A stretch of DNA of 64,000 bases from the NCBI GenBank assembly GCA_028687585.1, contig JAQTZV010000002.1, positions 186,001-250,000 on the forward strand. Reading direction: 5' to 3'. Made by a program: the position numbers and the translations under genes. This DNA is from Desulfuromonadaceae bacterium. GTDB lineage: Bacteria; Desulfobacterota; Desulfuromonadia; Geobacterales; Pseudopelobacteraceae. Under the pieces are notes generated by a model, which was not told the origin of the DNA, did not search any database, and worked only from the letters and a program-made list of their open reading frames with translations. Below are positions 1 through 64,000 of the stretch, one piece after another (within the stretch, counting starts at the first letter, position 1; each line of letters opens with the position of its first letter).

Positions 1-56
1 TTCAGAGCGAGATCCGGATTTGAGTTACCAGAAAAAATCTTTATTTTATCGTGCAT
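1..56 (-). CDS. prs: Ribose-phosphate pyrophosphokinase, N-terminal fragment (runs off left edge)
   Basis: The first 18 codons of a minus-strand gene whose ATG is at 56-54. They read MHDKIKIFSGNSNPDLAL, which matches the start of bacterial PRPP synthetase (first strand, then the F-S-G-N-S/A-N motif). The enzyme makes PRPP from ribose 5-phosphate and ATP for nucleotide, histidine and tryptophan synthesis. An AAGGG-type Shine-Dalgarno lies upstream, at somewhat long spacing. In Geobacteraceae, as I recall, prs follows ispE and tRNA-Gln directly; here a radical SAM gene and a terminator separate them. Only about 6% of the protein is visible, so the call rests on this one conserved segment. Confidence 0.8.
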   Translation of the reverse strand, partial: MHDKIKIFSGNSNPDLAL

Positions 57-156
57 AATGAACAAACACCCTTCAAAATGACTTCAGGAAATAATCTTTG
101 AGAAAAGAAATGAGAGTTATACTAAAATATTTACTGAAAAGCAACCACTTTTGAAA

Positions 157-2001
157 CTATCTGACGTACTCAATAATTCCCTCCTGAACAGCAAAAATGA
201 GAAACTCATTGGTTTCTTCACAGCTAAGCCCTGTTCGAGACAGGTAGTCATGGTCGGCATTTTCACAGATCTGTTCCAGCAAATGTATGTAAGGCAGTGC
301 CAGTGATTCAGTGCATACGGTGCCGCCGTTTTGGTAGATAACCGCCTGGGAACCGGACTGCGCGAGTTGTTCATACATCCGGAGGATTTGTGGTTCGCCC
401 CACTCAAGAAGTTCATCAATATCATAAGTAAAATGAGCTATATGAGTTGCTGGATAAAGCGTAAAACGGCCGGAGCTTATGTTGACCGGAAGTTCGCCCT
501 CATAATGTGTCTGTCGGTAAGGAGCAAGCAGCGTTGCAGCATACAGATGGTGGTAATACGCCAGGTCAAGGACAAGCGGTAAAAATCGACTGTTTTTTTT
601 GTTTTTAAAGAGTTCCCTCAGAAAAAGATGCTGTAAATTCCAGATATCGTCATCATTAAAGTCAGACTCTTTTACCGCGTTTCCTCTCTGCTCACTCAGC
701 CAGTCAGCAAACTTCCGCAAAAACAGAGCCGGTTTCAGGCTGAGAATCTTCAGAATAGCATTAAACCATGCAACCGCTTTACCACGGGTATAAAAAATAT
801 CACACGCAGTGGCAAGATCTGCTGCAGCTACCATATCAGACGTACTGAAATATTCCGTTTCCTGCACAATATACGGAGGATGTCTATCCCACTTCATTTT
901 CAGGATTGTTCCGCGAGACGCCAGTCTGGTTCCGGGCAATACCGCAAGCGGGAAAATGTCAAGATGGTTCGGATAGAGTGACAGAGCATAGTCGATGCTG
1001 CGACAAAAGCCAGCGAGGGTGTCACCAGGCAGTCCATAAATCAGATCGAAACCAAAGACGGCACCACTGTCATTAAGCAGGCCTACCTTTGCACTAAAAT
1101 CAGTTTTGTTAAAAGATCGCCCGACTAACTTGAGAACTTCCCTGTCAGAGCTCTGCAGCCCAATTTGTAACGAACAGGCAATCTCTGCAAAGAGTGTTGC
1201 TATTTCACGATCTATAAATTCATTGCGAACTTCAAAATGAAAATGAATGTCGGGTGCAATGTTTTTAATCATACGCAAGATATTTTTGGCTCGCTTCGGG
1301 TCAAGGTTGAACGTGGAATCAAGAACAAATATTTGTGAAACGGCATTGGCGGCAAAAAACTGTAATTCTGACTCCAGCCGTTCAAGAGAAAAATAACGAA
1401 CGCCATGAATCCCTCGTGAATCAAAACAGAAGTCGCAGGTGAAGCTGCAGCCGCGCGACAGCTGCCAGAGGATGCCGGGGTTGGTATGAATGTCGATAAT
1501 TTTTGAAAGATACGGAGACGGAATGGAGTCAAGATCAGATATCGGTGCAGGTGATTGAAGATCAACTGAGTTGGAATGAAGAAGACCAGATATTTCCGAA
1601 TAATTTCCGCCTGAGACAAGTGCGTGGCAGAGAGACAAAAAAGGAACTTCTCCTTCGCCGACAATTACGAAGTCAAAGATCCCCGTATGTAAAATGGATT
1701 CGGGGGCTGCTGTGACTTCCGGACCACCGCAAAAGAGCTTGACAGATGGATGTGTTCGCCGAAGTTCGGACGCAATATCACAGATAGCGTTGTGATTCCA
1801 TACATACATGGAAAAGCCGACCGCGTCCGGGAGTGGATCGATAAGTTTTGCCGTACAAGCGGCGGTATCCTGTCCGATGAAAAAGTCTTTAAGGTTGATC
1901 GTAGCGGCGCTTTTGAGCGCGTAGGCCTTAAGAAAAGAGCTTGCCAGAGGAATTGACTGGGGCGAAGGGGAGGGGTGTATAGATACGAGGTTGATCAACA
2001 C
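157..2001 (-). CDS. B12-binding domain radical SAM protein (DUF4080 type)
   Basis: About 614 residues. The N-terminal 150 residues look like a cobalamin-binding Rossmann domain (FCGGPEVTAAPE, then IVGEGEVPF). A radical SAM core follows with the cluster motif C-S-F-T-C-D-F-C (CxxxCxxC) near residue 190, and the C-terminal third resembles DUF4080. Such proteins perform radical methylation or rearrangement, but the substrate cannot be read from sequence. I place the start at GTG 2001 because AGAGGA lies about 8 bases upstream; the frame stays open to 2070, but that part overlaps the likely leader and shows no family similarity. It sits downstream of the tRNA-Gln terminator and upstream of prs, so it probably has its own promoter and looks like an insertion into a conserved block. 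Confidence 0.85.
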   Translation of the reverse strand: MLINLVSIHPSPSPQSIPLASSFLKAYALKSAATINLKDFFIGQDTAACTAKLIDPLPDAVGFSMYVWNHNAICDIASELRRTHPSVKLFCGGPEVTAAPESILHTGIFDFVIVGEGEVPFLSLCHALVSGGNYSEISGLLHSNSVDLQSPAPISDLDSIPSPYLSKIIDIHTNPGILWQLSRGCSFTCDFCFDSRGIHGVRYFSLERLESELQFFAANAVSQIFVLDSTFNLDPKRAKNILRMIKNIAPDIHFHFEVRNEFIDREIATLFAEIACSLQIGLQSSDREVLKLVGRSFNKTDFSAKVGLLNDSGAVFGFDLIYGLPGDTLAGFCRSIDYALSLYPNHLDIFPLAVLPGTRLASRGTILKMKWDRHPPYIVQETEYFSTSDMVAAADLATACDIFYTRGKAVAWFNAILKILSLKPALFLRKFADWLSEQRGNAVKESDFNDDDIWNLQHLFLRELFKNKKNSRFLPLVLDLAYYHHLYAATLLAPYRQTHYEGELPVNISSGRFTLYPATHIAHFTYDIDELLEWGEPQILRMYEQLAQSGSQAVIYQNGGTVCTESLALPYIHLLEQICENADHDYLSRTGLSCEETNEFLIFAVQEGIIEYVR

Positions 2002-2076
2002 GTTGTGGTTCCTCTTAACATGGTCGCGCGGTGTACTACAGCTGGTGTCGTGGTTGCCGGCTATGTGCATAAGTGG

Positions 2077-2104
2077 AAAAAAAAGGTCAGCATGGCAGCT
2101 GACC
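2077..2104 (-). terminator. Rho-independent terminator after tRNA-Gln
   Basis: On the minus strand GGTCAGC, a six-base loop and GCTGACC form a perfect 7-bp stem followed by eight T residues. It begins 12 bases past the CCA end of tRNA-Gln and should end the ispE/tRNA transcript. A T-rich run on the other side would let the same hairpin work on the plus strand too. Confidence 0.85.
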
Positions 2105-2116
2105 TTTTTGTTTTTT

Positions 2117-2191
2117 TGGCTGGGGCGCCAGGGATCGAACCTGGGAATGCCGGAATCAAAATCCGGTGCCTTACCGCTTGGCGACGCCCCA
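2117..2191 (-). tRNA. tRNA-Gln (anticodon TTG)
   Basis: A 75-nt cloverleaf. The acceptor stem TGGGGCG pairs with CGCCCCA, the discriminator is G and the CCA is encoded. The T arm carries GGTTCGATCC, and the anticodon loop is ATTTTGATT with anticodon TTG, which reads CAA. It lies 8 bases downstream of the ispE stop on the same strand and may be processed from the ispE transcript. Confidence 0.97.
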
Positions 2192-2199
2192 ATAAAAAA

Positions 2200-3042
2200 T
2201 CAAATAGTTTCGACAGTAGCTGAAAACCAGTTCGTGCCGCTTGTTATTTGTTGTCGAGCTGTTTCTGCAGAAGCAAAATCTTTGAAAATGCCGAAAACGG
2301 TTGGTCCACTGCCGGACATCATGCTGCCAACTGCACCCATATTAATCAGGCGACTCTTGATTTCGGCAATTATCGGAAATGCAGAAATTGTAACCGATTC
2401 AAGATCGTTGGATAAAACAGTAACGATCTGTTCAATTGACTCGAAAAACTCCGGCAGTTTATTCAGCTCGCTCGTGCTTGTCAACTGTAAAGATCGATAA
2501 GCCCAGGCAGTCGATACATGAACTCCAGGATTTATGAGTAGAATCCAGCACTTCGGCATTTCGGGAAGCTGGGTAAGTTTTTCACCAATTCCCTCAGCAA
2601 GTGCTGTTTTTTTGAAAATAAAGAATGGAACATCGGCGCCAAGTGTACAGCCGATCTCCATCAGTTTCTGCTCAGAAAAGCCGGTTTCCAACAACTCGTT
2701 CAGCCCCATCAATACTGTAGCTGCGTCACTACTGCCGCCTCCCAGACCGGCGGCAGTCGGTATGTTCTTTGTTATTTCTATTGTGGCCCCTTTACCGCTT
2801 TGTGAAAGATCGAGGAGAACTTTTGCCGCTTTCCAGGCAATATTTTTAGGTCCGTTCGGGGCACCCGGTGAGTTGCAGGTGACGATAATGTCGGGAGTGT
2901 CTGTTACCGTAAGCAAAATCTGATCGCACAGGTTCACCCGCTGCATGATCATGCGGAGATCATGATAGCCATCAGGTCGTTTTGCGATGACATCAAGCAG
3001 GTAATTAATTTTTGCAGGGGCAGACAGGACAAGTGTAGCCAC
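2200..3042 (-). CDS. ispE: 4-diphosphocytidyl-2-C-methyl-D-erythritol kinase
   Basis: A 280-residue GHMP kinase that phosphorylates CDP-methylerythritol in the MEP isoprenoid pathway. It begins VATLVLSAPAKINYLLDV, typical of IspE, and has the GHMP ATP loop P-x-x-x-G-L-G-G-G-S-S-D-A-A near residue 95. The motif SGSGPTVFGIF in the last 40 residues is also typical. I chose GTG 3042 rather than the upstream ATG at 3159 because GGAG lies five bases before it and because the 39 extra residues are unlike the family and run into the intergenic repeat. It is followed at once by tRNA-Gln. Confidence 0.95.
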   Translation of the reverse strand: MATLVLSAPAKINYLLDVIAKRPDGYHDLRMIMQRVNLCDQILLTVTDTPDIIVTCNSPGAPNGPKNIAWKAAKVLLDLSQSGKGATIEITKNIPTAAGLGGGSSDAATVLMGLNELLETGFSEQKLMEIGCTLGADVPFFIFKKTALAEGIGEKLTQLPEMPKCWILLINPGVHVSTAWAYRSLQLTSTSELNKLPEFFESIEQIVTVLSNDLESVTISAFPIIAEIKSRLINMGAVGSMMSGSGPTVFGIFKDFASAETARQQITSGTNWFSATVETI

Positions 3043-3070
3043 GGTAACTCCATAACAGTTTGAATAGGTA

Positions 3071-3245
3071 GTTTCCGTCCGGAAAGGGTGCTTTTTCCCC
3101 CTGGCGGCGTCAATCTTCGGCTTTGCTTGTGCGGCGTACCGGTGTACGCCTCCGCGCAAATCCTTTATTTCCTTGCCAGGAGAAAAAATCCCCGCTTTCC
3201 AATTCGGAAACCAACGGTTTCTGTCCGGAGTTTCCGGACAGAAAC
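3071..3245. repeat. Structured intergenic repeat-like element
   Basis: This 175-base element fills most of the 358-base gap between the divergent ispE and cysE. Visible dyads are TTTCCG-tc-CGGAAA at 3072-3085, GGCGTAC-cggt-GTACGCC at 3133-3150, CCTGGC (3100-3105) with GCCAGG (3175-3180), and a perfect 12-bp palindrome at 3218-3229/3233-3244 with a 3-base loop. The two ends carry related TTTC(C/T)GTCCGGA sequences. It has no ORF of its own. The nested hairpins and similar ends suggest a dispersed MITE- or REP-like element; copy number cannot be judged here. Confidence 0.6.
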
Positions 3246-3321
3246 TAGGTAACGCTCCCGTTATAATGAATTATCGGCAGGTTTGTCGAGCAGGAAGTTA
3301 TTTCCGGAATATGAAATGAAT

Positions 3322-3350
3322 TTGACAGGTTTGCGGCCAGTATGCTACGT
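3322..3350 (+). promoter_or_regulatory. Possible sigma-70 promoter for cysE
   Basis: A perfect -35 hexamer TTGACA at 3322-3327 is followed after 17 bases by CTACGT, a weak -10. The site lies about 50 bases before the cysE start. Only the -35 is convincing. Confidence 0.35.
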
Positions 3351-3399
3351 CTGAAAAAGTAAACATGTCAAGATCAAGATAACGGGAGTACGTATCATT

Positions 3400-4074
3400 A
3401 TGTTTAAAAATATACGTGAAGATATCAACTCGGTCTTTGAGCGCGATCCGGCTGCACGTAATGTGTGGGAGATTATTTTCTGCTACCCCGGCCTTCATGC
3501 ACTCTGGTTTTATCGAATATCACATTGGTTCTGGTCGCATGAATTCTATTTTGCCGGTCGTTTTACCTCGCATCTCGGACGTTTTTTTACCGGTGTTGAA
3601 ATCCATCCCGGTGCAAAGATCGGTCGAAAGTTTTTTATCGACCATGGCATGGGGGTCGTTATCGGTGAAACCGCCGAGATAGGTGATAACGTAACCCTGT
3701 ATCATGGCGTTACTCTTGGAGGGGTGACCTGGGACAAGGTAAAACGGCACCCGACACTGCTCGACAATGTGGTCATAGGGTCCGGAGCAAAAATACTGGG
3801 TCCTTTTACCGTTGGCAAAGGAGCAAAAATCGGTTCCAACTCCGTTGTCGTCAAGGCCGTTCCGGATAATGCCACAGTTGTCGGCATCCCGGGACGAATG
3901 GTAATGTCTGAAGAGAAAAAGGACGAAGGGCGCGCAGACCTGCAGCATGGACAGTTACCGGACCCGGAAGCCAAGGCGATTGCCTGCCTGTTTGATCAAA
4001 TTCGTGAACTGGAACGCAAGTACGATATTCTTGCAGAAGAGCATGCCGAGCTTAAAAAAAAGGTAAATGGGTAA
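3400..4074 (+). CDS. cysE: Serine O-acetyltransferase
   Basis: 224 residues. Acetylates L-serine with acetyl-CoA to O-acetylserine, the first step of cysteine synthesis. The N-terminal helical part ([17 protein letters not shown]) leads into left-handed beta-helix hexapeptide repeats between about residues 65 and 170. These include [24 protein letters not shown] and LYHGVTLGG, which are diagnostic for the CysE/EpsC family. The charged C-terminal tail ends in a probable coiled coil. It is the shorter EpsC-like form without the long N-terminal domain of the enterobacterial enzyme. The ATG has GGGAG 11 bases upstream. The lpxC start abuts its stop codon, so the two are probably translationally coupled. 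Confidence 0.93.
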
Positions 4075-4902
4075 ATGATAAAACGACAGACAACAATTAA
4101 CCAGATATTTAAAATTTCCGGCATTGGCCTGCACAGCGGGAAAGAGGTCACTCTGGAATTTCTCCCCCGGCGTGAATTCGGCATCGCTTTTGTGTATAAC
4201 GGACAGATTATCCCCGCCCGTTACGATATGGTTGGTGATACACGTCTCTCGACACAGATCAGTCGTGACGGCATCTCTGTTGCGACAATTGAACACCTGA
4301 TGGCTGCACTCTATTTTTCTGGAATCACGAACTGTCTGGTCTATATTGACGGCCCGGAGGTGCCGATTCTTGATGGTTCGGCCTGGGAATTTTATCAGAG
4401 GATGTGGAAGGCAGGAGTCTATGAATTTCCCGAATCGGGAGTGTATTTGAAAGTTATCCGTCCGGTAGAGGTGCACCACAACGATTCCTGGGTTACCATC
4501 AAACCGCTTAACACACTTGAAATTACGATGTCGATAGAGTTTCGTCCACCGGTAGGGAAACAGAAAAAGCGGTTGGTGGACGTAGAAAATGCGTTTGCCA
4601 TAATAAATTCACGTACCTTTGTACTTCAGGAAGAGATTGAAGCCATAAAAAAAGTCGGGTTGGCCAGAGGTGGATCGCTTGATAACGCCGTCGTCATCGG
4701 GAGCGATGAAATAGTAAACCCGATGGGTCTCCGCTATAAAAAAGAGTTGGTTAATCACAAGATACTTGACTTGATTGGCGATTTTTACACCAGCGGCTAT
4801 CGGATCCTCGGGAAAGTTGAAGCGAACAAGACGGGGCATTATCTCAACAATCTCCTGCTCAGAGAACTTTTTTCCGACCCCCTCAATTACTGCATCTACT
4901 GA
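4075..4902 (+). CDS. lpxC: UDP-3-O-acyl-N-acetylglucosamine deacetylase, short form
   Basis: 275 residues. Zinc deacetylase for the committed step of lipid A synthesis. All expected active-site residues are present: E73-H74 in TIEHLMAAL, H228 and D232 in NHKILDLIGDF, K229, and H255 in KTGHYLNN; DGSAWEF is also conserved. It is about 30 residues shorter than the E. coli enzyme because of compact loops and a missing C-terminal tail. It may therefore be a second LpxC-like paralogue rather than the housekeeping copy, and I cannot decide this from one window. Its ATG directly follows the cysE stop (TAAATG), and its 3' end overlaps the convergent AsmA-family gene by 7 bases. Confidence 0.88.
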   Translation: MIKRQTTINQIFKISGIGLHSGKEVTLEFLPRREFGIAFVYNGQIIPARYDMVGDTRLSTQISRDGISVATIEHLMAALYFSGITNCLVYIDGPEVPILDGSAWEFYQRMWKAGVYEFPESGVYLKVIRPVEVHHNDSWVTIKPLNTLEITMSIEFRPPVGKQKKRLVDVENAFAIINSRTFVLQEEIEAIKKVGLARGGSLDNAVVIGSDEIVNPMGLRYKKELVNHKILDLIGDFYTSGYRILGKVEANKTGHYLNNLLLRELFSDPLNYCIY

Positions 4903-7900
4903 CCTAAAATCACTTCGCCGGTGTCCGTGAACAGCTTCACCGGCAATTGAAACGCCCTGATAAATATATGCAGCATTCCCCTGCCCAACGATTTCACCGG
5001 AATGGCGCTGACTTGCGGACTTGCCCATTTCCCTTTTGCCTCGAAGTATGCGGTCAGCAAGTCTTTATCCTTGCCGGTTAACAGCCAGCCGACAATAGGG
5101 ATACGGTTGATTATTTTGTCTACCGTTTGAAGCGGCTGTGCTCCGAGAGTGAGATTCAACTCTTCCTTGACAATGTCGGCACTCCCCACTATCGATATGT
5201 TGATGGCATTGCTGGTTATGAAAAGATCCTGCGTGGCCATTGTGCCATCCTTTACCGAGAAACTTCCTTTAATGCTACTGTAAGGAATCCCATAGGAAGA
5301 GAGGTCCGGCAGCCTGAATTTGAGTAGTTGGGAAACATTTAAAATAGAAAACACTTTAGCAAGAGTATTGAATTTTCGGAGTGTCCCATTGGCCATGTTG
5401 AGGCGCACATTCCCCAAGGCACTCCTTTTGATATCCGGAAGTGTATTGCCTCGCGCCGTAAGGTCTCCCTGAAGTGTCAATGTGCCGGTGGCCTCCTTGG
5501 AAATGTCGAGCGCCGCTAAAAGTTTTTCTGCATCGGAACGGGAAATATCAAAGTGTAAATCATAGCGATCACCCTGTTCACCCCCCGGAGCAATTCTCCC
5601 CTTTGCCGTTAATTGACCTCCAAACAGACCAGCAGTCATATCCCGCAGGTAAATAGTCCCTTTCTCCTTGTCTGCAGTTGCATTCAATTTACTGAACGTA
5701 ACTTTCCCGATATTTCCGGATTCGACGTTCAACTTCAGCTTTATATCCATGCCGGGAGTTTCCGGCTTGTCGCCTGTTCGATGTGGTGTCGAAAAGATAC
5801 GGAGATCATTGAGATCAAATTTTGATGACACAACTGATACGGTCGCCTGTCGCGTACGACCGGTAGCAAACACACCACTCAGGTTAAAGTTTGAAGAATT
5901 AATCAGTCCGGAGGAACTGTGCAGGGCGATGGAGTCTTTACGCAGGGTACAAATGGCATTGAACCTTCTGATACTGGCTTCAGGGTGACCCTCAGCAAGG
6001 TTTACATCACGCAGGAAAAGTTGCGGTGAAGAGATCTGTACATCACCTTCAGGATTTTTAAGGCTCCGAATACCCACTTTCATGGTAAGTGCCGAACTGC
6101 CGTAACGGGTGGTGATGTCGGAAGTTTCAAGACTGTTGCCTTTGAATATAATCGCACCGGTAATGCCGCTGATCTGCTTCAGCTGTTCATCCGGAAGGAG
6201 GCTGAAGCGGGTAAGATCGACGCTGCCATAGTAATCCATGGCACTCAGATCATCCGGGTCACCACCACCTTTAATGCGAGCCTGCACCATCCCCTGCAGC
6301 TTGTATTTCCGCCACATGGAAAGTATCGGCAGCGCATCATCCATAACAAACTTGTTGGTCTGGAGATCGAAGCCCAAATAGGGTGCTTCTCCGTAGCCGA
6401 TCAGGCCGCTGCCGCTGATAAGCATCGGCTGAAGATTGTAGCTTACCGATGTAACTTTGGTCGAATCCTTTCCGATAACTGAAGTGAACCTGAGACTGTT
6501 CGGCAGCAAGTGCGGTTTGTTGACATAGCCGGGGAGCGAGTACGCCGCCTGGGTGACATCCCAGTCACCCAGTAACCGGTATTCTGAATAATGGCCGGCA
6601 CCGCTCAAAAGCAATGATGAGCTGTTGCTGTACTCAAGCATTGGAATTCCGGCAATTTTTGCCAGCCAGGCCATTTCAGGCGCATGTGGCGCGATACTCA
6701 TTTTTACCGGATATTCGGACGGTTTGTCGGTATTGTATTCCGTTATTGATCCATCCAGTGAAAAGGGGGAGGTCCCAAAGTTTCCGCTCATGCCAACGAG
6801 GTTAAAATTTTTGCCTTTTAATTCAATTATACCCTTTAAGTTATTGAAAGTAGGTGCTTTAGGCCCATAACTTAGTACTGCTTTCTCTACCGGACCGCGA
6901 ATCATGAGCGTGTTGGAATTCTGCCCGATTTCCATGTGGCTGATCTGGCTTATCCGTCCATCCAGAACTCCGGTATCAAGTCTGAATATCCCCGTTTTTA
7001 TCTTGTTTTCAATGTAGTCGGCGGCATCCCGTTCGATGATTCCAAATGGAACATACTGACGTACGTCTTCATAACGAAATGTAGTCGGGGTGCTTGCCTT
7101 GGCAACAATGCGCGGATCCTTGGTTAAATAATCCTGCATCTGAAAACTTCCCTTTATTCTGAACCCCTCCATGCTCAGATCAACTGCGGAGATGGAAATG
7201 AGCTCTTTTGTCAGAGCCGCGGTATATTCGAGCTGAAGAGTTTTCGGTGACAGCACTGCATGAAATACTGTCGGCCAGTTCACCGTAGCGCCGCTGATTT
7301 GAATTTTCCCTTTGGCGCTGAAATCCTGCGGCTTGCCCTTGAAACTGGTGACAAAATCCAATCGTCCGCCTGAATTGGAAAAAGGGATAAAACGCCCAAA
7401 GTAGTGCCAGTACCTGCCGATATCAGCCTGCTTTATCGACAGATCACCATCTAAAACGGTTTCCAGTAACGATATTCCAACAGGAGGCAGCTTCAGATCT
7501 CCCGAAAGAGAAATTCGAGTGGGAGTCCCTTTTGCTGCAGGGATATCAGCGGACAACTTCATATGCCCCTTTTGCCCATGCCCGAGATGGCTTGCCGTTA
7601 AAGAAATATTGCGTAATACCTCGGAAAACGGTTCTTTTCGACCTGCCAAATCGCTCCAGAGAAGCTCCCCACTCGTTACGCTGATTTTTTTAAAGTCGAG
7701 ATTTACCGCGTCTCCGCGCGGTTTCAACAGGTCATCGATATTCAATGTGCCATCAGCTCTTCGCGCCAGCGAAATGGTGGCGCCATCCAGAATCAGGTTC
7801 CGTAACGCAACTTTTTTTTCCAATAACGGCAGCAGTGCCACTGTTATAGTTATCTGCCGGGCCGTAATAAAATCAGCTTTTCCATCTATCTCTTTAATAT

Positions 7901-8123
7901 TGAGTGTCTTGAATTTGAAAGAAGGGCCGTAATGCCAGGCAAACGTTCCGGAGCTAAAGCTCACGGGGCGATTAAGGCTTTGCTGGAGAGCCGTTACAAT
8001 CTCGCTCCGGTATGCATTGACATCAAGCAGGTAGGGGAGGAATAACGCGGTAGCGGTAACCAGAGTCGCAATGGTGACAAGGAGGATACCGGATAATTTG
8101 ATAAATCGGGATGACATTTTCAC
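4896..8123 (-). CDS. AsmA-family envelope protein
   Basis: A 1075-residue protein with one N-terminal membrane anchor (about residues 9-31), followed by the AsmA signature DVNAYRSEI and a very long beta-rich periplasmic region. The C-terminal 200 residues (LTLQGDLTARG, LNMANGTLRKF, then repeated strands) resemble the AsmA C-terminal domain. AsmA/TamB/YhdP relatives form groove-like bridges for lipid transport or outer-membrane assembly; the precise cargo is unknown. Its GTG start overlaps the TGA of the upstream CBS-protein gene, and ATG 8117 is an alternative two codons in. The two genes form a coupled minus-strand operon. It converges on lpxC with a 7-base overlap and no visible terminator. 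Confidence 0.88.
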   Translation of the reverse strand: MKMSSRFIKLSGILLVTIATLVTATALFLPYLLDVNAYRSEIVTALQQSLNRPVSFSSGTFAWHYGPSFKFKTLNIKEIDGKADFITARQITITVALLPLLEKKVALRNLILDGATISLARRADGTLNIDDLLKPRGDAVNLDFKKISVTSGELLWSDLAGRKEPFSEVLRNISLTASHLGHGQKGHMKLSADIPAAKGTPTRISLSGDLKLPPVGISLLETVLDGDLSIKQADIGRYWHYFGRFIPFSNSGGRLDFVTSFKGKPQDFSAKGKIQISGATVNWPTVFHAVLSPKTLQLEYTAALTKELISISAVDLSMEGFRIKGSFQMQDYLTKDPRIVAKASTPTTFRYEDVRQYVPFGIIERDAADYIENKIKTGIFRLDTGVLDGRISQISHMEIGQNSNTLMIRGPVEKAVLSYGPKAPTFNNLKGIIELKGKNFNLVGMSGNFGTSPFSLDGSITEYNTDKPSEYPVKMSIAPHAPEMAWLAKIAGIPMLEYSNSSSLLLSGAGHYSEYRLLGDWDVTQAAYSLPGYVNKPHLLPNSLRFTSVIGKDSTKVTSVSYNLQPMLISGSGLIGYGEAPYLGFDLQTNKFVMDDALPILSMWRKYKLQGMVQARIKGGGDPDDLSAMDYYGSVDLTRFSLLPDEQLKQISGITGAIIFKGNSLETSDITTRYGSSALTMKVGIRSLKNPEGDVQISSPQLFLRDVNLAEGHPEASIRRFNAICTLRKDSIALHSSSGLINSSNFNLSGVFATGRTRQATVSVVSSKFDLNDLRIFSTPHRTGDKPETPGMDIKLKLNVESGNIGKVTFSKLNATADKEKGTIYLRDMTAGLFGGQLTAKGRIAPGGEQGDRYDLHFDISRSDAEKLLAALDISKEATGTLTLQGDLTARGNTLPDIKRSALGNVRLNMANGTLRKFNTLAKVFSILNVSQLLKFRLPDLSSYGIPYSSIKGSFSVKDGTMATQDLFITSNAINISIVGSADIVKEELNLTLGAQPLQTVDKIINRIPIVGWLLTGKDKDLLTAYFEAKGKWASPQVSAIPVKSLGRGMLHIFIRAFQLPVKLFTDTGEVILGQ

Positions 8124-9427
8124 GGTACGGGTCTCTCTAATAAAACCCTGACGCGCCGGATTCTTTTTCGGTCAATACTTTCTACGGTGAAACGCGTACC
8201 TTCAAACAGCACAGTTTCACCCTGCTGCAGCAGTCGCCCGCTCTGAGCGAGAAGGAAACCGGCAATAGTAGTATAGGGGGCGTCTTCCGGCAGATTGAGG
8301 TTAAGGCGCAGATTCACTTCGCGCATTGTCAGCATGCCGTCAAGCAGATAGCCGTTAGTATCCTCGACGCATTGGTCGGGTGAAACATCATCATATTCGT
8401 CATCAATTTCACCGACTATCTCTTCAAGAAGATCTTCCAGGGTTATGATGCCTTCAAATCCACCATATTCATCGACAACAAAAATCATATGAGTTCGGGA
8501 TGCCTGCATCATTCTCAAGGCGGTGCTCAATTGAGCGCTTGTCGGGATAAAATGCGGCGGATGGATGAGATTAAACAGATCGAATTCGGGCATATCCGAC
8601 TGAGAAAGGTATGGTTCAAGATCTCTCCTGACAACAATACCGGTGATATCGTCAATTTGATCTTTATAAACCGGAATGCGTGAGTATCCGAAGGCGTTAA
8701 ACAGCTCTACTGTTTCTGTGAGCGAAGCAGACAGTGGAAGTGCCGTAACGGCATTTCTCGGGATCATTACTTCCTGAACCTCTGAATCGGAAAATTCAAA
8801 GATGCGGTGAAGAAGCTGCTGCTCTCCGGTTTCCAGCGCGCCACCAGAGTGAGAGGTATTGATGATTTGCCGCAATTCATCCACGGTGTATATGCTGGCA
8901 TGTTCTTCCGAACAGCGAAATCCGAGCAGGCGAACCGTGCTTCTGCCGGCATAATCAAGCATGCGTATCGGCCAGCTGAACAGCGTATGAAACAGGTGCA
9001 TCGGCCACGCAACAGTTAATGCAACACGTTCAGCTCGATCAAGAGCCAATGTTTTTGGCGCCAGTTCACCAAGAACAATATGCAGAAACGTAATAATGGT
9101 GAAAGCTCCGGTAAAAGCGATAGTGTGGCGTACAGCAGTTGAAACGAGACCGTGAAGAGGTATTTCCAGCAGTTTGGAGAGTGCCGGTTCCCCGATCCAC
9201 CCTAACGCCAGAGATGCCATGGTAATACCGAGCTGCGTTGCAGATATGTACGAATTCAGATTGTCGAGCAGTCCAAGCAGCGTTACGGCACGAGTATCAC
9301 CGCTCTCCACAAGCGAGACAATCCGCGAGCGACGAACGGAGACGAGTGCAAACTCAGCTGCGACAAAAAAACCATTAGCGGCAACCAGCAGCAATACAAG
9401 CAAAAGGTAGAGTAACGTTGCATTCAT
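8120..9427 (-). CDS. CorC/HlyC-type membrane protein (CNNM domain, CBS pair, CorC C-terminal domain)
   Basis: About 435 residues. The N-terminal CNNM/DUF21 domain has four hydrophobic segments within residues 1-180. A CBS pair follows around residues 195-315 (VMIPRNAVTALPL; DEYGGFEGIITLEDLLEEI), then a CorC_HlyC domain near the C terminus. The family is linked to Mg2+/Co2+ efflux or resistance; older 'hemolysin' names are historical. The frame opens at 9496, but the membrane domain begins at MNATLLYLL, so I prefer ATG 9427. Its Shine-Dalgarno (GGGGA) is very close, so the start is uncertain. The gene is divergent from the TPR lipoprotein. Confidence 0.9.
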   Translation of the reverse strand: MNATLLYLLLVLLLVAANGFFVAAEFALVSVRRSRIVSLVESGDTRAVTLLGLLDNLNSYISATQLGITMASLALGWIGEPALSKLLEIPLHGLVSTAVRHTIAFTGAFTIITFLHIVLGELAPKTLALDRAERVALTVAWPMHLFHTLFSWPIRMLDYAGRSTVRLLGFRCSEEHASIYTVDELRQIINTSHSGGALETGEQQLLHRIFEFSDSEVQEVMIPRNAVTALPLSASLTETVELFNAFGYSRIPVYKDQIDDITGIVVRRDLEPYLSQSDMPEFDLFNLIHPPHFIPTSAQLSTALRMMQASRTHMIFVVDEYGGFEGIITLEDLLEEIVGEIDDEYDDVSPDQCVEDTNGYLLDGMLTMREVNLRLNLNLPEDAPYTTIAGFLLAQSGRLLQQGETVLFEGTRFTVESIDRKRIRRVRVLLERPVP

Positions 9428-9555
9428 TTCCCCATACTCTATCCGTACGTGACCGATGTCAACTGCAACATGCCAATTATTATTATCGTTTGACATTTTT
9501 TTGGTGTATGTTATTTTTCAACAGTTATTTCTCTTCGAAATGGAACCTCTTTCTG

Positions 9556-11262
9556 ATGCACATACGGCCGCTCATTCTGCTTTTTCTCCTGTTTCTTACC
9601 GCGTGCGCCGGCGGCGCTCCGGCACCTCAAAATCTTCATTCTGATACACCCGCATTTCATGATGATCATGCCCGTGCACTGTACCTCTTTTCCCGGGCGC
9701 GTATTGCCGTTCATGAAGGTGACTATCCGGCGGCCCTCACCCTGTTGCGTGAGGCCATTGCACTCGAACCGGATTCGGCTCTGTTGCACGGAGATGTTGC
9801 TGAAATCAAGCTCAAAATCGGCCAGATTCCGGAAGCACTTGAATATATTAACAAGGCTATTGAGCTTGATCCCAGCTATCGCCCACCGTATGTTCTCGGC
9901 GGCGTTCTGATGTCATCAGCGGGAAAAGACCGGGATGCGGTCAATTATTTACGCACGGCGGTCAAGCTTGATCCCGCTAAGGAAGATGCGTATCTGCACC
10001 TTGTCATGTCTTTGACACGGCTCTTTGAGTACGAAGAAGCGGTTACAACCCTCAAGGCACTGGTTAAGCTCAATCCTGATTCCGTACTCGGCTATTATTA
10101 TCTGGGACGTACGTACAGTCAGATGAAGCTTTACCGTGAGGCACTCGGTTATTTTTCCAAAGTTCTTGAATTACGCCCTGAATTTGACCAGGCGGTTATT
10201 GATAAAGCCGCAACATACGAGGCGTTAGGTGAATATCCGCAGGCCATTGATGCCTACCGGACGCTTGTTGACCAAGATGAACAGCGTACTGCCGTATTGC
10301 AGCGGCTGATCCAGTTGTTGCTTCAGCAGCGCCGTTTTCCGGAGGCACTTGCATATCTTCGTATCGCGGCACAATCCGGTCTGGGCGGTACTGAAACAAT
10401 TCGAAAAATTGGCCTGGTTCACCTTGAACTTGAGCAGTATGACGAAGCGATTGCGTTGTTCGGTACCATGCTTGAGAAAGATCCGTCTGCCGATAATCTC
10501 CGGATCTATCTTGGGATTGCCTACGAAGAAAAAGGCGAGCTGGATAACGCTTTAACGGAGTTCAAAAAGATTTCTCGAAATTCGCCACAGTTTTTTGAAG
10601 CAGTCAGCCATATTGCACTGATTCTCAAAGAACAGGGCAACATAGACGCTGCCATCGCGGTTTTTATGGATGAAATCAACACAAATAATCGTAATCTTGA
10701 GCTTTATCTAAATTTATCTTCCCTGTACGAATCCATTGACAGACCGCAGGCTGCTCTGGATGTACTGCTTGAAAATGAGCAATACTTTAAGAAAGAGCCG
10801 CGATTTTACTTTCGGATTGGTGTGCTTTTTGACAAACTCGGTAAACGGACTGAATCAATCAATCAAATGAAGCAGGTTTTGCTGCTTGATCCGAAAGATG
10901 CTCAGGCGCTCAACTATCTCGGTTATTCCTATGCCGAAATGGGGATGCATCTTGAGGAGGCCCTGAATTACATCAAACAGGCGGTCGCAATCCGTCCGCA
11001 AGACGCCTTCATATTGGACAGTCTCGGCTGGGCTTATTATAAGCTCAAGCGGTATGATGAAGCGTCCGAAGCACTTGAAGAAGCGGTTTCTCTGGTCAAT
11101 GATGATCCTACTATCATCGAGCACCTGGCGGATGTGTACGCCGCGCGTCGTCTTACCAAGAAAGCGCTGAAACAGTATCAAAGGGCGCTTGAATTAGCTC
11201 CGGAGCGTAAAGAAATTGTTGAAAAGATACATAAGCTCAAAGGGGAGCATAGCGAAAAATGA
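9556..11262 (+). CDS. TPR-repeat lipoprotein
   Basis: 568 residues. It begins MHIRPLILLFLLFLTAC, a lipoprotein signal with an LTAC lipobox, so I take ATG 9556 rather than the upstream open frame from 9418. The mature part is almost entirely tandem 34-residue tetratricopeptide repeats (for example LYLFSRARIAVHEGDYPAAL, and GYYYLGRTYSQMKLYREAL), about 14 in number. TPR lipoproteins act as protein-interaction scaffolds at the inner face of the outer membrane; the partner is unknown. The stop overlaps the start of the substrate-binding protein gene by four bases (ATGA), so a role linked to that transporter is possible. Confidence 0.9.
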   Translation: MHIRPLILLFLLFLTACAGGAPAPQNLHSDTPAFHDDHARALYLFSRARIAVHEGDYPAALTLLREAIALEPDSALLHGDVAEIKLKIGQIPEALEYINKAIELDPSYRPPYVLGGVLMSSAGKDRDAVNYLRTAVKLDPAKEDAYLHLVMSLTRLFEYEEAVTTLKALVKLNPDSVLGYYYLGRTYSQMKLYREALGYFSKVLELRPEFDQAVIDKAATYEALGEYPQAIDAYRTLVDQDEQRTAVLQRLIQLLLQQRRFPEALAYLRIAAQSGLGGTETIRKIGLVHLELEQYDEAIALFGTMLEKDPSADNLRIYLGIAYEEKGELDNALTEFKKISRNSPQFFEAVSHIALILKEQGNIDAAIAVFMDEINTNNRNLELYLNLSSLYESIDRPQAALDVLLENEQYFKKEPRFYFRIGVLFDKLGKRTESINQMKQVLLLDPKDAQALNYLGYSYAEMGMHLEEALNYIKQAVAIRPQDAFILDSLGWAYYKLKRYDEASEALEEAVSLVNDDPTIIEHLADVYAARRLTKKALKQYQRALELAPERKEIVEKIHKLKGEHSEK

Positions 11263-12911
11263 CAGCATCAACAGGAGCTCGCTCTCTGCTGATGGCGCTG
11301 TTCTTGGGCGTGATTCTTATCGGGTGCAGCAGCAGCGATAACCCTACCGTAACTGCTCCGGTTGCTGTACATGATTCACCCTCTACAACTCCTGCCACCG
11401 GTGATTCCCTTGTTGAGGGCACCATCGGTGAAGCTTCGACACTCATTCCCCTTCTCGCAACCGATGCCTCTTCCCATGCGGTGGCCGGCCAGATTTACAA
11501 CGGCCTCATCAAGTACGACAAAAATCTGAACATTGTCGGCGATCTTGCCGAGGTATACGAAATATCTGCAGACGGCCTCACTATTACGTTCCATCTGCGG
11601 CATGGCGTCACCTGGCATGACGGTGCGCCATTTACGGCAAAAGATGTGCTGTACACCTATCAGGTCACCGTAGATCCCAAGACTCCTACTGCATACGCTG
11701 AAGATTTCAAGCAGGTCAAAAGTATTACGGCGCCCGATGCCTTTACGATCCGTGTGACATACGGAGAGCCGTTTGCGCCTGCTCTGGCATCGTGGGGGAT
11801 GAATATTCTTCCTGCTCATCTTCTGGAGGGACAGGATATTACCAAAAGCCCTTTGGCGAGAAAGCCGGTCGGCACCGGGCCGTACCGCTTCAAAGAGTGG
11901 GTGTCCGGTCAAAAAATAGTGCTTGAAGCAAACAACGATTATTTTGAAGGGCGTCCCCATATCGATCGCTTTATCTACCGCATTATTCCCGACACTTCCA
12001 CAATGTACATGGAACTGAAGGCGGGGGCCATCGACCTGATGAACCTGACACCGGTTCAGTACGCGCGCCAGACCAACACCGCACGATTCACCAGGCGTTT
12101 CAATAAATATCGCTATCCGTCATCCAGCTACCTCTATATGGGCTACAATCTGCGCCACCCGCTCTTCGGCGATAAACGTATCCGCCAGGCTATGACCGCG
12201 GCCATCAACAAGGATGAGCTGATTCAGGGGGTGCTGTTCGGTATGGGGCAGAAAGCGCACGGCCCGATTGTACCGGGGCGCTGGGCCTATAATCCTGCGG
12301 TCAAAGATATCGGCTATGATCCGAAACATGCTGCAGAACTGCTGGCCCAGGCCGGATGGCGGGAAAAAAACAGTGACGGGATTCTGATAATGGATGGCAA
12401 GCCATTCAAATTCACCATATTGACCAATCAGGGGAACCAGCAGCGCTTGATGACGGCCCAGATTATTCAGCAACGTCTGCGTCAGGTCGGAATTGACGTT
12501 AAAATCCGGATTGTCGAATGGGCGGCGTTTCTTAAGGAATTTGTCAATAAAGGGAATTTTGAGGTTGTTTTGCTGGCCTGGAGCATCTCCCAGGATCCGG
12601 ATATGTATGATATCTGGCACTCCAGTAAAAACAAGCCGGGTGAATTGAATTTTATCGGTTTTAATAACCCCGAAGTTGATCGCCTGCTGATTGAAGGGCG
12701 CAACACTTTCGATATTGAAAAACGCAAACGGGCGTATTTCCGTATTCAGGAAATACTCGCCGACGAACAGCCGTACACGTTTTTGTACGTACCGGACGCT
12801 CTTCCGGTTGTCAGCTCACGAATTCGCGGAGTGGAACCGGCTCCTGCCGGAATCGGCTACAACCAGAACCGCTGGTTTGTGCCGAAAAACGAACAGGTGT
12901 ACGTACCATGA
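11259..12911 (+). CDS. ABC transporter substrate-binding lipoprotein, peptide (family 5) type
   Basis: 550 residues. The signal peptide ends in the lipobox LIGC, giving a lipid-anchored protein. The body is a family 5 solute-binding protein (OppA/DppA type): YEISADGLTITFHLRHGVTW, then DGAPFTAKDVLYTYQ, and RKPVGTGPYRF. The ligand may be a peptide, nickel chelate or other oligomer and is not readable from sequence. It is coupled to the TPR lipoprotein upstream and, by ATGA, to the SNF2 gene downstream. The matching permeases are at 18736-20575, so the transporter operon appears split. No ATPase subunit gene is in the window. Confidence 0.92.
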   Translation: MTASTGARSLLMALFLGVILIGCSSSDNPTVTAPVAVHDSPSTTPATGDSLVEGTIGEASTLIPLLATDASSHAVAGQIYNGLIKYDKNLNIVGDLAEVYEISADGLTITFHLRHGVTWHDGAPFTAKDVLYTYQVTVDPKTPTAYAEDFKQVKSITAPDAFTIRVTYGEPFAPALASWGMNILPAHLLEGQDITKSPLARKPVGTGPYRFKEWVSGQKIVLEANNDYFEGRPHIDRFIYRIIPDTSTMYMELKAGAIDLMNLTPVQYARQTNTARFTRRFNKYRYPSSSYLYMGYNLRHPLFGDKRIRQAMTAAINKDELIQGVLFGMGQKAHGPIVPGRWAYNPAVKDIGYDPKHAAELLAQAGWREKNSDGILIMDGKPFKFTILTNQGNQQRLMTAQIIQQRLRQVGIDVKIRIVEWAAFLKEFVNKGNFEVVLLAWSISQDPDMYDIWHSSKNKPGELNFIGFNNPEVDRLLIEGRNTFDIEKRKRAYFRIQEILADEQPYTFLYVPDALPVVSSRIRGVEPAPAGIGYNQNRWFVPKNEQVYVP

Positions 12912-15604
12912 CTCTTGCCCTGACTCCTTCAGGGCATCTGCTGATGGCATCATCACCGGATGGGGTTGGATTAGCGGATTCTGCGCCATCCCGCGCCGGA
13001 GAGCTTGAAAAGTCATTTACTGTCTGCCAGGCTGCCGGGATCATGGCCCTTGCCGGAGGAAAGTCCGCCCCGGATTGGCCTCTCTCCTGGATATTCTGGC
13101 GAGATTTCGCTACACGCTACCTTCTGCAGCTCTGCCAGACCCAGCCGGCTTCCGGACGTCTTGAACCGCTTTATCCCCCCGATGCTTCCATTCTTGCCCA
13201 TTTAACTCTGAGTATCCCCCCCATGCCGGGCGCTGAATACTGCACACCTGATGCTCTTTGTGCCATTTGGATCGATCTCGACAACTGGACGCGCAATTCG
13301 ATTGTCGGACATCCTGAAGGGCTGGCCGGTTTCCTGCATCAGTACGCGCCGCTCTGGCGTCAGGTGGGAAGGGTCTGTTTCCATCTGGCCGAAAACAAGA
13401 ATGATCCCGAATTCCCCTTCGCCTTCATGGCGACCTATATCCCACGACTGGGCAAAAATGCCCGCGCTCAGCATCTGCCACTCAGCCAGGCGCTCGGAGA
13501 ATATGCCGGAGCCAATAACCGTGCCGCGCTCTTGCGCCTACTGGAGCCGGTTCACGATGCCGGCAGCCGCTGCGACTGGGTGCGGGAGTTGCTGGAGAGC
13601 GGCGATATCTATCATCCGCTCGCATGGACGCCGGAGGAAGCCTATCCGTTTCTGAAAGATGTGCCCGCCTTGGAAGAGAGCGGTCTTGTCGTGCGTCTGC
13701 CGGACTGGTGGAAAAAGCGGCCTCGGCCTCGTGTGCAGGTCGTTGTTGGTAACAGCGCCGGAGAATCTCTTTCCGCACGGGCATTGCTGGATTTTAGGGT
13801 ACAGCTGACTCTGGAGGGCGCCGACCTTACCTCGGAGGAAATTGCCGCATTGACCACGACGGGGAAGGGGCTAGCGCTCCTGCGAGGTCAGTGGGTTGAG
13901 GTGGACGGCGACAAGCTCCGCGAGGCACTGGAACAGTGGCGGCGGGTCGAAGCGGAGGCCGGAGAGGATGGCCTGTCGTTTGTCGAAGGGATGCGTCTTC
14001 TGGCCGGAGCCCGGCGCGACCTGTCCGGCAACGACCCGATGCTGGATGAGACCGGCTGGGCTTTTGTGGAGGCGGGTGATACGTTGCGGGAGATGCTGGC
14101 CGGATTGCGCGAGCCTGCCCGGTTGGCGGCAGTGCAGGCAAATTCCGCCTTGCTGGCGACCCTGCGCCCCTACCAGCAGACCGGCCTCAACTGGCTCTGG
14201 TTCCTGTCGGAACTGGGACTGGGCGCTTGCCTGGCTGACGACATGGGGCTGGGCAAGACCATTCAGGTAATCTCCCTGCTGCTGGCGCAACGGGGACGCG
14301 CCGGTAAAAAGGTTCCCAGCCTACTGGTGCTGCCGGCCTCGCTGCTCTCCAACTGGAAGAGTGAGTTGGCCCGCTTTTCCCCATCGCTACAGGTAGTCTG
14401 CCTGCATCCGTCGGAGATGGAACGGACGGAGCTGGAGCGCATCGCCGCCGACCCTGAACAGGCGCTGGCATCCGCCGACGCGGTGCTGACCACCTACGGA
14501 ATGCTCCAACGCCAGGAATGGCTCAGGAAGTTGGAGTGGAACCTGATCGTACTGGACGAGGCCCAGGCGATCAAGAACTCCGGCACACAGCAGGCCAAGG
14601 CGGTCAAGGCTCTTTCCGGAAGGGCGCGCATCGCCCTTACAGGCACCCCGGTTGAAAATCGTCTCTCCGATCTCTGGTCGCTGTTCGACTTCATCTGTCC
14701 CGGCCTGCTCGGTAGCGCCCCCCGTTTCAAGCAATTCGTCTCCTCTCTGGAAAGCTGCGAACCGCCGTCATACGCCCCGTTGCGCTCGCTGGTGCAGCCG
14801 TATCTCCTGCGCCGCCTCAAAAGCGACCGGAGTGTTATCAGTGATCTTCCCGACAAGGTTGAGATGGTGGCCTGGTGCGGTCTCAGCAAGGCCCAGGCAC
14901 GGCTGTACGCCCAGGCGGTGAAGGATTTGACCGACGCACTCAAGGAGCAGCAGGAAGGGGGGATGAAGCGGCGGGGGCTTATTCTCTCCTCGTTGATGCG
15001 CTTCAAACAGATCTGCAACCACCCCGGCCAGTCACTTGGCGATGGTGATTATGCCGAGGAGCGGAGCGGCAAGTTTATCAGGCTGCGCGAACTGGCCGAA
15101 GAGATCGCCTCGCGTCAGGAAAAGGTGCTGATTTTTACCCAGTTCCGGGAGATGACAGCGCCGATAGCCACCTTTCTGGCGACACTGTTTGGCCGTCCCG
15201 GCCTGGTTCTGCATGGCGGCACCCCGGTATCCGAACGCAAGAAACTGGTGGATCGCTTTCAGCATGAGGATGGTCCTCCATTCTTCGTACTATCTCTCAA
15301 AGCAGGCGGTTCCGGCCTCAATCTGACCGCCGCCGGCCATGTGATCCATTTTGACCGCTGGTGGAATCCGGCGGTGGAAAACCAGGCCACCGACCGCGCT
15401 TTCCGTATCGGCCAGAAAAAAAATGTCATGGTGCACAAGTTTGTCTGCAAGGGGACGGTGGAAGAGAAGATCGACGCCTTGATTGCCGCCAAGGCGGGGC
15501 TGGCGACAGAGCTGCTGGAAGGGGCGGAAATGTTGTTGACCGAGATGGATGACGAGGCGCTGTTGAAGCTGGTCGCACTGGATTTGGAGAAGGCAGGGAT
15601 CTGA
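12908..15604 (+). CDS. SNF2-family DEAD/DEAH helicase-like ATPase
   Basis: 898 residues. The N-terminal 400 residues are a bacterial SNF2-associated region (DUF3670-like). A SNF2 ATPase follows: Walker A in DDMGLGKTIQVI near residue 445, DEAQ box in LIVLDEAQAIKNS near 548, and LTGTPVENRLSDLWS. The helicase C domain carries GGSGLNLTAAGHVIHFDRWW and TDRAFRIGQ near 830. Such proteins translocate on double-stranded DNA and remodel nucleoprotein or stalled polymerase. The likely partner is the SWIM protein at 17658, a common bacterial pairing. Its ATG overlaps the stop of the substrate-binding protein gene, which is odd for an unrelated function. GC is visibly higher in the ATPase part than in the flanking genes. 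Confidence 0.93.
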   Translation: MTLALTPSGHLLMASSPDGVGLADSAPSRAGELEKSFTVCQAAGIMALAGGKSAPDWPLSWIFWRDFATRYLLQLCQTQPASGRLEPLYPPDASILAHLTLSIPPMPGAEYCTPDALCAIWIDLDNWTRNSIVGHPEGLAGFLHQYAPLWRQVGRVCFHLAENKNDPEFPFAFMATYIPRLGKNARAQHLPLSQALGEYAGANNRAALLRLLEPVHDAGSRCDWVRELLESGDIYHPLAWTPEEAYPFLKDVPALEESGLVVRLPDWWKKRPRPRVQVVVGNSAGESLSARALLDFRVQLTLEGADLTSEEIAALTTTGKGLALLRGQWVEVDGDKLREALEQWRRVEAEAGEDGLSFVEGMRLLAGARRDLSGNDPMLDETGWAFVEAGDTLREMLAGLREPARLAAVQANSALLATLRPYQQTGLNWLWFLSELGLGACLADDMGLGKTIQVISLLLAQRGRAGKKVPSLLVLPASLLSNWKSELARFSPSLQVVCLHPSEMERTELERIAADPEQALASADAVLTTYGMLQRQEWLRKLEWNLIVLDEAQAIKNSGTQQAKAVKALSGRARIALTGTPVENRLSDLWSLFDFICPGLLGSAPRFKQFVSSLESCEPPSYAPLRSLVQPYLLRRLKSDRSVISDLPDKVEMVAWCGLSKAQARLYAQAVKDLTDALKEQQEGGMKRRGLILSSLMRFKQICNHPGQSLGDGDYAEERSGKFIRLRELAEEIASRQEKVLIFTQFREMTAPIATFLATLFGRPGLVLHGGTPVSERKKLVDRFQHEDGPPFFVLSLKAGGSGLNLTAAGHVIHFDRWWNPAVENQATDRAFRIGQKKNVMVHKFVCKGTVEEKIDALIAAKAGLATELLEGAEMLLTEMDDEALLKLVALDLEKAGI

Positions 15605-15615
15605 ATGTGTGGGGA

Positions 15616-15646
15616 TTGAGTAAATTTGCTCAGTGGTTGAGTAAAT
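15616..15646 (+). repeat. Tandem TTGAGTAAAT direct repeat upstream of the AAA ATPase gene
   Basis: The decamer TTGAGTAAAT occurs at 15616-15625 and 15637-15646, 21 bases apart, so both copies face the same side of the helix. It lies about 40 bases before the ATPase start and could be an operator or a promoter duplication. The first copy also forms a short dyad TGAG...CTCA. Confidence 0.45.
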
Positions 15647-15685
15647 ATAGTTGCGTGCGATTTTATGCCATGATACAAGTGGGTT

Positions 15686-16870
15686 ATGAGCTATAAACGA
15701 CCATTACAAACAACCCTTTTATCGATGCTTTCCCGCCCGACACCGGTCATCAATGTACTGATCGGTCCCCGTCAGGTAGGCAAGACAACCATTGCCCGCC
15801 AGATTGAACAGACCATCGGTTTCCCGGCCATCTACGCCTCTGCCGACAGCCCGGTACCGCTGGATTCAGCATGGATCGAGACCCATTGGCGTCGTGCAAA
15901 CACCGAGGGAATAACAACAGGTGCGCCGGTACTTCTGATTCTCGATGAACTGCAGAAGGTAAAGGGATGGAGCGAAACAGTGAAGCTCCTATGGGACAAC
16001 CGTCCGACCGCCCCGGAGATTCGTGTGCTGATTCTCGGCTCATCGGCGCTTATGATGCAAGAGGGGTTGACTGAAAGCCTCGCCGGTCGCTTCTTTCTGC
16101 ATCGCTGCACCCATTGGGGATTTCAGGAATGCCGTGACGCCTTTGGCTGGAGCCTGGAACAGTGGATCTATTTCGGCGGCTATCCGGGGGCAGCGGGATT
16201 TACTGATGATGAAATCACCTGGAAGCGCTATATCACCGATTCATTGATTGAAACCGTTCTGGCTCGCGATGTGCTCCAAATGAGTAAGGTTGCCAAGCCG
16301 GTTCTTCTCCGTCACCTTTTTGCCCTCGCAGCTACCTTGCCTGCCCAGTGCGTTTCCTACACAAAAATGCTCGGCCAGTTGCACGATGCCGGAAACACCA
16401 CCACTCTGGCTCATTACCTGAAACTTCTGGAATCGGCATTTCTGGCCAGCGGGCTGGAGATCTTTTCGCAAGGAGTTCAGCGCAAACGGGGAAGCAGCCC
16501 CAAGCTGGTGCTTTGGAACAACGCTCTAGTGAGCGCCCTTTCAACACGCTCTTTCAGCGATTCCATTGGCGATACGATCTGGTGGGGGCGACTTGTTGAA
16601 AATGCTGTTGGAGCCCATCTCTGCAATGACCTTAATTCTGTGGAATATACCGTTTCCTACTGGCGAGATAGTGATCATGAAGTTGATTTTGTAATTGCGC
16701 AGGGACGTGATGTATGGGCTATTGAGGTAAAAAGTGGCAGAAGCGGCAAAACTACCGGCTTGAGCCGCTTTCGAGCGCGTTATCCGGATGCAAAGGTTCT
16801 TCTGGTTGGAGCCCTGGGTATCCCGCTGGAAGAGTTTTTCAGCAGGGATGTAAGATCATGGTTGGTGTAG
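15686..16870 (+). CDS. AAA-family ATPase with DUF4143 domain
   Basis: 394 residues. Walker A is GPRQVGKTT near residue 30, Walker B is VLLILDELQKV near 90, and a sensor-like strand is VLILGSSALMM. The C-terminal half has the DUF4143 pattern (ENAVGAHLCNDL, then SYWRDSDHEVDFVI and AIEVKSG), whose D...E...K residues resemble a PD-(D/E)xK nuclease core. The family is widespread, patchily distributed and associated with mobile or toxin loci; its function is not established. The start ATG 15686 has only a weak GTGGG ahead. It sits between the SNF2 and SWIM genes next to a decayed vapBC, which suggests a later insertion. Confidence 0.9.
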   Translation: MSYKRPLQTTLLSMLSRPTPVINVLIGPRQVGKTTIARQIEQTIGFPAIYASADSPVPLDSAWIETHWRRANTEGITTGAPVLLILDELQKVKGWSETVKLLWDNRPTAPEIRVLILGSSALMMQEGLTESLAGRFFLHRCTHWGFQECRDAFGWSLEQWIYFGGYPGAAGFTDDEITWKRYITDSLIETVLARDVLQMSKVAKPVLLRHLFALAATLPAQCVSYTKMLGQLHDAGNTTTLAHYLKLLESAFLASGLEIFSQGVQRKRGSSPKLVLWNNALVSALSTRSFSDSIGDTIWWGRLVENAVGAHLCNDLNSVEYTVSYWRDSDHEVDFVIAQGRDVWAIEVKSGRSGKTTGLSRFRARYPDAKVLLVGALGIPLEEFFSRDVRSWLV

Positions 16871-16894
16871 GCCGGGTTATGAAGGAGACTCATA

Positions 16895-17179
16895 ATGAGA
16901 GCTACTATTGCCATAGATGATGATTTGTTCAAAGAGGCATTTGCTCTTTCAAACGTGAAAACAAAGAAAGAGCTTATCACTCTGTCGTTGCAGGAATTTA
17001 TCAGGAAAAAACGGTTGGAACACCTTGCGGGTATGTATTCCTCCGGCGCGGTTACCGTGACCTGTGAAGAGTTGGAGGAGAATCGAGACGATGACCGCGC
17101 TGGCGCAACACTGGCAGACTTGTGCAAGCCTTTCCCCATCTCGACAGAAGTGATAGCTCTTTTGAAGCCGATGTTATAG
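16895..17179 (+). CDS. vapB: VapB-type antitoxin with altered C terminus
   Basis: 94 residues. The first 65 or so (MRATIAIDDDLFKEAFALSN, then TKKELITLSLQEFI) match the DUF2191/VapB antitoxin family, a ribbon-helix-helix-like DNA-binding protein that neutralises a VapC RNase. Normal members end shortly after the position of NRDDDR; here about 25 unrelated residues follow, consistent with the stop having been lost when the start of vapC was deleted. AAGGAG eight bases upstream supports the start. With its toxin broken, this is probably an orphan or degenerating antitoxin. Confidence 0.72.
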   Translation: MRATIAIDDDLFKEAFALSNVKTKKELITLSLQEFIRKKRLEHLAGMYSSGAVTVTCEELEENRDDDRAGATLADLCKPFPISTEVIALLKPML

Positions 17180-17253
17180 CCGCAGCAAGTTCGCAGTCTG
17201 CAATGCCCGAGGATCTGTCTTGGGAGTAATACTTAGAAACCAGGAAAGTATGA

Positions 17254-17457
17254 CGTCAGGCTTTTGATAAAAAAGTAATCGAGATGATCCCTGTGTTTCC
17301 GTTTGATAGTTGAGTTGCCCGCATCTACGTTAGAATATGGGCATCACTGGTGCAGCGAGGCTTTACGGTTGGGGCGCACGATCTGATTATAGCAGCGACG
17401 GCCATTTCTCTGGATTACACGGTTATTACCGCTAAAACAGTTTACCTGAACAATGTC
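17254..17457 (+). pseudogene. vapC: vapC toxin remnant (PIN domain C-terminal half)
   Basis: Reading the frame of GTG 17350 upstream gives VIEMIPVFPFDS, a TGA at 17311-17313, then VARIYVRIWASLVQ and FTVGAHDLIIAATAISL. This is the C-terminal half of a VapC PIN-domain RNase, including the GAHDLIIAATA segment with the conserved acidic Asp. A second in-frame stop is at 17251-17253. The first half with the initial catalytic Asp is missing. The gene lies directly downstream of vapB, in the expected toxin position. Confidence 0.8.
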
Positions 17458-17595
17458 TGGTGCGGAGAGTGTAGATCTGGCGCATCAATGCAACTTCGAG
17501 AGGGGGAAATGTCGGGGCGCTCTCTTGTTTTACATGGCACCTGCAAGAAATGTGGTGGTGAAGTAGCGCGAGTGATTGAGCCTGTAGAGTCATAG
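17458..17595 (+). other. Zinc-ribbon coding segment fused to the vapC remnant
   Basis: In frame with the vapC remnant, the sequence continues as a 45-residue zinc ribbon with two CxxC knuckles (WCGECRSG and GTCKKCGGEV), ending in a normal stop. It has no good start of its own apart from an ATG at the M of SMQL, which would lose the first knuckle. It may be the 3' part of a small zinc-ribbon gene truncated by the event that removed the start of vapC, or a chimeric ORF starting at GTG 17350. Confidence 0.55.
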
Positions 17596-17657
17596 AGGCA
17601 AAGTCATGCAAGATAAAAAGGTAAAAAAATGGCTATGATCAGGAGGGGCCCTTAACC

Positions 17658-18722
17658 ATGAGTTTCTATAACGGTTTTGCGCCATACGTGCCGGTGGCGG
17701 TGCGCCGGGCCAAGGCGCAAAAACAGCTTGAAAAGATGAAAAAGAAGGGGCTTAACGTGCAGCCGGTGCAGTTGCCCGGGCGCAAGATCGCCGATTCATT
17801 CTGGGGGAAGGGGTGGTGCGACCATATGGAGTCGTTCGGCGATTATGCCAACCGCCTGCCTCGTGGCCGAACCTACGTTAGAAACGGCTCGGTCTGCCAT
17901 CTGGAGATCAAGTCGGGCATGATCGAGGCGATTGTCAGTGGATCGTCGCTGTACAACGTCTCCATCACCATCTTTCCGCTGGCGCTGCACAAATGGAAAG
18001 CGGTCAAATCGGCCTGCACCGGGAGGATCGGATCGTTGATCGATCTGCTGCGCGGCAGGCTGGATCGCGGCGTTATGGAAGTCGTATCAGATCGGAAAGA
18101 GGGGCTTTTCCCGTTGCCGGGGGAAATTAAATTTGCCTGCGACTGCCCTGATTCGGCCGGGATGTGCAAGCATATTGCGGCGGTACTCTACGGAGTGGGA
18201 GCGCGGCTCGATCACTCACCGGAGCTGCTGTTTCACCTGCGCGGAGTTAATCACGAAGAGCTGGTTGATGTCTCGGCAGTGGTTACCGGTGTTGCCAAAG
18301 CCGGAACATCCCGCCGGAGGATCGCCGCAGGCGGTCTTGCCGATCTGTTCGGGGTCGAGATGGCTGAAGCGGGTGAGGTGGCGGCAGGAGCAGCAATTGC
18401 TTCAACAAAAAGATTAAAAACAACCACCAAAACAGCTGATAAATCAGTATCTGAATCACCATTTCAGAAAAAACAATCCCCAACACCGGTAAAAAGTGGT
18501 AAAAAAGCGCCCGTCACTGCTCTTTTCCCAGAACCGCTCACCGGGAGCGACATTTACACCTGGCGCAGATCTCTGGGCGAGACGCAGGCGGTGTTTGCCG
18601 CCCGTCTCGGCATAACTGCTCCTTCAGTTTCCCAGTGGGAGAAAAAAGGGGCAGTGCCGCTTGGCTTGATGCCGCGCACACTGTCGGCACTGCGCAAAGC
18701 CTGGAAAAAATCGCATCCGTGA
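17658..18722 (+). CDS. SWIM zinc-finger protein with C-terminal XRE-type HTH
   Basis: 354 residues. A basic N-terminal region is followed by a SWIM zinc finger, C-x-C-P-D then C-K-H-I-A-A, near residues 160-180. A low-complexity Ala/Thr/Lys-rich linker (about 245-285) leads to a helix-turn-helix at the end ([17 protein letters not shown], then SVSQWEKKG). SWIM domains bind DNA or protein and often accompany bacterial SNF2 ATPases, so the SNF2 protein at 12908 is the likely partner. AGGAGG about 12 bases before the ATG is the strongest Shine-Dalgarno nearby. The ABC permease gene starts 13 bases past its stop. Confidence 0.88.
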
Positions 18723-18735
18723 AAGAACAGTTGCC

Positions 18736-19716
18736 ATGACAACGTATCTCATAAAACGCATCCTGATGCTGATTCCGCTGATGATCGGCATTACCCTGAT
18801 CACCTTCTCCGTTATTCATCTGGCGCCGGGCGAACCAGTCGAGATGCAGATGGCGATGAATCCCAAGGTCGGCAAAGAGGCTCGTGAGCGTCTGACGAAG
18901 TTTTACGGCCTTGACAAGCCGCTGCATGAGCAGTATTTCAGCTGGGTTGGCCATATTGTCCGGCTTGATCTGGGACGTTCCTTTTCTTCGGATAGCCGTC
19001 CGGTTGTTGATAAGATCAAGGAGCGCCTCCCGGTCACCATTTCATTAAATATCATCGCGCTGCTGCTCGAATTCGGCCTGGCGATTCCGATCGGCATACT
19101 GGCTGCCACTCGCCGTGATACCTGGCTTGACAAGGGTATCACGGTCTTTGTCTTTGTTGGTTTCGCCGTGCCGACCTTCTGGCTGGCGCTGCTGCTGATG
19201 TATTTTTTCGGTGTCAAACTCGGCTGGCTGCCGATCTCGGGATTACATACGCTGGGGAGCGATTCCTGGGGAACAGGGCGCTATCTTTGGGATCTGGCGA
19301 CGCATCTGATCATGCCGGTCATGGTGGCGTCATTCGGCAGCCTGGCCGGCTTGTCCCGCTATATGCGCTCTGCCATGCTCAATGTCATCAGTCAGGATTA
19401 CATTACAACAGCCCGGGCCAAGGGACTGTCCGAACGGGTCGTGATCTGGAAGCATGCCCTGCGCAATGCACTGCTGCCGCTCATAACGCTGCTCGGTTTT
19501 TCGATTCCCGGACTGATCGGCGGCAGCGTTATTTTTGAAACAATTTTTGCCATTCCGGGAATGGGACAGCTCTTTTATCAGGGGGTCATGTCGCGTGATT
19601 ATCCGGTGGTCATGGGGATTCTGGTGATCGGCGCCTTTCTGACTCTGATCGGCAACCTGGTCGCTGATCTCTGTTATGCCCTTGCAGATCCGCGTATCCG
19701 GCATGGGGAAGGGTAG
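18736..19716 (+). CDS. ABC transporter permease, DppB/OppB type
   Basis: 326 residues with six hydrophobic segments. The N terminus [18 protein letters not shown] is typical of the DppB/OppB family, and the EAA-like loop is [20 protein letters not shown] followed by LRNALLPLI. It should form the inner-membrane channel with the next gene for the substrate delivered by the binding protein at 11259. It follows the SWIM gene by 13 bases and lies 4 bases before the second permease. The Shine-Dalgarno is weak. Confidence 0.92.
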
Positions 19717-19720
19717 GGAG

Positions 19721-20575
19721 ATGGACTTCAAACACACCTATTTTTATGCGGTATTCTGGCCGCGCATCCGGCGTAACCGTCTGGCTCTCTGTGGCGGCGG
19801 CGTCGTGCTGACGCTTTTTCTTGTCTCTCTGCTTGCCCCGTTTCTTGCCCCATTCGATCCGAGTGCCATTAACGCCTATGCGGTACTGTCCCCACCTACC
19901 TGGCATCATTGGTTCGGTACCGACGAGCTTGGCAGGGATGTGCTCAGCCGCGTACTCTACGGTTCCCGCGTTTCCCTCAAAGTCGGTTTTGTTGCGGTTG
20001 GTATTGCCGTTTCAATCGGCACGGTCATCGGTCTGGTCTCCGGCTATTTCAGCGGCCTGGTCGATGCCACGCTGATGCGAGTCGTTGATGTGATGCTCTG
20101 CTTTCCTGCCTTCTTTCTGATTCTGGCGATCATCACCTTCCTTGAACCTTCGATCTGGTACATCATGATGGTGATCGGTCTGACCGGCTGGATGGGGGTG
20201 GCGCGTCTGGTGCGCGCCGAAACTCTCTCGATACGTGAAATGGACTATATTCTGGCAGCGCGCTGCATCGGCTGCTCCAATACGCGCATCATATTTCGCC
20301 ATATCCTCCCCAATGCCGTTTCTCCCGTGCTTGTCTCCGCAACGCTCGGTATTGCCGGCGCCATTCTGACCGAATCTGCGCTGTCGTTTCTCGGTATCGG
20401 CGTACAGCCGCCAACCCCAAGCTGGGGCAACATCCTCACCTCCGGTAAAGATTATATTGAATTCGCCTGGTGGTTATCACTTTTTCCCGGCCTGGCTATT
20501 TTAGTCACCGTTCTCTCCTATAACCTGCTGGGGGAAGGGATCCGTGATGCCCTTGATCCCCGGGTGAAACGGTGA
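19721..20575 (+). CDS. ABC transporter permease, DppC/OppC type
   Basis: 284 residues from ATG 19721 (the frame is open from 19676 but overlaps dppB). The N terminus has an OppC-like segment (FWPRIRRNRLALCGGGVVL) and HHWFGTDELGRDVLSRVLYG, diagnostic for DppC/OppC. The EAA loop is YILAARCIGCSNTRIIFRHI, followed by LPNAVSPVLV. It pairs with the DppB-type protein. No nucleotide-binding subunit (DppD/F) follows, so the ATPases must be elsewhere in the genome. Confidence 0.92.
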   Translation: MDFKHTYFYAVFWPRIRRNRLALCGGGVVLTLFLVSLLAPFLAPFDPSAINAYAVLSPPTWHHWFGTDELGRDVLSRVLYGSRVSLKVGFVAVGIAVSIGTVIGLVSGYFSGLVDATLMRVVDVMLCFPAFFLILAIITFLEPSIWYIMMVIGLTGWMGVARLVRAETLSIREMDYILAARCIGCSNTRIIFRHILPNAVSPVLVSATLGIAGAILTESALSFLGIGVQPPTPSWGNILTSGKDYIEFAWWLSLFPGLAILVTVLSYNLLGEGIRDALDPRVKR

Positions 20576-20674
20576 CTGACGTAACTGATTGATTTTCATG
20601 TTGTGGAGAGCTTGTCGAACCATACGGCATTGTAGTATATCTATATCCATTCTTGCTTTTTTTCAGGTGCTCGC

Positions 20675-22126
20675 ATGCCAACGACAAACGAAGACAGTTT
20701 TTTCTTCATACCGGTAAAAGAGGTCTGCCATCGGTCCGTTGTTACCTGCGCACCCGATCTCGATCTGATTGAAATGGCCCGGTTAATGATGGTCAATAAC
20801 ATTTCGGGCATTGTTGCCGTAACAGATGAAAAGCCGGTCGGCATTGTCTCTCTGCGCGACCTCCGTAATCTGATTGCCGAGGCCGCAGAAACTATTGTGT
20901 CGTTAAAAGTATGTGACGTCATGAATACGTCTCTTATTACTATCCATAGTAGCGACTACCTGTTTAAAGCCATATTTCTTATGGCGAAACACAACATTCA
21001 CCGCCTGATCGTAATTGATGAATTCGACATGTTGATCGGCGTTATAACCAACGCGGACCTGATGCGCATCCAGGCCACCAGCCCGCTGTATCTCATTCAG
21101 GAGATAGAATCTGCCGGTTCAATCGAGCAATTGCGCAATCTCGGCCAGAACATGACCAGTATGATGAGCTATGCTCTCAAAACTAATGCCGACACCCCGA
21201 GCCTGATCCAGTTAATTGCTCACTTTAACGATGCACTTGTACAGCGCCTGATCTATATTCTGGATCGTTACCACGATGTCCGTCTGCCGGCAGGTGCGGC
21301 ATATCTGTCACTCGGAAGCGAAGGGCGACAGGAACAGACCCTGCGGACAGACCAGGACAGTGCCATTGTCTACCGCGATGACCTGCCGCCTGAAGACGTT
21401 GAGAAGGTACGGTGCTTCGCCGAGAGCATTGTCAGCGGTTTGGAACGTGTTGACGTGCCGCTCTGTCCCGGCAACATGATGGCCAGTAATCCAGAGTGGT
21501 TCCACAGCCTGTCCGAGTGGAAGCACATGGTCCAATTGTGGATTACTTGTCCCGATCCTGATGCAACGGTTCATTTCGGAGTTTTCCAGGATTTACGTGT
21601 GTTACACGGCGACATCTGCTTTGAATCTGAATTACGTGAGTTTATCTGCGATTGTGCCCGTAACAATTCAATATTTTTTCCCAGTATGGCACGCAATATT
21701 GTCCGCTTCAAACCACCACTGAGCATGTTCGGACGGTTTCAGGTCCAGAAAAAAGGGGACCAGCGCGGGAAGCTTGACCTGAAAAAAGGGGGGCTGTTTG
21801 CCCTGACACGGGGAGTCAGCCTCATCGCTCTTGAAGCGGGCATCATGGGTGGGACAACCTGGTCCAAGCTGGAACGGCTCAATCACCTGCATGTGGTTTC
21901 GGATCATGATACCGAGACGATTCAGAATGCGTTTACCTTTTTGCTGCAGATGCGCTTGAGTAGACAGATGATTGCCCTGTCATCGGGAATGCCGGTCGAT
22001 AATTATGTTGATCCGACGTTGTTGACGGACCGGGAACGGGACCAGCTCCGCGAAGCGTTTAGAGGTGTTAATTTGCTGCTGGATATCGTGAAACACCGCT
22101 ATCATCTTGATTTATTAGCGCGGTAG
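20675..22126 (+). CDS. CBS-domain / DUF294 nucleotidyltransferase-like protein
   Basis: 483 residues. Two CBS motifs occupy about residues 8-135. The DUF294 nucleotidyltransferase-like domain follows with G-S-E-G-R-x-E-Q-T-x-x-T-D-Q-D near residues 212-226, then the DUF294 C-terminal domain to the end. It resembles GlnD-type uridylyltransferase catalytic motifs. Many relatives also carry an N-terminal cyclic-nucleotide-binding domain, which is absent here. The family is thought to be a nucleotide-sensing signalling protein; no substrate is known. It has its own 100-base upstream region after the permeases and no gene partner (such as a DnaQ-like exonuclease) next to it. Confidence 0.88.
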   Translation: MPTTNEDSFFFIPVKEVCHRSVVTCAPDLDLIEMARLMMVNNISGIVAVTDEKPVGIVSLRDLRNLIAEAAETIVSLKVCDVMNTSLITIHSSDYLFKAIFLMAKHNIHRLIVIDEFDMLIGVITNADLMRIQATSPLYLIQEIESAGSIEQLRNLGQNMTSMMSYALKTNADTPSLIQLIAHFNDALVQRLIYILDRYHDVRLPAGAAYLSLGSEGRQEQTLRTDQDSAIVYRDDLPPEDVEKVRCFAESIVSGLERVDVPLCPGNMMASNPEWFHSLSEWKHMVQLWITCPDPDATVHFGVFQDLRVLHGDICFESELREFICDCARNNSIFFPSMARNIVRFKPPLSMFGRFQVQKKGDQRGKLDLKKGGLFALTRGVSLIALEAGIMGGTTWSKLERLNHLHVVSDHDTETIQNAFTFLLQMRLSRQMIALSSGMPVDNYVDPTLLTDRERDQLREAFRGVNLLLDIVKHRYHLDLLAR

Positions 22127-22188
22127 GGTTTCTTCTGCAGGGTATCCATTTGACTCACGAGAAGTTTGTATACGCATGAGGAGAATTC

Positions 22189-23160
22189 ATGACGTCACTA
22201 TCTGTTGTCATACCAGTCTATAATGCGGAAAAAACAATTGCCGACCTCTGTCGGTCGCTTATGACAATTCTTGCCGGCGACTACCGGCTGGAGATCGTGC
22301 TGGTGAACGACTGCAGCAATGACAGAACTGATACGATCTGCAAGGCGCTTCAGGCTGAATATCCGCAGACGATCGCCTATGCCCGCCTGTCACGGAATTT
22401 TGGTGAGCACAATGCCGTCATGGCCGGACTTAACCAGGCCCGTGGCGATTTTGTCGTCATCATGGATGATGACTTCCAGAACCCTCCCGAAGAAGTTTCC
22501 CGTCTGGCCGTAGAGATACAGAAGGGTTTCGACGTGGTGTATTGCCAGTATCCCGAAAAGAGAGACGGCTTCTTCCGTAACCTGGGCAGTTATCTTAACG
22601 GCAGCATGGCGCGGGTCATTCTGGACAAACCGGCCAACCTCTATCTGTCCAGCTTCAAGGCAATGAATCGTTTTCTCGTCAATGAGGTCATTACCTACAA
22701 GAATCCTCGCCCCTACCTTGATGCCATCATCCTGCGCATAACCCGTTCCATCAGCACGATTGAAGTGCGCCACGACCAGCGACGGGCAGGACGTTCCGGC
22801 TATACCTTTAAAAAGCTGGTGGCACTCTGGGGTGACATGCTTGTCAGCTATTCGCTCATTCCCCTGCGCGTAGTGGCGATTCTCGGCATTCTTCTGACGC
22901 TGCTTGGATGTTATTCAATGGCTGAGATGCTGATTCAGAATCTGAATCCCATGTTGCTTGATCCGAGTGATCTGGAAGAGTTGACCTCGGTATCCCTGTT
23001 TTTCAGAGGTTTTCAGCTTTTTGCAACCGGTATTGTCGGCGAATATGTCGGGCGCATCTATCTGAAACTAAATCAGGAACCGCAGTATATTATCAGGGAA
23101 AAGTTCTCCGGACTCACTGACAGGAGAGCACAAGGAGGGGACAGACGTGGAGCTGCATGA
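22189..23160 (+). CDS. Family 2 glycosyltransferase, polyprenyl-phosphate sugar transferase type
   Basis: 323 residues. The GT-A domain starts SLSVVIPVYNAEKTI; the metal-binding motif is VIMDDDFQNPPEE near residue 90, and NFGEHNAVMAGL is typical of DPM1/ArnC-like enzymes. Two membrane helices lie in the C-terminal third, about 225-250 and 270-290, as in enzymes that load a sugar on undecaprenyl phosphate at the inner membrane. The start has GAGGAG six bases upstream. It leads the glycan cluster, overlapping the dehydratase gene by 14 bases, and probably transfers the unusual sugar made by its neighbours. Confidence 0.9.
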   Translation: MTSLSVVIPVYNAEKTIADLCRSLMTILAGDYRLEIVLVNDCSNDRTDTICKALQAEYPQTIAYARLSRNFGEHNAVMAGLNQARGDFVVIMDDDFQNPPEEVSRLAVEIQKGFDVVYCQYPEKRDGFFRNLGSYLNGSMARVILDKPANLYLSSFKAMNRFLVNEVITYKNPRPYLDAIILRITRSISTIEVRHDQRRAGRSGYTFKKLVALWGDMLVSYSLIPLRVVAILGILLTLLGCYSMAEMLIQNLNPMLLDPSDLEELTSVSLFFRGFQLFATGIVGEYVGRIYLKLNQEPQYIIREKFSGLTDRRAQGGDRRGAA

Positions 23161-24577
23161 TGTGACACAAAAAGCCGCTGCCGCCATCGCCATTTCTCCC
23201 GACGATGTTGCTGCCGTCAACGCTTCGTGCCGCAGTATGGCGGCACTCCATGATGATGTTTTTGTGGATCAGTGGATAAATAAATCCAGAAAAACGGCAA
23301 CGTTGAATACCATGCTTGTTGCTTTGGATGAGGTTAACGGCTGGGGTCGAAGCGTCGGGAATGGCAACATTAATCACGACAACGGGCGGTTTTTCAGCAT
23401 TATCGGTGTGCATGTGCGGCATCGGGTTGATCGCGATGAACTCGAATGGGATCAGCCGATAATCGAGCAGCCGGAGACCGGCATCCTTGGAATTCTGGCC
23501 AGAGAAATCAACGGTCTGCTGCATTTTTGTCTGCAGGCCAAGGAGGAACCGGGTAATATCGGTAATATTCAACTTTCGCCGACAGTTCAGGCGACCTACA
23601 GCAACTATACCGGCGCTCATGGCGGCGCAACGCCGCAGTTTCTGGAGCTGTTCAGCGGTCCCCGGCGGGCCCGGATCCTCTTTGCCCGCCTGCAGACGGA
23701 AGACGGCGGCCGGTTCCTCTACAAATCCAACCGCAACATGATAGCCGTGGCAGCGGACGATTTTCCGCAGGAACTGCCGGAGGGCTTTATCTGGCTGACC
23801 ATGCGGCAGATTATGCGACTGATGAATCAGGATAATCTGGTCAACGCCTGCAGTCGCAGCATCCTGTCAAGCCTGGCCTTTGCAGTGGTTCAAGAAGTGG
23901 GGGAACAACCGCACACTCCGTGTCACGAATTGGAAGCCGGCATACGCAGCACGCTCCAGTGGCTCGACGACCGCCGTGCAGCCAACCATATGCTGACCCA
24001 GCGGATCGGCCTGAACGATCTGCAGGAGTGGCACATTGACGGCAAAGGCTTTTTCTCACACCAGGAGCAGCGTTTTTTTAGAATAGTCGGCCTGCAGGTT
24101 TCATCCGGAACACGGGAAGTGCGGCGCTGGGGGCAGCCGATTATCGAGAACCCGGCTGCCGGGATTATCGGACTGCTGGTCAGGCACGGCGCCGATGGCC
24201 TTGAACTGCTGATGCAGGCCAAGGCGGAAGTCGGCAACCGGAGTACCGTGCAGCTTGGCCCAACGGTCCAGTTTACCCAAGGAAACTATGAGGGGAGCCG
24301 GAAACTGAAAAAACCGTTTCTGTATGATGAATTTCTGGAGCCGAACCGGTATCGCCTGCTTCACGAAAGCCGTCAGACCGAGGAAGGGGCGCGCTTCTAT
24401 CGGGAATATCACCTGCACCGCATTCTGCTGCTGCCGGAAGGGATGTCTCCGGAGCCACCGACCGATTACGCCTGGCTGTCGCTGGAGCAGGTCATGTTCC
24501 TGGTCCATCTGGGTGAACAGGTCAACTCCTGTGCGCGGAGTATTTTGACCTGCCTGCTCTGCAGGGATAATCCATGA
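23147..24577 (+). CDS. NDP-hexose 2,3-dehydratase
   Basis: 476 residues from a GTG with AGGAGG upstream. It is built of two homologous halves (about 25-235 and 255-470), each with W...GRFFSIIGVHV or FFRIVGLQV, a W-x-Q-P-I-I motif, GLL.LQAK and LSPTVQ/LGPTVQ. This is the duplicated architecture of the EvaA/TylX3 family. These enzymes remove the C2 hydroxyl of dTDP-4-keto-6-deoxyglucose to give a 3,4-diketo-2,6-dideoxy sugar, the entry step to 2-deoxy sugars. The unstable product is handed to a 3-ketoreductase or aminotransferase, both encoded next. The stop overlaps the reductase start (ATGA). Confidence 0.92.
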   Translation: MELHDVTQKAAAAIAISPDDVAAVNASCRSMAALHDDVFVDQWINKSRKTATLNTMLVALDEVNGWGRSVGNGNINHDNGRFFSIIGVHVRHRVDRDELEWDQPIIEQPETGILGILAREINGLLHFCLQAKEEPGNIGNIQLSPTVQATYSNYTGAHGGATPQFLELFSGPRRARILFARLQTEDGGRFLYKSNRNMIAVAADDFPQELPEGFIWLTMRQIMRLMNQDNLVNACSRSILSSLAFAVVQEVGEQPHTPCHELEAGIRSTLQWLDDRRAANHMLTQRIGLNDLQEWHIDGKGFFSHQEQRFFRIVGLQVSSGTREVRRWGQPIIENPAAGIIGLLVRHGADGLELLMQAKAEVGNRSTVQLGPTVQFTQGNYEGSRKLKKPFLYDEFLEPNRYRLLHESRQTEEGARFYREYHLHRILLLPEGMSPEPPTDYAWLSLEQVMFLVHLGEQVNSCARSILTCLLCRDNP

Positions 24578-25533
24578 TCCAGGTCGGAATCCTTGGATGT
24601 TCAGATATTGCCCGGCGCAAGTTTATCCCCGCTCTGCTGAAAAGCAGCCAGGCCTGCCTTGCCGCAGTGGCAGGCAGGGAGCGGAACAGGGCAGCTTCTT
24701 TTGTCCCTCCTGCCGTATCGGCCACGCTGATGACGTATCAGGAGCTTATCTGTTCCCCCGCCGTTGATCTGGTCTATATCTCCCTTCCCAATCATCTCCA
24801 CGAAGAGTGGAGCATTCGTGCCCTGGAGCAGGGGAAGCATGTTATCTGTGAAAAACCGCTCGGCCTGAGCGCCGCCTCAGTGGGCCGGATGCTGGAAGCT
24901 GCAGACAAACATGGCCGCCTGCTGTTTGAGAACCTTATGTACCTTCATCACCCGCAGCACTCCGCAGTCAAAAAGTGCATTGCGGCCGGACGTATCGGCA
25001 CGGTTCTTTCCTTGCGGAGCGAATTTGTTTTTCCTGGCCCGTCACATGGAGATTTCAGGTTGAATCCGCTCATGGGCGGCGGTGCGTACCACGATATGAA
25101 CCGCTATCCACTCAGTGCCGCCCTCTATTTTCTTGAAGGAAAGAGTCACCGTTTTTTTCAGGGCAGAAAACAAAACCGGGACGGACTTGCCTGGTCGCTT
25201 CAGGCCGAATCAAGCACTGATGCCGGGGAAACCTTCTCGTTTCTCACCGCTTTCGGTCTATCGTACCGGTCGTTTTACCGTCTTTGCGGCGAAAAGGGTT
25301 TCATCCTGGTAGAGCGCGCCTATACCACTCCGTCTGATATGGAGAACAGAATCACGGTTATGGCAGACAGCAGAGACGAGTCATTCACTGTTCCGCCGAG
25401 TGATCATTTTCTGAATACCATAGAGCACGTCTGCGCTTTGATCCGGAGCGGCGTGTGGGAGGCGGAACATCAACGGGCACGCGAGGTGGCTGAATTGGCC
25501 CGGTTGTTTTATGACAACTGTATGGATAAATAA
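24574..25533 (+). CDS. Gfo/Idh/MocA oxidoreductase, likely sugar 3-ketoreductase
   Basis: 319 residues. The N-terminal Rossmann fold begins VGILGCSDIARRKFIPALL, and the family motif is KHVICEKPLGLS near residue 95. A YHDMNRYPL segment lies in the C-terminal domain. Next to a 2,3-dehydratase, the fitting role is reduction of the 3-keto group with NAD(P)H (SpnN/TylC1 type), giving a 4-keto-2,6-dideoxy sugar. That role is inferred from context; the fold assignment is secure. It is translationally coupled to the dehydratase. Confidence 0.88.
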   Translation: MIQVGILGCSDIARRKFIPALLKSSQACLAAVAGRERNRAASFVPPAVSATLMTYQELICSPAVDLVYISLPNHLHEEWSIRALEQGKHVICEKPLGLSAASVGRMLEAADKHGRLLFENLMYLHHPQHSAVKKCIAAGRIGTVLSLRSEFVFPGPSHGDFRLNPLMGGGAYHDMNRYPLSAALYFLEGKSHRFFQGRKQNRDGLAWSLQAESSTDAGETFSFLTAFGLSYRSFYRLCGEKGFILVERAYTTPSDMENRITVMADSRDESFTVPPSDHFLNTIEHVCALIRSGVWEAEHQRAREVAELARLFYDNCMDK

Positions 25534-25548
25534 GGTTTTAAACCGGCA

Positions 25549-25697
25549 GTTCAATAACACGGAGACACAGAGAACACTGAGAAATAAAAGGCTTAAGGTC
25601 TAAAACAAAAACACCTTTTTGGTGTGCCATAAAGCTTCTTATAGATATCTGTAACTCTTCAATTTTACTCCGTGTTCTCCGTGTCTCCGTGGTTCAA
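25549..25697. repeat. Long imperfect inverted repeat (MITE-like) inside the sugar operon
   Basis: Arms of about 35 bases (left around 25549-25589, right around 25663-25697) contain complementary versions of ACGGAGACACxGAGAACAC, separated by an AT-rich core holding a small CACC-ttttt-GGTG hairpin. No ORF is inside. A further GGGG/CCCC-rich hairpin (about 25722-25746) follows before the aminotransferase ribosome-binding site. The arm sequence resembles dispersed repeats seen in many environmental bacteria. Confidence 0.65.
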
Positions 25698-25767
25698 ATG
25701 CTTTTTAAAGGTTAAATTGTCCCCCTCCCTTTCAAAGGGGAAGGGATTACAATGGAGGAAACTGATC

Positions 25768-26886
25768 GTGGCAAGTAGTGGCGTAAAGATTAAGTACTGG
25801 GATTATCTTTCAGAATATGCCGCGCATCGGGACGACTATCTCCGTGCTGTTGATGATGTGTTCTCATCCGGTCGTCTGATTCTGGGACAGCAGGTAGCTG
25901 CTTTTGAAGAGAGTTTCGCTGCCTATTGCGGTGTATCGTCCGTTGTAGGAGTGAATTCCTGTACCGACGCTCTGTTCCTCGCACTGAAAGCGTTGGATAT
26001 CGGTACGGGTGATGAGGTTATTACCGTATCAAATACCGCAGTACCTACGGTGGCGGCCATTCGGGCTACCGGCGCCACACCGGCGTTCGTGGATGTCGAA
26101 GAGGATACCTTCCTGATGGATGTGTCTCTGCTCGACGGAGCTGTCTCCCGGCGGACGCGCTGCATCCTGCCGGTGCACCTGTTCGGGCAGATGGTGGATA
26201 TGCTGCCGCTGCTTGAGTATGCCAACCGCCTTGGCATATCCATTGTTGAGGATTGCGCCCAGGCGTGCGGGGCGACCTATAACGGCAACCGTGCCGGTTC
26301 TCTGGGAGATATCGGAGCATTTTCCTTTTATCCGACAAAAGTACTCGGCACGTTTGGTGATGGTGGGGCAGTGACAACTTCCCGGCCGGAACTCGCCCGT
26401 CGGCTGAAACGGCTGCGGATGTACGGCATGGAGAGCACCTATTATGCAGAGGAGGAGGGATATAACTCCCGTCTGGACGAAGTGCAGGCTGCCATCCTCA
26501 ATGTGAAACTGCCCGGCCTGGATGCAGCGATTACGCGTCGTCAGCGCATTGCCGACATCTATAACGCCGACCTGTCCGGAATTGACGGCCTGTCTCTTCC
26601 GGTAGGCAGAGCGGGGCGCAGTCACCAGCAGTACCTCTACACGGTCAGAACGGAACGACGGGATAATCTGATGAACTATCTGGCTGGTCAGGGGATAGAA
26701 TCAAAGATTAACTATCCGGACCCGATCCATCTGATGCGGGGGTACCGTTTCCTCGGATACGCCCCCGGCAGCCTTCCGGTCACGGAGCGCCTGGCCGGAA
26801 CCATCCTGTCTCTCCCCATGTATCCCGAATTACCGGACGAACAGGCAGCTGAAGTGGTTGCCGCCATCAGGCGCTTTTTTACATGA
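25768..26886 (+). CDS. DegT/DnrJ/EryC1/StrS-family sugar aminotransferase
   Basis: 372 residues from GTG 25768, chosen because GGAGG lies 8-12 bases upstream and homology begins at VKIKYWDYL; the frame opens at 25672 inside the repeat. PLP fold type I: GVNSCTDALFLALKAL, EDCAQACGATYNG, and the PLP lysine in SFYPTKVLGTFGDGGA near residue 190. Enzymes of this family aminate NDP-keto sugars at C3 or C4. With the neighbouring 2,3-dehydratase and ketoreductase the product would be a 2-deoxy amino sugar; the position of the amine is not determinable. Its stop overlaps the methyltransferase start. Confidence 0.92.
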   Translation: MASSGVKIKYWDYLSEYAAHRDDYLRAVDDVFSSGRLILGQQVAAFEESFAAYCGVSSVVGVNSCTDALFLALKALDIGTGDEVITVSNTAVPTVAAIRATGATPAFVDVEEDTFLMDVSLLDGAVSRRTRCILPVHLFGQMVDMLPLLEYANRLGISIVEDCAQACGATYNGNRAGSLGDIGAFSFYPTKVLGTFGDGGAVTTSRPELARRLKRLRMYGMESTYYAEEEGYNSRLDEVQAAILNVKLPGLDAAITRRQRIADIYNADLSGIDGLSLPVGRAGRSHQQYLYTVRTERRDNLMNYLAGQGIESKINYPDPIHLMRGYRFLGYAPGSLPVTERLAGTILSLPMYPELPDEQAAEVVAAIRRFFT

Positions 26887-27653
26887 ACCTGATTGAATAC
26901 AGCCGTATGTTTGAGGCCGAAGAGCGCCACTGGTGGTATGTGGGGCTTCACGAGCTGATACTGGCGACCGTTCAGCGGGAATCAGCGCGCTTGGGGCGAC
27001 CACTGAAGATTTTTGATGCCGGCTGCGGTACGGGACGGCTTTGCCAGCTGTTGGCCGCAGAAGGCCACCAGGTGAGTGGCTGTGACGTATCGGAGGAGGC
27101 GCTGCGCCTGTGCCGCCTTCGGGCTGTCGAGGAAACTTTTCAGGCAGATCTCAATTCCATCGAGCTTGAACCGGGTACCTTTGATGTAATAACCTCAATC
27201 GATGTGCTCTACCATGCCGGCGTTTGCGACGATGTAGCCGTGCTGCGGCGATTGCAGCACGGTCTCAAGCCGGACGGCCTGCTGATCCTGAATCTGGTTG
27301 CCTACGAATTTCTGCGCAGCAGCCATGACATTGCGGTTCATACCAGAGAGCGGTATACACGGCGCATGCTCTGCACGCGGTTGCAGTCAGCCGGATTCGA
27401 GATCAAAACGTCTACGTATCGGGTCACTCTGTTATTTCCCGTTATAGCAATATACCGGCTGTTGTCACGATTGGCACTCAGCGGCACAACCGAACCGGCG
27501 GGAGTCTCTTCGGATGTGTCCGTGCCACAGCCGTTGATTAACCGCCTGCTGCTGAAAACAATTGTGTTGGAAAATATGCTGCTGCGTGTGACGACGCTCC
27601 CCTTTGGCAGCTCGGTATTCGTGGTTGCCCGTAAAGAAGAAACAACATGGTGA
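26883..27653 (+). CDS. Class I SAM-dependent methyltransferase
   Basis: 256 residues. Motif I is IFDAGCGTGRLCQLL near residues 43-57, motif post-I is SGCDVSEEAL and motif II is FDVITSIDVLYH. A hydrophobic C-terminal segment (about 175-200) may associate with the membrane. It overlaps the aminotransferase gene by four bases (ATGA), so it plausibly N- or O-methylates the same sugar or its lipid-linked form. Generic class I proteins cannot be assigned a substrate from sequence alone. Confidence 0.88.
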   Translation: MNLIEYSRMFEAEERHWWYVGLHELILATVQRESARLGRPLKIFDAGCGTGRLCQLLAAEGHQVSGCDVSEEALRLCRLRAVEETFQADLNSIELEPGTFDVITSIDVLYHAGVCDDVAVLRRLQHGLKPDGLLILNLVAYEFLRSSHDIAVHTRERYTRRMLCTRLQSAGFEIKTSTYRVTLLFPVIAIYRLLSRLALSGTTEPAGVSSDVSVPQPLINRLLLKTIVLENMLLRVTTLPFGSSVFVVARKEETTW

Positions 27654-27657
27654 GAGG

Positions 27658-29616
27658 ATGAAAATACCAAAAAAAAGAATAAAAGCGCCTGTTCGTGCTG
27701 CCGATGTCGTCCTCTCACAAGCAGTTACCGAAGGCAGGAGTCTCTGGCAGGATCCGTTTATTCATTTTCTGCTTATTCTTGCCCTTGGCTTTATCGTCTA
27801 TTTCAACTCCATAAATGTGCCGTTTATCTTTGATGACAACACCTACCTGATAAATAACCCGGCCATCAAAAACTTCGACTGTTTTCCGAACACTCAAAAA
27901 GTTTTTGAGTACGCAATTCATCAGGATATCAAAAACAATCTCGTCCTGCGTCCGGTCGCCTATTTCACCTTTGCCGTCAACTACGCACTTCATGGCCTGG
28001 ATCTGTTCGGATATCATCTGGTCAATCTGCTGCTTCATATCGGCTGCGGCATGCTTGTTTACTGTTTTTTTGGTCAGCTTCTGAACTCTCCGGCCATGGG
28101 TAATGGCGAAAAATCAGGGAGTGCAACTGAAGTTGGCGGTAACGAAAGCTATCTCCCCCTGTTTGCAGCGCTGCTGTTTGTCTGCCATCCTTTGCAGACC
28201 CAGGCGGTAACCTACATCATACAGCGCTTTGTCCCTCTTGCCACCTTTTTCTACCTTGCCGCGCTGGTGCTGTATCTGGAGTTCCGCCGCGCCTCTACGA
28301 CGCCATCTCGGGTTTGGGCATACTTTTTCTCCCTGCTTGCGACAGTCGTTGCCATGGAATCGAAGGAGATCGCCTTTACCCTGCCGGTAATCATCGCACT
28401 GGTTGAGTTAATGTTCTACCGGTGGAATGTTATATCACGGCTCGTAACCCTTGCCCCTTTTTTCCTGACAATGACAATTATCCCAATAAAACTGATGCAA
28501 CTGCCGTCGTCATTTACTAACGCAAAAACCGAAAACATCTCCGGCGCCATAAATCTTGTCAACGTTACGGGAACTTCTTCATGGGATTATCTCATGACTC
28601 AGTTTGGTGTCATTACCACCTACCTGCGTCTTCTGTTTCTGCCGATCCGACAAAACCTTGATTATGATTACCGGCTGCAACAGAATTTGTTCACGCCTGA
28701 GGTACTGCTTCCACTGGTACTGCTTCTTGGAATTTTGGGGGCGGGAATCTACCTGCTGCAACGCTCTGAAGAGAACCGTCTCTACATAATTGTGGCGTTC
28801 GGCATCTTCTGGTTTTTTATTACCCTGTCGGTTGAATCGAGCATTGTGCCTATTGAAGACCTTATTTTCGAACACCGGGCCTATCTGCCGTCTGTCGGTT
28901 TTTTCATCTCTCTTCTTGCCGGTGTCTCAATACTGTTTACGCGTATGACCGGGGCGTCAATTGCTCACTCAAAAATTGCAACAATGCTGATGTTGGCTGT
29001 CGTTGCCGCACTGACGACTACCGCAATTGCCCGGAATATGGTCTGGCAGGACGAAGTAACTTTCTGGAAGGATGTCGTGCAGAAAAGCCCCAATAAGGCC
29101 AGAGTTCACAGAGGATTAGGCGCAGCATTAATTCAACACGCCAAATATGTTTCCGGTGAAAAAGATAAAAATTTGTTGGGAGACATGGTGGTAATGAGAG
29201 CAGGCAATGAAAAACTGTTAGATGCTGCCATCAGTTCGTCACAGGAAGCAATCCGGCTGGAACCAAAAAAAGCAGCTTCGTACCAGTTGCTGGCGGAAGC
29301 GTATATGCTCCGGAAAAACTACGATGAAGCGCTCCGTTCACTGGCGAAGGCCGCTGAACTGGAACCGCTGAGCTGGATACCTCATTCGATGCGCGGCGCA
29401 ATATTTGAAGAACAAAAGGAACTCACTCGCGCGCGCCAGGAATATCTTATGGCAATAAAGATTGAGCCGTTGTCCCATGTAGCTCATATCAGGCTTGCAT
29501 CCCTCTATGAAAGAAAGGGGGAATATCGGGACGCAATCAAGGAGTTTGAATTAGTTATGCGGATATATCCTGATGAGACCGTTCGTAAAAAACTGTACTA
29601 TCTTAAAAACAGGTAA
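27658..29616 (+). CDS. Polytopic membrane protein with C-terminal TPRs, TMTC/GT-C-like
   Basis: 652 residues from ATG 27658 preceded by GAGAGG (an earlier in-frame start at 27604 lies inside the methyltransferase gene). About ten membrane segments cover residues 35-480, with PFIFDDNTYL and LRPVAYFTFAVNY in the first lumenal loop and FEHRAYLPSVGFF later, as in the DUF1736/TMTC group. TPR repeats follow from about 490 to the end. The acidic first-loop motif fits GT-C glycosyltransferases that use a polyprenyl-phosphate sugar. It could attach the sugar made by this cluster to protein or glycan on the periplasmic side; that is inference. Confidence 0.82.
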   Translation: MKIPKKRIKAPVRAADVVLSQAVTEGRSLWQDPFIHFLLILALGFIVYFNSINVPFIFDDNTYLINNPAIKNFDCFPNTQKVFEYAIHQDIKNNLVLRPVAYFTFAVNYALHGLDLFGYHLVNLLLHIGCGMLVYCFFGQLLNSPAMGNGEKSGSATEVGGNESYLPLFAALLFVCHPLQTQAVTYIIQRFVPLATFFYLAALVLYLEFRRASTTPSRVWAYFFSLLATVVAMESKEIAFTLPVIIALVELMFYRWNVISRLVTLAPFFLTMTIIPIKLMQLPSSFTNAKTENISGAINLVNVTGTSSWDYLMTQFGVITTYLRLLFLPIRQNLDYDYRLQQNLFTPEVLLPLVLLLGILGAGIYLLQRSEENRLYIIVAFGIFWFFITLSVESSIVPIEDLIFEHRAYLPSVGFFISLLAGVSILFTRMTGASIAHSKIATMLMLAVVAALTTTAIARNMVWQDEVTFWKDVVQKSPNKARVHRGLGAALIQHAKYVSGEKDKNLLGDMVVMRAGNEKLLDAAISSSQEAIRLEPKKAASYQLLAEAYMLRKNYDEALRSLAKAAELEPLSWIPHSMRGAIFEEQKELTRARQEYLMAIKIEPLSHVAHIRLASLYERKGEYRDAIKEFELVMRIYPDETVRKKLYYLKNR

Positions 29617-29637
29617 ATTTCTATGTTGGGAAGCTAC

Positions 29638-30219
29638 ATGATGAAACTGATTCAACTGTTTATTGCATCGGCTGTTTTTGCCGGTATGAATTCACTCTGC
29701 CATGCGCGCTGCAGCTGTGATGACTGGGTATTACAGGGCGGGTATTGTGTTGACTATGTTAAAGAAAAAATTCCTGAATTTCCGGTTCCAAAGAGCAGGG
29801 CTGAAATTGCGGAGCTCAAAAACAGGGATATTGAAGATATTGCCGCAGGTGATGTTGCCATATTCAAATTACGGAATTACTGGCATGTCTCATATGTAGA
29901 AAAAGTGCATTTTGATGCAGGAGGAAATGCCACGGCAATCGACATGAGTGAGATGAATTACGGCGGAAAAATGTCATTTAATGAATACAAAAGCAGGTGG
30001 AAATTAAAGAACCGGAGTGAATGGGAAAGAGCCGTCTGCTGCGGTGTCACGGATAATTTCGACGAAAAAAGTGTTCGGAAAAACGTTCCGCTGAATACCG
30101 TAACACAGGTCTGGTCTCCGGATTTCGATGCTGTCGGCAAGGAAGATGCTGATACTATTACGGACAAAGCCAGGGATGTTCTCAATCACTTCTTCAGCTT
30201 CACAGGGATTACACTTTGA
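29638..30219 (+). CDS. Secreted CHAP-like cysteine protein
   Basis: About 193 residues with a signal peptide (MKLIQLFIASAVFAG) ending near a HARC motif. Cys in GGYCVDYVKEK, His in NYWHVSYVEKV and an acidic strand ATAIDMSEMNY are spaced like the Cys-His-Glu/Asp triad of CHAP (NlpC/P60-related) amidase/peptidase domains. I am fairly sure of the fold and not of the substrate. Starts at 29638 and 29641 are adjacent; GGGAAG upstream favours 29638. It lies between two GT-C-like genes, and its stop overlaps the next start, so it probably works in the same envelope glycan process. Confidence 0.6.
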   Translation: MMKLIQLFIASAVFAGMNSLCHARCSCDDWVLQGGYCVDYVKEKIPEFPVPKSRAEIAELKNRDIEDIAAGDVAIFKLRNYWHVSYVEKVHFDAGGNATAIDMSEMNYGGKMSFNEYKSRWKLKNRSEWERAVCCGVTDNFDEKSVRKNVPLNTVTQVWSPDFDAVGKEDADTITDKARDVLNHFFSFTGITL

Positions 30220-31733
30220 AGCATCTCCACATTTCACCCGGGCGCTATATATCAACGTGTATGATACTTCTCACGCTGCTGCTTGTAGGCATCTACCTGT
30301 CACGCCCGCTCTACGATCCCGATTTTTACTGGCATCTGAAAACCGGGCAATGGATCTGGCAGCACAAGTCTCTTCCTCATACGGATATTTTCGGCATTCC
30401 GCCATTTCCGGAAACATCACCCCGCACCGAATTCATTTACACCTCGTACTGGCTGCTCCAACTCATGCTGTACGGGCTCTATTCATTATTCGGCATGTCC
30501 GGAATTATTTTGTTCAGATGGATAATTGCCGGAATTTCACTCCTGATCTGCCTGTTTTGGACGAATATCCGTAATTGGTATGTGACGGCGGTAATCGCAC
30601 TCGGTTCCGTCCTGCTCCTTGAATGTTATTTTATTGAGCGCCCGCAGTTTGTTTCATTTGTCTGTTTTGGTATTCTGCTGGTTATACTGCTGCACTCCCT
30701 TGACCAGCGAGCAGACAGGTCGTTATGGAGCACGCTGGCTCCTCTCCCGGTATTGATGATCGTGTGGGCCAACATGCATGGCGGCTTTCTGATCGGTCAG
30801 GCGATTCTCATCTATTGTGTCGTTGTAGAGGGGATCAAATTCTGCCACGTCTCACTTGGGCCCCTTTCCGCAAGAAATTACCGGATACTGGTAATATCTT
30901 CCATAGCCGCTCTACTGGCATCATGCATTAATCCGAATGCGGTGAATTTATTCAGATATCTGCCTGAAATTTTCAGTGGCAATATTTATGTAAATGCCAA
31001 TAATCTTGAAGAGCTCTCTTTACTACAATACTTTAAAGAATCCCGTGACTACACCATGGTGCTCTATGGCGCATCAATAGTGTTCACCGGCGTTGCCCTG
31101 ATGTTTTCTCAATATCGGAAAAATATAACCTGGGTCGGCATACTCGGCGGCACAGCGGTCATGGGGTGTCTGCATATGCGCCTTATGCCATTTTTTCTGG
31201 TTGCGGCGACGATCTTTATGGCAAGATTTTTTGAAGCTGAGTGTTGTGCGATTAAAGGGAGAGTTGTTCTCATTGCGATGCTTGCGGTCACAACGTTGTA
31301 TTGTGTCGGAGACGAGTTCCCTCGCCTGTATGAGTCAGCAAAATCCGGCTGGGTGCCGGTACAGCAATTCCCGGTACGGGCTGCTGATTTCTTGTCTACA
31401 AACACAAATACTCTGAGCGGAAATATCTATACGACAATGTACTGGGGCGGATATATGATCTGGCGTGTGGGGCCGGAGAGGAAAATATTCTATGACAGTC
31501 GCACACTTAACGTCCAGCGTGCATGGGAATACGATAACAGCAAGATCGTTACCGTAAATCAGCGTCCATACTGGAAAGGGCTCTTTGCTACGTATAATAT
31601 TCGAGTAGCAGTATTACCCAAGTATGAAGCTGATGGCAGCCCCAACGTGCTGACACAGTCAATGTATGCTGATCCGGAATGGACAATGGTTTTTGCTGCG
31701 GAGAACGAACTGGTGTTGGTGAGAGACAGGTAA
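30216..31733 (+). CDS. Polytopic membrane protein, probable GT-C-type glycosyltransferase
   Basis: 505 residues with about ten to twelve hydrophobic helices up to residue 380 and a soluble C-terminal domain. The first loop reads PLYDPDFYWHLKTGQWIWQH, then LPHTDIFGIP. This D-x-D...H-L...G pattern is typical of GT-C-fold transferases using lipid-linked sugars. I do not recognise a named subfamily. It uses a TTG start overlapping the previous stop (TTTGA), with AGGGA upstream, so translation is coupled to the CHAP-like gene. It is the last gene of the glycan cluster; the next gene is convergent, with no clear terminator in the 25-base gap. Confidence 0.72.
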   Translation: MKHLHISPGRYISTCMILLTLLLVGIYLSRPLYDPDFYWHLKTGQWIWQHKSLPHTDIFGIPPFPETSPRTEFIYTSYWLLQLMLYGLYSLFGMSGIILFRWIIAGISLLICLFWTNIRNWYVTAVIALGSVLLLECYFIERPQFVSFVCFGILLVILLHSLDQRADRSLWSTLAPLPVLMIVWANMHGGFLIGQAILIYCVVVEGIKFCHVSLGPLSARNYRILVISSIAALLASCINPNAVNLFRYLPEIFSGNIYVNANNLEELSLLQYFKESRDYTMVLYGASIVFTGVALMFSQYRKNITWVGILGGTAVMGCLHMRLMPFFLVAATIFMARFFEAECCAIKGRVVLIAMLAVTTLYCVGDEFPRLYESAKSGWVPVQQFPVRAADFLSTNTNTLSGNIYTTMYWGGYMIWRVGPERKIFYDSRTLNVQRAWEYDNSKIVTVNQRPYWKGLFATYNIRVAVLPKYEADGSPNVLTQSMYADPEWTMVFAAENELVLVRDR

Positions 31734-31758
31734 CTGCCAATCAGACCACTATTCCCAC

Positions 31759-33588
31759 TTAGTGCGAAGCCCCCTGATTTCGCTTTTTCTTTTTACCGGT
31801 AGATTTCTTGGAACCGCTCGTATTCGAGTGGTCGAACTCTTCTTCTATTAATTCAATAAGCTCTTTGACTTCTTTCTTTTTGGGGTCAAGCTTGCTTGCC
31901 TGTGCGAGGGCTTCTTTCGCTTTCTCACCTTCAAAAATGCTGAGATATGCCCGGGCAAGTGCTTGATAAGACTGGACGGATGCGGTAATTTCAATAGACT
32001 TTTGAAACGCGTGTATGGCGCCGCGAAAATCTTTGAGATGCTCCTTGACAATTCCCAGCCGATAGTAGTGAGTTCCGTCATTCGGATATCGGGAAATTTC
32101 ATCTTCCAAAAAACCGACCAGTTCTTTATATTTTTTTTGCTGCCCCAGAATCCCAACCATTCTTTTTCTCTCCAGTTGGTCATCTCTGTCAATGGCAAGA
32201 ATTCCCCGGCAGATTTTTTCCGCACTCGCCAGATCCTTTCTTTTTATATCTACTTTTATCAGTTCCCTGCGTGGTTCCATATTTTTTGGATCAAGCAGAA
32301 CCGCCATTTCCAGGTTTTTTTTTGCATCATTGAGTTTGCCTACTCTCTGATAAATCTTGGCCAATCTGAAATGCATAGCCGGGTTATCAGGCGCTTTTTC
32401 GATGATCAGCGTATACTCAGTAATTACCTTTTGAAGATCTCCCTTGAGCAAATAAATTTCTGCAAGCCGGCGGTGAGCATCGCCGTTGTTTTTATCCAAA
32501 GATATACAGCGTTCATATTCGCTGATCGCATTATCAATTTCACCTTTGCGTTCGAGGATTATGCCGGTACTGTAATGAACTCCCGGATCATCAGGACTTA
32601 TTGCAAGAGAATTCCGGTAACTTTTGAGCGCTTCATCATCATTACCGACTGCCAGATAGGCATCACCAAGTTTTTGAAATATTTCTGGAGTCGGTCGCTT
32701 TTCTGCGGCTGATTTGTAACTTCTGACTGCCGCCGGATAATCATGCTGCAGAAAACAGGTGTCTCCCTGTCGAACATCTGTCTCCGTCTCATTTGCCACT
32801 AGAATGCCGGCCAGCGCATACTCGGATGTGGCAGCCGCAACGTCTCCTGATGCGGTCAACGCGTCCGCCAATTCCCGATGCAGCGACTTGTCGTCCGGTG
32901 TAATAGCGATAGCTTGTTTCAATAGCTGAATCCCCTCCGGGAGTCGTTGCTGGCGAATGACAATCTGAGCCAGGTTTGATTTCACGCGGGGATCGTCTGG
33001 AGCTAAATACAGCGCTTGTCGTGTGACCGTTTCAGCATCTTTCCAATCTCTCAGCCCGGAATACGCTCTCGCCATTCCAGTCAGTGAGTCGACGGTATAT
33101 GGAATGCCCAATGAACTGGCTTTTTCGTAATGATACAAAACCAGTGGATATGCGGCTGTTTCAAGGAGAATTTCTGCAAGTGCAAGGTGATAGCGGGGGA
33201 AGTTCCCCCCTTCTTCAAGAGCTCTGGTTAAAGCGACCATAGCAGCGGCATTGTTTTTTCGCGATAATTCCAGCAATCCTTTGCGCCCGTAGGCATCAGG
33301 AACGTGCTCGTCTGATTTTATTGCACTGTCATAGCGCATCATTGCCTGGTCCGGTTGCTTGCCAAGTTCACTTTTCAAACCAAGAATAAACATGTGGGCT
33401 GCTCCATCAGGGCAGAGCTCCGCAATTTTTTTCTCAAATCCATTTGGTATGACTTCCGAGTTATTTCTTTGCTGGTTATACACCAGCTTGTTTGCTTCCA
33501 CACAGCGATCATCATGGGACTTCCCCCAGGTAAAACCGCTGCAAAACAGTGAAGTAATCAATAGAAATGTAAACAAAGCTCTCATCAT
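31759..33588 (-). CDS. Periplasmic TPR-repeat protein
   Basis: 609 residues with a cleavable signal peptide (LFTFLLITSLFCSGFTWG), then about 14 tetratricopeptide repeats (for example LFQKLGDAYLAVGNDDEAL-like units), ending in a Lys-rich tail (GSKKSTGKKKKRNQ). There is no lipobox Cys at the right place, so it is probably soluble or anchored by the tail. Function unknown. The start lies five bases after the ClC stop, and its Shine-Dalgarno (TAGGA) overlaps that stop codon, so it is the third gene of a pal-clc-TPR operon. Confidence 0.85.
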   Translation of the reverse strand: MMRALFTFLLITSLFCSGFTWGKSHDDRCVEANKLVYNQQRNNSEVIPNGFEKKIAELCPDGAAHMFILGLKSELGKQPDQAMMRYDSAIKSDEHVPDAYGRKGLLELSRKNNAAAMVALTRALEEGGNFPRYHLALAEILLETAAYPLVLYHYEKASSLGIPYTVDSLTGMARAYSGLRDWKDAETVTRQALYLAPDDPRVKSNLAQIVIRQQRLPEGIQLLKQAIAITPDDKSLHRELADALTASGDVAAATSEYALAGILVANETETDVRQGDTCFLQHDYPAAVRSYKSAAEKRPTPEIFQKLGDAYLAVGNDDEALKSYRNSLAISPDDPGVHYSTGIILERKGEIDNAISEYERCISLDKNNGDAHRRLAEIYLLKGDLQKVITEYTLIIEKAPDNPAMHFRLAKIYQRVGKLNDAKKNLEMAVLLDPKNMEPRRELIKVDIKRKDLASAEKICRGILAIDRDDQLERKRMVGILGQQKKYKELVGFLEDEISRYPNDGTHYYRLGIVKEHLKDFRGAIHAFQKSIEITASVQSYQALARAYLSIFEGEKAKEALAQASKLDPKKKEVKELIELIEEEFDHSNTSGSKKSTGKKKKRNQGASH

Positions 33589-33593
33589 GTATC

Positions 33594-34967
33594 CTATCGT
33601 GATTTTTTATTACGATCATGCCTGTTTGCGCGGAATTTTATGAAGAAATTTTGCAAAAACAGGAGGAGTGATTTTTCGCGCGGGACTACGGTGGCATAGT
33701 CAATTTCACCAATGGTGCTCCCTTGGGGCGCTGAAAGGGATCCACTTTTCTGAATCCCCAATAATTGGCTGGGATACACACTGTTGTATCCAACAATCAA
33801 AAAGCCGGCCATACATGCTACGGCCGCGTAGGGTCCTATTGAAGCCCCAAACAGTTCCATTGCCATTATGGAAGCCGAAATGGGAGTGTTGGCTGCAGCG
33901 GCCAGCATCGCGACCATTCCCACGGATGAAAACAGTGCAAGATTATGGGGTTGAAACAGCGTAGCAAAGAGGTTGCCTGCGGCTGTTCCGATAAAGAACA
34001 CCGGGGTAAGTACGCCGCCGCTCCCGCCGCACCCGAGAGTAATCGATGAAGAGAGACTTTTCCAGAAGATCGCTCCAGCCGGCAGATGCTCACCCCGTAA
34101 CCCCGCTTCGATTGATTCAAGTCCCAGGCCCAGATAGTCTTTGGAAACGTACATACCGATTATTACGATATACACTCCGCCGGTAAGTGCTTTATCAATC
34201 CAGCACCACGTGAAACGCTCCATAAGATCATGTACAATGTGGAGCAGTTTTACAAAGAAGAGGGCAATAATGCCGCACCAGATTCCAAGCAGGAGCATTT
34301 CGAAAAACAAGACACCATCGATTTGGGATATGTTCAGTTGCGGATAATGCGGGTAGGTTACGCCGAGCAGCGTTGCGACATGATAGCCGACAATGCCGGC
34401 AACAAACGAAGGAAACATGACATCAGACATCATCTGGCCAAGAACCAGTACTTCAATGCCAAAGAGCGCCCCGGCGATGGGCGTCCCGAATACCGTCGAA
34501 AAACCGGCGCTGATGCCGCAGATAACCAGCTTGCGCCGGTCGATGGCCGACAGTCGCAGTAAGCCGCCAAACGCGGAAGCGAGACCGGCGCCTATCTGGG
34601 CGCAGGGGCCTTCTTTGCCGGCGGATCCGCCACTTGCCAAGGTGAGTATGGTCGCCACCAGCTTGACCGGAACCACTTTGAGCTGTATTTTACCCATTTT
34701 CTGGTGAACAGCCTCTATGACTTTTTCAGTTCCGTGGCCGGCGGCATCGGGCGCCAGGTACCGCACCAGGGCGCTGCTTGCCAAAAGAGCTGCGGGCAGG
34801 AAAAACTGGTATGGGATGAAGTTACCGGAATAATCCTTGCCCGCAGACAACAGTTTCAGAAACAGTGCGGTACCACAACCGGATAGTATGCCTACAGCCG
34901 TTGCATACACAGACCACTTGATAATACTGGCAAATATAGTGAGTTGTTCTGATAAATGTGGTTTCAA
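33594..34967 (-). CDS. ClC-family chloride channel or Cl-/H+ antiporter
   Basis: 457 residues, about ten to twelve membrane helices, no C-terminal CBS domains. Signatures are GKEGPCAQIGAGLA, with the gating Glu at the family position, and GGSGGVLTPVFFIGTAAG. The first ion-pathway motif (GSGIP in E. coli ClcA) is replaced by a GHG-type sequence, so the selectivity filter deviates. It probably moves chloride across the inner membrane for pH or osmotic balance. The start is TTG, with AGG a few bases ahead, 11 bases after the pal stop. Confidence 0.9.
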   Translation of the reverse strand: MKPHLSEQLTIFASIIKWSVYATAVGILSGCGTALFLKLLSAGKDYSGNFIPYQFFLPAALLASSALVRYLAPDAAGHGTEKVIEAVHQKMGKIQLKVVPVKLVATILTLASGGSAGKEGPCAQIGAGLASAFGGLLRLSAIDRRKLVICGISAGFSTVFGTPIAGALFGIEVLVLGQMMSDVMFPSFVAGIVGYHVATLLGVTYPHYPQLNISQIDGVLFFEMLLLGIWCGIIALFFVKLLHIVHDLMERFTWCWIDKALTGGVYIVIIGMYVSKDYLGLGLESIEAGLRGEHLPAGAIFWKSLSSSITLGCGGSGGVLTPVFFIGTAAGNLFATLFQPHNLALFSSVGMVAMLAAAANTPISASIMAMELFGASIGPYAAVACMAGFLIVGYNSVYPSQLLGIQKSGSLSAPQGSTIGEIDYATVVPREKSLLLFLQNFFIKFRANRHDRNKKSR

Positions 34968-34978
34968 ACGAACCTGGC

Positions 34979-35542
34979 CTATTTCTGAATCACAAACTCG
35001 TCTCTTCGATTTTTAGACCATGCTGCTTCGTCATTACCCTGTGCCGCCGGTTTTTCCTTACCGTAGCTTAGTACTGAAAGCCTCTCAGGCTGTACTCCCA
35101 AGGTTATCAAATATTTAGCCGCAGCCTTTGCGCGCCGCTCACCAAGCGCCAGATTGTACTCGGCTGAACCCCGCTCATCACAGTTTCCTTCAATGCGAAC
35201 TTTTACCGTTTTTTTATCTTTCATCAGAATTTCAGCGCTCTGCGTCAAGGTATCCCTTGACGATTTACTTAAATCAGAGTTGTCAAAATCAAAGTAGATT
35301 TTATCGAACACTGCGTCAGTTGCAGCCGCTTTGACGGATTGTTGCGCGCGAGCGGACGGTGTTGTGCTTGGAACAACCGGTGCGGACGGTGTCGCGTCAT
35401 TTTTTTGCGGCGTGGCATCCACAGGTTTGGAAACCGCAATCGGCTCATCTTTTTTAACGACGTCCTTACTTGCACAGCCAAATGCTCCCAACATCAATCC
35501 GAAGGAACCAACTGTCATAATAATCCTCTGCCCAGTATTCAT
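34979..35542 (-). CDS. Pal-like OmpA-domain outer-membrane lipoprotein
   Basis: 187 residues. The lipoprotein signal ends GAFGC. A Pro/Ala/Thr-rich linker (about 35-75) is followed by an OmpA peptidoglycan-binding domain (IYFDFDNSDLS, then IEGNCDERGSAEYNLALGER), matching Pal. It links outer membrane to peptidoglycan. It is not in a tol-pal operon here but heads a unit with the ClC and TPR genes, so it may be a second Pal-like protein. GAAAGGGG before the ATG is a good ribosome-binding site. Confidence 0.88.
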   Translation of the reverse strand: MNTGQRIIMTVGSFGLMLGAFGCASKDVVKKDEPIAVSKPVDATPQKNDATPSAPVVPSTTPSARAQQSVKAAATDAVFDKIYFDFDNSDLSKSSRDTLTQSAEILMKDKKTVKVRIEGNCDERGSAEYNLALGERRAKAAAKYLITLGVQPERLSVLSYGKEKPAAQGNDEAAWSKNRRDEFVIQK

Positions 35543-35567
35543 GATTTTTCCCCTTTCGTTGTGTCTA

Positions 35568-35624
35568 TTGACGAAATATATTTCATATGGTAATCATTTA
35601 CTACACAAACTATTACTGTGTCAA
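35568..35624. promoter_or_regulatory. Divergent promoter region with candidate MarR operator
   Basis: Plus strand: TTGACG at 35568-35573 with TAATCA 17 bases on, toward marR. Minus strand: TTGACA at 35624-35619 with an AT-rich -10 about 17-18 bases on, toward pal. An inverted repeat ACACA-N9-TGTGT at 35603-35621 overlaps the pal -35. This suits autoregulation and co-control by the MarR protein. Confidence 0.4.
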
Positions 35625-35643
35625 ATAAATTAGGAGCTGCCAT

Positions 35644-36135
35644 ATGAATGTACGTACATCCGCTAGTTCTGTGAACAATATAACCAGCGATTCTCGCATG
35701 CATTCAAATAGCCAGTCCCTCGAAGAAGTTTTAGAGTGGCTGCACAACCTGTCAATCGTATTCGATGAACAATCACGTGAGATTGAAATTGCGACAGGGC
35801 TAAATAAAAATCACGCACTTGCCATCAAATTGATATCCCGTTTTCCATCTCTCAGCGTTTCCGCTCTTGCCAAGCGCATGCATATCAATTCGGTCTCCAT
35901 GGTTCGAATTCTTGACCATTTGGAGAAGCATGAGCTTATTACAAGAATACGGTCGAAAAAAGACCGCCGGGTAGTTGAAATCAGGATTACGGAGAAAGCA
36001 AACGATATTGACCTGATACTGGGCAATATGACCCACGACATCCTGATGCGCTGTCTGGAGGCAACAGATGACGGTGATCTGCTGAAAAAGCTTACGCCAT
36101 TAAAGAACTTCACGTCGCATCTTGAGACCGACTAA
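35644..36135 (+). CDS. MarR-family transcriptional regulator
   Basis: 163 residues. The winged helix lies in the middle (LSVSALAKRMHINSVSMVRI, then LDHLEKHELITRIRSKKDRR), with dimerisation helices at both ends. The R-x-x-x-K-D-R-R wing motif is characteristic. MarR proteins are usually repressors released by small molecules. It is divergent from pal with about 100 bases between, and upstream of NhaD, so either could be a target. AGGAG lies seven bases before the ATG. Confidence 0.9.
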   Translation: MNVRTSASSVNNITSDSRMHSNSQSLEEVLEWLHNLSIVFDEQSREIEIATGLNKNHALAIKLISRFPSLSVSALAKRMHINSVSMVRILDHLEKHELITRIRSKKDRRVVEIRITEKANDIDLILGNMTHDILMRCLEATDDGDLLKKLTPLKNFTSHLETD

Positions 36136-36498
36136 ATGAAACCATCCGTAAACTTTCCCATACTAAGTTCCGGCGACCCGCCAAGTATTGCGGCTCCTCG
36201 TTCCTGCTTGCGTGGACGTTTTATAGGCAGGGACCTGTCACGGCTGTTAGTGCTTATTCTCCTTATCCTTTCGCCGCTCACCTATTCAAACGATAACATA
36301 CCCAATTTCCAACCTGACGGTGTCTCAAGCTTTTCTCTGAAAACAAAAACAGGCACCTCAGTTGCCGTTATGCGACCAGATGCACCCGCTCCTGTTACCG
36401 CGTCTGAAACTGTTGTGTCAACGTCGTATCCTGCCGGTTCTAATCCGCATATATCCCCTGTACGCTCATCTCAACCATCAAGGGCCCCGCCCGTCTGA
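36136..36498 (+). CDS. Hypothetical secreted or membrane-anchored small protein
   Basis: 120 residues starting directly at the marR stop (TAAATG). One hydrophobic segment (LLVLILLILSPLTYS, about residues 36-50) could be a signal peptide or anchor; the rest is Pro/Ser/Thr-rich and low in complexity. I recognise no family. Close coupling to marR is the main reason to keep it. The downstream 170 bases to nhaD hold no other gene. Confidence 0.4.
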   Translation: MKPSVNFPILSSGDPPSIAAPRSCLRGRFIGRDLSRLLVLILLILSPLTYSNDNIPNFQPDGVSSFSLKTKTGTSVAVMRPDAPAPVTASETVVSTSYPAGSNPHISPVRSSQPSRAPPV

Positions 36499-36669
36499 CA
36501 CCTCTGTTTTCTGCAACTAAATAGTCTGATTTCAATTTGTCAGTACATGTGTGCGGTCAATATTGATTTTATTGTCAGACCTGATTTGAGCCGTGACTAT
36601 CAAGCGCCGGCTCATGGCCATAGCTGTCAGAGTGGTTTTATTGTTAAATTCTGAAAGGATATCTACCTA

Positions 36670-38079
36670 ATGAAAATAGCTTTGTTTATGTTTCCATATC
36701 TGTTTGCCACATCACTGCCGGCATTTGCTTCCGGAAGCGGTGGAGAAATTGCTAACCTGACCCGGAGCGGCATGGGGATATTTGCACTGGTTCTGTTTGT
36801 AGGAGCTTATGCCCTCGTAATATTTGAAGAGCAACTCCACCTGCGCAAAAGCAAACCGGTAATCGTCGCCGCAGGTATTATCTGGATTCTGGTAGCCCTT
36901 TCCTATCAGGCACTTGGCAAACCTGACCAAGCCCACGCGGCAATCCTTGGAAATCTGACCGAATATGCCGAGCTGTTCCTGTTTCTGCTGGCCGCCATGA
37001 CCTACATCAATGCCCTGGAAGAGCGAAATGCCTTTAGAGCGCTGCGCTCGTGGCTGGTCAACAAAGGCTTCACTCTGCGCACAGTCTTCTGGTTGACCGG
37101 TCTTCTGGCCTTTTTTATCTCTCCGGTTGCGGACAACCTCACCACAGCACTGCTAATGGGAGCCGTTGCCATGGCGGTCGGGGGCACTAACAAGAAATTC
37201 GTAGTAGTGGCCTGTATTAATATCGTGGTGGCGGCTAATGCCGGTGGCGCTTTTTCACCTTTTGGCGACATCACTACGCTGATGGTCTGGCAGAAAGGCA
37301 AGGTTTCCTTCTTCGAATTCTTTGCCATTTTTATACCGTCGGTTATCAACTGGATAATCCCGGCAATCTGCATGAGCATGGCCGTATCCAAGGAAAAACC
37401 TGAAGTGCATGATGATACCGTGCTGATGAAGGTTGGCGCCAAACGAATCATGGTGCTGTTCCTGCTGACCATTGTTACCGCAGTCTGCTTTCACAATTTC
37501 CTGCGCCTGCCGCCGGCTGTGGGGATGATGCTCGGCCTTGGCTATCTCTCGTTTTTCGCCTATTACCTGAAAAAAATCGAGCACCGGCTGTTAAGTGGAG
37601 ACAACCCCCTGGACGTCACCGGTCATAATCACGCTACCTTCGACCTGTTCCGCAAAATAGCCAAAGCCGAGTGGGATACTCTGTTGTTCTTCTATGGGGT
37701 AATTCTCTGTGTTGGCGGTCTGGGGCAGTTCGGCTATCTGGCTGTGACTTCCAACTTCATGTACAACGGACTGGGTCATACCACTGCCAATATTCTGGTC
37801 GGCGTACTGTCAGCCATCATCGATAATATCCCGGTCATGTTTGCTGTGTTGACCATGGATCCGCAGATGTCACACGGTCAGTGGCTGTTGGTGACTCTCA
37901 CCGCCGGAGTCGGCGGCAGTCTGCTTTCCATCGGCTCTGCAGCCGGCGTGGCGCTGATGGGCTCTGCCCGAGGAGTGTACACTTTCGGCGCGCACCTCAA
38001 ATGGACCTGGGCCATCGCCCTGGGGTATGCCGCTAGCATCATTGCCCACCTGTTTCTGAATTCGAGGTATTTTCATTGA
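36670..38079 (+). CDS. nhaD: Na+/H+ antiporter, NhaD type
   Basis: 469 residues with about twelve membrane helices. An N-terminal signal-like segment ends PAFASGSGGE, as in NhaD proteins. ISPVADNLTTALLMGAVAMA and GGAFSPFGDITTLMVW are conserved ion-transporter motifs with Asp residues in membrane helices. It exchanges cytoplasmic Na+ (or Li+) for H+ in the inner membrane. AAAGGA is placed before the ATG. It starts the run of ion-homeostasis genes and may be controlled by the MarR regulator just upstream. Confidence 0.92.
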   Translation: MKIALFMFPYLFATSLPAFASGSGGEIANLTRSGMGIFALVLFVGAYALVIFEEQLHLRKSKPVIVAAGIIWILVALSYQALGKPDQAHAAILGNLTEYAELFLFLLAAMTYINALEERNAFRALRSWLVNKGFTLRTVFWLTGLLAFFISPVADNLTTALLMGAVAMAVGGTNKKFVVVACINIVVAANAGGAFSPFGDITTLMVWQKGKVSFFEFFAIFIPSVINWIIPAICMSMAVSKEKPEVHDDTVLMKVGAKRIMVLFLLTIVTAVCFHNFLRLPPAVGMMLGLGYLSFFAYYLKKIEHRLLSGDNPLDVTGHNHATFDLFRKIAKAEWDTLLFFYGVILCVGGLGQFGYLAVTSNFMYNGLGHTTANILVGVLSAIIDNIPVMFAVLTMDPQMSHGQWLLVTLTAGVGGSLLSIGSAAGVALMGSARGVYTFGAHLKWTWAIALGYAASIIAHLFLNSRYFH

Positions 38080-38129
38080 AGCAAAATGAGTTGCACAAAA
38101 TCCGGTAACACCAAAAGAGGAGTAACAAT

Positions 38130-38996
38130 ATGAATCAGAATAATGCTGAAAAGACAAAAGATGCCGTTGACGCCATGATGAAAATAATCCCGGCAAAATT
38201 AATGCTGATTGCAGGCGCAATCTTGTTAATTCTGGTATTCTTCAGGCCATGGGTGCAGGTGGGGGCAGGACAACGTGGGATCGTCCTGAATTTCGGTGCG
38301 GTGCAATCGCTGGTTATGGAGGAGGGGTTGCACGTACTTATTCCGGTGATGCAGAAGGTCGCGCTTATGGATGTGAGGGTACAGAAAGTTGAGACGGATG
38401 CGGCGGCAGCTTCTGCCGATCTTCAGGATATCAGCACCAGGGTGGCCCTCAATTATCACGTGGTTCCGGACAAGGCTAATGTGGTTTACCAGAGTATCGG
38501 TGTTCATTTTGGTGAGCGTATTATTGACCCGGCTATTCAGGAAGTCGTCAAGGCGATAACGGCAAAATATACCGCTGAGGAGCTAATAACCAAGAGGGCG
38601 ATAGTTGGTGAGGCGATGCGGCTGGCTCTGGCGGAGAGGCTGATTGCAAACAATATTGCCGTGGACGCCTTTTCCATTATGACATTCAGTTTCTCGAAGG
38701 TCTTCACTGAGGCGATCGAATCCAAGCAGACGGCTGAACAGCTGGCGTTAAAAGCAAAGAGGGATCTGGACAGGATCAAGATCGAGGCAGAGCAGAAAAT
38801 CACAGCAGCCCGGGCGGAAGCCGAATCGCTCCGATTGCAGCGGGCAAATATTTCAACGGACCTGATAGAGTTGCGTAAAATTGAGGCCAATATGAAGGCT
38901 ATCGAAAAATGGAACGGTATACTTCCCCAGGTGACAGGCGGCGGGTCGATACCGCTGATTGGGCTTGGTGATACGCCGAAAGTTCTTAAAAAATGA
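38130..38996 (+). CDS. Prohibitin/SPFH-domain membrane protein
   Basis: 288 residues. One N-terminal membrane helix (about 25-45, LMLIAGAILLILVFF) is followed by an SPFH/Band 7 domain (GQRGIVLNFGAVQ, then FSIMTFSFSKVFTEAIE) and a coiled-coil Ala/Glu-rich tail. It resembles prohibitins and HflC, which form ring assemblies that scaffold membrane proteases and transporters. GAGGAG lies 6-8 bases before the ATG. It sits 50 bases after nhaD, probably in one transcript. Confidence 0.88.
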   Translation: MNQNNAEKTKDAVDAMMKIIPAKLMLIAGAILLILVFFRPWVQVGAGQRGIVLNFGAVQSLVMEEGLHVLIPVMQKVALMDVRVQKVETDAAAASADLQDISTRVALNYHVVPDKANVVYQSIGVHFGERIIDPAIQEVVKAITAKYTAEELITKRAIVGEAMRLALAERLIANNIAVDAFSIMTFSFSKVFTEAIESKQTAEQLALKAKRDLDRIKIEAEQKITAARAEAESLRLQRANISTDLIELRKIEANMKAIEKWNGILPQVTGGGSIPLIGLGDTPKVLKK

Positions 38997-39088
38997 TCTC
39001 TTTTATTGATTGTAAAGAGAAGAGGTCAATATCTAATGGGGTATACGGAAATCACGCTGCTGCTTCAGTGTGCGGAAAGTATTTGTGA

Positions 39089-39295
39089 TTGCACATCAAT
39101 GTGCCCCCGACAACCGCACGGGGACTAATCGTGGCTTCCCTGCCAATGGTGGTCAGGTATGGTATAATTGCCGTTCCAGCCGGCATTGCCACCTCTGAGA
39201 TAATGCGACCGCATATACCGCAGGCGGATGGGGGGCTGCCAAATTGGGCAAACGGTGTACATATGTCAGCATGTCGTAACCAGGAAGGTATTTGA
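39089..39295 (+). pseudogene. Remnant of a Kv-type potassium channel (S6 segment)
   Basis: In this frame the sequence reads GLIVASLPMVVRYGIIAVPA then GIATSEI, closely matching the S6 helix of bacterial voltage-gated potassium channels (YGIIAVPTGIVTAE consensus). An in-frame TGA lies directly before the segment (39086-39088), and the selectivity-filter TVGYGD is not recognisable upstream. The end lacks the usual zinc-ribbon tail. The fragment stops two bases before the CPA2 antiporter start and now supplies its leader. Confidence 0.7.
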
Positions 39296-39296
39296 T

Positions 39297-41294
39297 ATGG
39301 AATATGGACTGTTAAAAGACATAGTACTTCTGCTCGGTTTGGCGCTGTGTACCCTGCTCCTCTTCCGGCAGTTCAAAATTCCTTCGATCATCGGCTTTCT
39401 TGCTACCGGTATCATCGCCGGCCCGCATGCTCTTGGTTTAGTGAGCAACATTGGGGAAGTCGAGCAGATGGCTGAAATTGGTGTCGTGCTGCTGCTCTTT
39501 ACTATCGGAATTGAATTTTCCCTGAAAGAGTTGCTTCGAATCCGGCATCTTGTGTTGTGGGGAGGAGGGTTACAAGTCGCGCTCACCATCGGACTTGTCA
39601 CTCTAGTCTCTGTTCTGGCAGGATTCACTCCGGCAGAGTCCGTTTTTTTCGGTTTCCTGGTTTCTCTCTCAAGCACCGCCATACTGATGAAACTCCTTAT
39701 GGATGCCGGTGAGATGGATACCCCCCATGGGAAAGCAGCCCTAGGCATACTGATCTTCCAGGATCTGTGCGTTGTCCCGTTGATGCTCTTTGTGCCATTC
39801 CTTGGCGGCGCAGGCAATGGTCTCACTGACGTGGTACTTATTTCTGTTAAAGCGTTAGTGGTGGTTGTCATTGCCCACTTCGGCTCGCGTTTTGCCGTGC
39901 CGTGGATATTCAGCCAGGTTGTACGTACCAGAAGTCGAGAACTGTTCATACTCACCATCATCTTCGTTGGTTTCGGCACCGCCTGGCTCACCGCCCAAGC
40001 GGGACTCTCTCTTGCGCTTGGAGCTTTCATCGCCGGTCTGGCAATTTCCGAATCGGAATACAGCCATCAGGTCATGGGCGACATCATTCCGTTCAGGGAC
40101 GCATTCATCAGCCTCTTCTTCATCTCCGTCGGGATGCTTCTAAATCCAACCTTCGTGCTGTCCAATCCCTTGATTATTCTCGCCGTTGTGGCGATTATCA
40201 TTGTCGTCAAATTTGTGGTTGTGGCTGGAGCAATTCTGGTTTTAAAGTTTCCGGTGCGGGTCGCACTGACGAGCGGCCTCATCCTGGCACAGGTAGGTGA
40301 GTTTGCTTTCGTCCTGTCCCATTCAGGCATGAAACATGGCCTTTTATCGGCCACAACCTATCAGGTCTTCCTTGCCGCATCCGTTGCCACCATGGCCCTG
40401 ACGCCGCTCTATCTGAAAGTGGCGCTTCCTTTTGCAGAAAAGGCCGCTTCAATCCTTTCCCGCCTGCTGCCGGTTTTTCTGTTTAACGGAACGAGGACCA
40501 CCGGGGTGAGCCATGCCCGCTTTCCGATGGAAGGCCATGTCATTGTAATCGGCTATGGAGTAAATGGAAAAAATGTTGCGAAAGTTCTTACCGGTAACGG
40601 GATACCGTACCTTGCTATCGAAGCAAATCATCTGACCGTGCGGAGCGAAAGAAAGAAGGGGATAAAGATTATTTTCGGCGATGCCACGCGACCGGAAATT
40701 CTGGAACAAGCCAATATCAGCACGGCGCGCATTCTGGTTGTGGCCATTTCGGATGCTACAGCGTCGCGGCGCATTGTTGCCCAGGCGCGCAGTATGAGCA
40801 GCGCTGTCCACATCATTGTGAGAACACGCTATATCATTGAAATGGAGCCGCTCTACGCACTCGGGGCAAATGAAGTCATCCCTGAGGAGTTTGAGACATC
40901 TATCGAAATTTTTTCGCGGGTGTTACGGAACTATCTGATCCCGCATGATCAGATTGAGAGGTGCATCGGCGAGATTCGTAAAGACTCATATCAGATGTTC
41001 CGTTCCATGAGTAAACGCAATATTCATGCAGTCGGAATATCAAGCTATCTGGCCGGAGTCGAATTGATGACGTGCAGGGTTAAATCCGGTTCAGTTGCTG
41101 ATGGCTCGATTCTTCGTGATGGCCTGGTGAGAGGAATGTCAGGGGCTACCATTCTGGCAATAAAGCGGGATGATGACGTGGTTCCGAATCCTGACCCGGT
41201 ATGGGAACTCCGACGCGAGGATGTTGTTATACTCATGGGAAATCCCATGCAACTTTCGATCGCTGCTACCCTGTTTGAATCTTCTGCAGGGTAA
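39297..41294 (+). CDS. CPA2 cation:proton antiporter, KefB type, with TrkA-N and TrkA-C domains
   Basis: 665 residues from ATG 39297 (AGGAAGG eight bases upstream; the frame opens at 39228 inside the channel remnant). Residues 1-400 form about twelve membrane helices with FATGIIAGPHALGLV-like and FLVSLSSTAILMKLL motifs of the CPA2 family. A Rossmann RCK domain follows (GHVIVIGYGVNGKNVAKVL, about 425-545), then a TrkA-C domain to the end. It likely exports K+ or Na+ in exchange for H+ under control of a nucleotide or redox ligand. Confidence 0.92.
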   Translation: MEYGLLKDIVLLLGLALCTLLLFRQFKIPSIIGFLATGIIAGPHALGLVSNIGEVEQMAEIGVVLLLFTIGIEFSLKELLRIRHLVLWGGGLQVALTIGLVTLVSVLAGFTPAESVFFGFLVSLSSTAILMKLLMDAGEMDTPHGKAALGILIFQDLCVVPLMLFVPFLGGAGNGLTDVVLISVKALVVVVIAHFGSRFAVPWIFSQVVRTRSRELFILTIIFVGFGTAWLTAQAGLSLALGAFIAGLAISESEYSHQVMGDIIPFRDAFISLFFISVGMLLNPTFVLSNPLIILAVVAIIIVVKFVVVAGAILVLKFPVRVALTSGLILAQVGEFAFVLSHSGMKHGLLSATTYQVFLAASVATMALTPLYLKVALPFAEKAASILSRLLPVFLFNGTRTTGVSHARFPMEGHVIVIGYGVNGKNVAKVLTGNGIPYLAIEANHLTVRSERKKGIKIIFGDATRPEILEQANISTARILVVAISDATASRRIVAQARSMSSAVHIIVRTRYIIEMEPLYALGANEVIPEEFETSIEIFSRVLRNYLIPHDQIERCIGEIRKDSYQMFRSMSKRNIHAVGISSYLAGVELMTCRVKSGSVADGSILRDGLVRGMSGATILAIKRDDDVVPNPDPVWELRREDVVILMGNPMQLSIAATLFESSAG

Positions 41295-41384
41295 CGGTGC
41301 TTAAATGCCTGTTTTTGAGAAGGACGTGGTACTGTACGAACTTCAATTGACCGGTCTGATTGATAACCAGGGAGAAACGACGCC

Positions 41385-42476
41385 ATGAGCTGGCTTCAAC
41401 TGATTAACAGTATTCGTGAGTGGCCGCCTGTCGCCATTTCTGCGGTGGCACTGTCATCTGCTGTCATACTCGGACTACTTGGCTATGTAGTTCTTTTCAA
41501 GGTGCTCTTCCGTCTGGTCGCCCGACCGGATACTCTGTTACAGCAGTCGCTGGTACGGCGTTGGCGGCATCCGGCCAAACTGCTGCTGCCGCTATTGGTC
41601 GTCCTCCTGGTATTACCCTCGCTGCAGTTCCCTGAAAAAATTGCTGTGCTCCTGCAGCATTTGGGCGGTCTGGCTCTGATAGCTTCAGTCGCCTGGTTTC
41701 TGTCCGCCACCATCTATGGCCTGCAGGAATTGGTCATGCAGCGTTACGACGTCACCGCCAGCGACAACCTTACAGCGCGGGCGGTCTCCACCCAGGTCAA
41801 TGTGCTGATCAAGATCGCCATGGTGTTGATTTTCATCATTGCCGGTGCAACCATGCTGATGACCTTCGACAAGGTGCGCCAGGTTGGTATGAGTCTGCTG
41901 GCATCGGCGGGGATAGCCGGGATCATTATCGGTTTCGCTGCCCAGCGCAGTCTCTCGACTTTCATCGCCGGCATCCAGATCGCGATTACGCAGCCGATCC
42001 GTCTGGACGATGTCGTAGTCGTTGAGGGAGAATGGGGACGTATTGAGGAGATCTCCCTGACCTACGTGGTTGTCTGTATCTGGGATTTGCGGCGACTGGT
42101 ACTGCCGATCACATATTTTTTGGAGAAGCCATTTCAGAACTGGACCCGTGTCTCAGCCGATCTGCTCGGCACGGTGACCCTGCACTGCGACTATCGTGTG
42201 CCGGTTGCGGCGGTTCGCACCGAGCTTGAGCGCATTCTTGCAGGAAATAAACTCTGGGATGGCAAGGTCTGCGGCCTGGTCGTGCTTGATGCAAACGACC
42301 GGACAGTTGTCCTGCGGGCGCTGGTCAGCACCAGAAATTCGGGGGAGGGCTGGGATCTGCGTTGCCATGTGCGTGAAAAACTGGTCGAATTTCTGCAGCG
42401 CGAGTACCCGGATTCCCTGCCACGGTTGCGGGCTGAGGTTGAAGCAGACCCGAGCGAAAGTATTTCGAATAACTGA
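41385..42476 (+). CDS. MscS-family mechanosensitive channel
   Basis: 363 residues. Four or so membrane helices up to about residue 185, then the pore-lining helix and beta domain: GFAAQRSLSTFIAGIQIA, RLDDVVVVEGEWGRIEEI and YFLEKPFQNWTR, all diagnostic of MscS. It opens on membrane tension to release solutes on hypo-osmotic shock. GGAG lies upstream of the ATG. It follows the antiporter by 90 bases; a sigma-54 promoter for the next gene begins 150 bases after its stop. Confidence 0.93.
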   Translation: MSWLQLINSIREWPPVAISAVALSSAVILGLLGYVVLFKVLFRLVARPDTLLQQSLVRRWRHPAKLLLPLLVVLLVLPSLQFPEKIAVLLQHLGGLALIASVAWFLSATIYGLQELVMQRYDVTASDNLTARAVSTQVNVLIKIAMVLIFIIAGATMLMTFDKVRQVGMSLLASAGIAGIIIGFAAQRSLSTFIAGIQIAITQPIRLDDVVVVEGEWGRIEEISLTYVVVCIWDLRRLVLPITYFLEKPFQNWTRVSADLLGTVTLHCDYRVPVAAVRTELERILAGNKLWDGKVCGLVVLDANDRTVVLRALVSTRNSGEGWDLRCHVREKLVEFLQREYPDSLPRLRAEVEADPSESISNN

Positions 42477-42502
42477 AACATTATTTCAGCGATGCCTGTT
42501 TT

Positions 42503-42527
42503 ATATGGCGGTTGTGTCGTATATGAC
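42503..42527 (+). promoter_or_regulatory. Candidate enhancer-binding-protein site (UAS copy 1)
   Basis: A 25-base element starting ATATGGCGGTT and ending ATATGAC, identical at 20 of 25 positions to the element at 52789-52813. It lies 120 bases upstream of a sigma-54 core. It contains the dyad TGTC-GTATAT-GACA (42514-42527 plus the next base). The paired spacing argues for an activator site. Confidence 0.65.
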
Positions 42528-42622
42528 AGCTCTCGCAGGCAATATCTCCGGATAAAATCCCTAAACAGTCAGTTTACCCTGCACAGACGGGTAGTTGTAA
42601 TAATATGATTCCCGGTTTTTTA

Positions 42623-42637
42623 TGGCGTGATAATTGC
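42623..42637 (+). promoter_or_regulatory. Sigma-54 promoter of the hibernation-factor gene
   Basis: TGGCGTGATAATTGC matches the -24/-12 consensus TGGCAC-N5-TTGC with exact spacing. It ends 41 bases before the HPF-like start. The same 15 bases occur at 52912-52926. Confidence 0.85.
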
Positions 42638-42678
42638 GGTTATCTCTCTGTAATAAATATACCTGAGGAGGAGTACAC

Positions 42679-43065
42679 ATGCAGATCAACATCAATACTG
42701 ATCGAAACATAGATGGACGCGAGGCGCTGACCAGGCATATCAGCAGCGAAATTGAGCAGTCCCTGAGCCGCTTCAACGAACAGATCACCCGGGTGGAGGT
42801 GCACCTGAGCGATGAAAACAGCGACAAGAAGGGGGGGAAAGACGGAATGAAGTGCGTTATTGAAGCCCGCCTTGCAGGCCGACAACCCCTGGCTGCTACT
42901 CATCAGGCCACAACTCTGGAACAGGCCTTCAGCGGCGCCGCAGACAAGGTAACCCGATTGATCGAGAGTGTCATTGGACGGACAGGAAATCAGCGGGGTC
43001 ACAGGGCTGATCCGCCTCCCTCCGGTCTGGATATTCCGGAAGATGAGGAAAATGTTGATTTGTAG
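42679..43065 (+). CDS. Short HPF/RaiA-family ribosome hibernation factor
   Basis: 128 residues. The first 100 fit the HPF/RaiA fold (MQININTDRNIDGREALTRH, then RVEVHLSDEN and CVIEARLAGRQPLAATHQA). It binds the 30S A and P sites to silence ribosomes in stress. It lacks the C-terminal dimerisation domain of long HPF and instead has a Pro-rich acidic tail (PEDEENVDL). Many Geobacteraceae should have a separate long HPF next to rpoN, so this is probably a stress-specific paralogue. GAGGAGG lies before the ATG, and a sigma-54 promoter lies 41 bases upstream. Confidence 0.85.
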   Translation: MQININTDRNIDGREALTRHISSEIEQSLSRFNEQITRVEVHLSDENSDKKGGKDGMKCVIEARLAGRQPLAATHQATTLEQAFSGAADKVTRLIESVIGRTGNQRGHRADPPPSGLDIPEDEENVDL

Positions 43066-43078
43066 AAGTTGAAGAACC

Positions 43079-43261
43079 CGCATCCGGCAGAACCTGTTCT
43101 TCGCCTTCTTTTACAACACGGCCGGGGTGCCGATTGCGGCAGGGGTGATGTTTCCGCTCTTCGGGATACTGCTGTCGCCGATGATCGCTGCGGCAGCTAT
43201 GAGTTCCAGCTCCGTTTCCGTGATCACCAATTCGCTGAGACTGAAGCGGGTGAAATTATAA
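43079..43261 (+). pseudogene. copA: C-terminal fragment of a copper-type P-type ATPase (CopA)
   Basis: From 43079 the frame reads [40 protein letters not shown] and [17 protein letters not shown], then TAA. This is the last membrane-helix pair of P1B copper ATPases. The preceding 700 or so residues are missing, and the fragment begins 13 bases after the HPF-like stop, without a start codon. It is a decay remnant or deletion scar. Another frame over the same bases stays open (43069-43293), but it is spurious. Confidence 0.87.
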
Positions 43262-43289
43262 ACTGCGACGGCAGCATATCGGAGAGCCT

Positions 43290-44618
43290 GTGAAAACCAA
43301 ACTCTTTAACTTCTGGCACTCGTTCCGCTCCAGTTACTGGTTCGTGCCGACAGTCATGGCGGTTGTTTCCATAGCTCTTTCCTTCTGCACGACTACTATA
43401 GACGACGTTCTCTCCCGCGACATTTCAGAAAAGATCGGCTGGCTCTACAGTGGTGGTCCGGAGGGTGCCCGCTCCATCCTGTCCACGGTGGCCGGGTCCA
43501 TGATCACCACTGCCGGGGTGGTCTTCTCCATTACCATTGTCGTCCTCTCTCTTACCTCCTCCCAATTCGGCCCGCGACTGCTCGGCAATTTCATCCGGGA
43601 CACCGGCATACAGGTGGTTCTCGGCACATTCATTGCCACCTTTATTTACTGTCTGCTCACGCTTCGGGTGGTTCGAAGCGGCGACAGCGGTTTGTTTGTT
43701 CCCAACCTCTCGATCACCATTGCCTTTATCTTGGCACTGGCAAGCACCGTCGTTCTCATCTACTTCATCCAACACGTCGCCACCGCAATTCAGGCCGACA
43801 GCATCATCTCCGCCGTTTACCGCGACCTGGAGGCCGGCATCGACCGTCTTCTCCCGGAGCAGCAGGAACATGCGGTTGATGAACCGGGCCATAATGACAT
43901 CAGGGCTGCTCTCCCGGCGAAATTCGACCTTGAAGGGTGGCCGGTTGCGGCGGAGAATAGCGGCTACCTTCAGGCAATCGATTACGACGGTCTGACGAAC
44001 GCGGCCATCGAGAGCGATCTTTTACTCCGCCTCCACTTCCGGCCGGGGGAGTTCATCGCTGCGGGGGAGCAGCTTCTCACACTCTGGCCACGGGAACATT
44101 GGGACGAAAAGCTGACCGCACGGGTGAATGGCTCCTTCATCCAGGGGCGGCAGCGAACCGACGAGCAGGACATGGAGTACTCGGTGAATCAACTCGTGGA
44201 GGTCGCCCTGCGTGCCCTTTCACCCGGCATCAACGATCCCTTTACCGCCATGACCTGTATCGACTGGCTCAGCGCGGCCCTCGGGCATATCACCCAGCGG
44301 AAGTTTCCTTCTGCGCTTTGCTACGACGAAAAAGGGGCTCTCCGCCTCGTGTTGGTCCCGCTTTCCTACGTTGAAATAGTGGAGTCAGCTTTCGGACAGA
44401 TACGGCGCGCCGCCGCCAGCCACGTGCAGGTGATCCTCTGCCTTCTCGGCGCGATAGCCGCCATTGCCCCCCATATCCGGGTGGAGGAGCGTCGCAAGGT
44501 ACTCGAGCATCATGCTGCCATGGTGGCGCAGAGCGGGAGACATTTGGCCCATCTAAAGGATGACCGGCAGGCAATTGAAGAACGCTACCAACTGACTCTG
44601 CAGGCTCTCCGCAGGTGA
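43290..44618 (+). CDS. DUF2254 integral membrane protein
   Basis: 442 residues from a GTG with GGAGAG nine bases ahead. Four membrane helices lie in residues 15-165 (TVAGSMITTAGVVFSITIVV, LSLTSSQFGPRLLGNF), which are the DUF2254 signature. A soluble C-terminal region follows, with ALSPGINDPFTAMTCIDWL near residue 310. Function is unknown. It lies directly behind the CopA remnant and before a proton antiporter, in the ion-homeostasis block. Confidence 0.88.
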   Translation: MKTKLFNFWHSFRSSYWFVPTVMAVVSIALSFCTTTIDDVLSRDISEKIGWLYSGGPEGARSILSTVAGSMITTAGVVFSITIVVLSLTSSQFGPRLLGNFIRDTGIQVVLGTFIATFIYCLLTLRVVRSGDSGLFVPNLSITIAFILALASTVVLIYFIQHVATAIQADSIISAVYRDLEAGIDRLLPEQQEHAVDEPGHNDIRAALPAKFDLEGWPVAAENSGYLQAIDYDGLTNAAIESDLLLRLHFRPGEFIAAGEQLLTLWPREHWDEKLTARVNGSFIQGRQRTDEQDMEYSVNQLVEVALRALSPGINDPFTAMTCIDWLSAALGHITQRKFPSALCYDEKGALRLVLVPLSYVEIVESAFGQIRRAAASHVQVILCLLGAIAAIAPHIRVEERRKVLEHHAAMVAQSGRHLAHLKDDRQAIEERYQLTLQALRR

Positions 44619-44762
44619 GATGGCAGGTTGGACGGCAAAAGCAGGTAACAAATTATTTTCTGCGTCTTTCAGGCTGAAAATGTTTTGGCTTACGCACTAC
44701 CTGTGTATATCGGACATTTGGTGTATCAGAGCAGCGGAATGCCTCAATGAAAAGGAATATCA

Positions 44763-46577
44763 ATGACTGACCCGACGATGCACATAACCGGCTTCATTGT
44801 AATCGTGGCTGTTCTGGGTATCAGTGCGCAGTGGCTGGCGTGGCGTTTCCGGCTCCCCGCCATCCTCCTGCTTTCGCTTGCCGGGCTTGCGGCCGGCCCC
44901 TGGCTCGGTTTGATCAAGCCCGGTGAACAACTCGGCGCTATGCTGAATCCCCTTGTCGGTCTGCTGGTGGCCTTTATCCTTTTTGAAGGAGGGATGAATC
45001 TCAAGTTCCATGAACTCAGGCAGGCCGGACCGGGAGTAACGCGACTGGCCACAGTTGGCGTGGCGATAACCTGGATTCTGGGAAGTAGCGCCGCACATTT
45101 TGTCGGCGGCCTTTCCTGGCCGGTAGCAGTACTTTTTGGCGCCATCATTGTTGTCACGGGACCGACCGTCATCATGCCGATGTTGCGCCAGGCGAGGCTC
45201 GGGCAGCGTCCGGCCTCATTGCTCAAATGGGAGGGGATCATCAATGATCCCGTCGGCGCTTTGCTGGCGGTGCTGGTGTTCGAGTATTTTCTTTATCGGG
45301 GAACAGGTGCTGCTGTTTTCCAGGTACTGACCGGAGTGGCTGCCGCTCTCGCCGCTGCAGTAATTCTGGGTATTGGCGGAGGTTACCTGCTGGGCAAAGC
45401 GTTCATTCGAGGCGATGTTCCTGAGTTTCTGAAGGCACCACTGACGCTTGCCTATGTCCTTCTTTGTTACGGACTTGCCAATCTGGCCCAACACGAAGCA
45501 GGGCTGCTTGCAACCACCCTGCTGGGAATAACCCTCGGCAACATGCGCCTGCGCAGCGTCGACGAGTTGCGGCGGCTCAAGGAATATGTATCCATCCTGA
45601 TGGTGTCCGGTATTTTCGTCATTCTGACCGCTAATCTTGATCCTTACATATTGACCCGGCTGGATTGGCGCAGCGGACTTCTGCTGGCCCTCGTCGTGTT
45701 TGCGGTGCGACCGGTTTCAGTCATGGTGTCCACCGTGGGACTGGGTATGGCCTGGCGAGAGCGTGTGCTTCTGGCCTGGATTGCCCCGCGAGGGATTGTC
45801 GCGGTCACTGTGGCCGGTGTGTTCGCTTCGCTCATGGCCGAGCAGGGTTACCCCGGCGCCGATCTGCTGCTGCCCCTGATCGTCTCCCTCGTGCTGATTA
45901 CCGTTGTGCTGCATGGATCAACCATCGGCTGGCTGTCGCGCCGACTGGGGCTGGCTGCAGCGAGCCAGAACGGCATTCTTGTGGTGGGTGCTTCCAACTG
46001 GAGCATTGAGCTTGCCCTGCAACTGAAGGAAATGGAGATACCGGTGCTGATTGCTGATTCAAGTTGGTACAATATGAGTCGGGCACGTCAATTAGGCCTT
46101 CGCACACATCATGGGGAAATTCTCTCCGAACATGCGGAAGTGTCGCTGGAACTCAACGACATGGGGTTTGTGCTGGCTACTACCGCAAACGATGCCTACA
46201 ACGCCTTCGTCTGCATACAATATGCGGCCGATTTTGGGCGCACGCATGTTTTTCAGCTCCCCATACATATAGACGGCGATACACAGAATAAAATGAGTAT
46301 CAAAAATACTCTACGCGGAGTATTTGCCTTTGGACCATCGGCAACAAACGAAGAATTGGAACACCGGCATCATCAGGAATGGCAATTTCATAAGACGCGA
46401 ATCACTCATGAATATTCCTATGAAAAGCATCAACAGGCAACAACCGACGATGTGCTGCTGATACTGTTACTACGCCCGGATGGGACGGTTTTGTTCAATT
46501 CCGAGCAATTTCCGCTGGAACCGGCAGAGAACGACATTCTGCTGAGTTACCAGCCTCCTTTGCCGGGGAAACAGTAA
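44763..46577 (+). CDS. CPA1 cation:proton antiporter with C-terminal TrkA-N-like domain
   Basis: 604 residues. Residues 1-390 form about twelve helices: [46 protein letters not shown], and [18 protein letters not shown] with the conserved N-D ion site. This is the NhaP/CPA1 pattern. A Rossmann domain ([19 protein letters not shown], about 405-520) follows, then about 80 residues of soluble tail. It should exchange Na+ or K+ for H+. AAAAGGAA lies before the ATG, and the PPK2 gene follows by 14 bases. Confidence 0.9.
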
Positions 46578-46591
46578 TTGGAGGTCAAATT

Positions 46592-47455
46592 ATGAAAATA
46601 GAAATCAATAATTTCCGTGTACAGGAAGGTGAAAAGGTCAAACTCGAAAAGTGGCCGACTCAGGTGAAGAAGGTTTACTCGTCAAAGAAGAAGTACCACA
46701 AACATCTCAAAGAACAGGTGGAGGAATTGAGTTCGCTACAGCGTCTTCAGTACGCATCCAACCAATATGCGGTACTGCTGATTTTTCAGGCGATGGATGC
46801 CGCCGGCAAGGACGGTGCCATCCGCCATATCATGTCCGGTGTCAATCCACAAGGGTGCCAGGTGTTCAGTTTTAAACACCCATCGGCCATGGAACTGGAA
46901 CACGATTTTCTTTGGCGCACCTCTCAGTGTCTGCCGGAACGGGGTCGGATCGGAATCTTTAATCGATCCTATTATGAAGAGGTGCTTATCGTTCGAGTGC
47001 ATCCTGAGATCCTGCGCAGTCAGGGGCTTCCAGACCCGTTGCTTGATGAAAAAACTGTCTGGAAGGAGCGCTATCGCTCAATTGCAGATCTGGAGGAACA
47101 TCTCCATCGCAACGGAACCCGGATTCTCAAGTTCTTCCTGCATCTTTCCTGGGAGGAACAGCGTAAGCGATTTATTGACCGTATCGATGACCCTGAAAAA
47201 AACTGGAAATTCAGTCCTGCCGACATCGAAGAGAGAAAATTCTGGAAACAGTATATGCTGGCCTATGAAGCGTGCCTGAGCGCAACGAGTACGAAAAATG
47301 CGCCCTGGTATATTGTCCCAGCCGACAACAAAAAGAACACCCGGCTGATAATTTCCCAGATAATTCTCGATACGTTCAACTCCCTCAACATGCATTACCC
47401 GGAAACCTCCGAAAAGTGCCGACAGGAATTGGAATCTATTCGCAAACAGCTCTGA
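46592..47455 (+). CDS. PPK2-family polyphosphate:nucleotide phosphotransferase
   Basis: 287 residues. A P-loop kinase with Walker A in [17 protein letters not shown] near residue 70 and the lid and acidic motif [19 protein letters not shown] near 128. [15 protein letters not shown] is also typical. It moves phosphate between polyphosphate and nucleoside mono- or diphosphates; the N-terminal pattern fits the subgroup that phosphorylates nucleotides from polyphosphate. That would supply ATP or GTP under stress, and a link to the N-ATPase cluster is inferred. GGAGG precedes the ATG; it is in one unit with the CPA1 gene. Confidence 0.92.
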
Positions 47456-47576
47456 AGGTAAGCCAATGAGAACAAGTAGGCCGGAAACGAGTGATCAAAA
47501 GCGTAGAATGGATGACCGGTCGTAATGAGGCAGCGTTATTGAAAGCTGCAGGTTCTTTTGAACCGAAGCAGGTGTC

Positions 47577-48947
47577 ATGCTCGATTATTTGATCAAATCT
47601 GTAGGCTCCCTCGGTCATTGGGGGTACCTTGTTATTTTTCTTGTCGTGGCGCTTGAATGCCAGGCGTTATTGGGCCTGGTCATGCCTGGCGAGAGCCTGG
47701 TGCTGGCAGGAGGCTTCTTAGCGTATCAGGGGGTATTCGACCCGGTTCTCCTTGTCATGGTGATATCCATCGCAGCTATTCTCGGAGACAGTATCGGCTA
47801 CGAACTGGGTCGGCATCTGGGCCGGGGATGGCTGTTGAAACACGCGGGACATCTCCGGCTACGGCAGGAGACTCTGGATCGAGTGGATGCTTTTTTAGAT
47901 ACACATGGCGGCAAGGCGGTATTCGGCAGTCATTTCCTGCACCTGTTGCGTGCGCTGATGCCCTTCGTCGCGGGTGACCGCCGCATGCGCTACGGGAAGT
48001 TCCTCCTCTTTAATGCAATAGGCTGCGTTGTCTGGGCGAGCGTGTTTGTTCTGCTTGGCTATGCAGCAGGAGAGAGTTGGCGTGTGGCGGCAAAATGGGT
48101 CGGTATCGCCAGCGAAATCCTGGGTGGCGCACTCCTGCTTGTCGTCGCATTGGGCTTGCTTTGGCGCTGGGCGGGGCGGCACGAGGACGATATCAGACAA
48201 CGCTGGCATGGGGTTACGGAACATCCGCGCGTGGTTGCCCTGCGCCGAAAGTTTGCTCCCCAATTGGCTTTCCTTCTCGAACGTCTGTCACCAAGCGGTT
48301 TTCTGGGACTTCATCTGACGATTGGAGTTTTGTTCATCATCGGTGCAACCTGGCTGTTCGGTGGCATTGCCCAGGACGTGATCGCCGGTGACCCATTGAC
48401 ACTCATTGACAAGAACATCGCTGAGTGGTTTCACCAGCGCCGGACTCCCGAGATGACATCAGCGATGCAACTCATATCCGGTCTTGCCTCGCCAACCTGG
48501 GTGACGGTAGTCACACTAATTACAGCGCTCGTCCTGTTGTGGAAGCGTTACTGGTATCGGTTAACGGCTTTGGTGCTTGTCCTGCCATGCGGGATGGTAT
48601 TGGATGTTCTCCTTAAAATTATGTTCCATCGTCAACGCCCACGGTTTGCGGATTCGTTTCTGACCTTCCACGGTTACAGTTTCCCGAGTGGTCACACCAT
48701 GGCGGCCACGTTGCTGTATGGCCTGCTGGCTGTTTTTTCAGTCACTGCGCTCAAAGCCTGGCGTTGGCGAGTCGGGGCAGTTCTCGGCGCGTTCGTCATG
48801 GTTCTGCTGGTTGGCTTTAGCCGGGTGTACCTTGGTGCTCATTATCTGAGTGATGTGTTGGGAGCCGCTGCCGCAGGTTTGGCCTGGTTGGCGTTGTCTC
48901 TTACTGCAGTGGATACTCTGCGTCGAAATCGTGCCCGCTCAGGATAA
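47577..48947 (+). CDS. DedA-PAP2 fusion membrane protein
   Basis: 456 residues. The N-terminal 200 are a DedA/VTT domain (ALLGLVMPGESLVLAGGFLA; GDSIGYELGRHLGRG; GSHFLHLLRALMPFVAG). The C-terminal 200 are a PAP2 phosphatase with K-x6-R-P (KIMFHRQRP), PSGH and S-R-x5-H-x3-D (SRVYLGAHYLSDV). PAP2 members dephosphorylate undecaprenyl pyrophosphate or phosphatidate; DedA members flip undecaprenyl phosphate. The fusion suits carrier-lipid recycling across the membrane. ATG with AGGTG upstream. It sits 121 bases after PPK2. Confidence 0.9.
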   Translation: MLDYLIKSVGSLGHWGYLVIFLVVALECQALLGLVMPGESLVLAGGFLAYQGVFDPVLLVMVISIAAILGDSIGYELGRHLGRGWLLKHAGHLRLRQETLDRVDAFLDTHGGKAVFGSHFLHLLRALMPFVAGDRRMRYGKFLLFNAIGCVVWASVFVLLGYAAGESWRVAAKWVGIASEILGGALLLVVALGLLWRWAGRHEDDIRQRWHGVTEHPRVVALRRKFAPQLAFLLERLSPSGFLGLHLTIGVLFIIGATWLFGGIAQDVIAGDPLTLIDKNIAEWFHQRRTPEMTSAMQLISGLASPTWVTVVTLITALVLLWKRYWYRLTALVLVLPCGMVLDVLLKIMFHRQRPRFADSFLTFHGYSFPSGHTMAATLLYGLLAVFSVTALKAWRWRVGAVLGAFVMVLLVGFSRVYLGAHYLSDVLGAAAAGLAWLALSLTAVDTLRRNRARSG

Positions 48948-49043
48948 ACAGTGAACAAGCGCAGGCGGTTGTTCCAACTAATCTAAGACAAGAGGGGGAT
49001 ACGTTTTAACTACAACGGTATGCTCCGAAAGTCAGGAGGAAGG

Positions 49044-52000
49044 ATGTTAGCAGGTATCACACTCTCACCGCAGGACTACGATGCCGTTCTGTTCGATCTC
49101 GACGGTGTGCTGACCAAAACGGCGCGTGTGCATGCTGCTGCCTGGAAAAAGCTGTTTGACAGTTTTCTCGAACGGCGTGCCGCCCGGACAGGAGAACCGT
49201 TCGTCCCCTTTGTCCTCTCCAGCGACTACCCACGCTACGTTGACGGAAAACCACGCAATGACGGCGTGGTGGACTTCCTTGCATCACGCGGGATTGCACT
49301 CCCATTGGGTGCGCCGGATGACGGTCCCGACGTTGAAAGCGTCTGTGGGCTCGGTAATCTGAAGCAAGGGTATTTTCTCCAGCATCTGGAGCAGTTCGGC
49401 GTCGAATCCTATGAAGAGTCCATAGCGTTGGTGCGAAAACTCCGGAGAGCCGAGATCAGGACCGCCGTAGTTTCCGCAAGCTCCAACTGCACAGCGGTAC
49501 TCGAAGCGGCGGGTATCGCGCAGCTGTTCGACGTGCAGGTGGACGGTACTGATGTCTCAAGGCTCAAGCTCAAGGGGAAGCCGGCTCCGGATTCTTATCT
49601 GGAAGCGGCACGGCGGTTACGGGTTGATCCGTTGCGCGCGGTAGTTGTTGAGGACGCGATTGCCGGCGTTGCGGCCGGACACAACGGCCATTTCGGATGT
49701 GTCATCGGAGTCGACCGGAGCGGGCAGGCGGCGGCACTGCGAAAAGCCGGTGCCGATGTCGTGGTCACCGGTCTGTCGCAACTGCAGATTACGGAGGAGC
49801 CTCCTTCCACGTGGTCAATTGTGTTTGATGGATTCGATCCTCAACAAGAGGGCATTCGCGAGGCTCTCTGCACTCTGGGGAACGGCTATTTCGCAACGCG
49901 CGGAGCGGTTGCAGGCGTAGCAGCGGACGACGTTCACTATCCGGGCACGTATCTCGCCGGCGGCTACAATCGGCTCAGCACCGACATCGCCGGCCGCGTG
50001 GTAGAGAATGAGGATCTGGTAAATTTCCCCAACTGGCTGACGCTCGAATTTCGCGTCGCCGGAGAGGAGTGGTTCGATGTACGGTCCGTTAAAATCCTGT
50101 CATACCGTCTGGAGCTTGATCTGCGACGTGGAAAGCTGTTGCGGAGCATCAGTTTCGAGCATGGCCAGGGACGTCACAGTACTCTCAAGGAGCGTCGTCT
50201 TGTATCGATGGCCGATATGCACATGGGTGCGTTGGAATTGTCACTGACTGCTGACAACTGGTCGGCCGGTGTCACCGTGCGTTCGGCGATAGACGGGCGG
50301 ATTGTCAATGCGGGGGCGAAACTGTACCGCAGGTTCAACAACGTGCATCTGGAACCGCTAGCCGGCGCTGTCGTCGGTGAAGATGGCGTGTACCTGGAGA
50401 TGCGAACCAGTCAGTCACATATTCATGTTGCACAGGTGGCGCGCACCCGGCTGTTCAAGGGCGGGCAGTTGCTGGATGTCCCGCGCAGGACAATTGAGGA
50501 ACCCGGGTTCATCGGACAGGAACTCGATGTCGAAGTCAGGCTGGGCGAAACAGTGGTGCTGGAAAAGCTGGCCTCTTTTTATACCTCTCGCGACCCCGCA
50601 ATTTCGGAGTGCGGTCTGGAGGCGCACAAGTCGATAGCCCGCGCAGGTACCTTCGATACCCTGCTGGCGAGCCATCTGCTTGCGTGGAAGCATCTGTGGC
50701 ATCGCTTCGGAGTGCATATTCTGTCGGCAGATCCCGGCTTCAAGGTGAACGTCCTGCAGCTCCTCCGCTTGAATATGTTTCATCTGCTGCAGTCTGTTTC
50801 ACCAAACTCGATCGGTCTGGATATCGGCATACCTGCACGGGGGTGGACCGGAGAAGCGTATCAGGGACATATATTCTGGGATGAACTCTTTATCTTCCCG
50901 TTTTTCAACTATCGGATGCCTGAAATCACCCGATCGCTGCTGCTGTACCGCTATCGACGTCTGGGAGAGGCGCGCGCCGCAGCTGCGGCGGCCGGATACA
51001 GGGGAGCTATGTTTCCGTGGCAGAGCGGAAGTGACGGTCAGGAGGAGACCCTGACGTCCAACCTGAACCCGCGTTCGCAGCGCTGGGTTACCGACAACTC
51101 CTTTCTCCAGCGCCATGTAAGTAGCGCCGTCGCATTTAACGTCTGGCAGTACTTCCAGGTGACCCATGATATTGAATTTCTGCACTCCTACGGTGCTGAG
51201 ATGATTCTCGATATCGCACGTTTCTGGTCCAGCATCACTCATTTTAATGATGAGCGGGAACGCTACGAGATTCACAGAGTGATGGGACCGGATGAGTTTC
51301 ATGACGGTTATCCGGATTCCGCAACCCCCGGTCTCAACAACAATGCCTATACCAATATTATGGCGGTTTGGGTCCTCTGCAGGGCGTTGGAGGTTCTCGA
51401 CCTGTTGTCCGATGTCCGTCGTGCCGAGCTGACGGTGCGACTTGGCCTGTTGGCTCCGGAGTTGGAACGCTGGGATGACATCAGTCGCCGGATGTTTGTT
51501 CAGTTCCATGACGACGGAATAATCAGCCAGTTTGAGGGGTACGAAAAGCTGCGGGATCTTGATTGGGAGGGGTATCGAACCAGGTACGGCAATATCCAGC
51601 GGCTCGATCTCATTCTCGAAATGGAGAACGACAGTGCCAACCACTACAAGCTCTCGAAGCAGCCGGATGTTCTGATGCTGTTCTACCTGTTTTCAGCAGA
51701 GGAGATCGGCGAATTGTTCGAGCGCATGGGGTATCCCTTCGAGTACGGCACCATCCCCCGCAATGTTTCGTACTATGCAAGCCGTTCATCTCACGGCTCC
51801 ACGCTGAGCCGTGTGGTATATGCCTGGGTCCTGGCGCGTTCCGACCGGCCGCGCGCGATGGAGTTCTTTGCACAAGCGCTGCAGAGCGATACGAGTGATG
51901 TCCAGCAGGGCACTACCGCGGAGGGCATCCACCTCGGTGCCATGGCAGGTAGTGTCGATCAGATACAGCGCGTATCGACCGGTATCGAAGCAAGAGGCGA

Positions 52001-52268
52001 TGTTCTGCACTTTGCTCCGGAATTACCGCTGGAGATGGAGCGGCTCGACATGCGCATCCGCTATCGCGGGCATTCACTCGATCTGCGGCTGACACGGGAT
52101 TCGCTCACGGTTCGTGGGCATGATGCTGCTGAGCCGCCGTTTTCCTTGTGTGTAGACGGTGAAGTCTGCGAATTCGTCAGTGGCTCCACCCGTGTGTTTC
52201 AATTAGCAAATAAAGCAGCGGGAAATCCGGGGAGAATCCCTCAAGGCCGCTATCGATGGAAAAAATGA
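49044..52268 (+). CDS. HAD (beta-phosphoglucomutase type) - GH65 phosphorylase fusion
   Basis: 1074 residues. Residues 10-240 are a HAD phosphatase/mutase domain (VLFDLDGVLTKTARVH, VVSASSNCTAVL, KGKPAPDSYLEAA, VVEDAIAGVAAG) like beta-phosphoglucomutase. The rest is GH65: FDGFDPQQEGIREALCTLGN, WDELFIFPFF, and the general acid Glu in MGPDEFHDGY near 750. GH65 phosphorylases split trehalose, maltose or kojibiose with phosphate to beta-glucose 1-phosphate, which the HAD part could convert to glucose 6-phosphate. The exact disaccharide is not readable; trehalose fits treZ nearby. ATG 49044 follows AGGAGG closely; 49020 is an alternative. Confidence 0.9.
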   Translation: MLAGITLSPQDYDAVLFDLDGVLTKTARVHAAAWKKLFDSFLERRAARTGEPFVPFVLSSDYPRYVDGKPRNDGVVDFLASRGIALPLGAPDDGPDVESVCGLGNLKQGYFLQHLEQFGVESYEESIALVRKLRRAEIRTAVVSASSNCTAVLEAAGIAQLFDVQVDGTDVSRLKLKGKPAPDSYLEAARRLRVDPLRAVVVEDAIAGVAAGHNGHFGCVIGVDRSGQAAALRKAGADVVVTGLSQLQITEEPPSTWSIVFDGFDPQQEGIREALCTLGNGYFATRGAVAGVAADDVHYPGTYLAGGYNRLSTDIAGRVVENEDLVNFPNWLTLEFRVAGEEWFDVRSVKILSYRLELDLRRGKLLRSISFEHGQGRHSTLKERRLVSMADMHMGALELSLTADNWSAGVTVRSAIDGRIVNAGAKLYRRFNNVHLEPLAGAVVGEDGVYLEMRTSQSHIHVAQVARTRLFKGGQLLDVPRRTIEEPGFIGQELDVEVRLGETVVLEKLASFYTSRDPAISECGLEAHKSIARAGTFDTLLASHLLAWKHLWHRFGVHILSADPGFKVNVLQLLRLNMFHLLQSVSPNSIGLDIGIPARGWTGEAYQGHIFWDELFIFPFFNYRMPEITRSLLLYRYRRLGEARAAAAAAGYRGAMFPWQSGSDGQEETLTSNLNPRSQRWVTDNSFLQRHVSSAVAFNVWQYFQVTHDIEFLHSYGAEMILDIARFWSSITHFNDERERYEIHRVMGPDEFHDGYPDSATPGLNNNAYTNIMAVWVLCRALEVLDLLSDVRRAELTVRLGLLAPELERWDDISRRMFVQFHDDGIISQFEGYEKLRDLDWEGYRTRYGNIQRLDLILEMENDSANHYKLSKQPDVLMLFYLFSAEEIGELFERMGYPFEYGTIPRNVSYYASRSSHGSTLSRVVYAWVLARSDRPRAMEFFAQALQSDTSDVQQGTTAEGIHLGAMAGSVDQIQRVSTGIEARGDVLHFAPELPLEMERLDMRIRYRGHSLDLRLTRDSLTVRGHDAAEPPFSLCVDGEVCEFVSGSTRVFQLANKAAGNPGRIPQGRYRWKK

Positions 52269-52288
52269 AAACCAAAGGAGACCGACAG

Positions 52289-52762
52289 ATGCGCAAGTCA
52301 TTGATTACTGAATTATCTCAGGAAGCTGAACTTCCAGAGCAGAATTGGCTGGACCTCTTAAAGACAGCTCGTGCGGAACTCACTTCAGAGGACCCGGCAC
52401 ACCCGATCGAATCAGCATTGAACCGGTCAGGGGGGTCCGGCTGGCGGGCAAAGGGGCCTGGCACGCAGACGATCCGTTTGCTGTTTGATGAACCGCTACA
52501 GATCAGGCATATTAATCTGGTTTTTCTCGAGAATGAGCTGTCGCGGACTCAGGAATTCGTAGTGCGGTGGTCCACGGATGCGGGACGCTCCTTCCGGGAG
52601 ATTGTGCGACAGCAGTATACTTTTGCTCCTCCCGAAACAACTCGGGAAATAGAAGACTATATGGTCGATCTCTTCGGGGTGGCGGTGCTCGAACTGATCA
52701 TTCTCCCTGATATCAACGGGGGAGAGAGTTGCGCTTCGCTTTCGGTATTGCGCATTGCCTGA
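52289..52762 (+). CDS. Small protein with discoidin/carbohydrate-binding-like beta fold
   Basis: 157 residues from ATG 52289, with AAGGAG ahead (a longer frame begins inside the GH65 gene). After a helical N terminus, the sequence GSGWRAKGPGTQTIRLLFDE and IRHINLVFLEN, then QEFVVRWSTDAGRSFREIVR resembles F5/8 type C/XRCC1-N-like beta sandwiches. LELIILPDINGGESCASL near the end closes the fold. No catalytic motif. It follows the GH65 fusion by 20 bases and could bind the same glycan. I know no named family for it. Confidence 0.65.
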   Translation: MRKSLITELSQEAELPEQNWLDLLKTARAELTSEDPAHPIESALNRSGGSGWRAKGPGTQTIRLLFDEPLQIRHINLVFLENELSRTQEFVVRWSTDAGRSFREIVRQQYTFAPPETTREIEDYMVDLFGVAVLELIILPDINGGESCASLSVLRIA

Positions 52763-52788
52763 CGCACTGCTTCTGTGTTACCCGTCAC

Positions 52789-52813
52789 ATATGGCGGTTA
52801 TGTATGGTATGAC
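52789..52813 (+). promoter_or_regulatory. Candidate enhancer-binding-protein site (UAS copy 2)
   Basis: A 25-base element starting ATATGGCGGTT and ending GTATGAC, identical to 42503-42527 at 20 of 25 positions. It begins 123 bases upstream of the second sigma-54 core. The 120 versus 123 base spacing and the identity suggest the same activator. Confidence 0.65.
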
Positions 52814-52911
52814 GGATTCAACGGGAGGTTTCCCCTGAACCAAACATTCCTTATGTATATTTTCCCCCATACAATCAAACTGTTGTGCTCCAACGGCCCG
52901 CTCATTTTTTC

Positions 52912-52926
52912 TGGCGTGATAATTGC
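52912..52926 (+). promoter_or_regulatory. Sigma-54 promoter of the BON lipoprotein gene and possibly the N-ATPase
   Basis: TGGCGTGATAATTGC, identical to 42623-42637, with correct -24/-12 spacing. It ends 40 bases before the BON lipoprotein start. With no terminator seen before atpD, it may also drive the ATPase operon. Confidence 0.85.
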
Positions 52927-52966
52927 GTTTTACCTTTCTTAGTATATTATTTCGGGGAGGTGTCAC

Positions 52967-53281
52967 ATGAAAAAAGTGCTGCGTATTACGAAACAGTTGG
53001 TCTGTCTCAGTTTGCTAACCGTATTCCTGGGATGCAATGCCACACAAAAGAAAGAAAGTACCGGTGAGTATATCGATGACTCCGCTATCACAGCCAAAAT
53101 AAAATCCGGGCTCTTTGAAGATGCAAAGCTGAAATCATTGCAGATCGAAGTCAAGACGTTCAAAGGGATAGTACAGTTAAGCGGATTCGTTGATTCGGTG
53201 CAGAGTTTGACATCGGCTGGTGAAATTGCCGGACGCGTTCAGGGTATCAAGGAGTTGAAAAACGACCTGGTTGTAAAATGA
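52967..53281 (+). CDS. BON-domain lipoprotein
   Basis: 104 residues. Lipoprotein signal ending FLGC. One BON domain (DDSAITAKIKSGLFEDAKLK, then VKTFKGIVQLSGFVDS and GRVQGIKELKNDLVV), as in OsmY. BON proteins bind phospholipid surfaces and are induced by osmotic and envelope stress. The Shine-Dalgarno is GGGAGG. It follows a sigma-54 promoter by 40 bases and precedes atpD by 71 bases without a visible terminator, so co-expression with the N-ATPase is likely. Confidence 0.9.
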   Translation: MKKVLRITKQLVCLSLLTVFLGCNATQKKESTGEYIDDSAITAKIKSGLFEDAKLKSLQIEVKTFKGIVQLSGFVDSVQSLTSAGEIAGRVQGIKELKNDLVVK

Positions 53282-53337
53282 GTTTTGCCCGGAAAGTTTA
53301 TGTACGCTCTGATTAACCTAACCAACTTCAACGATGA

Positions 53338-55154
<1,817 letters not shown>

Positions 55155-55162
<8 letters not shown>

Positions 55163-55487
55163 CAAACCGACCGGAAAAGCATCGAAAGAGAGTCCGACCT
55201 TCAGCGATCAAGTGGGGGATAAAGTTTCACGCAAGCTTAAAGCTCGCCGCAATTCCTCCGCGGGTGTCTGGTTCGGTCTGGGGATGATGGGTCTTATCGG
55301 CTGGTCTGTGGTTGTCCCGACGCTGCTCGGTGCGGCGCTCGGTATCTGGCTGGATAAACAGCATCCTGGGGCACATTCCTGGACACTGGCGCTGTTGGTT
55401 GTCGGTCTGGCAATCGGCTGTATCAATGCCTGGCATTGGGTAGACAAAGAAGACAGGGCAATGCGGGAGGAGGATAGAGATGAGTGA
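55155..55487 (+). CDS. atpQ: N-type ATPase subunit AtpQ (AtpI-like)
   Basis: 110 residues. A basic N terminus is followed by two membrane helices (VWFGLGMMGLIGWSVVVPTL; LALLVVGLAIGCINAW), as in AtpI/Q proteins thought to help c-ring assembly or cation uptake. It overlaps atpC by 8 bases and atpR by 8 bases. Identified mainly by position and topology. Confidence 0.85.
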
Positions 55488-55791
55488 AATAGCGACATTG
55501 GTCCTAGCGTGGCTGGCAGGCGGAGTCATCGGTATCTTCTTTTTCGGTGGTCTCTGGTGGACGGTTCGCAGGGCGGTTACGGCAAATCAGCCGGCACTCT
55601 GGTTCTTTGGCAGTATGCTGCTGCGGATGGGCATTGCCCTGGCTGGATTTTATGTCGTCTCAAACCGTCATCTGGACCGGCTGCTGTTATGCCTGCTCGG
55701 TTTTTTCCTGGCGCGTATGGTCGTGATGCGGTTTACCCGAACGCCGGAAAAGCCGACATGCCTGACAGAGAAGGTCAGCCATGCGCCTTAG
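55480..55791 (+). CDS. atpR: N-type ATPase subunit AtpR
   Basis: 103 residues with three membrane helices. AtpR is found only in N-ATPase operons. The third helix is preceded by an N-R-H-L-D-R motif, and Arg residues lie in FLARMVVMRF and LLRMGIALAGF, matching the conserved in-membrane Arg residues proposed to contact the c-ring Glu. GGAGGA precedes the start. It overlaps atpQ by 8 bases and atpB by 11. Confidence 0.9.
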   Translation: MSEIATLVLAWLAGGVIGIFFFGGLWWTVRRAVTANQPALWFFGSMLLRMGIALAGFYVVSNRHLDRLLLCLLGFFLARMVVMRFTRTPEKPTCLTEKVSHAP

Positions 55792-56464
55792 TCCCGACGA
55801 GATAATCTTCTGGCAGCACGGGTTTTTCAAGCTCAACGCCACCATTCTGTTTACGTGGGGAGTGATGCTTATACTGGCTGTCGGTTCAAAACTGGTCACG
55901 CACAGACTTTCCACCGATCTGAATCGCACCCGCTGGCAGAACCTGCTGGAAATAATTGTCACCGCCATCATGAAACAGATCAAAGAAGTCGGCCTTCACC
56001 ATCCCGAGAAATATATCGGTTTTCTGGGGACACTGTTTCTGTTTGTCGGCACTGCTGCTCTCTGTACCGTCATTCCCGGCTATGAGCCGCCGACCGGTTC
56101 GCTCTCTACTACAGCGGCGCTTGCGCTCTGCGTGTTTGTGGCTGTGCCGCTTTTCGGCATTGAGGATCAGGGCGTGAGCGGTTACCTCAAATCATATGTA
56201 GAGCCAACGGTCGTCATGCTGCCGTTTAACATAATCAGCGAAATTTCACGCACACTGGCGCTTGCTGTCCGTCTCTTCGGCAACATGATGAGCGGCGCGA
56301 TGATTATCGGAATTCTGCTCAGCATTACCCCCTTTATTTTTCCGGTTGTCATGACGCTACTCGGTCTACTCACCGGCATGGTGCAGGCCTATATTTTCAG
56401 TATTCTGGCTGCGGTCTACATTGCAGCCGCAACAAAGGCAAGGAAAGAGAAGATAGAAGGCTGA
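55781..56464 (+). CDS. atpB: N-type ATPase subunit a
   Basis: 227 residues, five or six helices. The essential stator Arg is in ALAVRLFGNMMSG near residue 165. The start is MRLSPDEIIFWQHGFFKLNA, typical of N-ATPase a subunits. It forms the ion half-channels. After it, a repeat-rich 98-base gap precedes the c subunit, in contrast to the overlaps elsewhere in the operon. Confidence 0.95.
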   Translation: MRLSPDEIIFWQHGFFKLNATILFTWGVMLILAVGSKLVTHRLSTDLNRTRWQNLLEIIVTAIMKQIKEVGLHHPEKYIGFLGTLFLFVGTAALCTVIPGYEPPTGSLSTTAALALCVFVAVPLFGIEDQGVSGYLKSYVEPTVVMLPFNIISEISRTLALAVRLFGNMMSGAMIIGILLSITPFIFPVVMTLLGLLTGMVQAYIFSILAAVYIAAATKARKEKIEG

Positions 56465-56538
56465 AGGCTGAAGACTGAAGGGAAAACAGGCTCTTGAAGT
56501 CGTTTTTAACCTTCTGCCTTCTGCCTAAAACCTTCAAC
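56454..56538. repeat. Inverted repeat-rich insert between atpB and atpE
   Basis: GGCTGAA/GACTGAA units on the left (56454-56482) face CCTTCTG/CCTTCAA units on the right (56510-56538), allowing an imperfect stem of about 25 bases around a T-rich loop. It is the only real gap within the operon and could shield or process the message before the highly expressed c-subunit gene. The units resemble dispersed chromosomal repeats. Confidence 0.6.
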
Positions 56539-56562
56539 CTGATTTACAAAAGGAGATACTCC

Positions 56563-56844
56563 ATGGACAGCATGACTATTATTGCGGTGGCATCAATTGT
56601 CATTGCCGGCATCACCACCGGTTTCGGCACTATGGGGCCGGCTCTGGCGGAAGGAAAAGCGGTCTCCACTGCGCTGAGTTCGCTGGCCCAGCAGCCTGAT
56701 GCCTCTGCCACCATTACCCGGACGCTGTTTGTCGGTCTGGCGATGATCGAATCTACGGCCATCTACTGCTTCGTAGTCTCGATGATTCTTATCTTTGCAA
56801 ACCCGTTCTGGAACCACGCCATCGCACTGGCAACAGGGAAATAA
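56563..56844 (+). CDS. atpE: N-type ATPase subunit c (probable Na+ binding)
   Basis: 93 residues from ATG 56563 with AAAGGAG 9 bases ahead (open frame from 56494). A hairpin of two helices. Helix 2 has E63-S64-T65-x-x-Y68, the spacing of Na+ ligands in known sodium c-rings. In helix 1, P26 replaces the usual Gln, and E30 may act as a second acidic residue, as in other N-ATPases. The GKAV...QQPDA loop is canonical. I infer Na+ specificity; residues are consistent but not proof. Confidence 0.95.
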   Translation: MDSMTIIAVASIVIAGITTGFGTMGPALAEGKAVSTALSSLAQQPDASATITRTLFVGLAMIESTAIYCFVVSMILIFANPFWNHAIALATGK

Positions 56845-56847
56845 TCC

Positions 56848-57657
56848 ATGTTAATCGACTGGTTCACCGTCATTGCCCAGGCACTCAACTTCCTCATTCT
56901 GGTCTGGTTGATGAAACGCTTTCTATACAAGCCGATCCTGCGTGCCATTGACCAGCGGGAGAAGCTTATTGCAGCGGAACTGGCTGATGCCGCCGCGACA
57001 AAATCCGATGCCCAAAAGGAGCGCGACGAGTTTCAGCATAAGAACGAGATCTTCGATCAGCAACGTGCCGCGCTTTTTAGTAAAGCAACGGACGAGGCGA
57101 AGAGCGAACGCCGGCGACTCATGGATGAGGCTCGGCAGGCGGCTGACGATTTGAGTGCCAAACGCCACGAAAACCTGAAAAACGATGCCCAAATCCTGAA
57201 TCAGGCCATCATTCATCGAACGCAGCAGGAAGTTTTCGCCATTGCACGAAAGGCGCTGGCTGATCTCGCCGGTACGTCGCTGGAAGAGCGCATGCTTGAT
57301 GTCTTTCTCGGCAGGTTGAAGACACTTGACGGAGAAGAGAAGGAACAGCTGACCTCCGCGATCAAATCCACGCAGAATCCTGTTGTTGTTCGTACCAGGT
57401 TTGATTTTTCTTCGGCGCAGTCTGCCGCAACTGAAAGCGCCATCAAGGACTTGTTTGGCGCGGAAAGACAAATCCGCTTCGAGACCGATTCTGAGCTGAT
57501 CAGCGGCATTGAACTGGTCACGGACGGGCACAAGGTTGCATGGAGTATCACGGATTATCTTACGTCAATGGAAAACGGTATCGCTGAACTGCTTGAAGAC
57601 AAGGACAAACCGGAAGCTGACGTTGCACCGGCACCCGAGGATGAACATGGCGCCTGA
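56848..57657 (+). CDS. atpF: N-type ATPase subunit b (long, with delta-like tail)
   Basis: 269 residues. One N-terminal helix ([15 protein letters not shown]), then a long charged coiled coil to about 135. The C-terminal 130 residues ([17 protein letters not shown], then [13 protein letters not shown]) resemble the end of a delta subunit. Ordinary b subunits are about 160 residues, and no atpH is present in the operon, so this subunit probably replaces delta as the peripheral stalk connector, as in other N-ATPases. Confidence 0.93.
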
Positions 57658-59200
57658 AAGCCTTCAAACGGTAATTGATAGCGCGTTTTCCGAAATACGC
57701 CAGGTGAGGGAATCGTTCACTCCGCAACTTAAGCCGCTGGAGGTGGGAAATATTACCAGTGTCTCCACCGGTATTGCCAAAGTGTCTGGTCTCCCCGGTG
57801 TGGGCTTTGACGAATTGGTGACGTTTCCCGGAGGCCTGCTTGGTATTGCATTCAACGTGGATGCGGACGAACTCGGTGTTGTCCTGCTCGGCGGATACTG
57901 GCACCTCAATGCCGGAGATGAAGTAAAACGCACGGGGAGGGTAATGGACGTCGGTGTGGGTGACGGCTTGCTGGGCCGCGTCATCGACCCGCTCGGCAGG
58001 GCACTTGACGGTAACGGGCCGGTTGTTTGCAGCAGTCGCCTTCCCATCGAGCGTCCCGCGCCGCCGATCATGGAACGCGCCCCCGTAACCGTGCCGCTCC
58101 ATACCGGTCTTAAAGTTGTTGATGCGCTTATTCCGATCGGCCGCGGCCAGCGCGAACTGATTCTGGGCGACCGGCAGACCGGGAAAACAGCCATTGCGAT
58201 CGACACCATCCTCAATCAGCGGGATCAGGAAGTTCTATGCGTGTATTGTGCCATCGGCCAGCGCGCTTCCGCCGTGGCGAAATCCGTGGCAACCCTGCGG
58301 GAAAAAGGGGCGCTGGATTACACCGTCGTGGTTGTGACCGAGGGGAACGACCCCCCGGGACTTGCATACATTGCTCCGTACGCCGCTACCAGCATTGCGG
58401 AATATTTCATGGAAGCGGGGCGGGATGTGCTGATCGTGTACGACGACCTCACTCATCACGCTCGTGCCTATCGCGAGCTTTCTCTCCTGCTGCGCCGTCC
58501 GCCAGGTCGCGAAGCATTTCCCGGTGACATTTTCTATATCCACTCGCGACTGTTGGAACGCGCTACTCATCTGTGCAGGGAACGCGGGGGCGGTTCACTC
58601 ACCGCCCTGCCCATAATAGAGACCGAAGCGCAGGACATCTCCGCCTACATTCCTACCAACCTGATATCCATCACTGATGGACAGATATACCTCTCGCCGT
58701 CGCTGTTTGAACTGGGTGTGCTGCCCGCTGTGGATGTCGGAAAATCCGTTTCGCGCGTCGGCGGAAAGGCCCAACTGGCGGCATACCGGGCGGTGGCGGG
58801 AGACCTCAAACTTTCCTACGCGCAGTTCGAGGAACTCGAGACGTTTGCCCGTTTCGGTGCACGACTGGATGAAGACACCCGGAAGATTATTGAGCATGGA
58901 AGACGTATCCGCGCCTGTCTCAAACAATCGGAATTTGCCCCGGTGCCCGTTCCCGCGCAAATTGCTGTACTGCTGGCGTTGACCACAGGTCTCTTCGATA
59001 ACATTCCTCTTGAACGGATGACGGACGCCGAGCAGTCTCTGCTCAAGGCAGCGACAGCAATTCCAGTGGAGGTGAGCAAGCGATTGGATAGTGCCGACAA
59101 GCTGAGCGATGAGGATCGAGAAACAATAGTTCGGATCGCCCGCAATGTGCTTGCCGGCTTTCAGCCGACAGGGAAACCGGAAGTTGAGAAGAAGCAATGA
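57647..59200 (+). CDS. atpA: N-type ATPase subunit alpha
   Basis: 517 residues from ATG 57647 (GAGG six bases upstream, overlapping atpF by 11; the frame opens at 57509). Walker A is [13 protein letters not shown] near residue 170, followed by [36 protein letters not shown] is the conserved alpha Arg-finger region. It is a non-catalytic hexamer partner of AtpD. ATG 57641 is an alternative start two codons earlier. Confidence 0.95.
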
Positions 59201-60108
59201 GCAACTCCACTGCAGATCTGCGCAGAAAAATAGACGGTGCCGGTGATCTTCAGTCCGTCGTTCGCACGATGAAGGCTCTGGCTGCCTCAAACATCGGACA
59301 ATACGAACAGTCGGTGCGCTCATTAGCCGACTACTTTTCCTCAGTGGAAGCCGGGTTGGGCGTCTGCTTCCGGGAACTCGGTCCGATAGTAAAAAGAACA
59401 GAAGCGATTCAGCGGGACAGTTCTCTTGAAATCAGCGCGGTTGTATTCGGTTCCGATCAGGGGTTGGTGGGACGTTTTAACGATGTAATTGCCGATCATG
59501 CGATTAAGATCCTTGCTGACCTTCCGGGGACACCTCGTGTCTGGGCCGTAGGTGCACGGGTGAATGCGCGTCTGGAAGACGCAGGGGTGCCGCTGTCAGG
59601 ACTCTTCGCCGTGCCGAATTCCGTCGGGAGCATCACCCCGCTCATTGCGCAGATTCTCGTGGAGAGTGAGTCACAGCGCGCTTCTCCGGCCATGTTCGAG
59701 ACAGGCCGGGACGAAACCGCTGAACTGCATCTCTTCTACAACCGTCCCACCTCCGGGGCCGTGTATGAACCGCTGCATCAGCGGCTGTTACCGCTGGATA
59801 TCAGCTGGCAGCGCGAACTTGCCCGTCGCTCCTGGCCAACAAAGATTCTGCCCGAGGTACTGGGGGGAACTATTGAGACACTGCGGTCGCTGATCCGCGA
59901 ATATCTCTTCGTTTCTCTTTTTCGTGCCTGTGCAGAATCTCTGGCGAGCGAGAACGCGAGCCGCCTGGCGGCAATGCAGCGCGCCGACAAAAACATCAAC
60001 GAACTGCTGGAGGACCTGGACGGGAAATATCATCGTTTGCGGCAGAGCGGTATCGACGAGGAGCTGTTTGATGTCATATCCGGCTTTGAAACGCTGACAG
60101 GGTCGTAA
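59197..60108 (+). CDS. atpG: N-type ATPase subunit gamma
   Basis: 303 residues. N-terminal helix [20 protein letters not shown], central Rossmann-like part ([17 protein letters not shown]) and C-terminal helix ([20 protein letters not shown]) fit a diverged gamma. It is the rotating central stalk. It overlaps atpA by four bases and closes the operon; 43 bases separate it from treZ, with no clear terminator. Confidence 0.94.
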
Positions 60109-60151
60109 ATATGTGTTACAAATCAACGTATAAAATATTTAAGGAGTCAAG

Positions 60152-61987
60152 ATGGGGCAATTTACCCTCAATGTAGGTGCAAATCCAGTAGCAGGGGGAG
60201 TGCAATTCAGAGTATGGGCTCCTGCAGTTGCTTCGGTTGAAGTGGAAATTACTGGTGCCGCTGCGCGGAGAACAACTCTCCAGCGGGATGGTGAATATTA
60301 TCAGGGATTGGTGCCGGCAACAGCTGGTGATCGATACTGGTACTGGCTGGACGGCACGTTGTGTCGCCCGGACCCGGCTTCTCGCAGCCAGCCTGACGGT
60401 GTGCATGGTCCATCACAGGTTGTTGATCCGGCAAAATTTGTCTGGAGCGACAGCCAGTGGCGAGGTGCTTTTCTTGAAGAGTATATAATCTATGAGCTGC
60501 ATGTTGGTACCTTCACACCTTCCGGTACTTTTGACGGAGTTATCTCCCGTCTTGATTACCTGCTGGAACTCGGCATAACCGCAGTTGAGCTGATGCCGGT
60601 TGCCCAGTTCCCCGGCAATCGCAACTGGGGGTATGACGGCGCATACATTTTTGCTCCGCAAAACAGTTACGGCGACCCAGATGACCTGAAACGGCTGGTC
60701 GATGCCTGCCATGCGAGGGGGTTGGCCGTTGTTCTCGATGTGGTTTATAATCACCTCGGGCCTGAAGGAAATTATCTGCATGCCTTCGGTCCATACTTTA
60801 CCGACCGTTACCGCACTCCATGGGGTGACGCGGTAAATTTCGACGGCCCCGACAGTGATCCGGTCCGCCATTATTTTATCTCGAATGCTCTCTACTGGAT
60901 AACTGAATTCCATGTAGATGCCCTCCGGCTTGACGCAATTCACGGCATCTATGATTTCAGTGCTCTGCACATTCTGCAAGAGCTGACCCGGTCGGTGCAT
61001 CTGCAGGGTGCGGCACTCGGACGACAGATCCACGTTATTGCCGAAAGCGATCTGAACGATGTTCGGGTTATAACTCCCGAAGCAACTGGCGGCTATGGCC
61101 TTGATGCCCAGTGGAATGACGATTTCCACCATGCGCTGCGGACGCTCCTGACGGGAGAGAAGGCAGGATACTACGCTGATTTCGGCGCGTTTTCCGATCT
61201 GGTTAAGAGTTTTAACGAGGGGTTTGTTCTCTCAGGCGGGTATTCCTCGTTCAGAAGACGGCGACATGGCAGTTCTTCTGCAAACATTCCTCCCGGACAA
61301 CTGGTGGTGTTTTCCCAGAACCATGACCAGGTGGGGAACCGGATGCGCGGTGAGCGGCTTGGAGAGCATATTACGCTACTGCAGATGAAACTTGCCGCAG
61401 CGACAGTGCTGCTCTCCCCTTACCTGCCGCTGCTCTTCATGGGTGAGGAGTATGGGGAATCGGCACCGTTTCCTTATTTTGTCAGCCATGGCGATGCCGC
61501 TCTGATTGACGGAGTCAGACAGGGTCGAATGGATGAATTTTCCGCCTTTGCCCGTCAGGGTATCCCTCCTGATCCGCAGGCGGAAGATACGTTCTTTTCC
61601 GCAAAGCTTGATCCGGAACAGCGATTTGTCGGCGATAACGCTTCTCTGTTCAGTTTCTACCGGGATTTGATCCGTCTGCGTAAGACATCTGACTCACTTG
61701 CAAGGCTCAGCAGAGCGGACATGCAGGTGATTGCCTTCGAGGAACAACAGTTGCTGGCGATAATCAGGCGAAACGGAGATGATCAACTGTTCTGTATGTT
61801 AAACTACAGTGACCGGAGCTGTATCATTCCCACTTCACTGGCAAATGGCACCTTGCGTGTACTGCTCGATTCCACGGGGAATTATCAGTCTGGCACCTGT
61901 GTAACCGTATATTCCACTCGACCCGCCACATTCCCGACGCTTGCCGCTTTCGGCGTTATGGTCTACCGGACCGAAAGGATTACTTAA
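60152..61987 (+). CDS. treZ: Malto-oligosyltrehalose trehalohydrolase
   Basis: 611 residues. An N-terminal CBM48-like domain (VQFRVWAPAVASVEVEI) precedes a GH13 barrel. Signatures are YELHVGTFTPSGTFDG, DVVYNHLGPEGNYL, nucleophile Asp in DALRLDAIHGI, acid Glu in HVIAESDLND and FSQNHDQVGNR. This is the TreZ pattern. It releases trehalose from malto-oligosyltrehalose made by TreY (not in view, perhaps downstream). AAGGAG lies before the ATG. It overlaps the GH57 gene by one base, so the pair is an operon for trehalose/glycogen turnover. Confidence 0.94.
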   Translation: MGQFTLNVGANPVAGGVQFRVWAPAVASVEVEITGAAARRTTLQRDGEYYQGLVPATAGDRYWYWLDGTLCRPDPASRSQPDGVHGPSQVVDPAKFVWSDSQWRGAFLEEYIIYELHVGTFTPSGTFDGVISRLDYLLELGITAVELMPVAQFPGNRNWGYDGAYIFAPQNSYGDPDDLKRLVDACHARGLAVVLDVVYNHLGPEGNYLHAFGPYFTDRYRTPWGDAVNFDGPDSDPVRHYFISNALYWITEFHVDALRLDAIHGIYDFSALHILQELTRSVHLQGAALGRQIHVIAESDLNDVRVITPEATGGYGLDAQWNDDFHHALRTLLTGEKAGYYADFGAFSDLVKSFNEGFVLSGGYSSFRRRRHGSSSANIPPGQLVVFSQNHDQVGNRMRGERLGEHITLLQMKLAAATVLLSPYLPLLFMGEEYGESAPFPYFVSHGDAALIDGVRQGRMDEFSAFARQGIPPDPQAEDTFFSAKLDPEQRFVGDNASLFSFYRDLIRLRKTSDSLARLSRADMQVIAFEEQQLLAIIRRNGDDQLFCMLNYSDRSCIIPTSLANGTLRVLLDSTGNYQSGTCVTVYSTRPATFPTLAAFGVMVYRTERIT

Positions 61988-64000
61988 TGGAACGCTTTCT
62001 CTGTATACATGGCCACTTTTACCAGCCACCACGCGAAAATCCCTGGCTGGAGTCCATAGAGATTCAGGATTCGGCCTTTCCCTATCATGACTGGAATGAA
62101 CGGATCACTGCGGAATGTTATGCCCCGAATACCGCTTCGCGTAATCTGGACCGTGATGGACGAATCATGGGAATCATCAGTAATTACGCCCGGATCAGCT
62201 TTAATTTCGGGCCGACGCTGCTCTCCTGGATGGAAAAATACTCTTTCGAAACCTACCGCGCGATCCTGGCGTCCGACCGGCAGAGTATTGCCTGGCGCTC
62301 CGGCCACGGGGCGGCTCTGGCCCAGGTGTACAACCACGTCATCATGCCGCTGGCAACCCTGCGTGACAAACAGACTCAGGTGCGCTGGGGGATCAGGGAT
62401 TTCGAACATCGTTTTCAACGTTTTCCGGAGGGTATGTGGCTGGCAGAAACCGCTGTGGATACGGAAACGCTTGAGGTCCTGGCAGGGGAGGGGATTCGTT
62501 TTACCATTCTCGCAGCCCATCAGGCGCGACTGGAGCGGAAGATCGGCGCCGACAGCTGGAATGATGTCAGCGGTTCTCGAATTGATCCGTCGCGGGCGTA
62601 TATCTGTCGGCTCCCCTCCGGGCGGAGTATTGTCCTGTTTTTCTACGACGGGCCTATCTCACAGGCGGTGGCATTCGAAAAACTTCTGAGCAGCGGTGAA
62701 CAGTTTGCCGCCCGCCTGATGTCCGGATTTACCCGACAGCGCAAACATTCCCAGTTGGTACATATCGCCACTGATGGCGAAACCTACGGACACCATCATC
62801 ATTTCGGCGAGATGGCGCTGGGCCATGCGCTGGATCATATCGAAGGAAACGGTCTGGCACGGCTGACCAACTATGGCGAATACCTGGAGCTGCACCCGCC
62901 GATCCATGAAGCGCAGATTGTCGAAAACTCCTCCTGGAGCTGCGTGCACGGCATCGAACGCTGGAGGAGTGACTGCGGCTGCAACTCCGGTGGGAACGGC
63001 ACGTGGAATCAGCAGTGGCGAAAGCCGCTGCGGGATGCCCTGAACAGCCTCAATGTGCAGTTGGCCGCCTGTTATGAAGCCGGCATGGCTGAATGCCTTA
63101 CCGATCCCTGGGCGGCCCGCGATGAATATATTGCTGTCATGCTTGACCGCTCCGAGGAAAATGTTGCTGACTTCATGCGCAGGCATTCCCGGTACCCCCT
63201 TGATGAAGAAGCTACGTCAACCATGCTCCGTCTGCTTGAGATGCAACGGCACGCCCTGCTTATGTACACCAGTTGCGGATGGTTTTTTGATGAACTGTCA
63301 GGACTGGAAACGGTCCAGATCATCCAGTATGCTGCCCGGGCGATACAACTGGCCGAGAAATTCTGCGCCCAGGGCATTGAAGCGGCATTTCTGGAACAGC
63401 TTGCAGCGGCTGAGAGCAATATTCCCGAACATGGCAACGGGGCTGACACCTACGTGAAATTTGTCAAGCCCGCCATGATCGATCTAATCAAAGTCGGCGC
63501 ACACTATGCCGTCAGTTCGATCTTTGAGGATTATGGTGAGGAAACTGACATTTTTTGCTATCGGGCTTTCAGGGAGGATTTCCTGATTCTTCATTCCGGA
63601 CAGATGAGCCTCACTGTAGGCAGAGTATTCATCCGGTCGGCCATCACACGTGAAGCGGAACGAATCAGTTTCTGCACCCTGTATTTCGGCGGTCACGCCC
63701 TGAACTGCGGTGTCCGTTCGTATCTTGGCGAAGAAGCGTGCCAGGCTATGAAACAGGAGGTAGCTGACGCGTTTAACGAAACTGATTTTGTCGCCATTAT
63801 CCGGCTGATGGACACCCATTTCGGCATGCACAACTACTCTCTCAGAAATCTTTTCCGGGATGAACAGCGCAACGTTCTGAAACGTATTATTGCCGGCACG
63901 CTTCAGGATTTTGAAGACAAGTTCATGCTCCTCTACGAAAACAGCAGAAGCCTGATGGGCTTTTTGCGGGAAACCGATATGCCGGTGCCGCACCGGTTTA
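61987..64000 (+). CDS. GH57 glycoside hydrolase with DUF3536 (open at right edge)
   Basis: 671 codons with no stop up to the edge, starting ATG 61987 directly over the treZ stop (TAATG). Motif 1 is HGHFYQPPREN, the probable nucleophile is the Glu in EGMWLAETAVD near residue 155, and the acid motif is TDGETYGHHHHFGEMALGH near 262. The region after about 280 fits DUF3536. GH57 enzymes act on alpha-glucans as amylase, amylopullulanase or branching enzyme; members with DUF3536 are uncharacterised. Adjacent treZ suggests a role in glycogen or trehalose turnover. Confidence 0.9.
   Translation, partial: MERFLCIHGHFYQPPRENPWLESIEIQDSAFPYHDWNERITAECYAPNTASRNLDRDGRIMGIISNYARISFNFGPTLLSWMEKYSFETYRAILASDRQSIAWRSGHGAALAQVYNHVIMPLATLRDKQTQVRWGIRDFEHRFQRFPEGMWLAETAVDTETLEVLAGEGIRFTILAAHQARLERKIGADSWNDVSGSRIDPSRAYICRLPSGRSIVLFFYDGPISQAVAFEKLLSSGEQFAARLMSGFTRQRKHSQLVHIATDGETYGHHHHFGEMALGHALDHIEGNGLARLTNYGEYLELHPPIHEAQIVENSSWSCVHGIERWRSDCGCNSGGNGTWNQQWRKPLRDALNSLNVQLAACYEAGMAECLTDPWAARDEYIAVMLDRSEENVADFMRRHSRYPLDEEATSTMLRLLEMQRHALLMYTSCGWFFDELSGLETVQIIQYAARAIQLAEKFCAQGIEAAFLEQLAAAESNIPEHGNGADTYVKFVKPAMIDLIKVGAHYAVSSIFEDYGEETDIFCYRAFREDFLILHSGQMSLTVGRVFIRSAITREAERISFCTLYFGGHALNCGVRSYLGEEACQAMKQEVADAFNETDFVAIIRLMDTHFGMHNYSLRNLFRDEQRNVLKRIIAGTLQDFEDKFMLLYENSRSLMGFLRETDMPVPHRF

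Follow-up and report, generated by a model that had tools for sequence, protein, structure and literature searches.

The window, the whole 64,000-nucleotide stretch of Desulfuromonadaceae DNA that was analysed, contains two putative sigma-54 promoters, one preceding a gene for an HPF-like S30AE protein and the other a gene for a BON-domain lipoprotein (Table 1). The HPF-like protein, called a ribosome hibernation factor in the preliminary description, matched the S30AE family (PF02482, E = 1.8e-10, 41.8 bits, cut-off 23.7) but fell below the cut-off of the NCBIfam HPF model TIGR00741 (30.8 vs 40.9 bits); the name is therefore to be used with caution. Genes of an N-type ATPase start 71 bases past the BON gene, in the N-type order D-C-Q-R-B-E-F-A-G lacking delta. 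Six of the nine genes had Pfam matches, among them beta, a, c, alpha and gamma; epsilon, b, Q and R were assigned from position. No terminator-like site was found in the gap between the BON and N-ATPase genes in a scan of positions 52700-53400, and we infer that these genes would be co-transcribed. The ATPase c subunit has two carboxylates, but these do not justify the label 'sodium-type', because the N-ATPase c-ring of Burkholderia pseudomallei is H+ specific (PMC5376962).

Table 1. Promoter features and downstream genes in the window (positions counted from its first base).
Feature	Position	Strand	Basis or remark
Putative upstream activator element, HPF-like gene	42496..42529	+	Paired inverted repeats CTGTTT-TATA-TGGCGG and GTGTCG-TATA-TGACAG; candidate by sequence
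Usual IHF-like position, HPF-side promoter	42585..42597	+	Degenerate AGACGGGTAGTTG; alignment A2
Sigma-54 core TGGCGTGATAATTGC before HPF-like gene	42623..42637	+	Exact sequence; leave-out profile
HPF-like S30AE protein, 128 aa	42679..43065	+	First gene 3' of promoter
Putative upstream activator element, BON gene	52782..52815	+	Paired inverted repeats CCGTCA-CATA-TGGCGG and ATGTAT-GGTA-TGACGG; candidate by sequence
IHF-like site AATCAAACTGTTG, BON-side promoter	52873..52885	+	39 bases 5' of core
Sigma-54 core TGGCGTGATAATTGC before BON gene	52912..52926	+	Same 15 bases in three relatives
BON-domain lipoprotein, 104 aa	52967..53281	+	First gene 3' of promoter; PF04972, E = 3.6e-14
N-type ATPase genes (beta, epsilon, Q, R, a, c, b, alpha, gamma)	53353..60108	+	ORF order, Pfam

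Both cores show the GG at -24, the GC at -12, the 10-base spacing and the TGGCAYG-N4-TTGC form of sigma-54 promoters, and the start codons lie 41 (HPF side) and 40 bases (BON side) beyond them. One 25-base element begins at 42503 and its counterpart at 52789; they agree at 20 of 25 positions and lie, from their first base, 120 and 123 bases 5' of the cores, inside the range of 80-150 bases upstream that is expected for an activator site. The twin cores and matched elements are as first reported. An IHF site between activator site and sigma-54 core is common, not obligatory. On the BON side, AATCAAACTGTTG matches the IHF consensus WATCARNNNNTTR at 9/9 positions (shuffle p 0.0 of 200); on the HPF side, the best consensus match (7/9) is located elsewhere than the usual position.

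Only two exact copies of the 15-base core TGGCGTGATAATTGC occur in the 5.47 Mb genome, both in the window. The core alone is weak proof and was rejected as a marker, because mismatched copies are about as common as chance alone predicts: at up to three mismatches, 2 were seen in the window vs 2.26 expected, and TGGC-N8-TGC gave 15 matches vs 13.6 expected. A refined 27-base element was found twice in the window vs 0.01 expected. A profile that drew on 17 promoters, none of them in the window, ranked the two window sites as its top matches in the 64 kb; from element through core, the HPF-side promoter scored 43.2 bits (E = 2.1e-12) and the BON-side promoter 63.1 bits (E = 1.3e-18). A third match at 32186 (13 bits, E = 0.005), partial and within an opposite-strand ORF, was taken as chance.

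The genome-wide scan for the element that had been proposed as a check was carried out with the element alone at up to three mismatches, and gave 14 sites, 10 of them on a single contig, vs 4 for a reversed-pattern control. In every one of the 14, a sigma-54 core follows 104-125 bases 3' of the element, a distance that also holds for all 19 training sites (C41:25922, C41:27119, C41:63384 and C50:9322, with shared or reversed elements, were excluded from training). Across the whole 5.5 Mb genome, the full profile, termed R1, recognised at least 37 promoters with E < 1e-6, which contradicts the earlier view of a small regulon. Eighteen of these promoters were absent from the training set, and 15 of the 18 lie on 11 contigs outside the main cluster contig. 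All R1 site counts are lower bounds, because the profile was scored on at most 150 candidates in this genome, 80 in each genome of the genus and 22 in each genome of the order.

R1 promoters have three parts: adjacent inverted repeats, the sigma-54 core and, about 39 bases 5' of that core, an IHF-like site; only these parts are conserved, the spacers poorly so. The IHF tally covered 37 of the 39 R1 matches, excluding the two weakest (28.2 and 23.6 bits): 31 have an 8/9 or 9/9 consensus match, and the best match lies 37-41 bases 5' of the core in 29. A start codon with a Shine-Dalgarno-like run is present within 340 bases 3' in 30 of the 39 matches. A Pfam scan was made of 20 target proteins from the 39 promoters. 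Fifteen of the 20 are exported or envelope-linked in appearance, some targets bear PEP-CTERM or matrix-like domains, and the targets examined appear to be mainly envelope, matrix and stress proteins.

R1 matches were present in at least 31 of 39 genomes of the genus, with a maximum of at least 42 per genome. For the order, the figures were at least 76 of 141 genomes and at least 16 of 29 genera. The exact 15-base core gave 3 matches in the 39 relatives beyond the two of this genome, and was dropped as a regulon marker across relatives as too strict. In a comparison of the two regions with those of relatives, the promoter of the BON-lipoprotein gene proved to be conserved, together with its upstream element, in this genome and three relatives (G003, G006 and G012), four genomes in all. 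Among seven genomes with the HPF gene, the complete promoter is found only in this one: the HPF upstream region of G043 has the element and no recognisable core (29.1 bits), that of G003 a weak match (14.1 bits), and that of G006 a match about 1.1 kb farther upstream, while those of G011, G022 and G045 gave no R1 match. The HPF promoter was therefore ruled out as a conserved link. No N-ATPase was detected (tblastn, E <= 1e-10) within 10.9, 11.2 and 9.6 kb 3' of the BON gene in G003, G006 and G012, respectively, and the N-ATPase, downstream of BON in only one of the four BON-promoter genomes over stretches of 10-11 kb, was rejected as a conserved target. The BON lipoprotein appears to be a recurrent target, and HPF and the N-ATPase may be additions seen in this genome.

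In line with the preliminary description, a tblastn search of the window (E <= 1e-3) gave no relative of the candidate activator. Two paralogous enhancer-binding proteins (EBPs), EBP1 and EBP2, are encoded within the main (densest) R1 promoter cluster. EBP1 has a receiver-AAA+-Fis HTH architecture, and its gene lies directly 3' of a gene for a CHASE3-PAS hybrid kinase; EBP2 has no receiver domain. Both matched the sigma-54 interaction AAA+ domain (PF00158, E = 1.4e-70 and 6.5e-70, respectively) and the Fis-type HTH (PF02954, E = 2.4e-8 and 3.9e-7), and their DNA-binding HTH ends are identical at 39 of 45 residues. In both, the loop reads GAFTGS vs the canonical GAFTGA; GAFTGA substitutions are described for 12 of 37 Desulfovibrio vulgaris EBPs in the available text (PMC4641369).

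Among the 39 same-genus genomes, at least four R1 sites were found in 23 of 24 with this EBP subfamily (best match at least 71% identity) vs 3 of 15 without it (Mann–Whitney p = 7e-7 for site number; p values overstate independence because the genomes are related). G002 (59% identity, E <= 1e-100) and G043 (only the N-terminal part of EBP1, at the end of a contig) were scored as lacking the subfamily in this split. For EBP1 alone, with G043 included, the counts were 22 of 22 genomes with it vs 4 of 17 without. No EBP of the subfamily was found in G013, G050 and G018 (at least 7, 5 and 3 sites, respectively), nor in G005, G010 and G009 (1-2 sites); G019 has the subfamily and one R1 site. At 12 of 21 EBP1 loci and 7 of 9 EBP2 loci, an R1 site is present no more than 1.5 kb from the EBP gene, and part of the kinase gene adjoins EBP1 in 18 of 21. 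Of 80 retrieved loci, 24 were searched for R1 sites; the retrieved stretches of the named-genome loci L155, L156, L159 and L163, with EBP1 at 75-81%, gave no R1 match. In the cultured relative Geomesophilobacter sediminis, an EBP homologue has three R1 matches no farther than 6 kb away. The original suggestion of a shared enhancer-binding activator is supported by the fixed distance of element and core, here and in relatives, and by the co-occurrence of the EBP subfamily.

We propose, with a probability of roughly three in four, that the window promoters belong to a large sigma-54 regulon with EBP1 and EBP2 as the likely activators and mostly envelope, matrix and stress proteins as targets. 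The analysis demonstrates the existence, architecture and spread of the promoter family, and that the activator subfamily co-occurs with it. For activator binding, IHF action, activation, signals and physiological role, we infer the following course. Oligomers of the activator would occupy the two inverted repeats some 120 bases 5' of the core, IHF would bend the DNA between element and core, and the activator AAA+ domain would open the sigma-54 holoenzyme at the TGGCAYG-N4-TTGC core. EBP1 would convey a two-component signal and EBP2 a second signal, so that both converge on one element. The approximately 37 promoters would probably together switch on surface, matrix and stress genes under one activator family, and the regulon would mostly serve envelope, extracellular-matrix and stress proteins. 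More tentatively, with the balance leaning slightly against it, Geobacter relatives across the order may share a programme for envelope, matrix and stress functions that runs on sigma-54 and not on an ECF- or RpoS-type sigma factor, in which two paralogous activators with unlike sensors (a CHASE3-PAS two-component system and a receiver-less activator) act on one tandem inverted-repeat element, and by which new operons, for example the N-ATPase and HPF genes, were captured.

A small regulon coupling ribosome hibernation to ion pumping, the theme of the preliminary description, would account for an identical core at both window promoters and nowhere else in the genome. It is scarcely credible given the at least 37 promoters, targets of kinds beyond hibernation and ion pumping, the absence of the N-ATPase 3' of BON in three relatives (9.6-11.2 kb), and the HPF promoter that is complete in one of seven genomes. 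A reading of the element as one of the dispersed multicopy repeats, without a function in regulation, is also highly improbable. Many multicopy intergenic sequence families are listed for Geobacter genomes in the accessible parts of two reports (PMC2996986, PMC2700814), but conservation in R1 is restricted to the three parts named above, the element-to-core spacing is fixed, most matches precede a plausible start, and R1 copies track the activator gene.

Other regulators were also weighed. In the PEP-CTERM system, PrsR and the kinase PrsK activate sigma-54 promoters of exopolysaccharide-associated genes; the general layout of upstream motif and sigma-54 core is common to Prs and R1 (PMC1569441), and PEP-CTERM or matrix-like domains occur in some R1 targets. 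The Prs motif, however, is described in the available text as having a TTTACA end and lying a mean of 63 bases from motif 2 (PMC1569441), whereas the R1 element has GTCA/TGAC inverted repeats (A2 consensus) and starts about 120 bases from the core. The PrsR model TIGR02915 gave 343 bits for EBP1, 318 for EBP2 and about 347 for the NtrC-type C6 activator vs a cut-off of 502.6. Prs was rejected as the regulator on motif, spacing and score, and we consider its involvement very unlikely. That a different EBP reads the element, either the C6 activator, encoded beside the C6 promoter, or the more distantly related FhlA-like paralogues of contigs C16 and C39, is unlikely, if less far-fetched. An R1 promoter lies about 0.2 kb past the end of the C6 activator gene, which is present in two (G018, G050) of the three main exception genomes, and a few genomes hold R1 sites without an EBP1/EBP2 homologue. 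Against this, 9 of the 39 genomes have the C6 activator, and its presence shows no association with site number (p = 0.17); identities with the EBP1 HTH end are 13/41 (C6), 23/45 (C16) and 25/44 (C39). On co-occurrence, the C6 activator was rejected as the main regulator and kept as a minor possibility.

What began as a look-alike promoter pair becomes a regulon that can be tested, with a cis element that has been named and with EBP1 and EBP2 as candidate activators. Relatives of Geobacter have dozens of EBPs, and in the available text of the literature surveyed none is assigned a target set of the R1 kind. Since the regulon contains many exported proteins of unknown function, its signal would reveal their purpose. 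The two-activator design offers a clean case in which to ask how two paralogues come to share an element or split it between them.

No paper describing the R1 element was found in the accessible literature; it might appear in the supplementary tables of multicopy sequences for G. bemidjiensis and G. metallireducens. The RpoN regulon of G. sulfurreducens (Leang et al. 2009, PMC2725144) resembles R1 in its many sigma-54 promoters in related organisms. The expected layout there has the IHF consensus WATCARNNNNTTR in the stretch that separates the promoter from its activator site, and the available text describes no shared element or envelope regulon like R1 (PMC2725144, PMC7962754). In G. sulfurreducens, rpoN proved impossible to delete (PMC2725144). 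The reconstructed EBP regulons of D. vulgaris were obtained by a like approach, linking activator motifs to sigma-54 promoters, and some of the motifs are TGT/ACA half-sites; unlike in R1, the spacings are 9, 11 or 12 bp, and no TGAC-type tandem inverted repeat is seen among those in the available text (PMC4641369, PMC3333781). FhlA is the best-scoring NCBIfam model (404 bits for EBP1 and 396 for EBP2 over AAA+ and HTH), but both are far under its cut-off of 830, and EBP1 differs from FhlA in its receiver domain and kinase partner. The N-ATPase of B. pseudomallei, as described in the available text, is like the one here in its nine-gene operon and two-carboxylate c subunit (PMC5376962). The PrsK/PrsR regulon (Haft et al. 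2006, PMC1569441), as far as its available text describes it, differs from R1 in motif and spacing, in the activators here scoring under the PrsR cut-off, in the wider target range of R1 and in its second activator without a receiver; it is like R1 in being a sigma-54 family with an upstream motif, a response regulator and a kinase, in its cell-surface targets, and in its discovery through phylogenetic profiling.

The two sigma-54 cores of the preliminary description, before the HPF-like gene (42623) and the BON lipoprotein gene (52912), and their two upstream elements were present in the window sequence. The core alone occurred at a frequency that was nothing unusual, and the element was found twice against 0.01 expected. 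With up to 3 mismatches allowed, the element was found at 14 places in the organism's own genome, 10 of them on contig C41; a reversed-pattern control, which bears on site count only, gave 4. At each of the 14 sites, a good sigma-54 core lies 104-125 bases downstream. A profile from element to core (R1) was built from 19 such promoters, and yielded in this genome at least 37 matches at E < 1e-6 (profile E-values here are rough). These comprise all 19 training sites and a further 18, of which 15 lie on 11 contigs other than C41. A leave-out profile (R2) made from the 17 sites outside the window ranked both window sites first. The organism carrying the C41 cluster is not known to be cold-adapted.

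Alignment of the 19 promoters showed three conserved blocks, namely the element, the core and, approximately 39 bases upstream of the latter, a middle block. The element contains two inverted repeats with 4-base spacers, whose centres are 18 bases apart and after which comes one TGACRG half-site. Arm complementarity is 0.61 and 0.54 in the two repeats, 0.55 in a third, overlapping register that lies between them, and 0.10-0.38 in the remaining registers. The middle block agrees with the IHF consensus WATCARNNNNTTR, as quoted for Geobacter work in PMC7962754, at 9/9 positions in 17 of 37 promoters and at 8/9 in 14. In 29 of 37, the best match is placed 37-41 bases upstream of the core; the HPF promoter is among the exceptions. 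Several elements are common to divergent promoter pairs.

Features discussed in the text
Feature	Location	Description
EBP1	C41:53297-54847 (L022 5297-6844)	receiver, AAA+, Fis HTH
EBP2	C41:63631-65349 (L022 15631-17346)	AAA+ and Fis HTH
Dense promoter cluster	G000:C41:8001-86000 (L020-L023)	includes three ice-binding-like (DUF3494) proteins
Divergent pairs, common element	C41:25696-/25922+ and 26892-/27119+	
Divergent pairs sharing or abutting one element	L020 17682-17936 and 18878-19133; L085 9954-10272 and 13940-14207; L025 4809-5089	
Same-strand run	window 36670-52762	stress-type genes: exchangers (PF00999 at 44763), DUF2254, PPK2, VTT-PAP2, GH65 with HAD
Reading frame	window 43090-43260	between HPF-like gene and DUF2254; resembles a C-terminal remnant, presumably of a CopA-like P-type metal ATPase
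N-ATPase c subunit	window 56494-56844	two carboxylates (PALAEGK and IESTAIY)
Downstream of BON promoter, relative G012	L301 9902-17000	universal-stress-type protein, second PPK2-like gene; two additional R1 promoters within 6 kb

R1 matched 31 of 39 same-genus genomes at E <= 0.001, with at least 1 to at least 42 sites each; at this threshold, none was found among the candidates scored in the other 8. Across the order, matches occurred in at least 76 of 141 genomes and at least 16 of 29 genera (E <= 1e-4).

Two paralogous enhancer-binding proteins, EBP1 and EBP2, both encoded inside the C41 cluster, are candidate activators. They have 39 of 45 residues in common at the HTH end, and both have GAFTGS instead of GAFTGA. 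EBP1 directly follows a 1392-aa CHASE3-PAS hybrid kinase; no receiver domain was found in EBP2. The subfamily (best hit >=71% identity) was present in 24 of 39 genomes, of which 23 had at least 4 sites and 21 at least 10, compared with 3 and 1, respectively, of the 15 negative genomes. The one negative genome with more than 10 sites, G043, has EBP1 as a fragment, truncated at a contig end. The other exceptions were G013, G050 and G018 (7, 5 and 3 sites) and G005, G010 and G009 (2, 1 and 1), in none of which a member of the subfamily was found, and G019, which has the subfamily but one site; per-genome counts are lower bounds. As a control, the NtrC-type activator adjoining the promoter on contig C6, present in 9 of 39 genomes including G018 and G050, was not significantly related to the number of sites (p = 0.17). 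Of the EBP1 loci, 12 of 21 had R1 sites within 1.5 kb of the gene, as did 7 of 9 EBP2 loci, and part of the kinase gene accompanied EBP1 in 18 of 21. A protein search gave 120 EBP1 homologues among the matches listed (>=78% identity, names generic where given). Named relatives of EBP1 occur in Geobacter sp. UBA6802, Geobacteraceae GWC2_55_20 and Geomesophilobacter sediminis, which suggests Geobacterales as the order. Among 80 EBP1-homologue loci from named genomes, 24 were searched, and 2 contained R1 matches.

Of 39 matches, 30 are followed within 340 bases by a start codon that has a Shine-Dalgarno-like run. Sixteen of the 20 target proteins scanned matched a Pfam family (E <= 0.01): OmpA, DUF4398, BON, ice-binding-like (three), PEP-CTERM, collagen-like, glycine zipper, AsmA, phospholipase-D-like, small multidrug resistance, alpha/beta hydrolase, STAS, DUF302 and an iron-sulphur oxidoreductase domain. 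Fifteen of the 20 look exported or membrane-linked, on the strength of their family or of a visually identified signal or lipobox; this agrees with the thesis of PMC3162934 that sigma-54 governs the bacterial exterior.

The exact core, searched in the 39 relatives, gave three further loci, every one upstream of a BON gene and with the same element at a nearly equal distance. The BON promoter is kept in four genomes with an identical core. The N-ATPase follows BON only in this genome; no N-ATPase proteins were found within ~10 kb downstream of BON in the three relatives. Seven of the 39 genomes have the HPF gene, and its promoter is complete only here. Rather than being what the regulon is for, the pairing of hibernation with ion pumping therefore looks as if both had recently been added to a regulon for envelope and stress functions. 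Transcription from the HPF promoter might extend into part of the same-strand run. A related N-type ring was found to be H+ specific (PMC5376962), so the label "sodium-type" is only putative for the window N-ATPase.

No description of the element was found in the literature searched, main-text passages being the material covered. The PEP-CTERM Prs system is the nearest analogue of these promoters in form but does not agree with them in motif, spacing or score.
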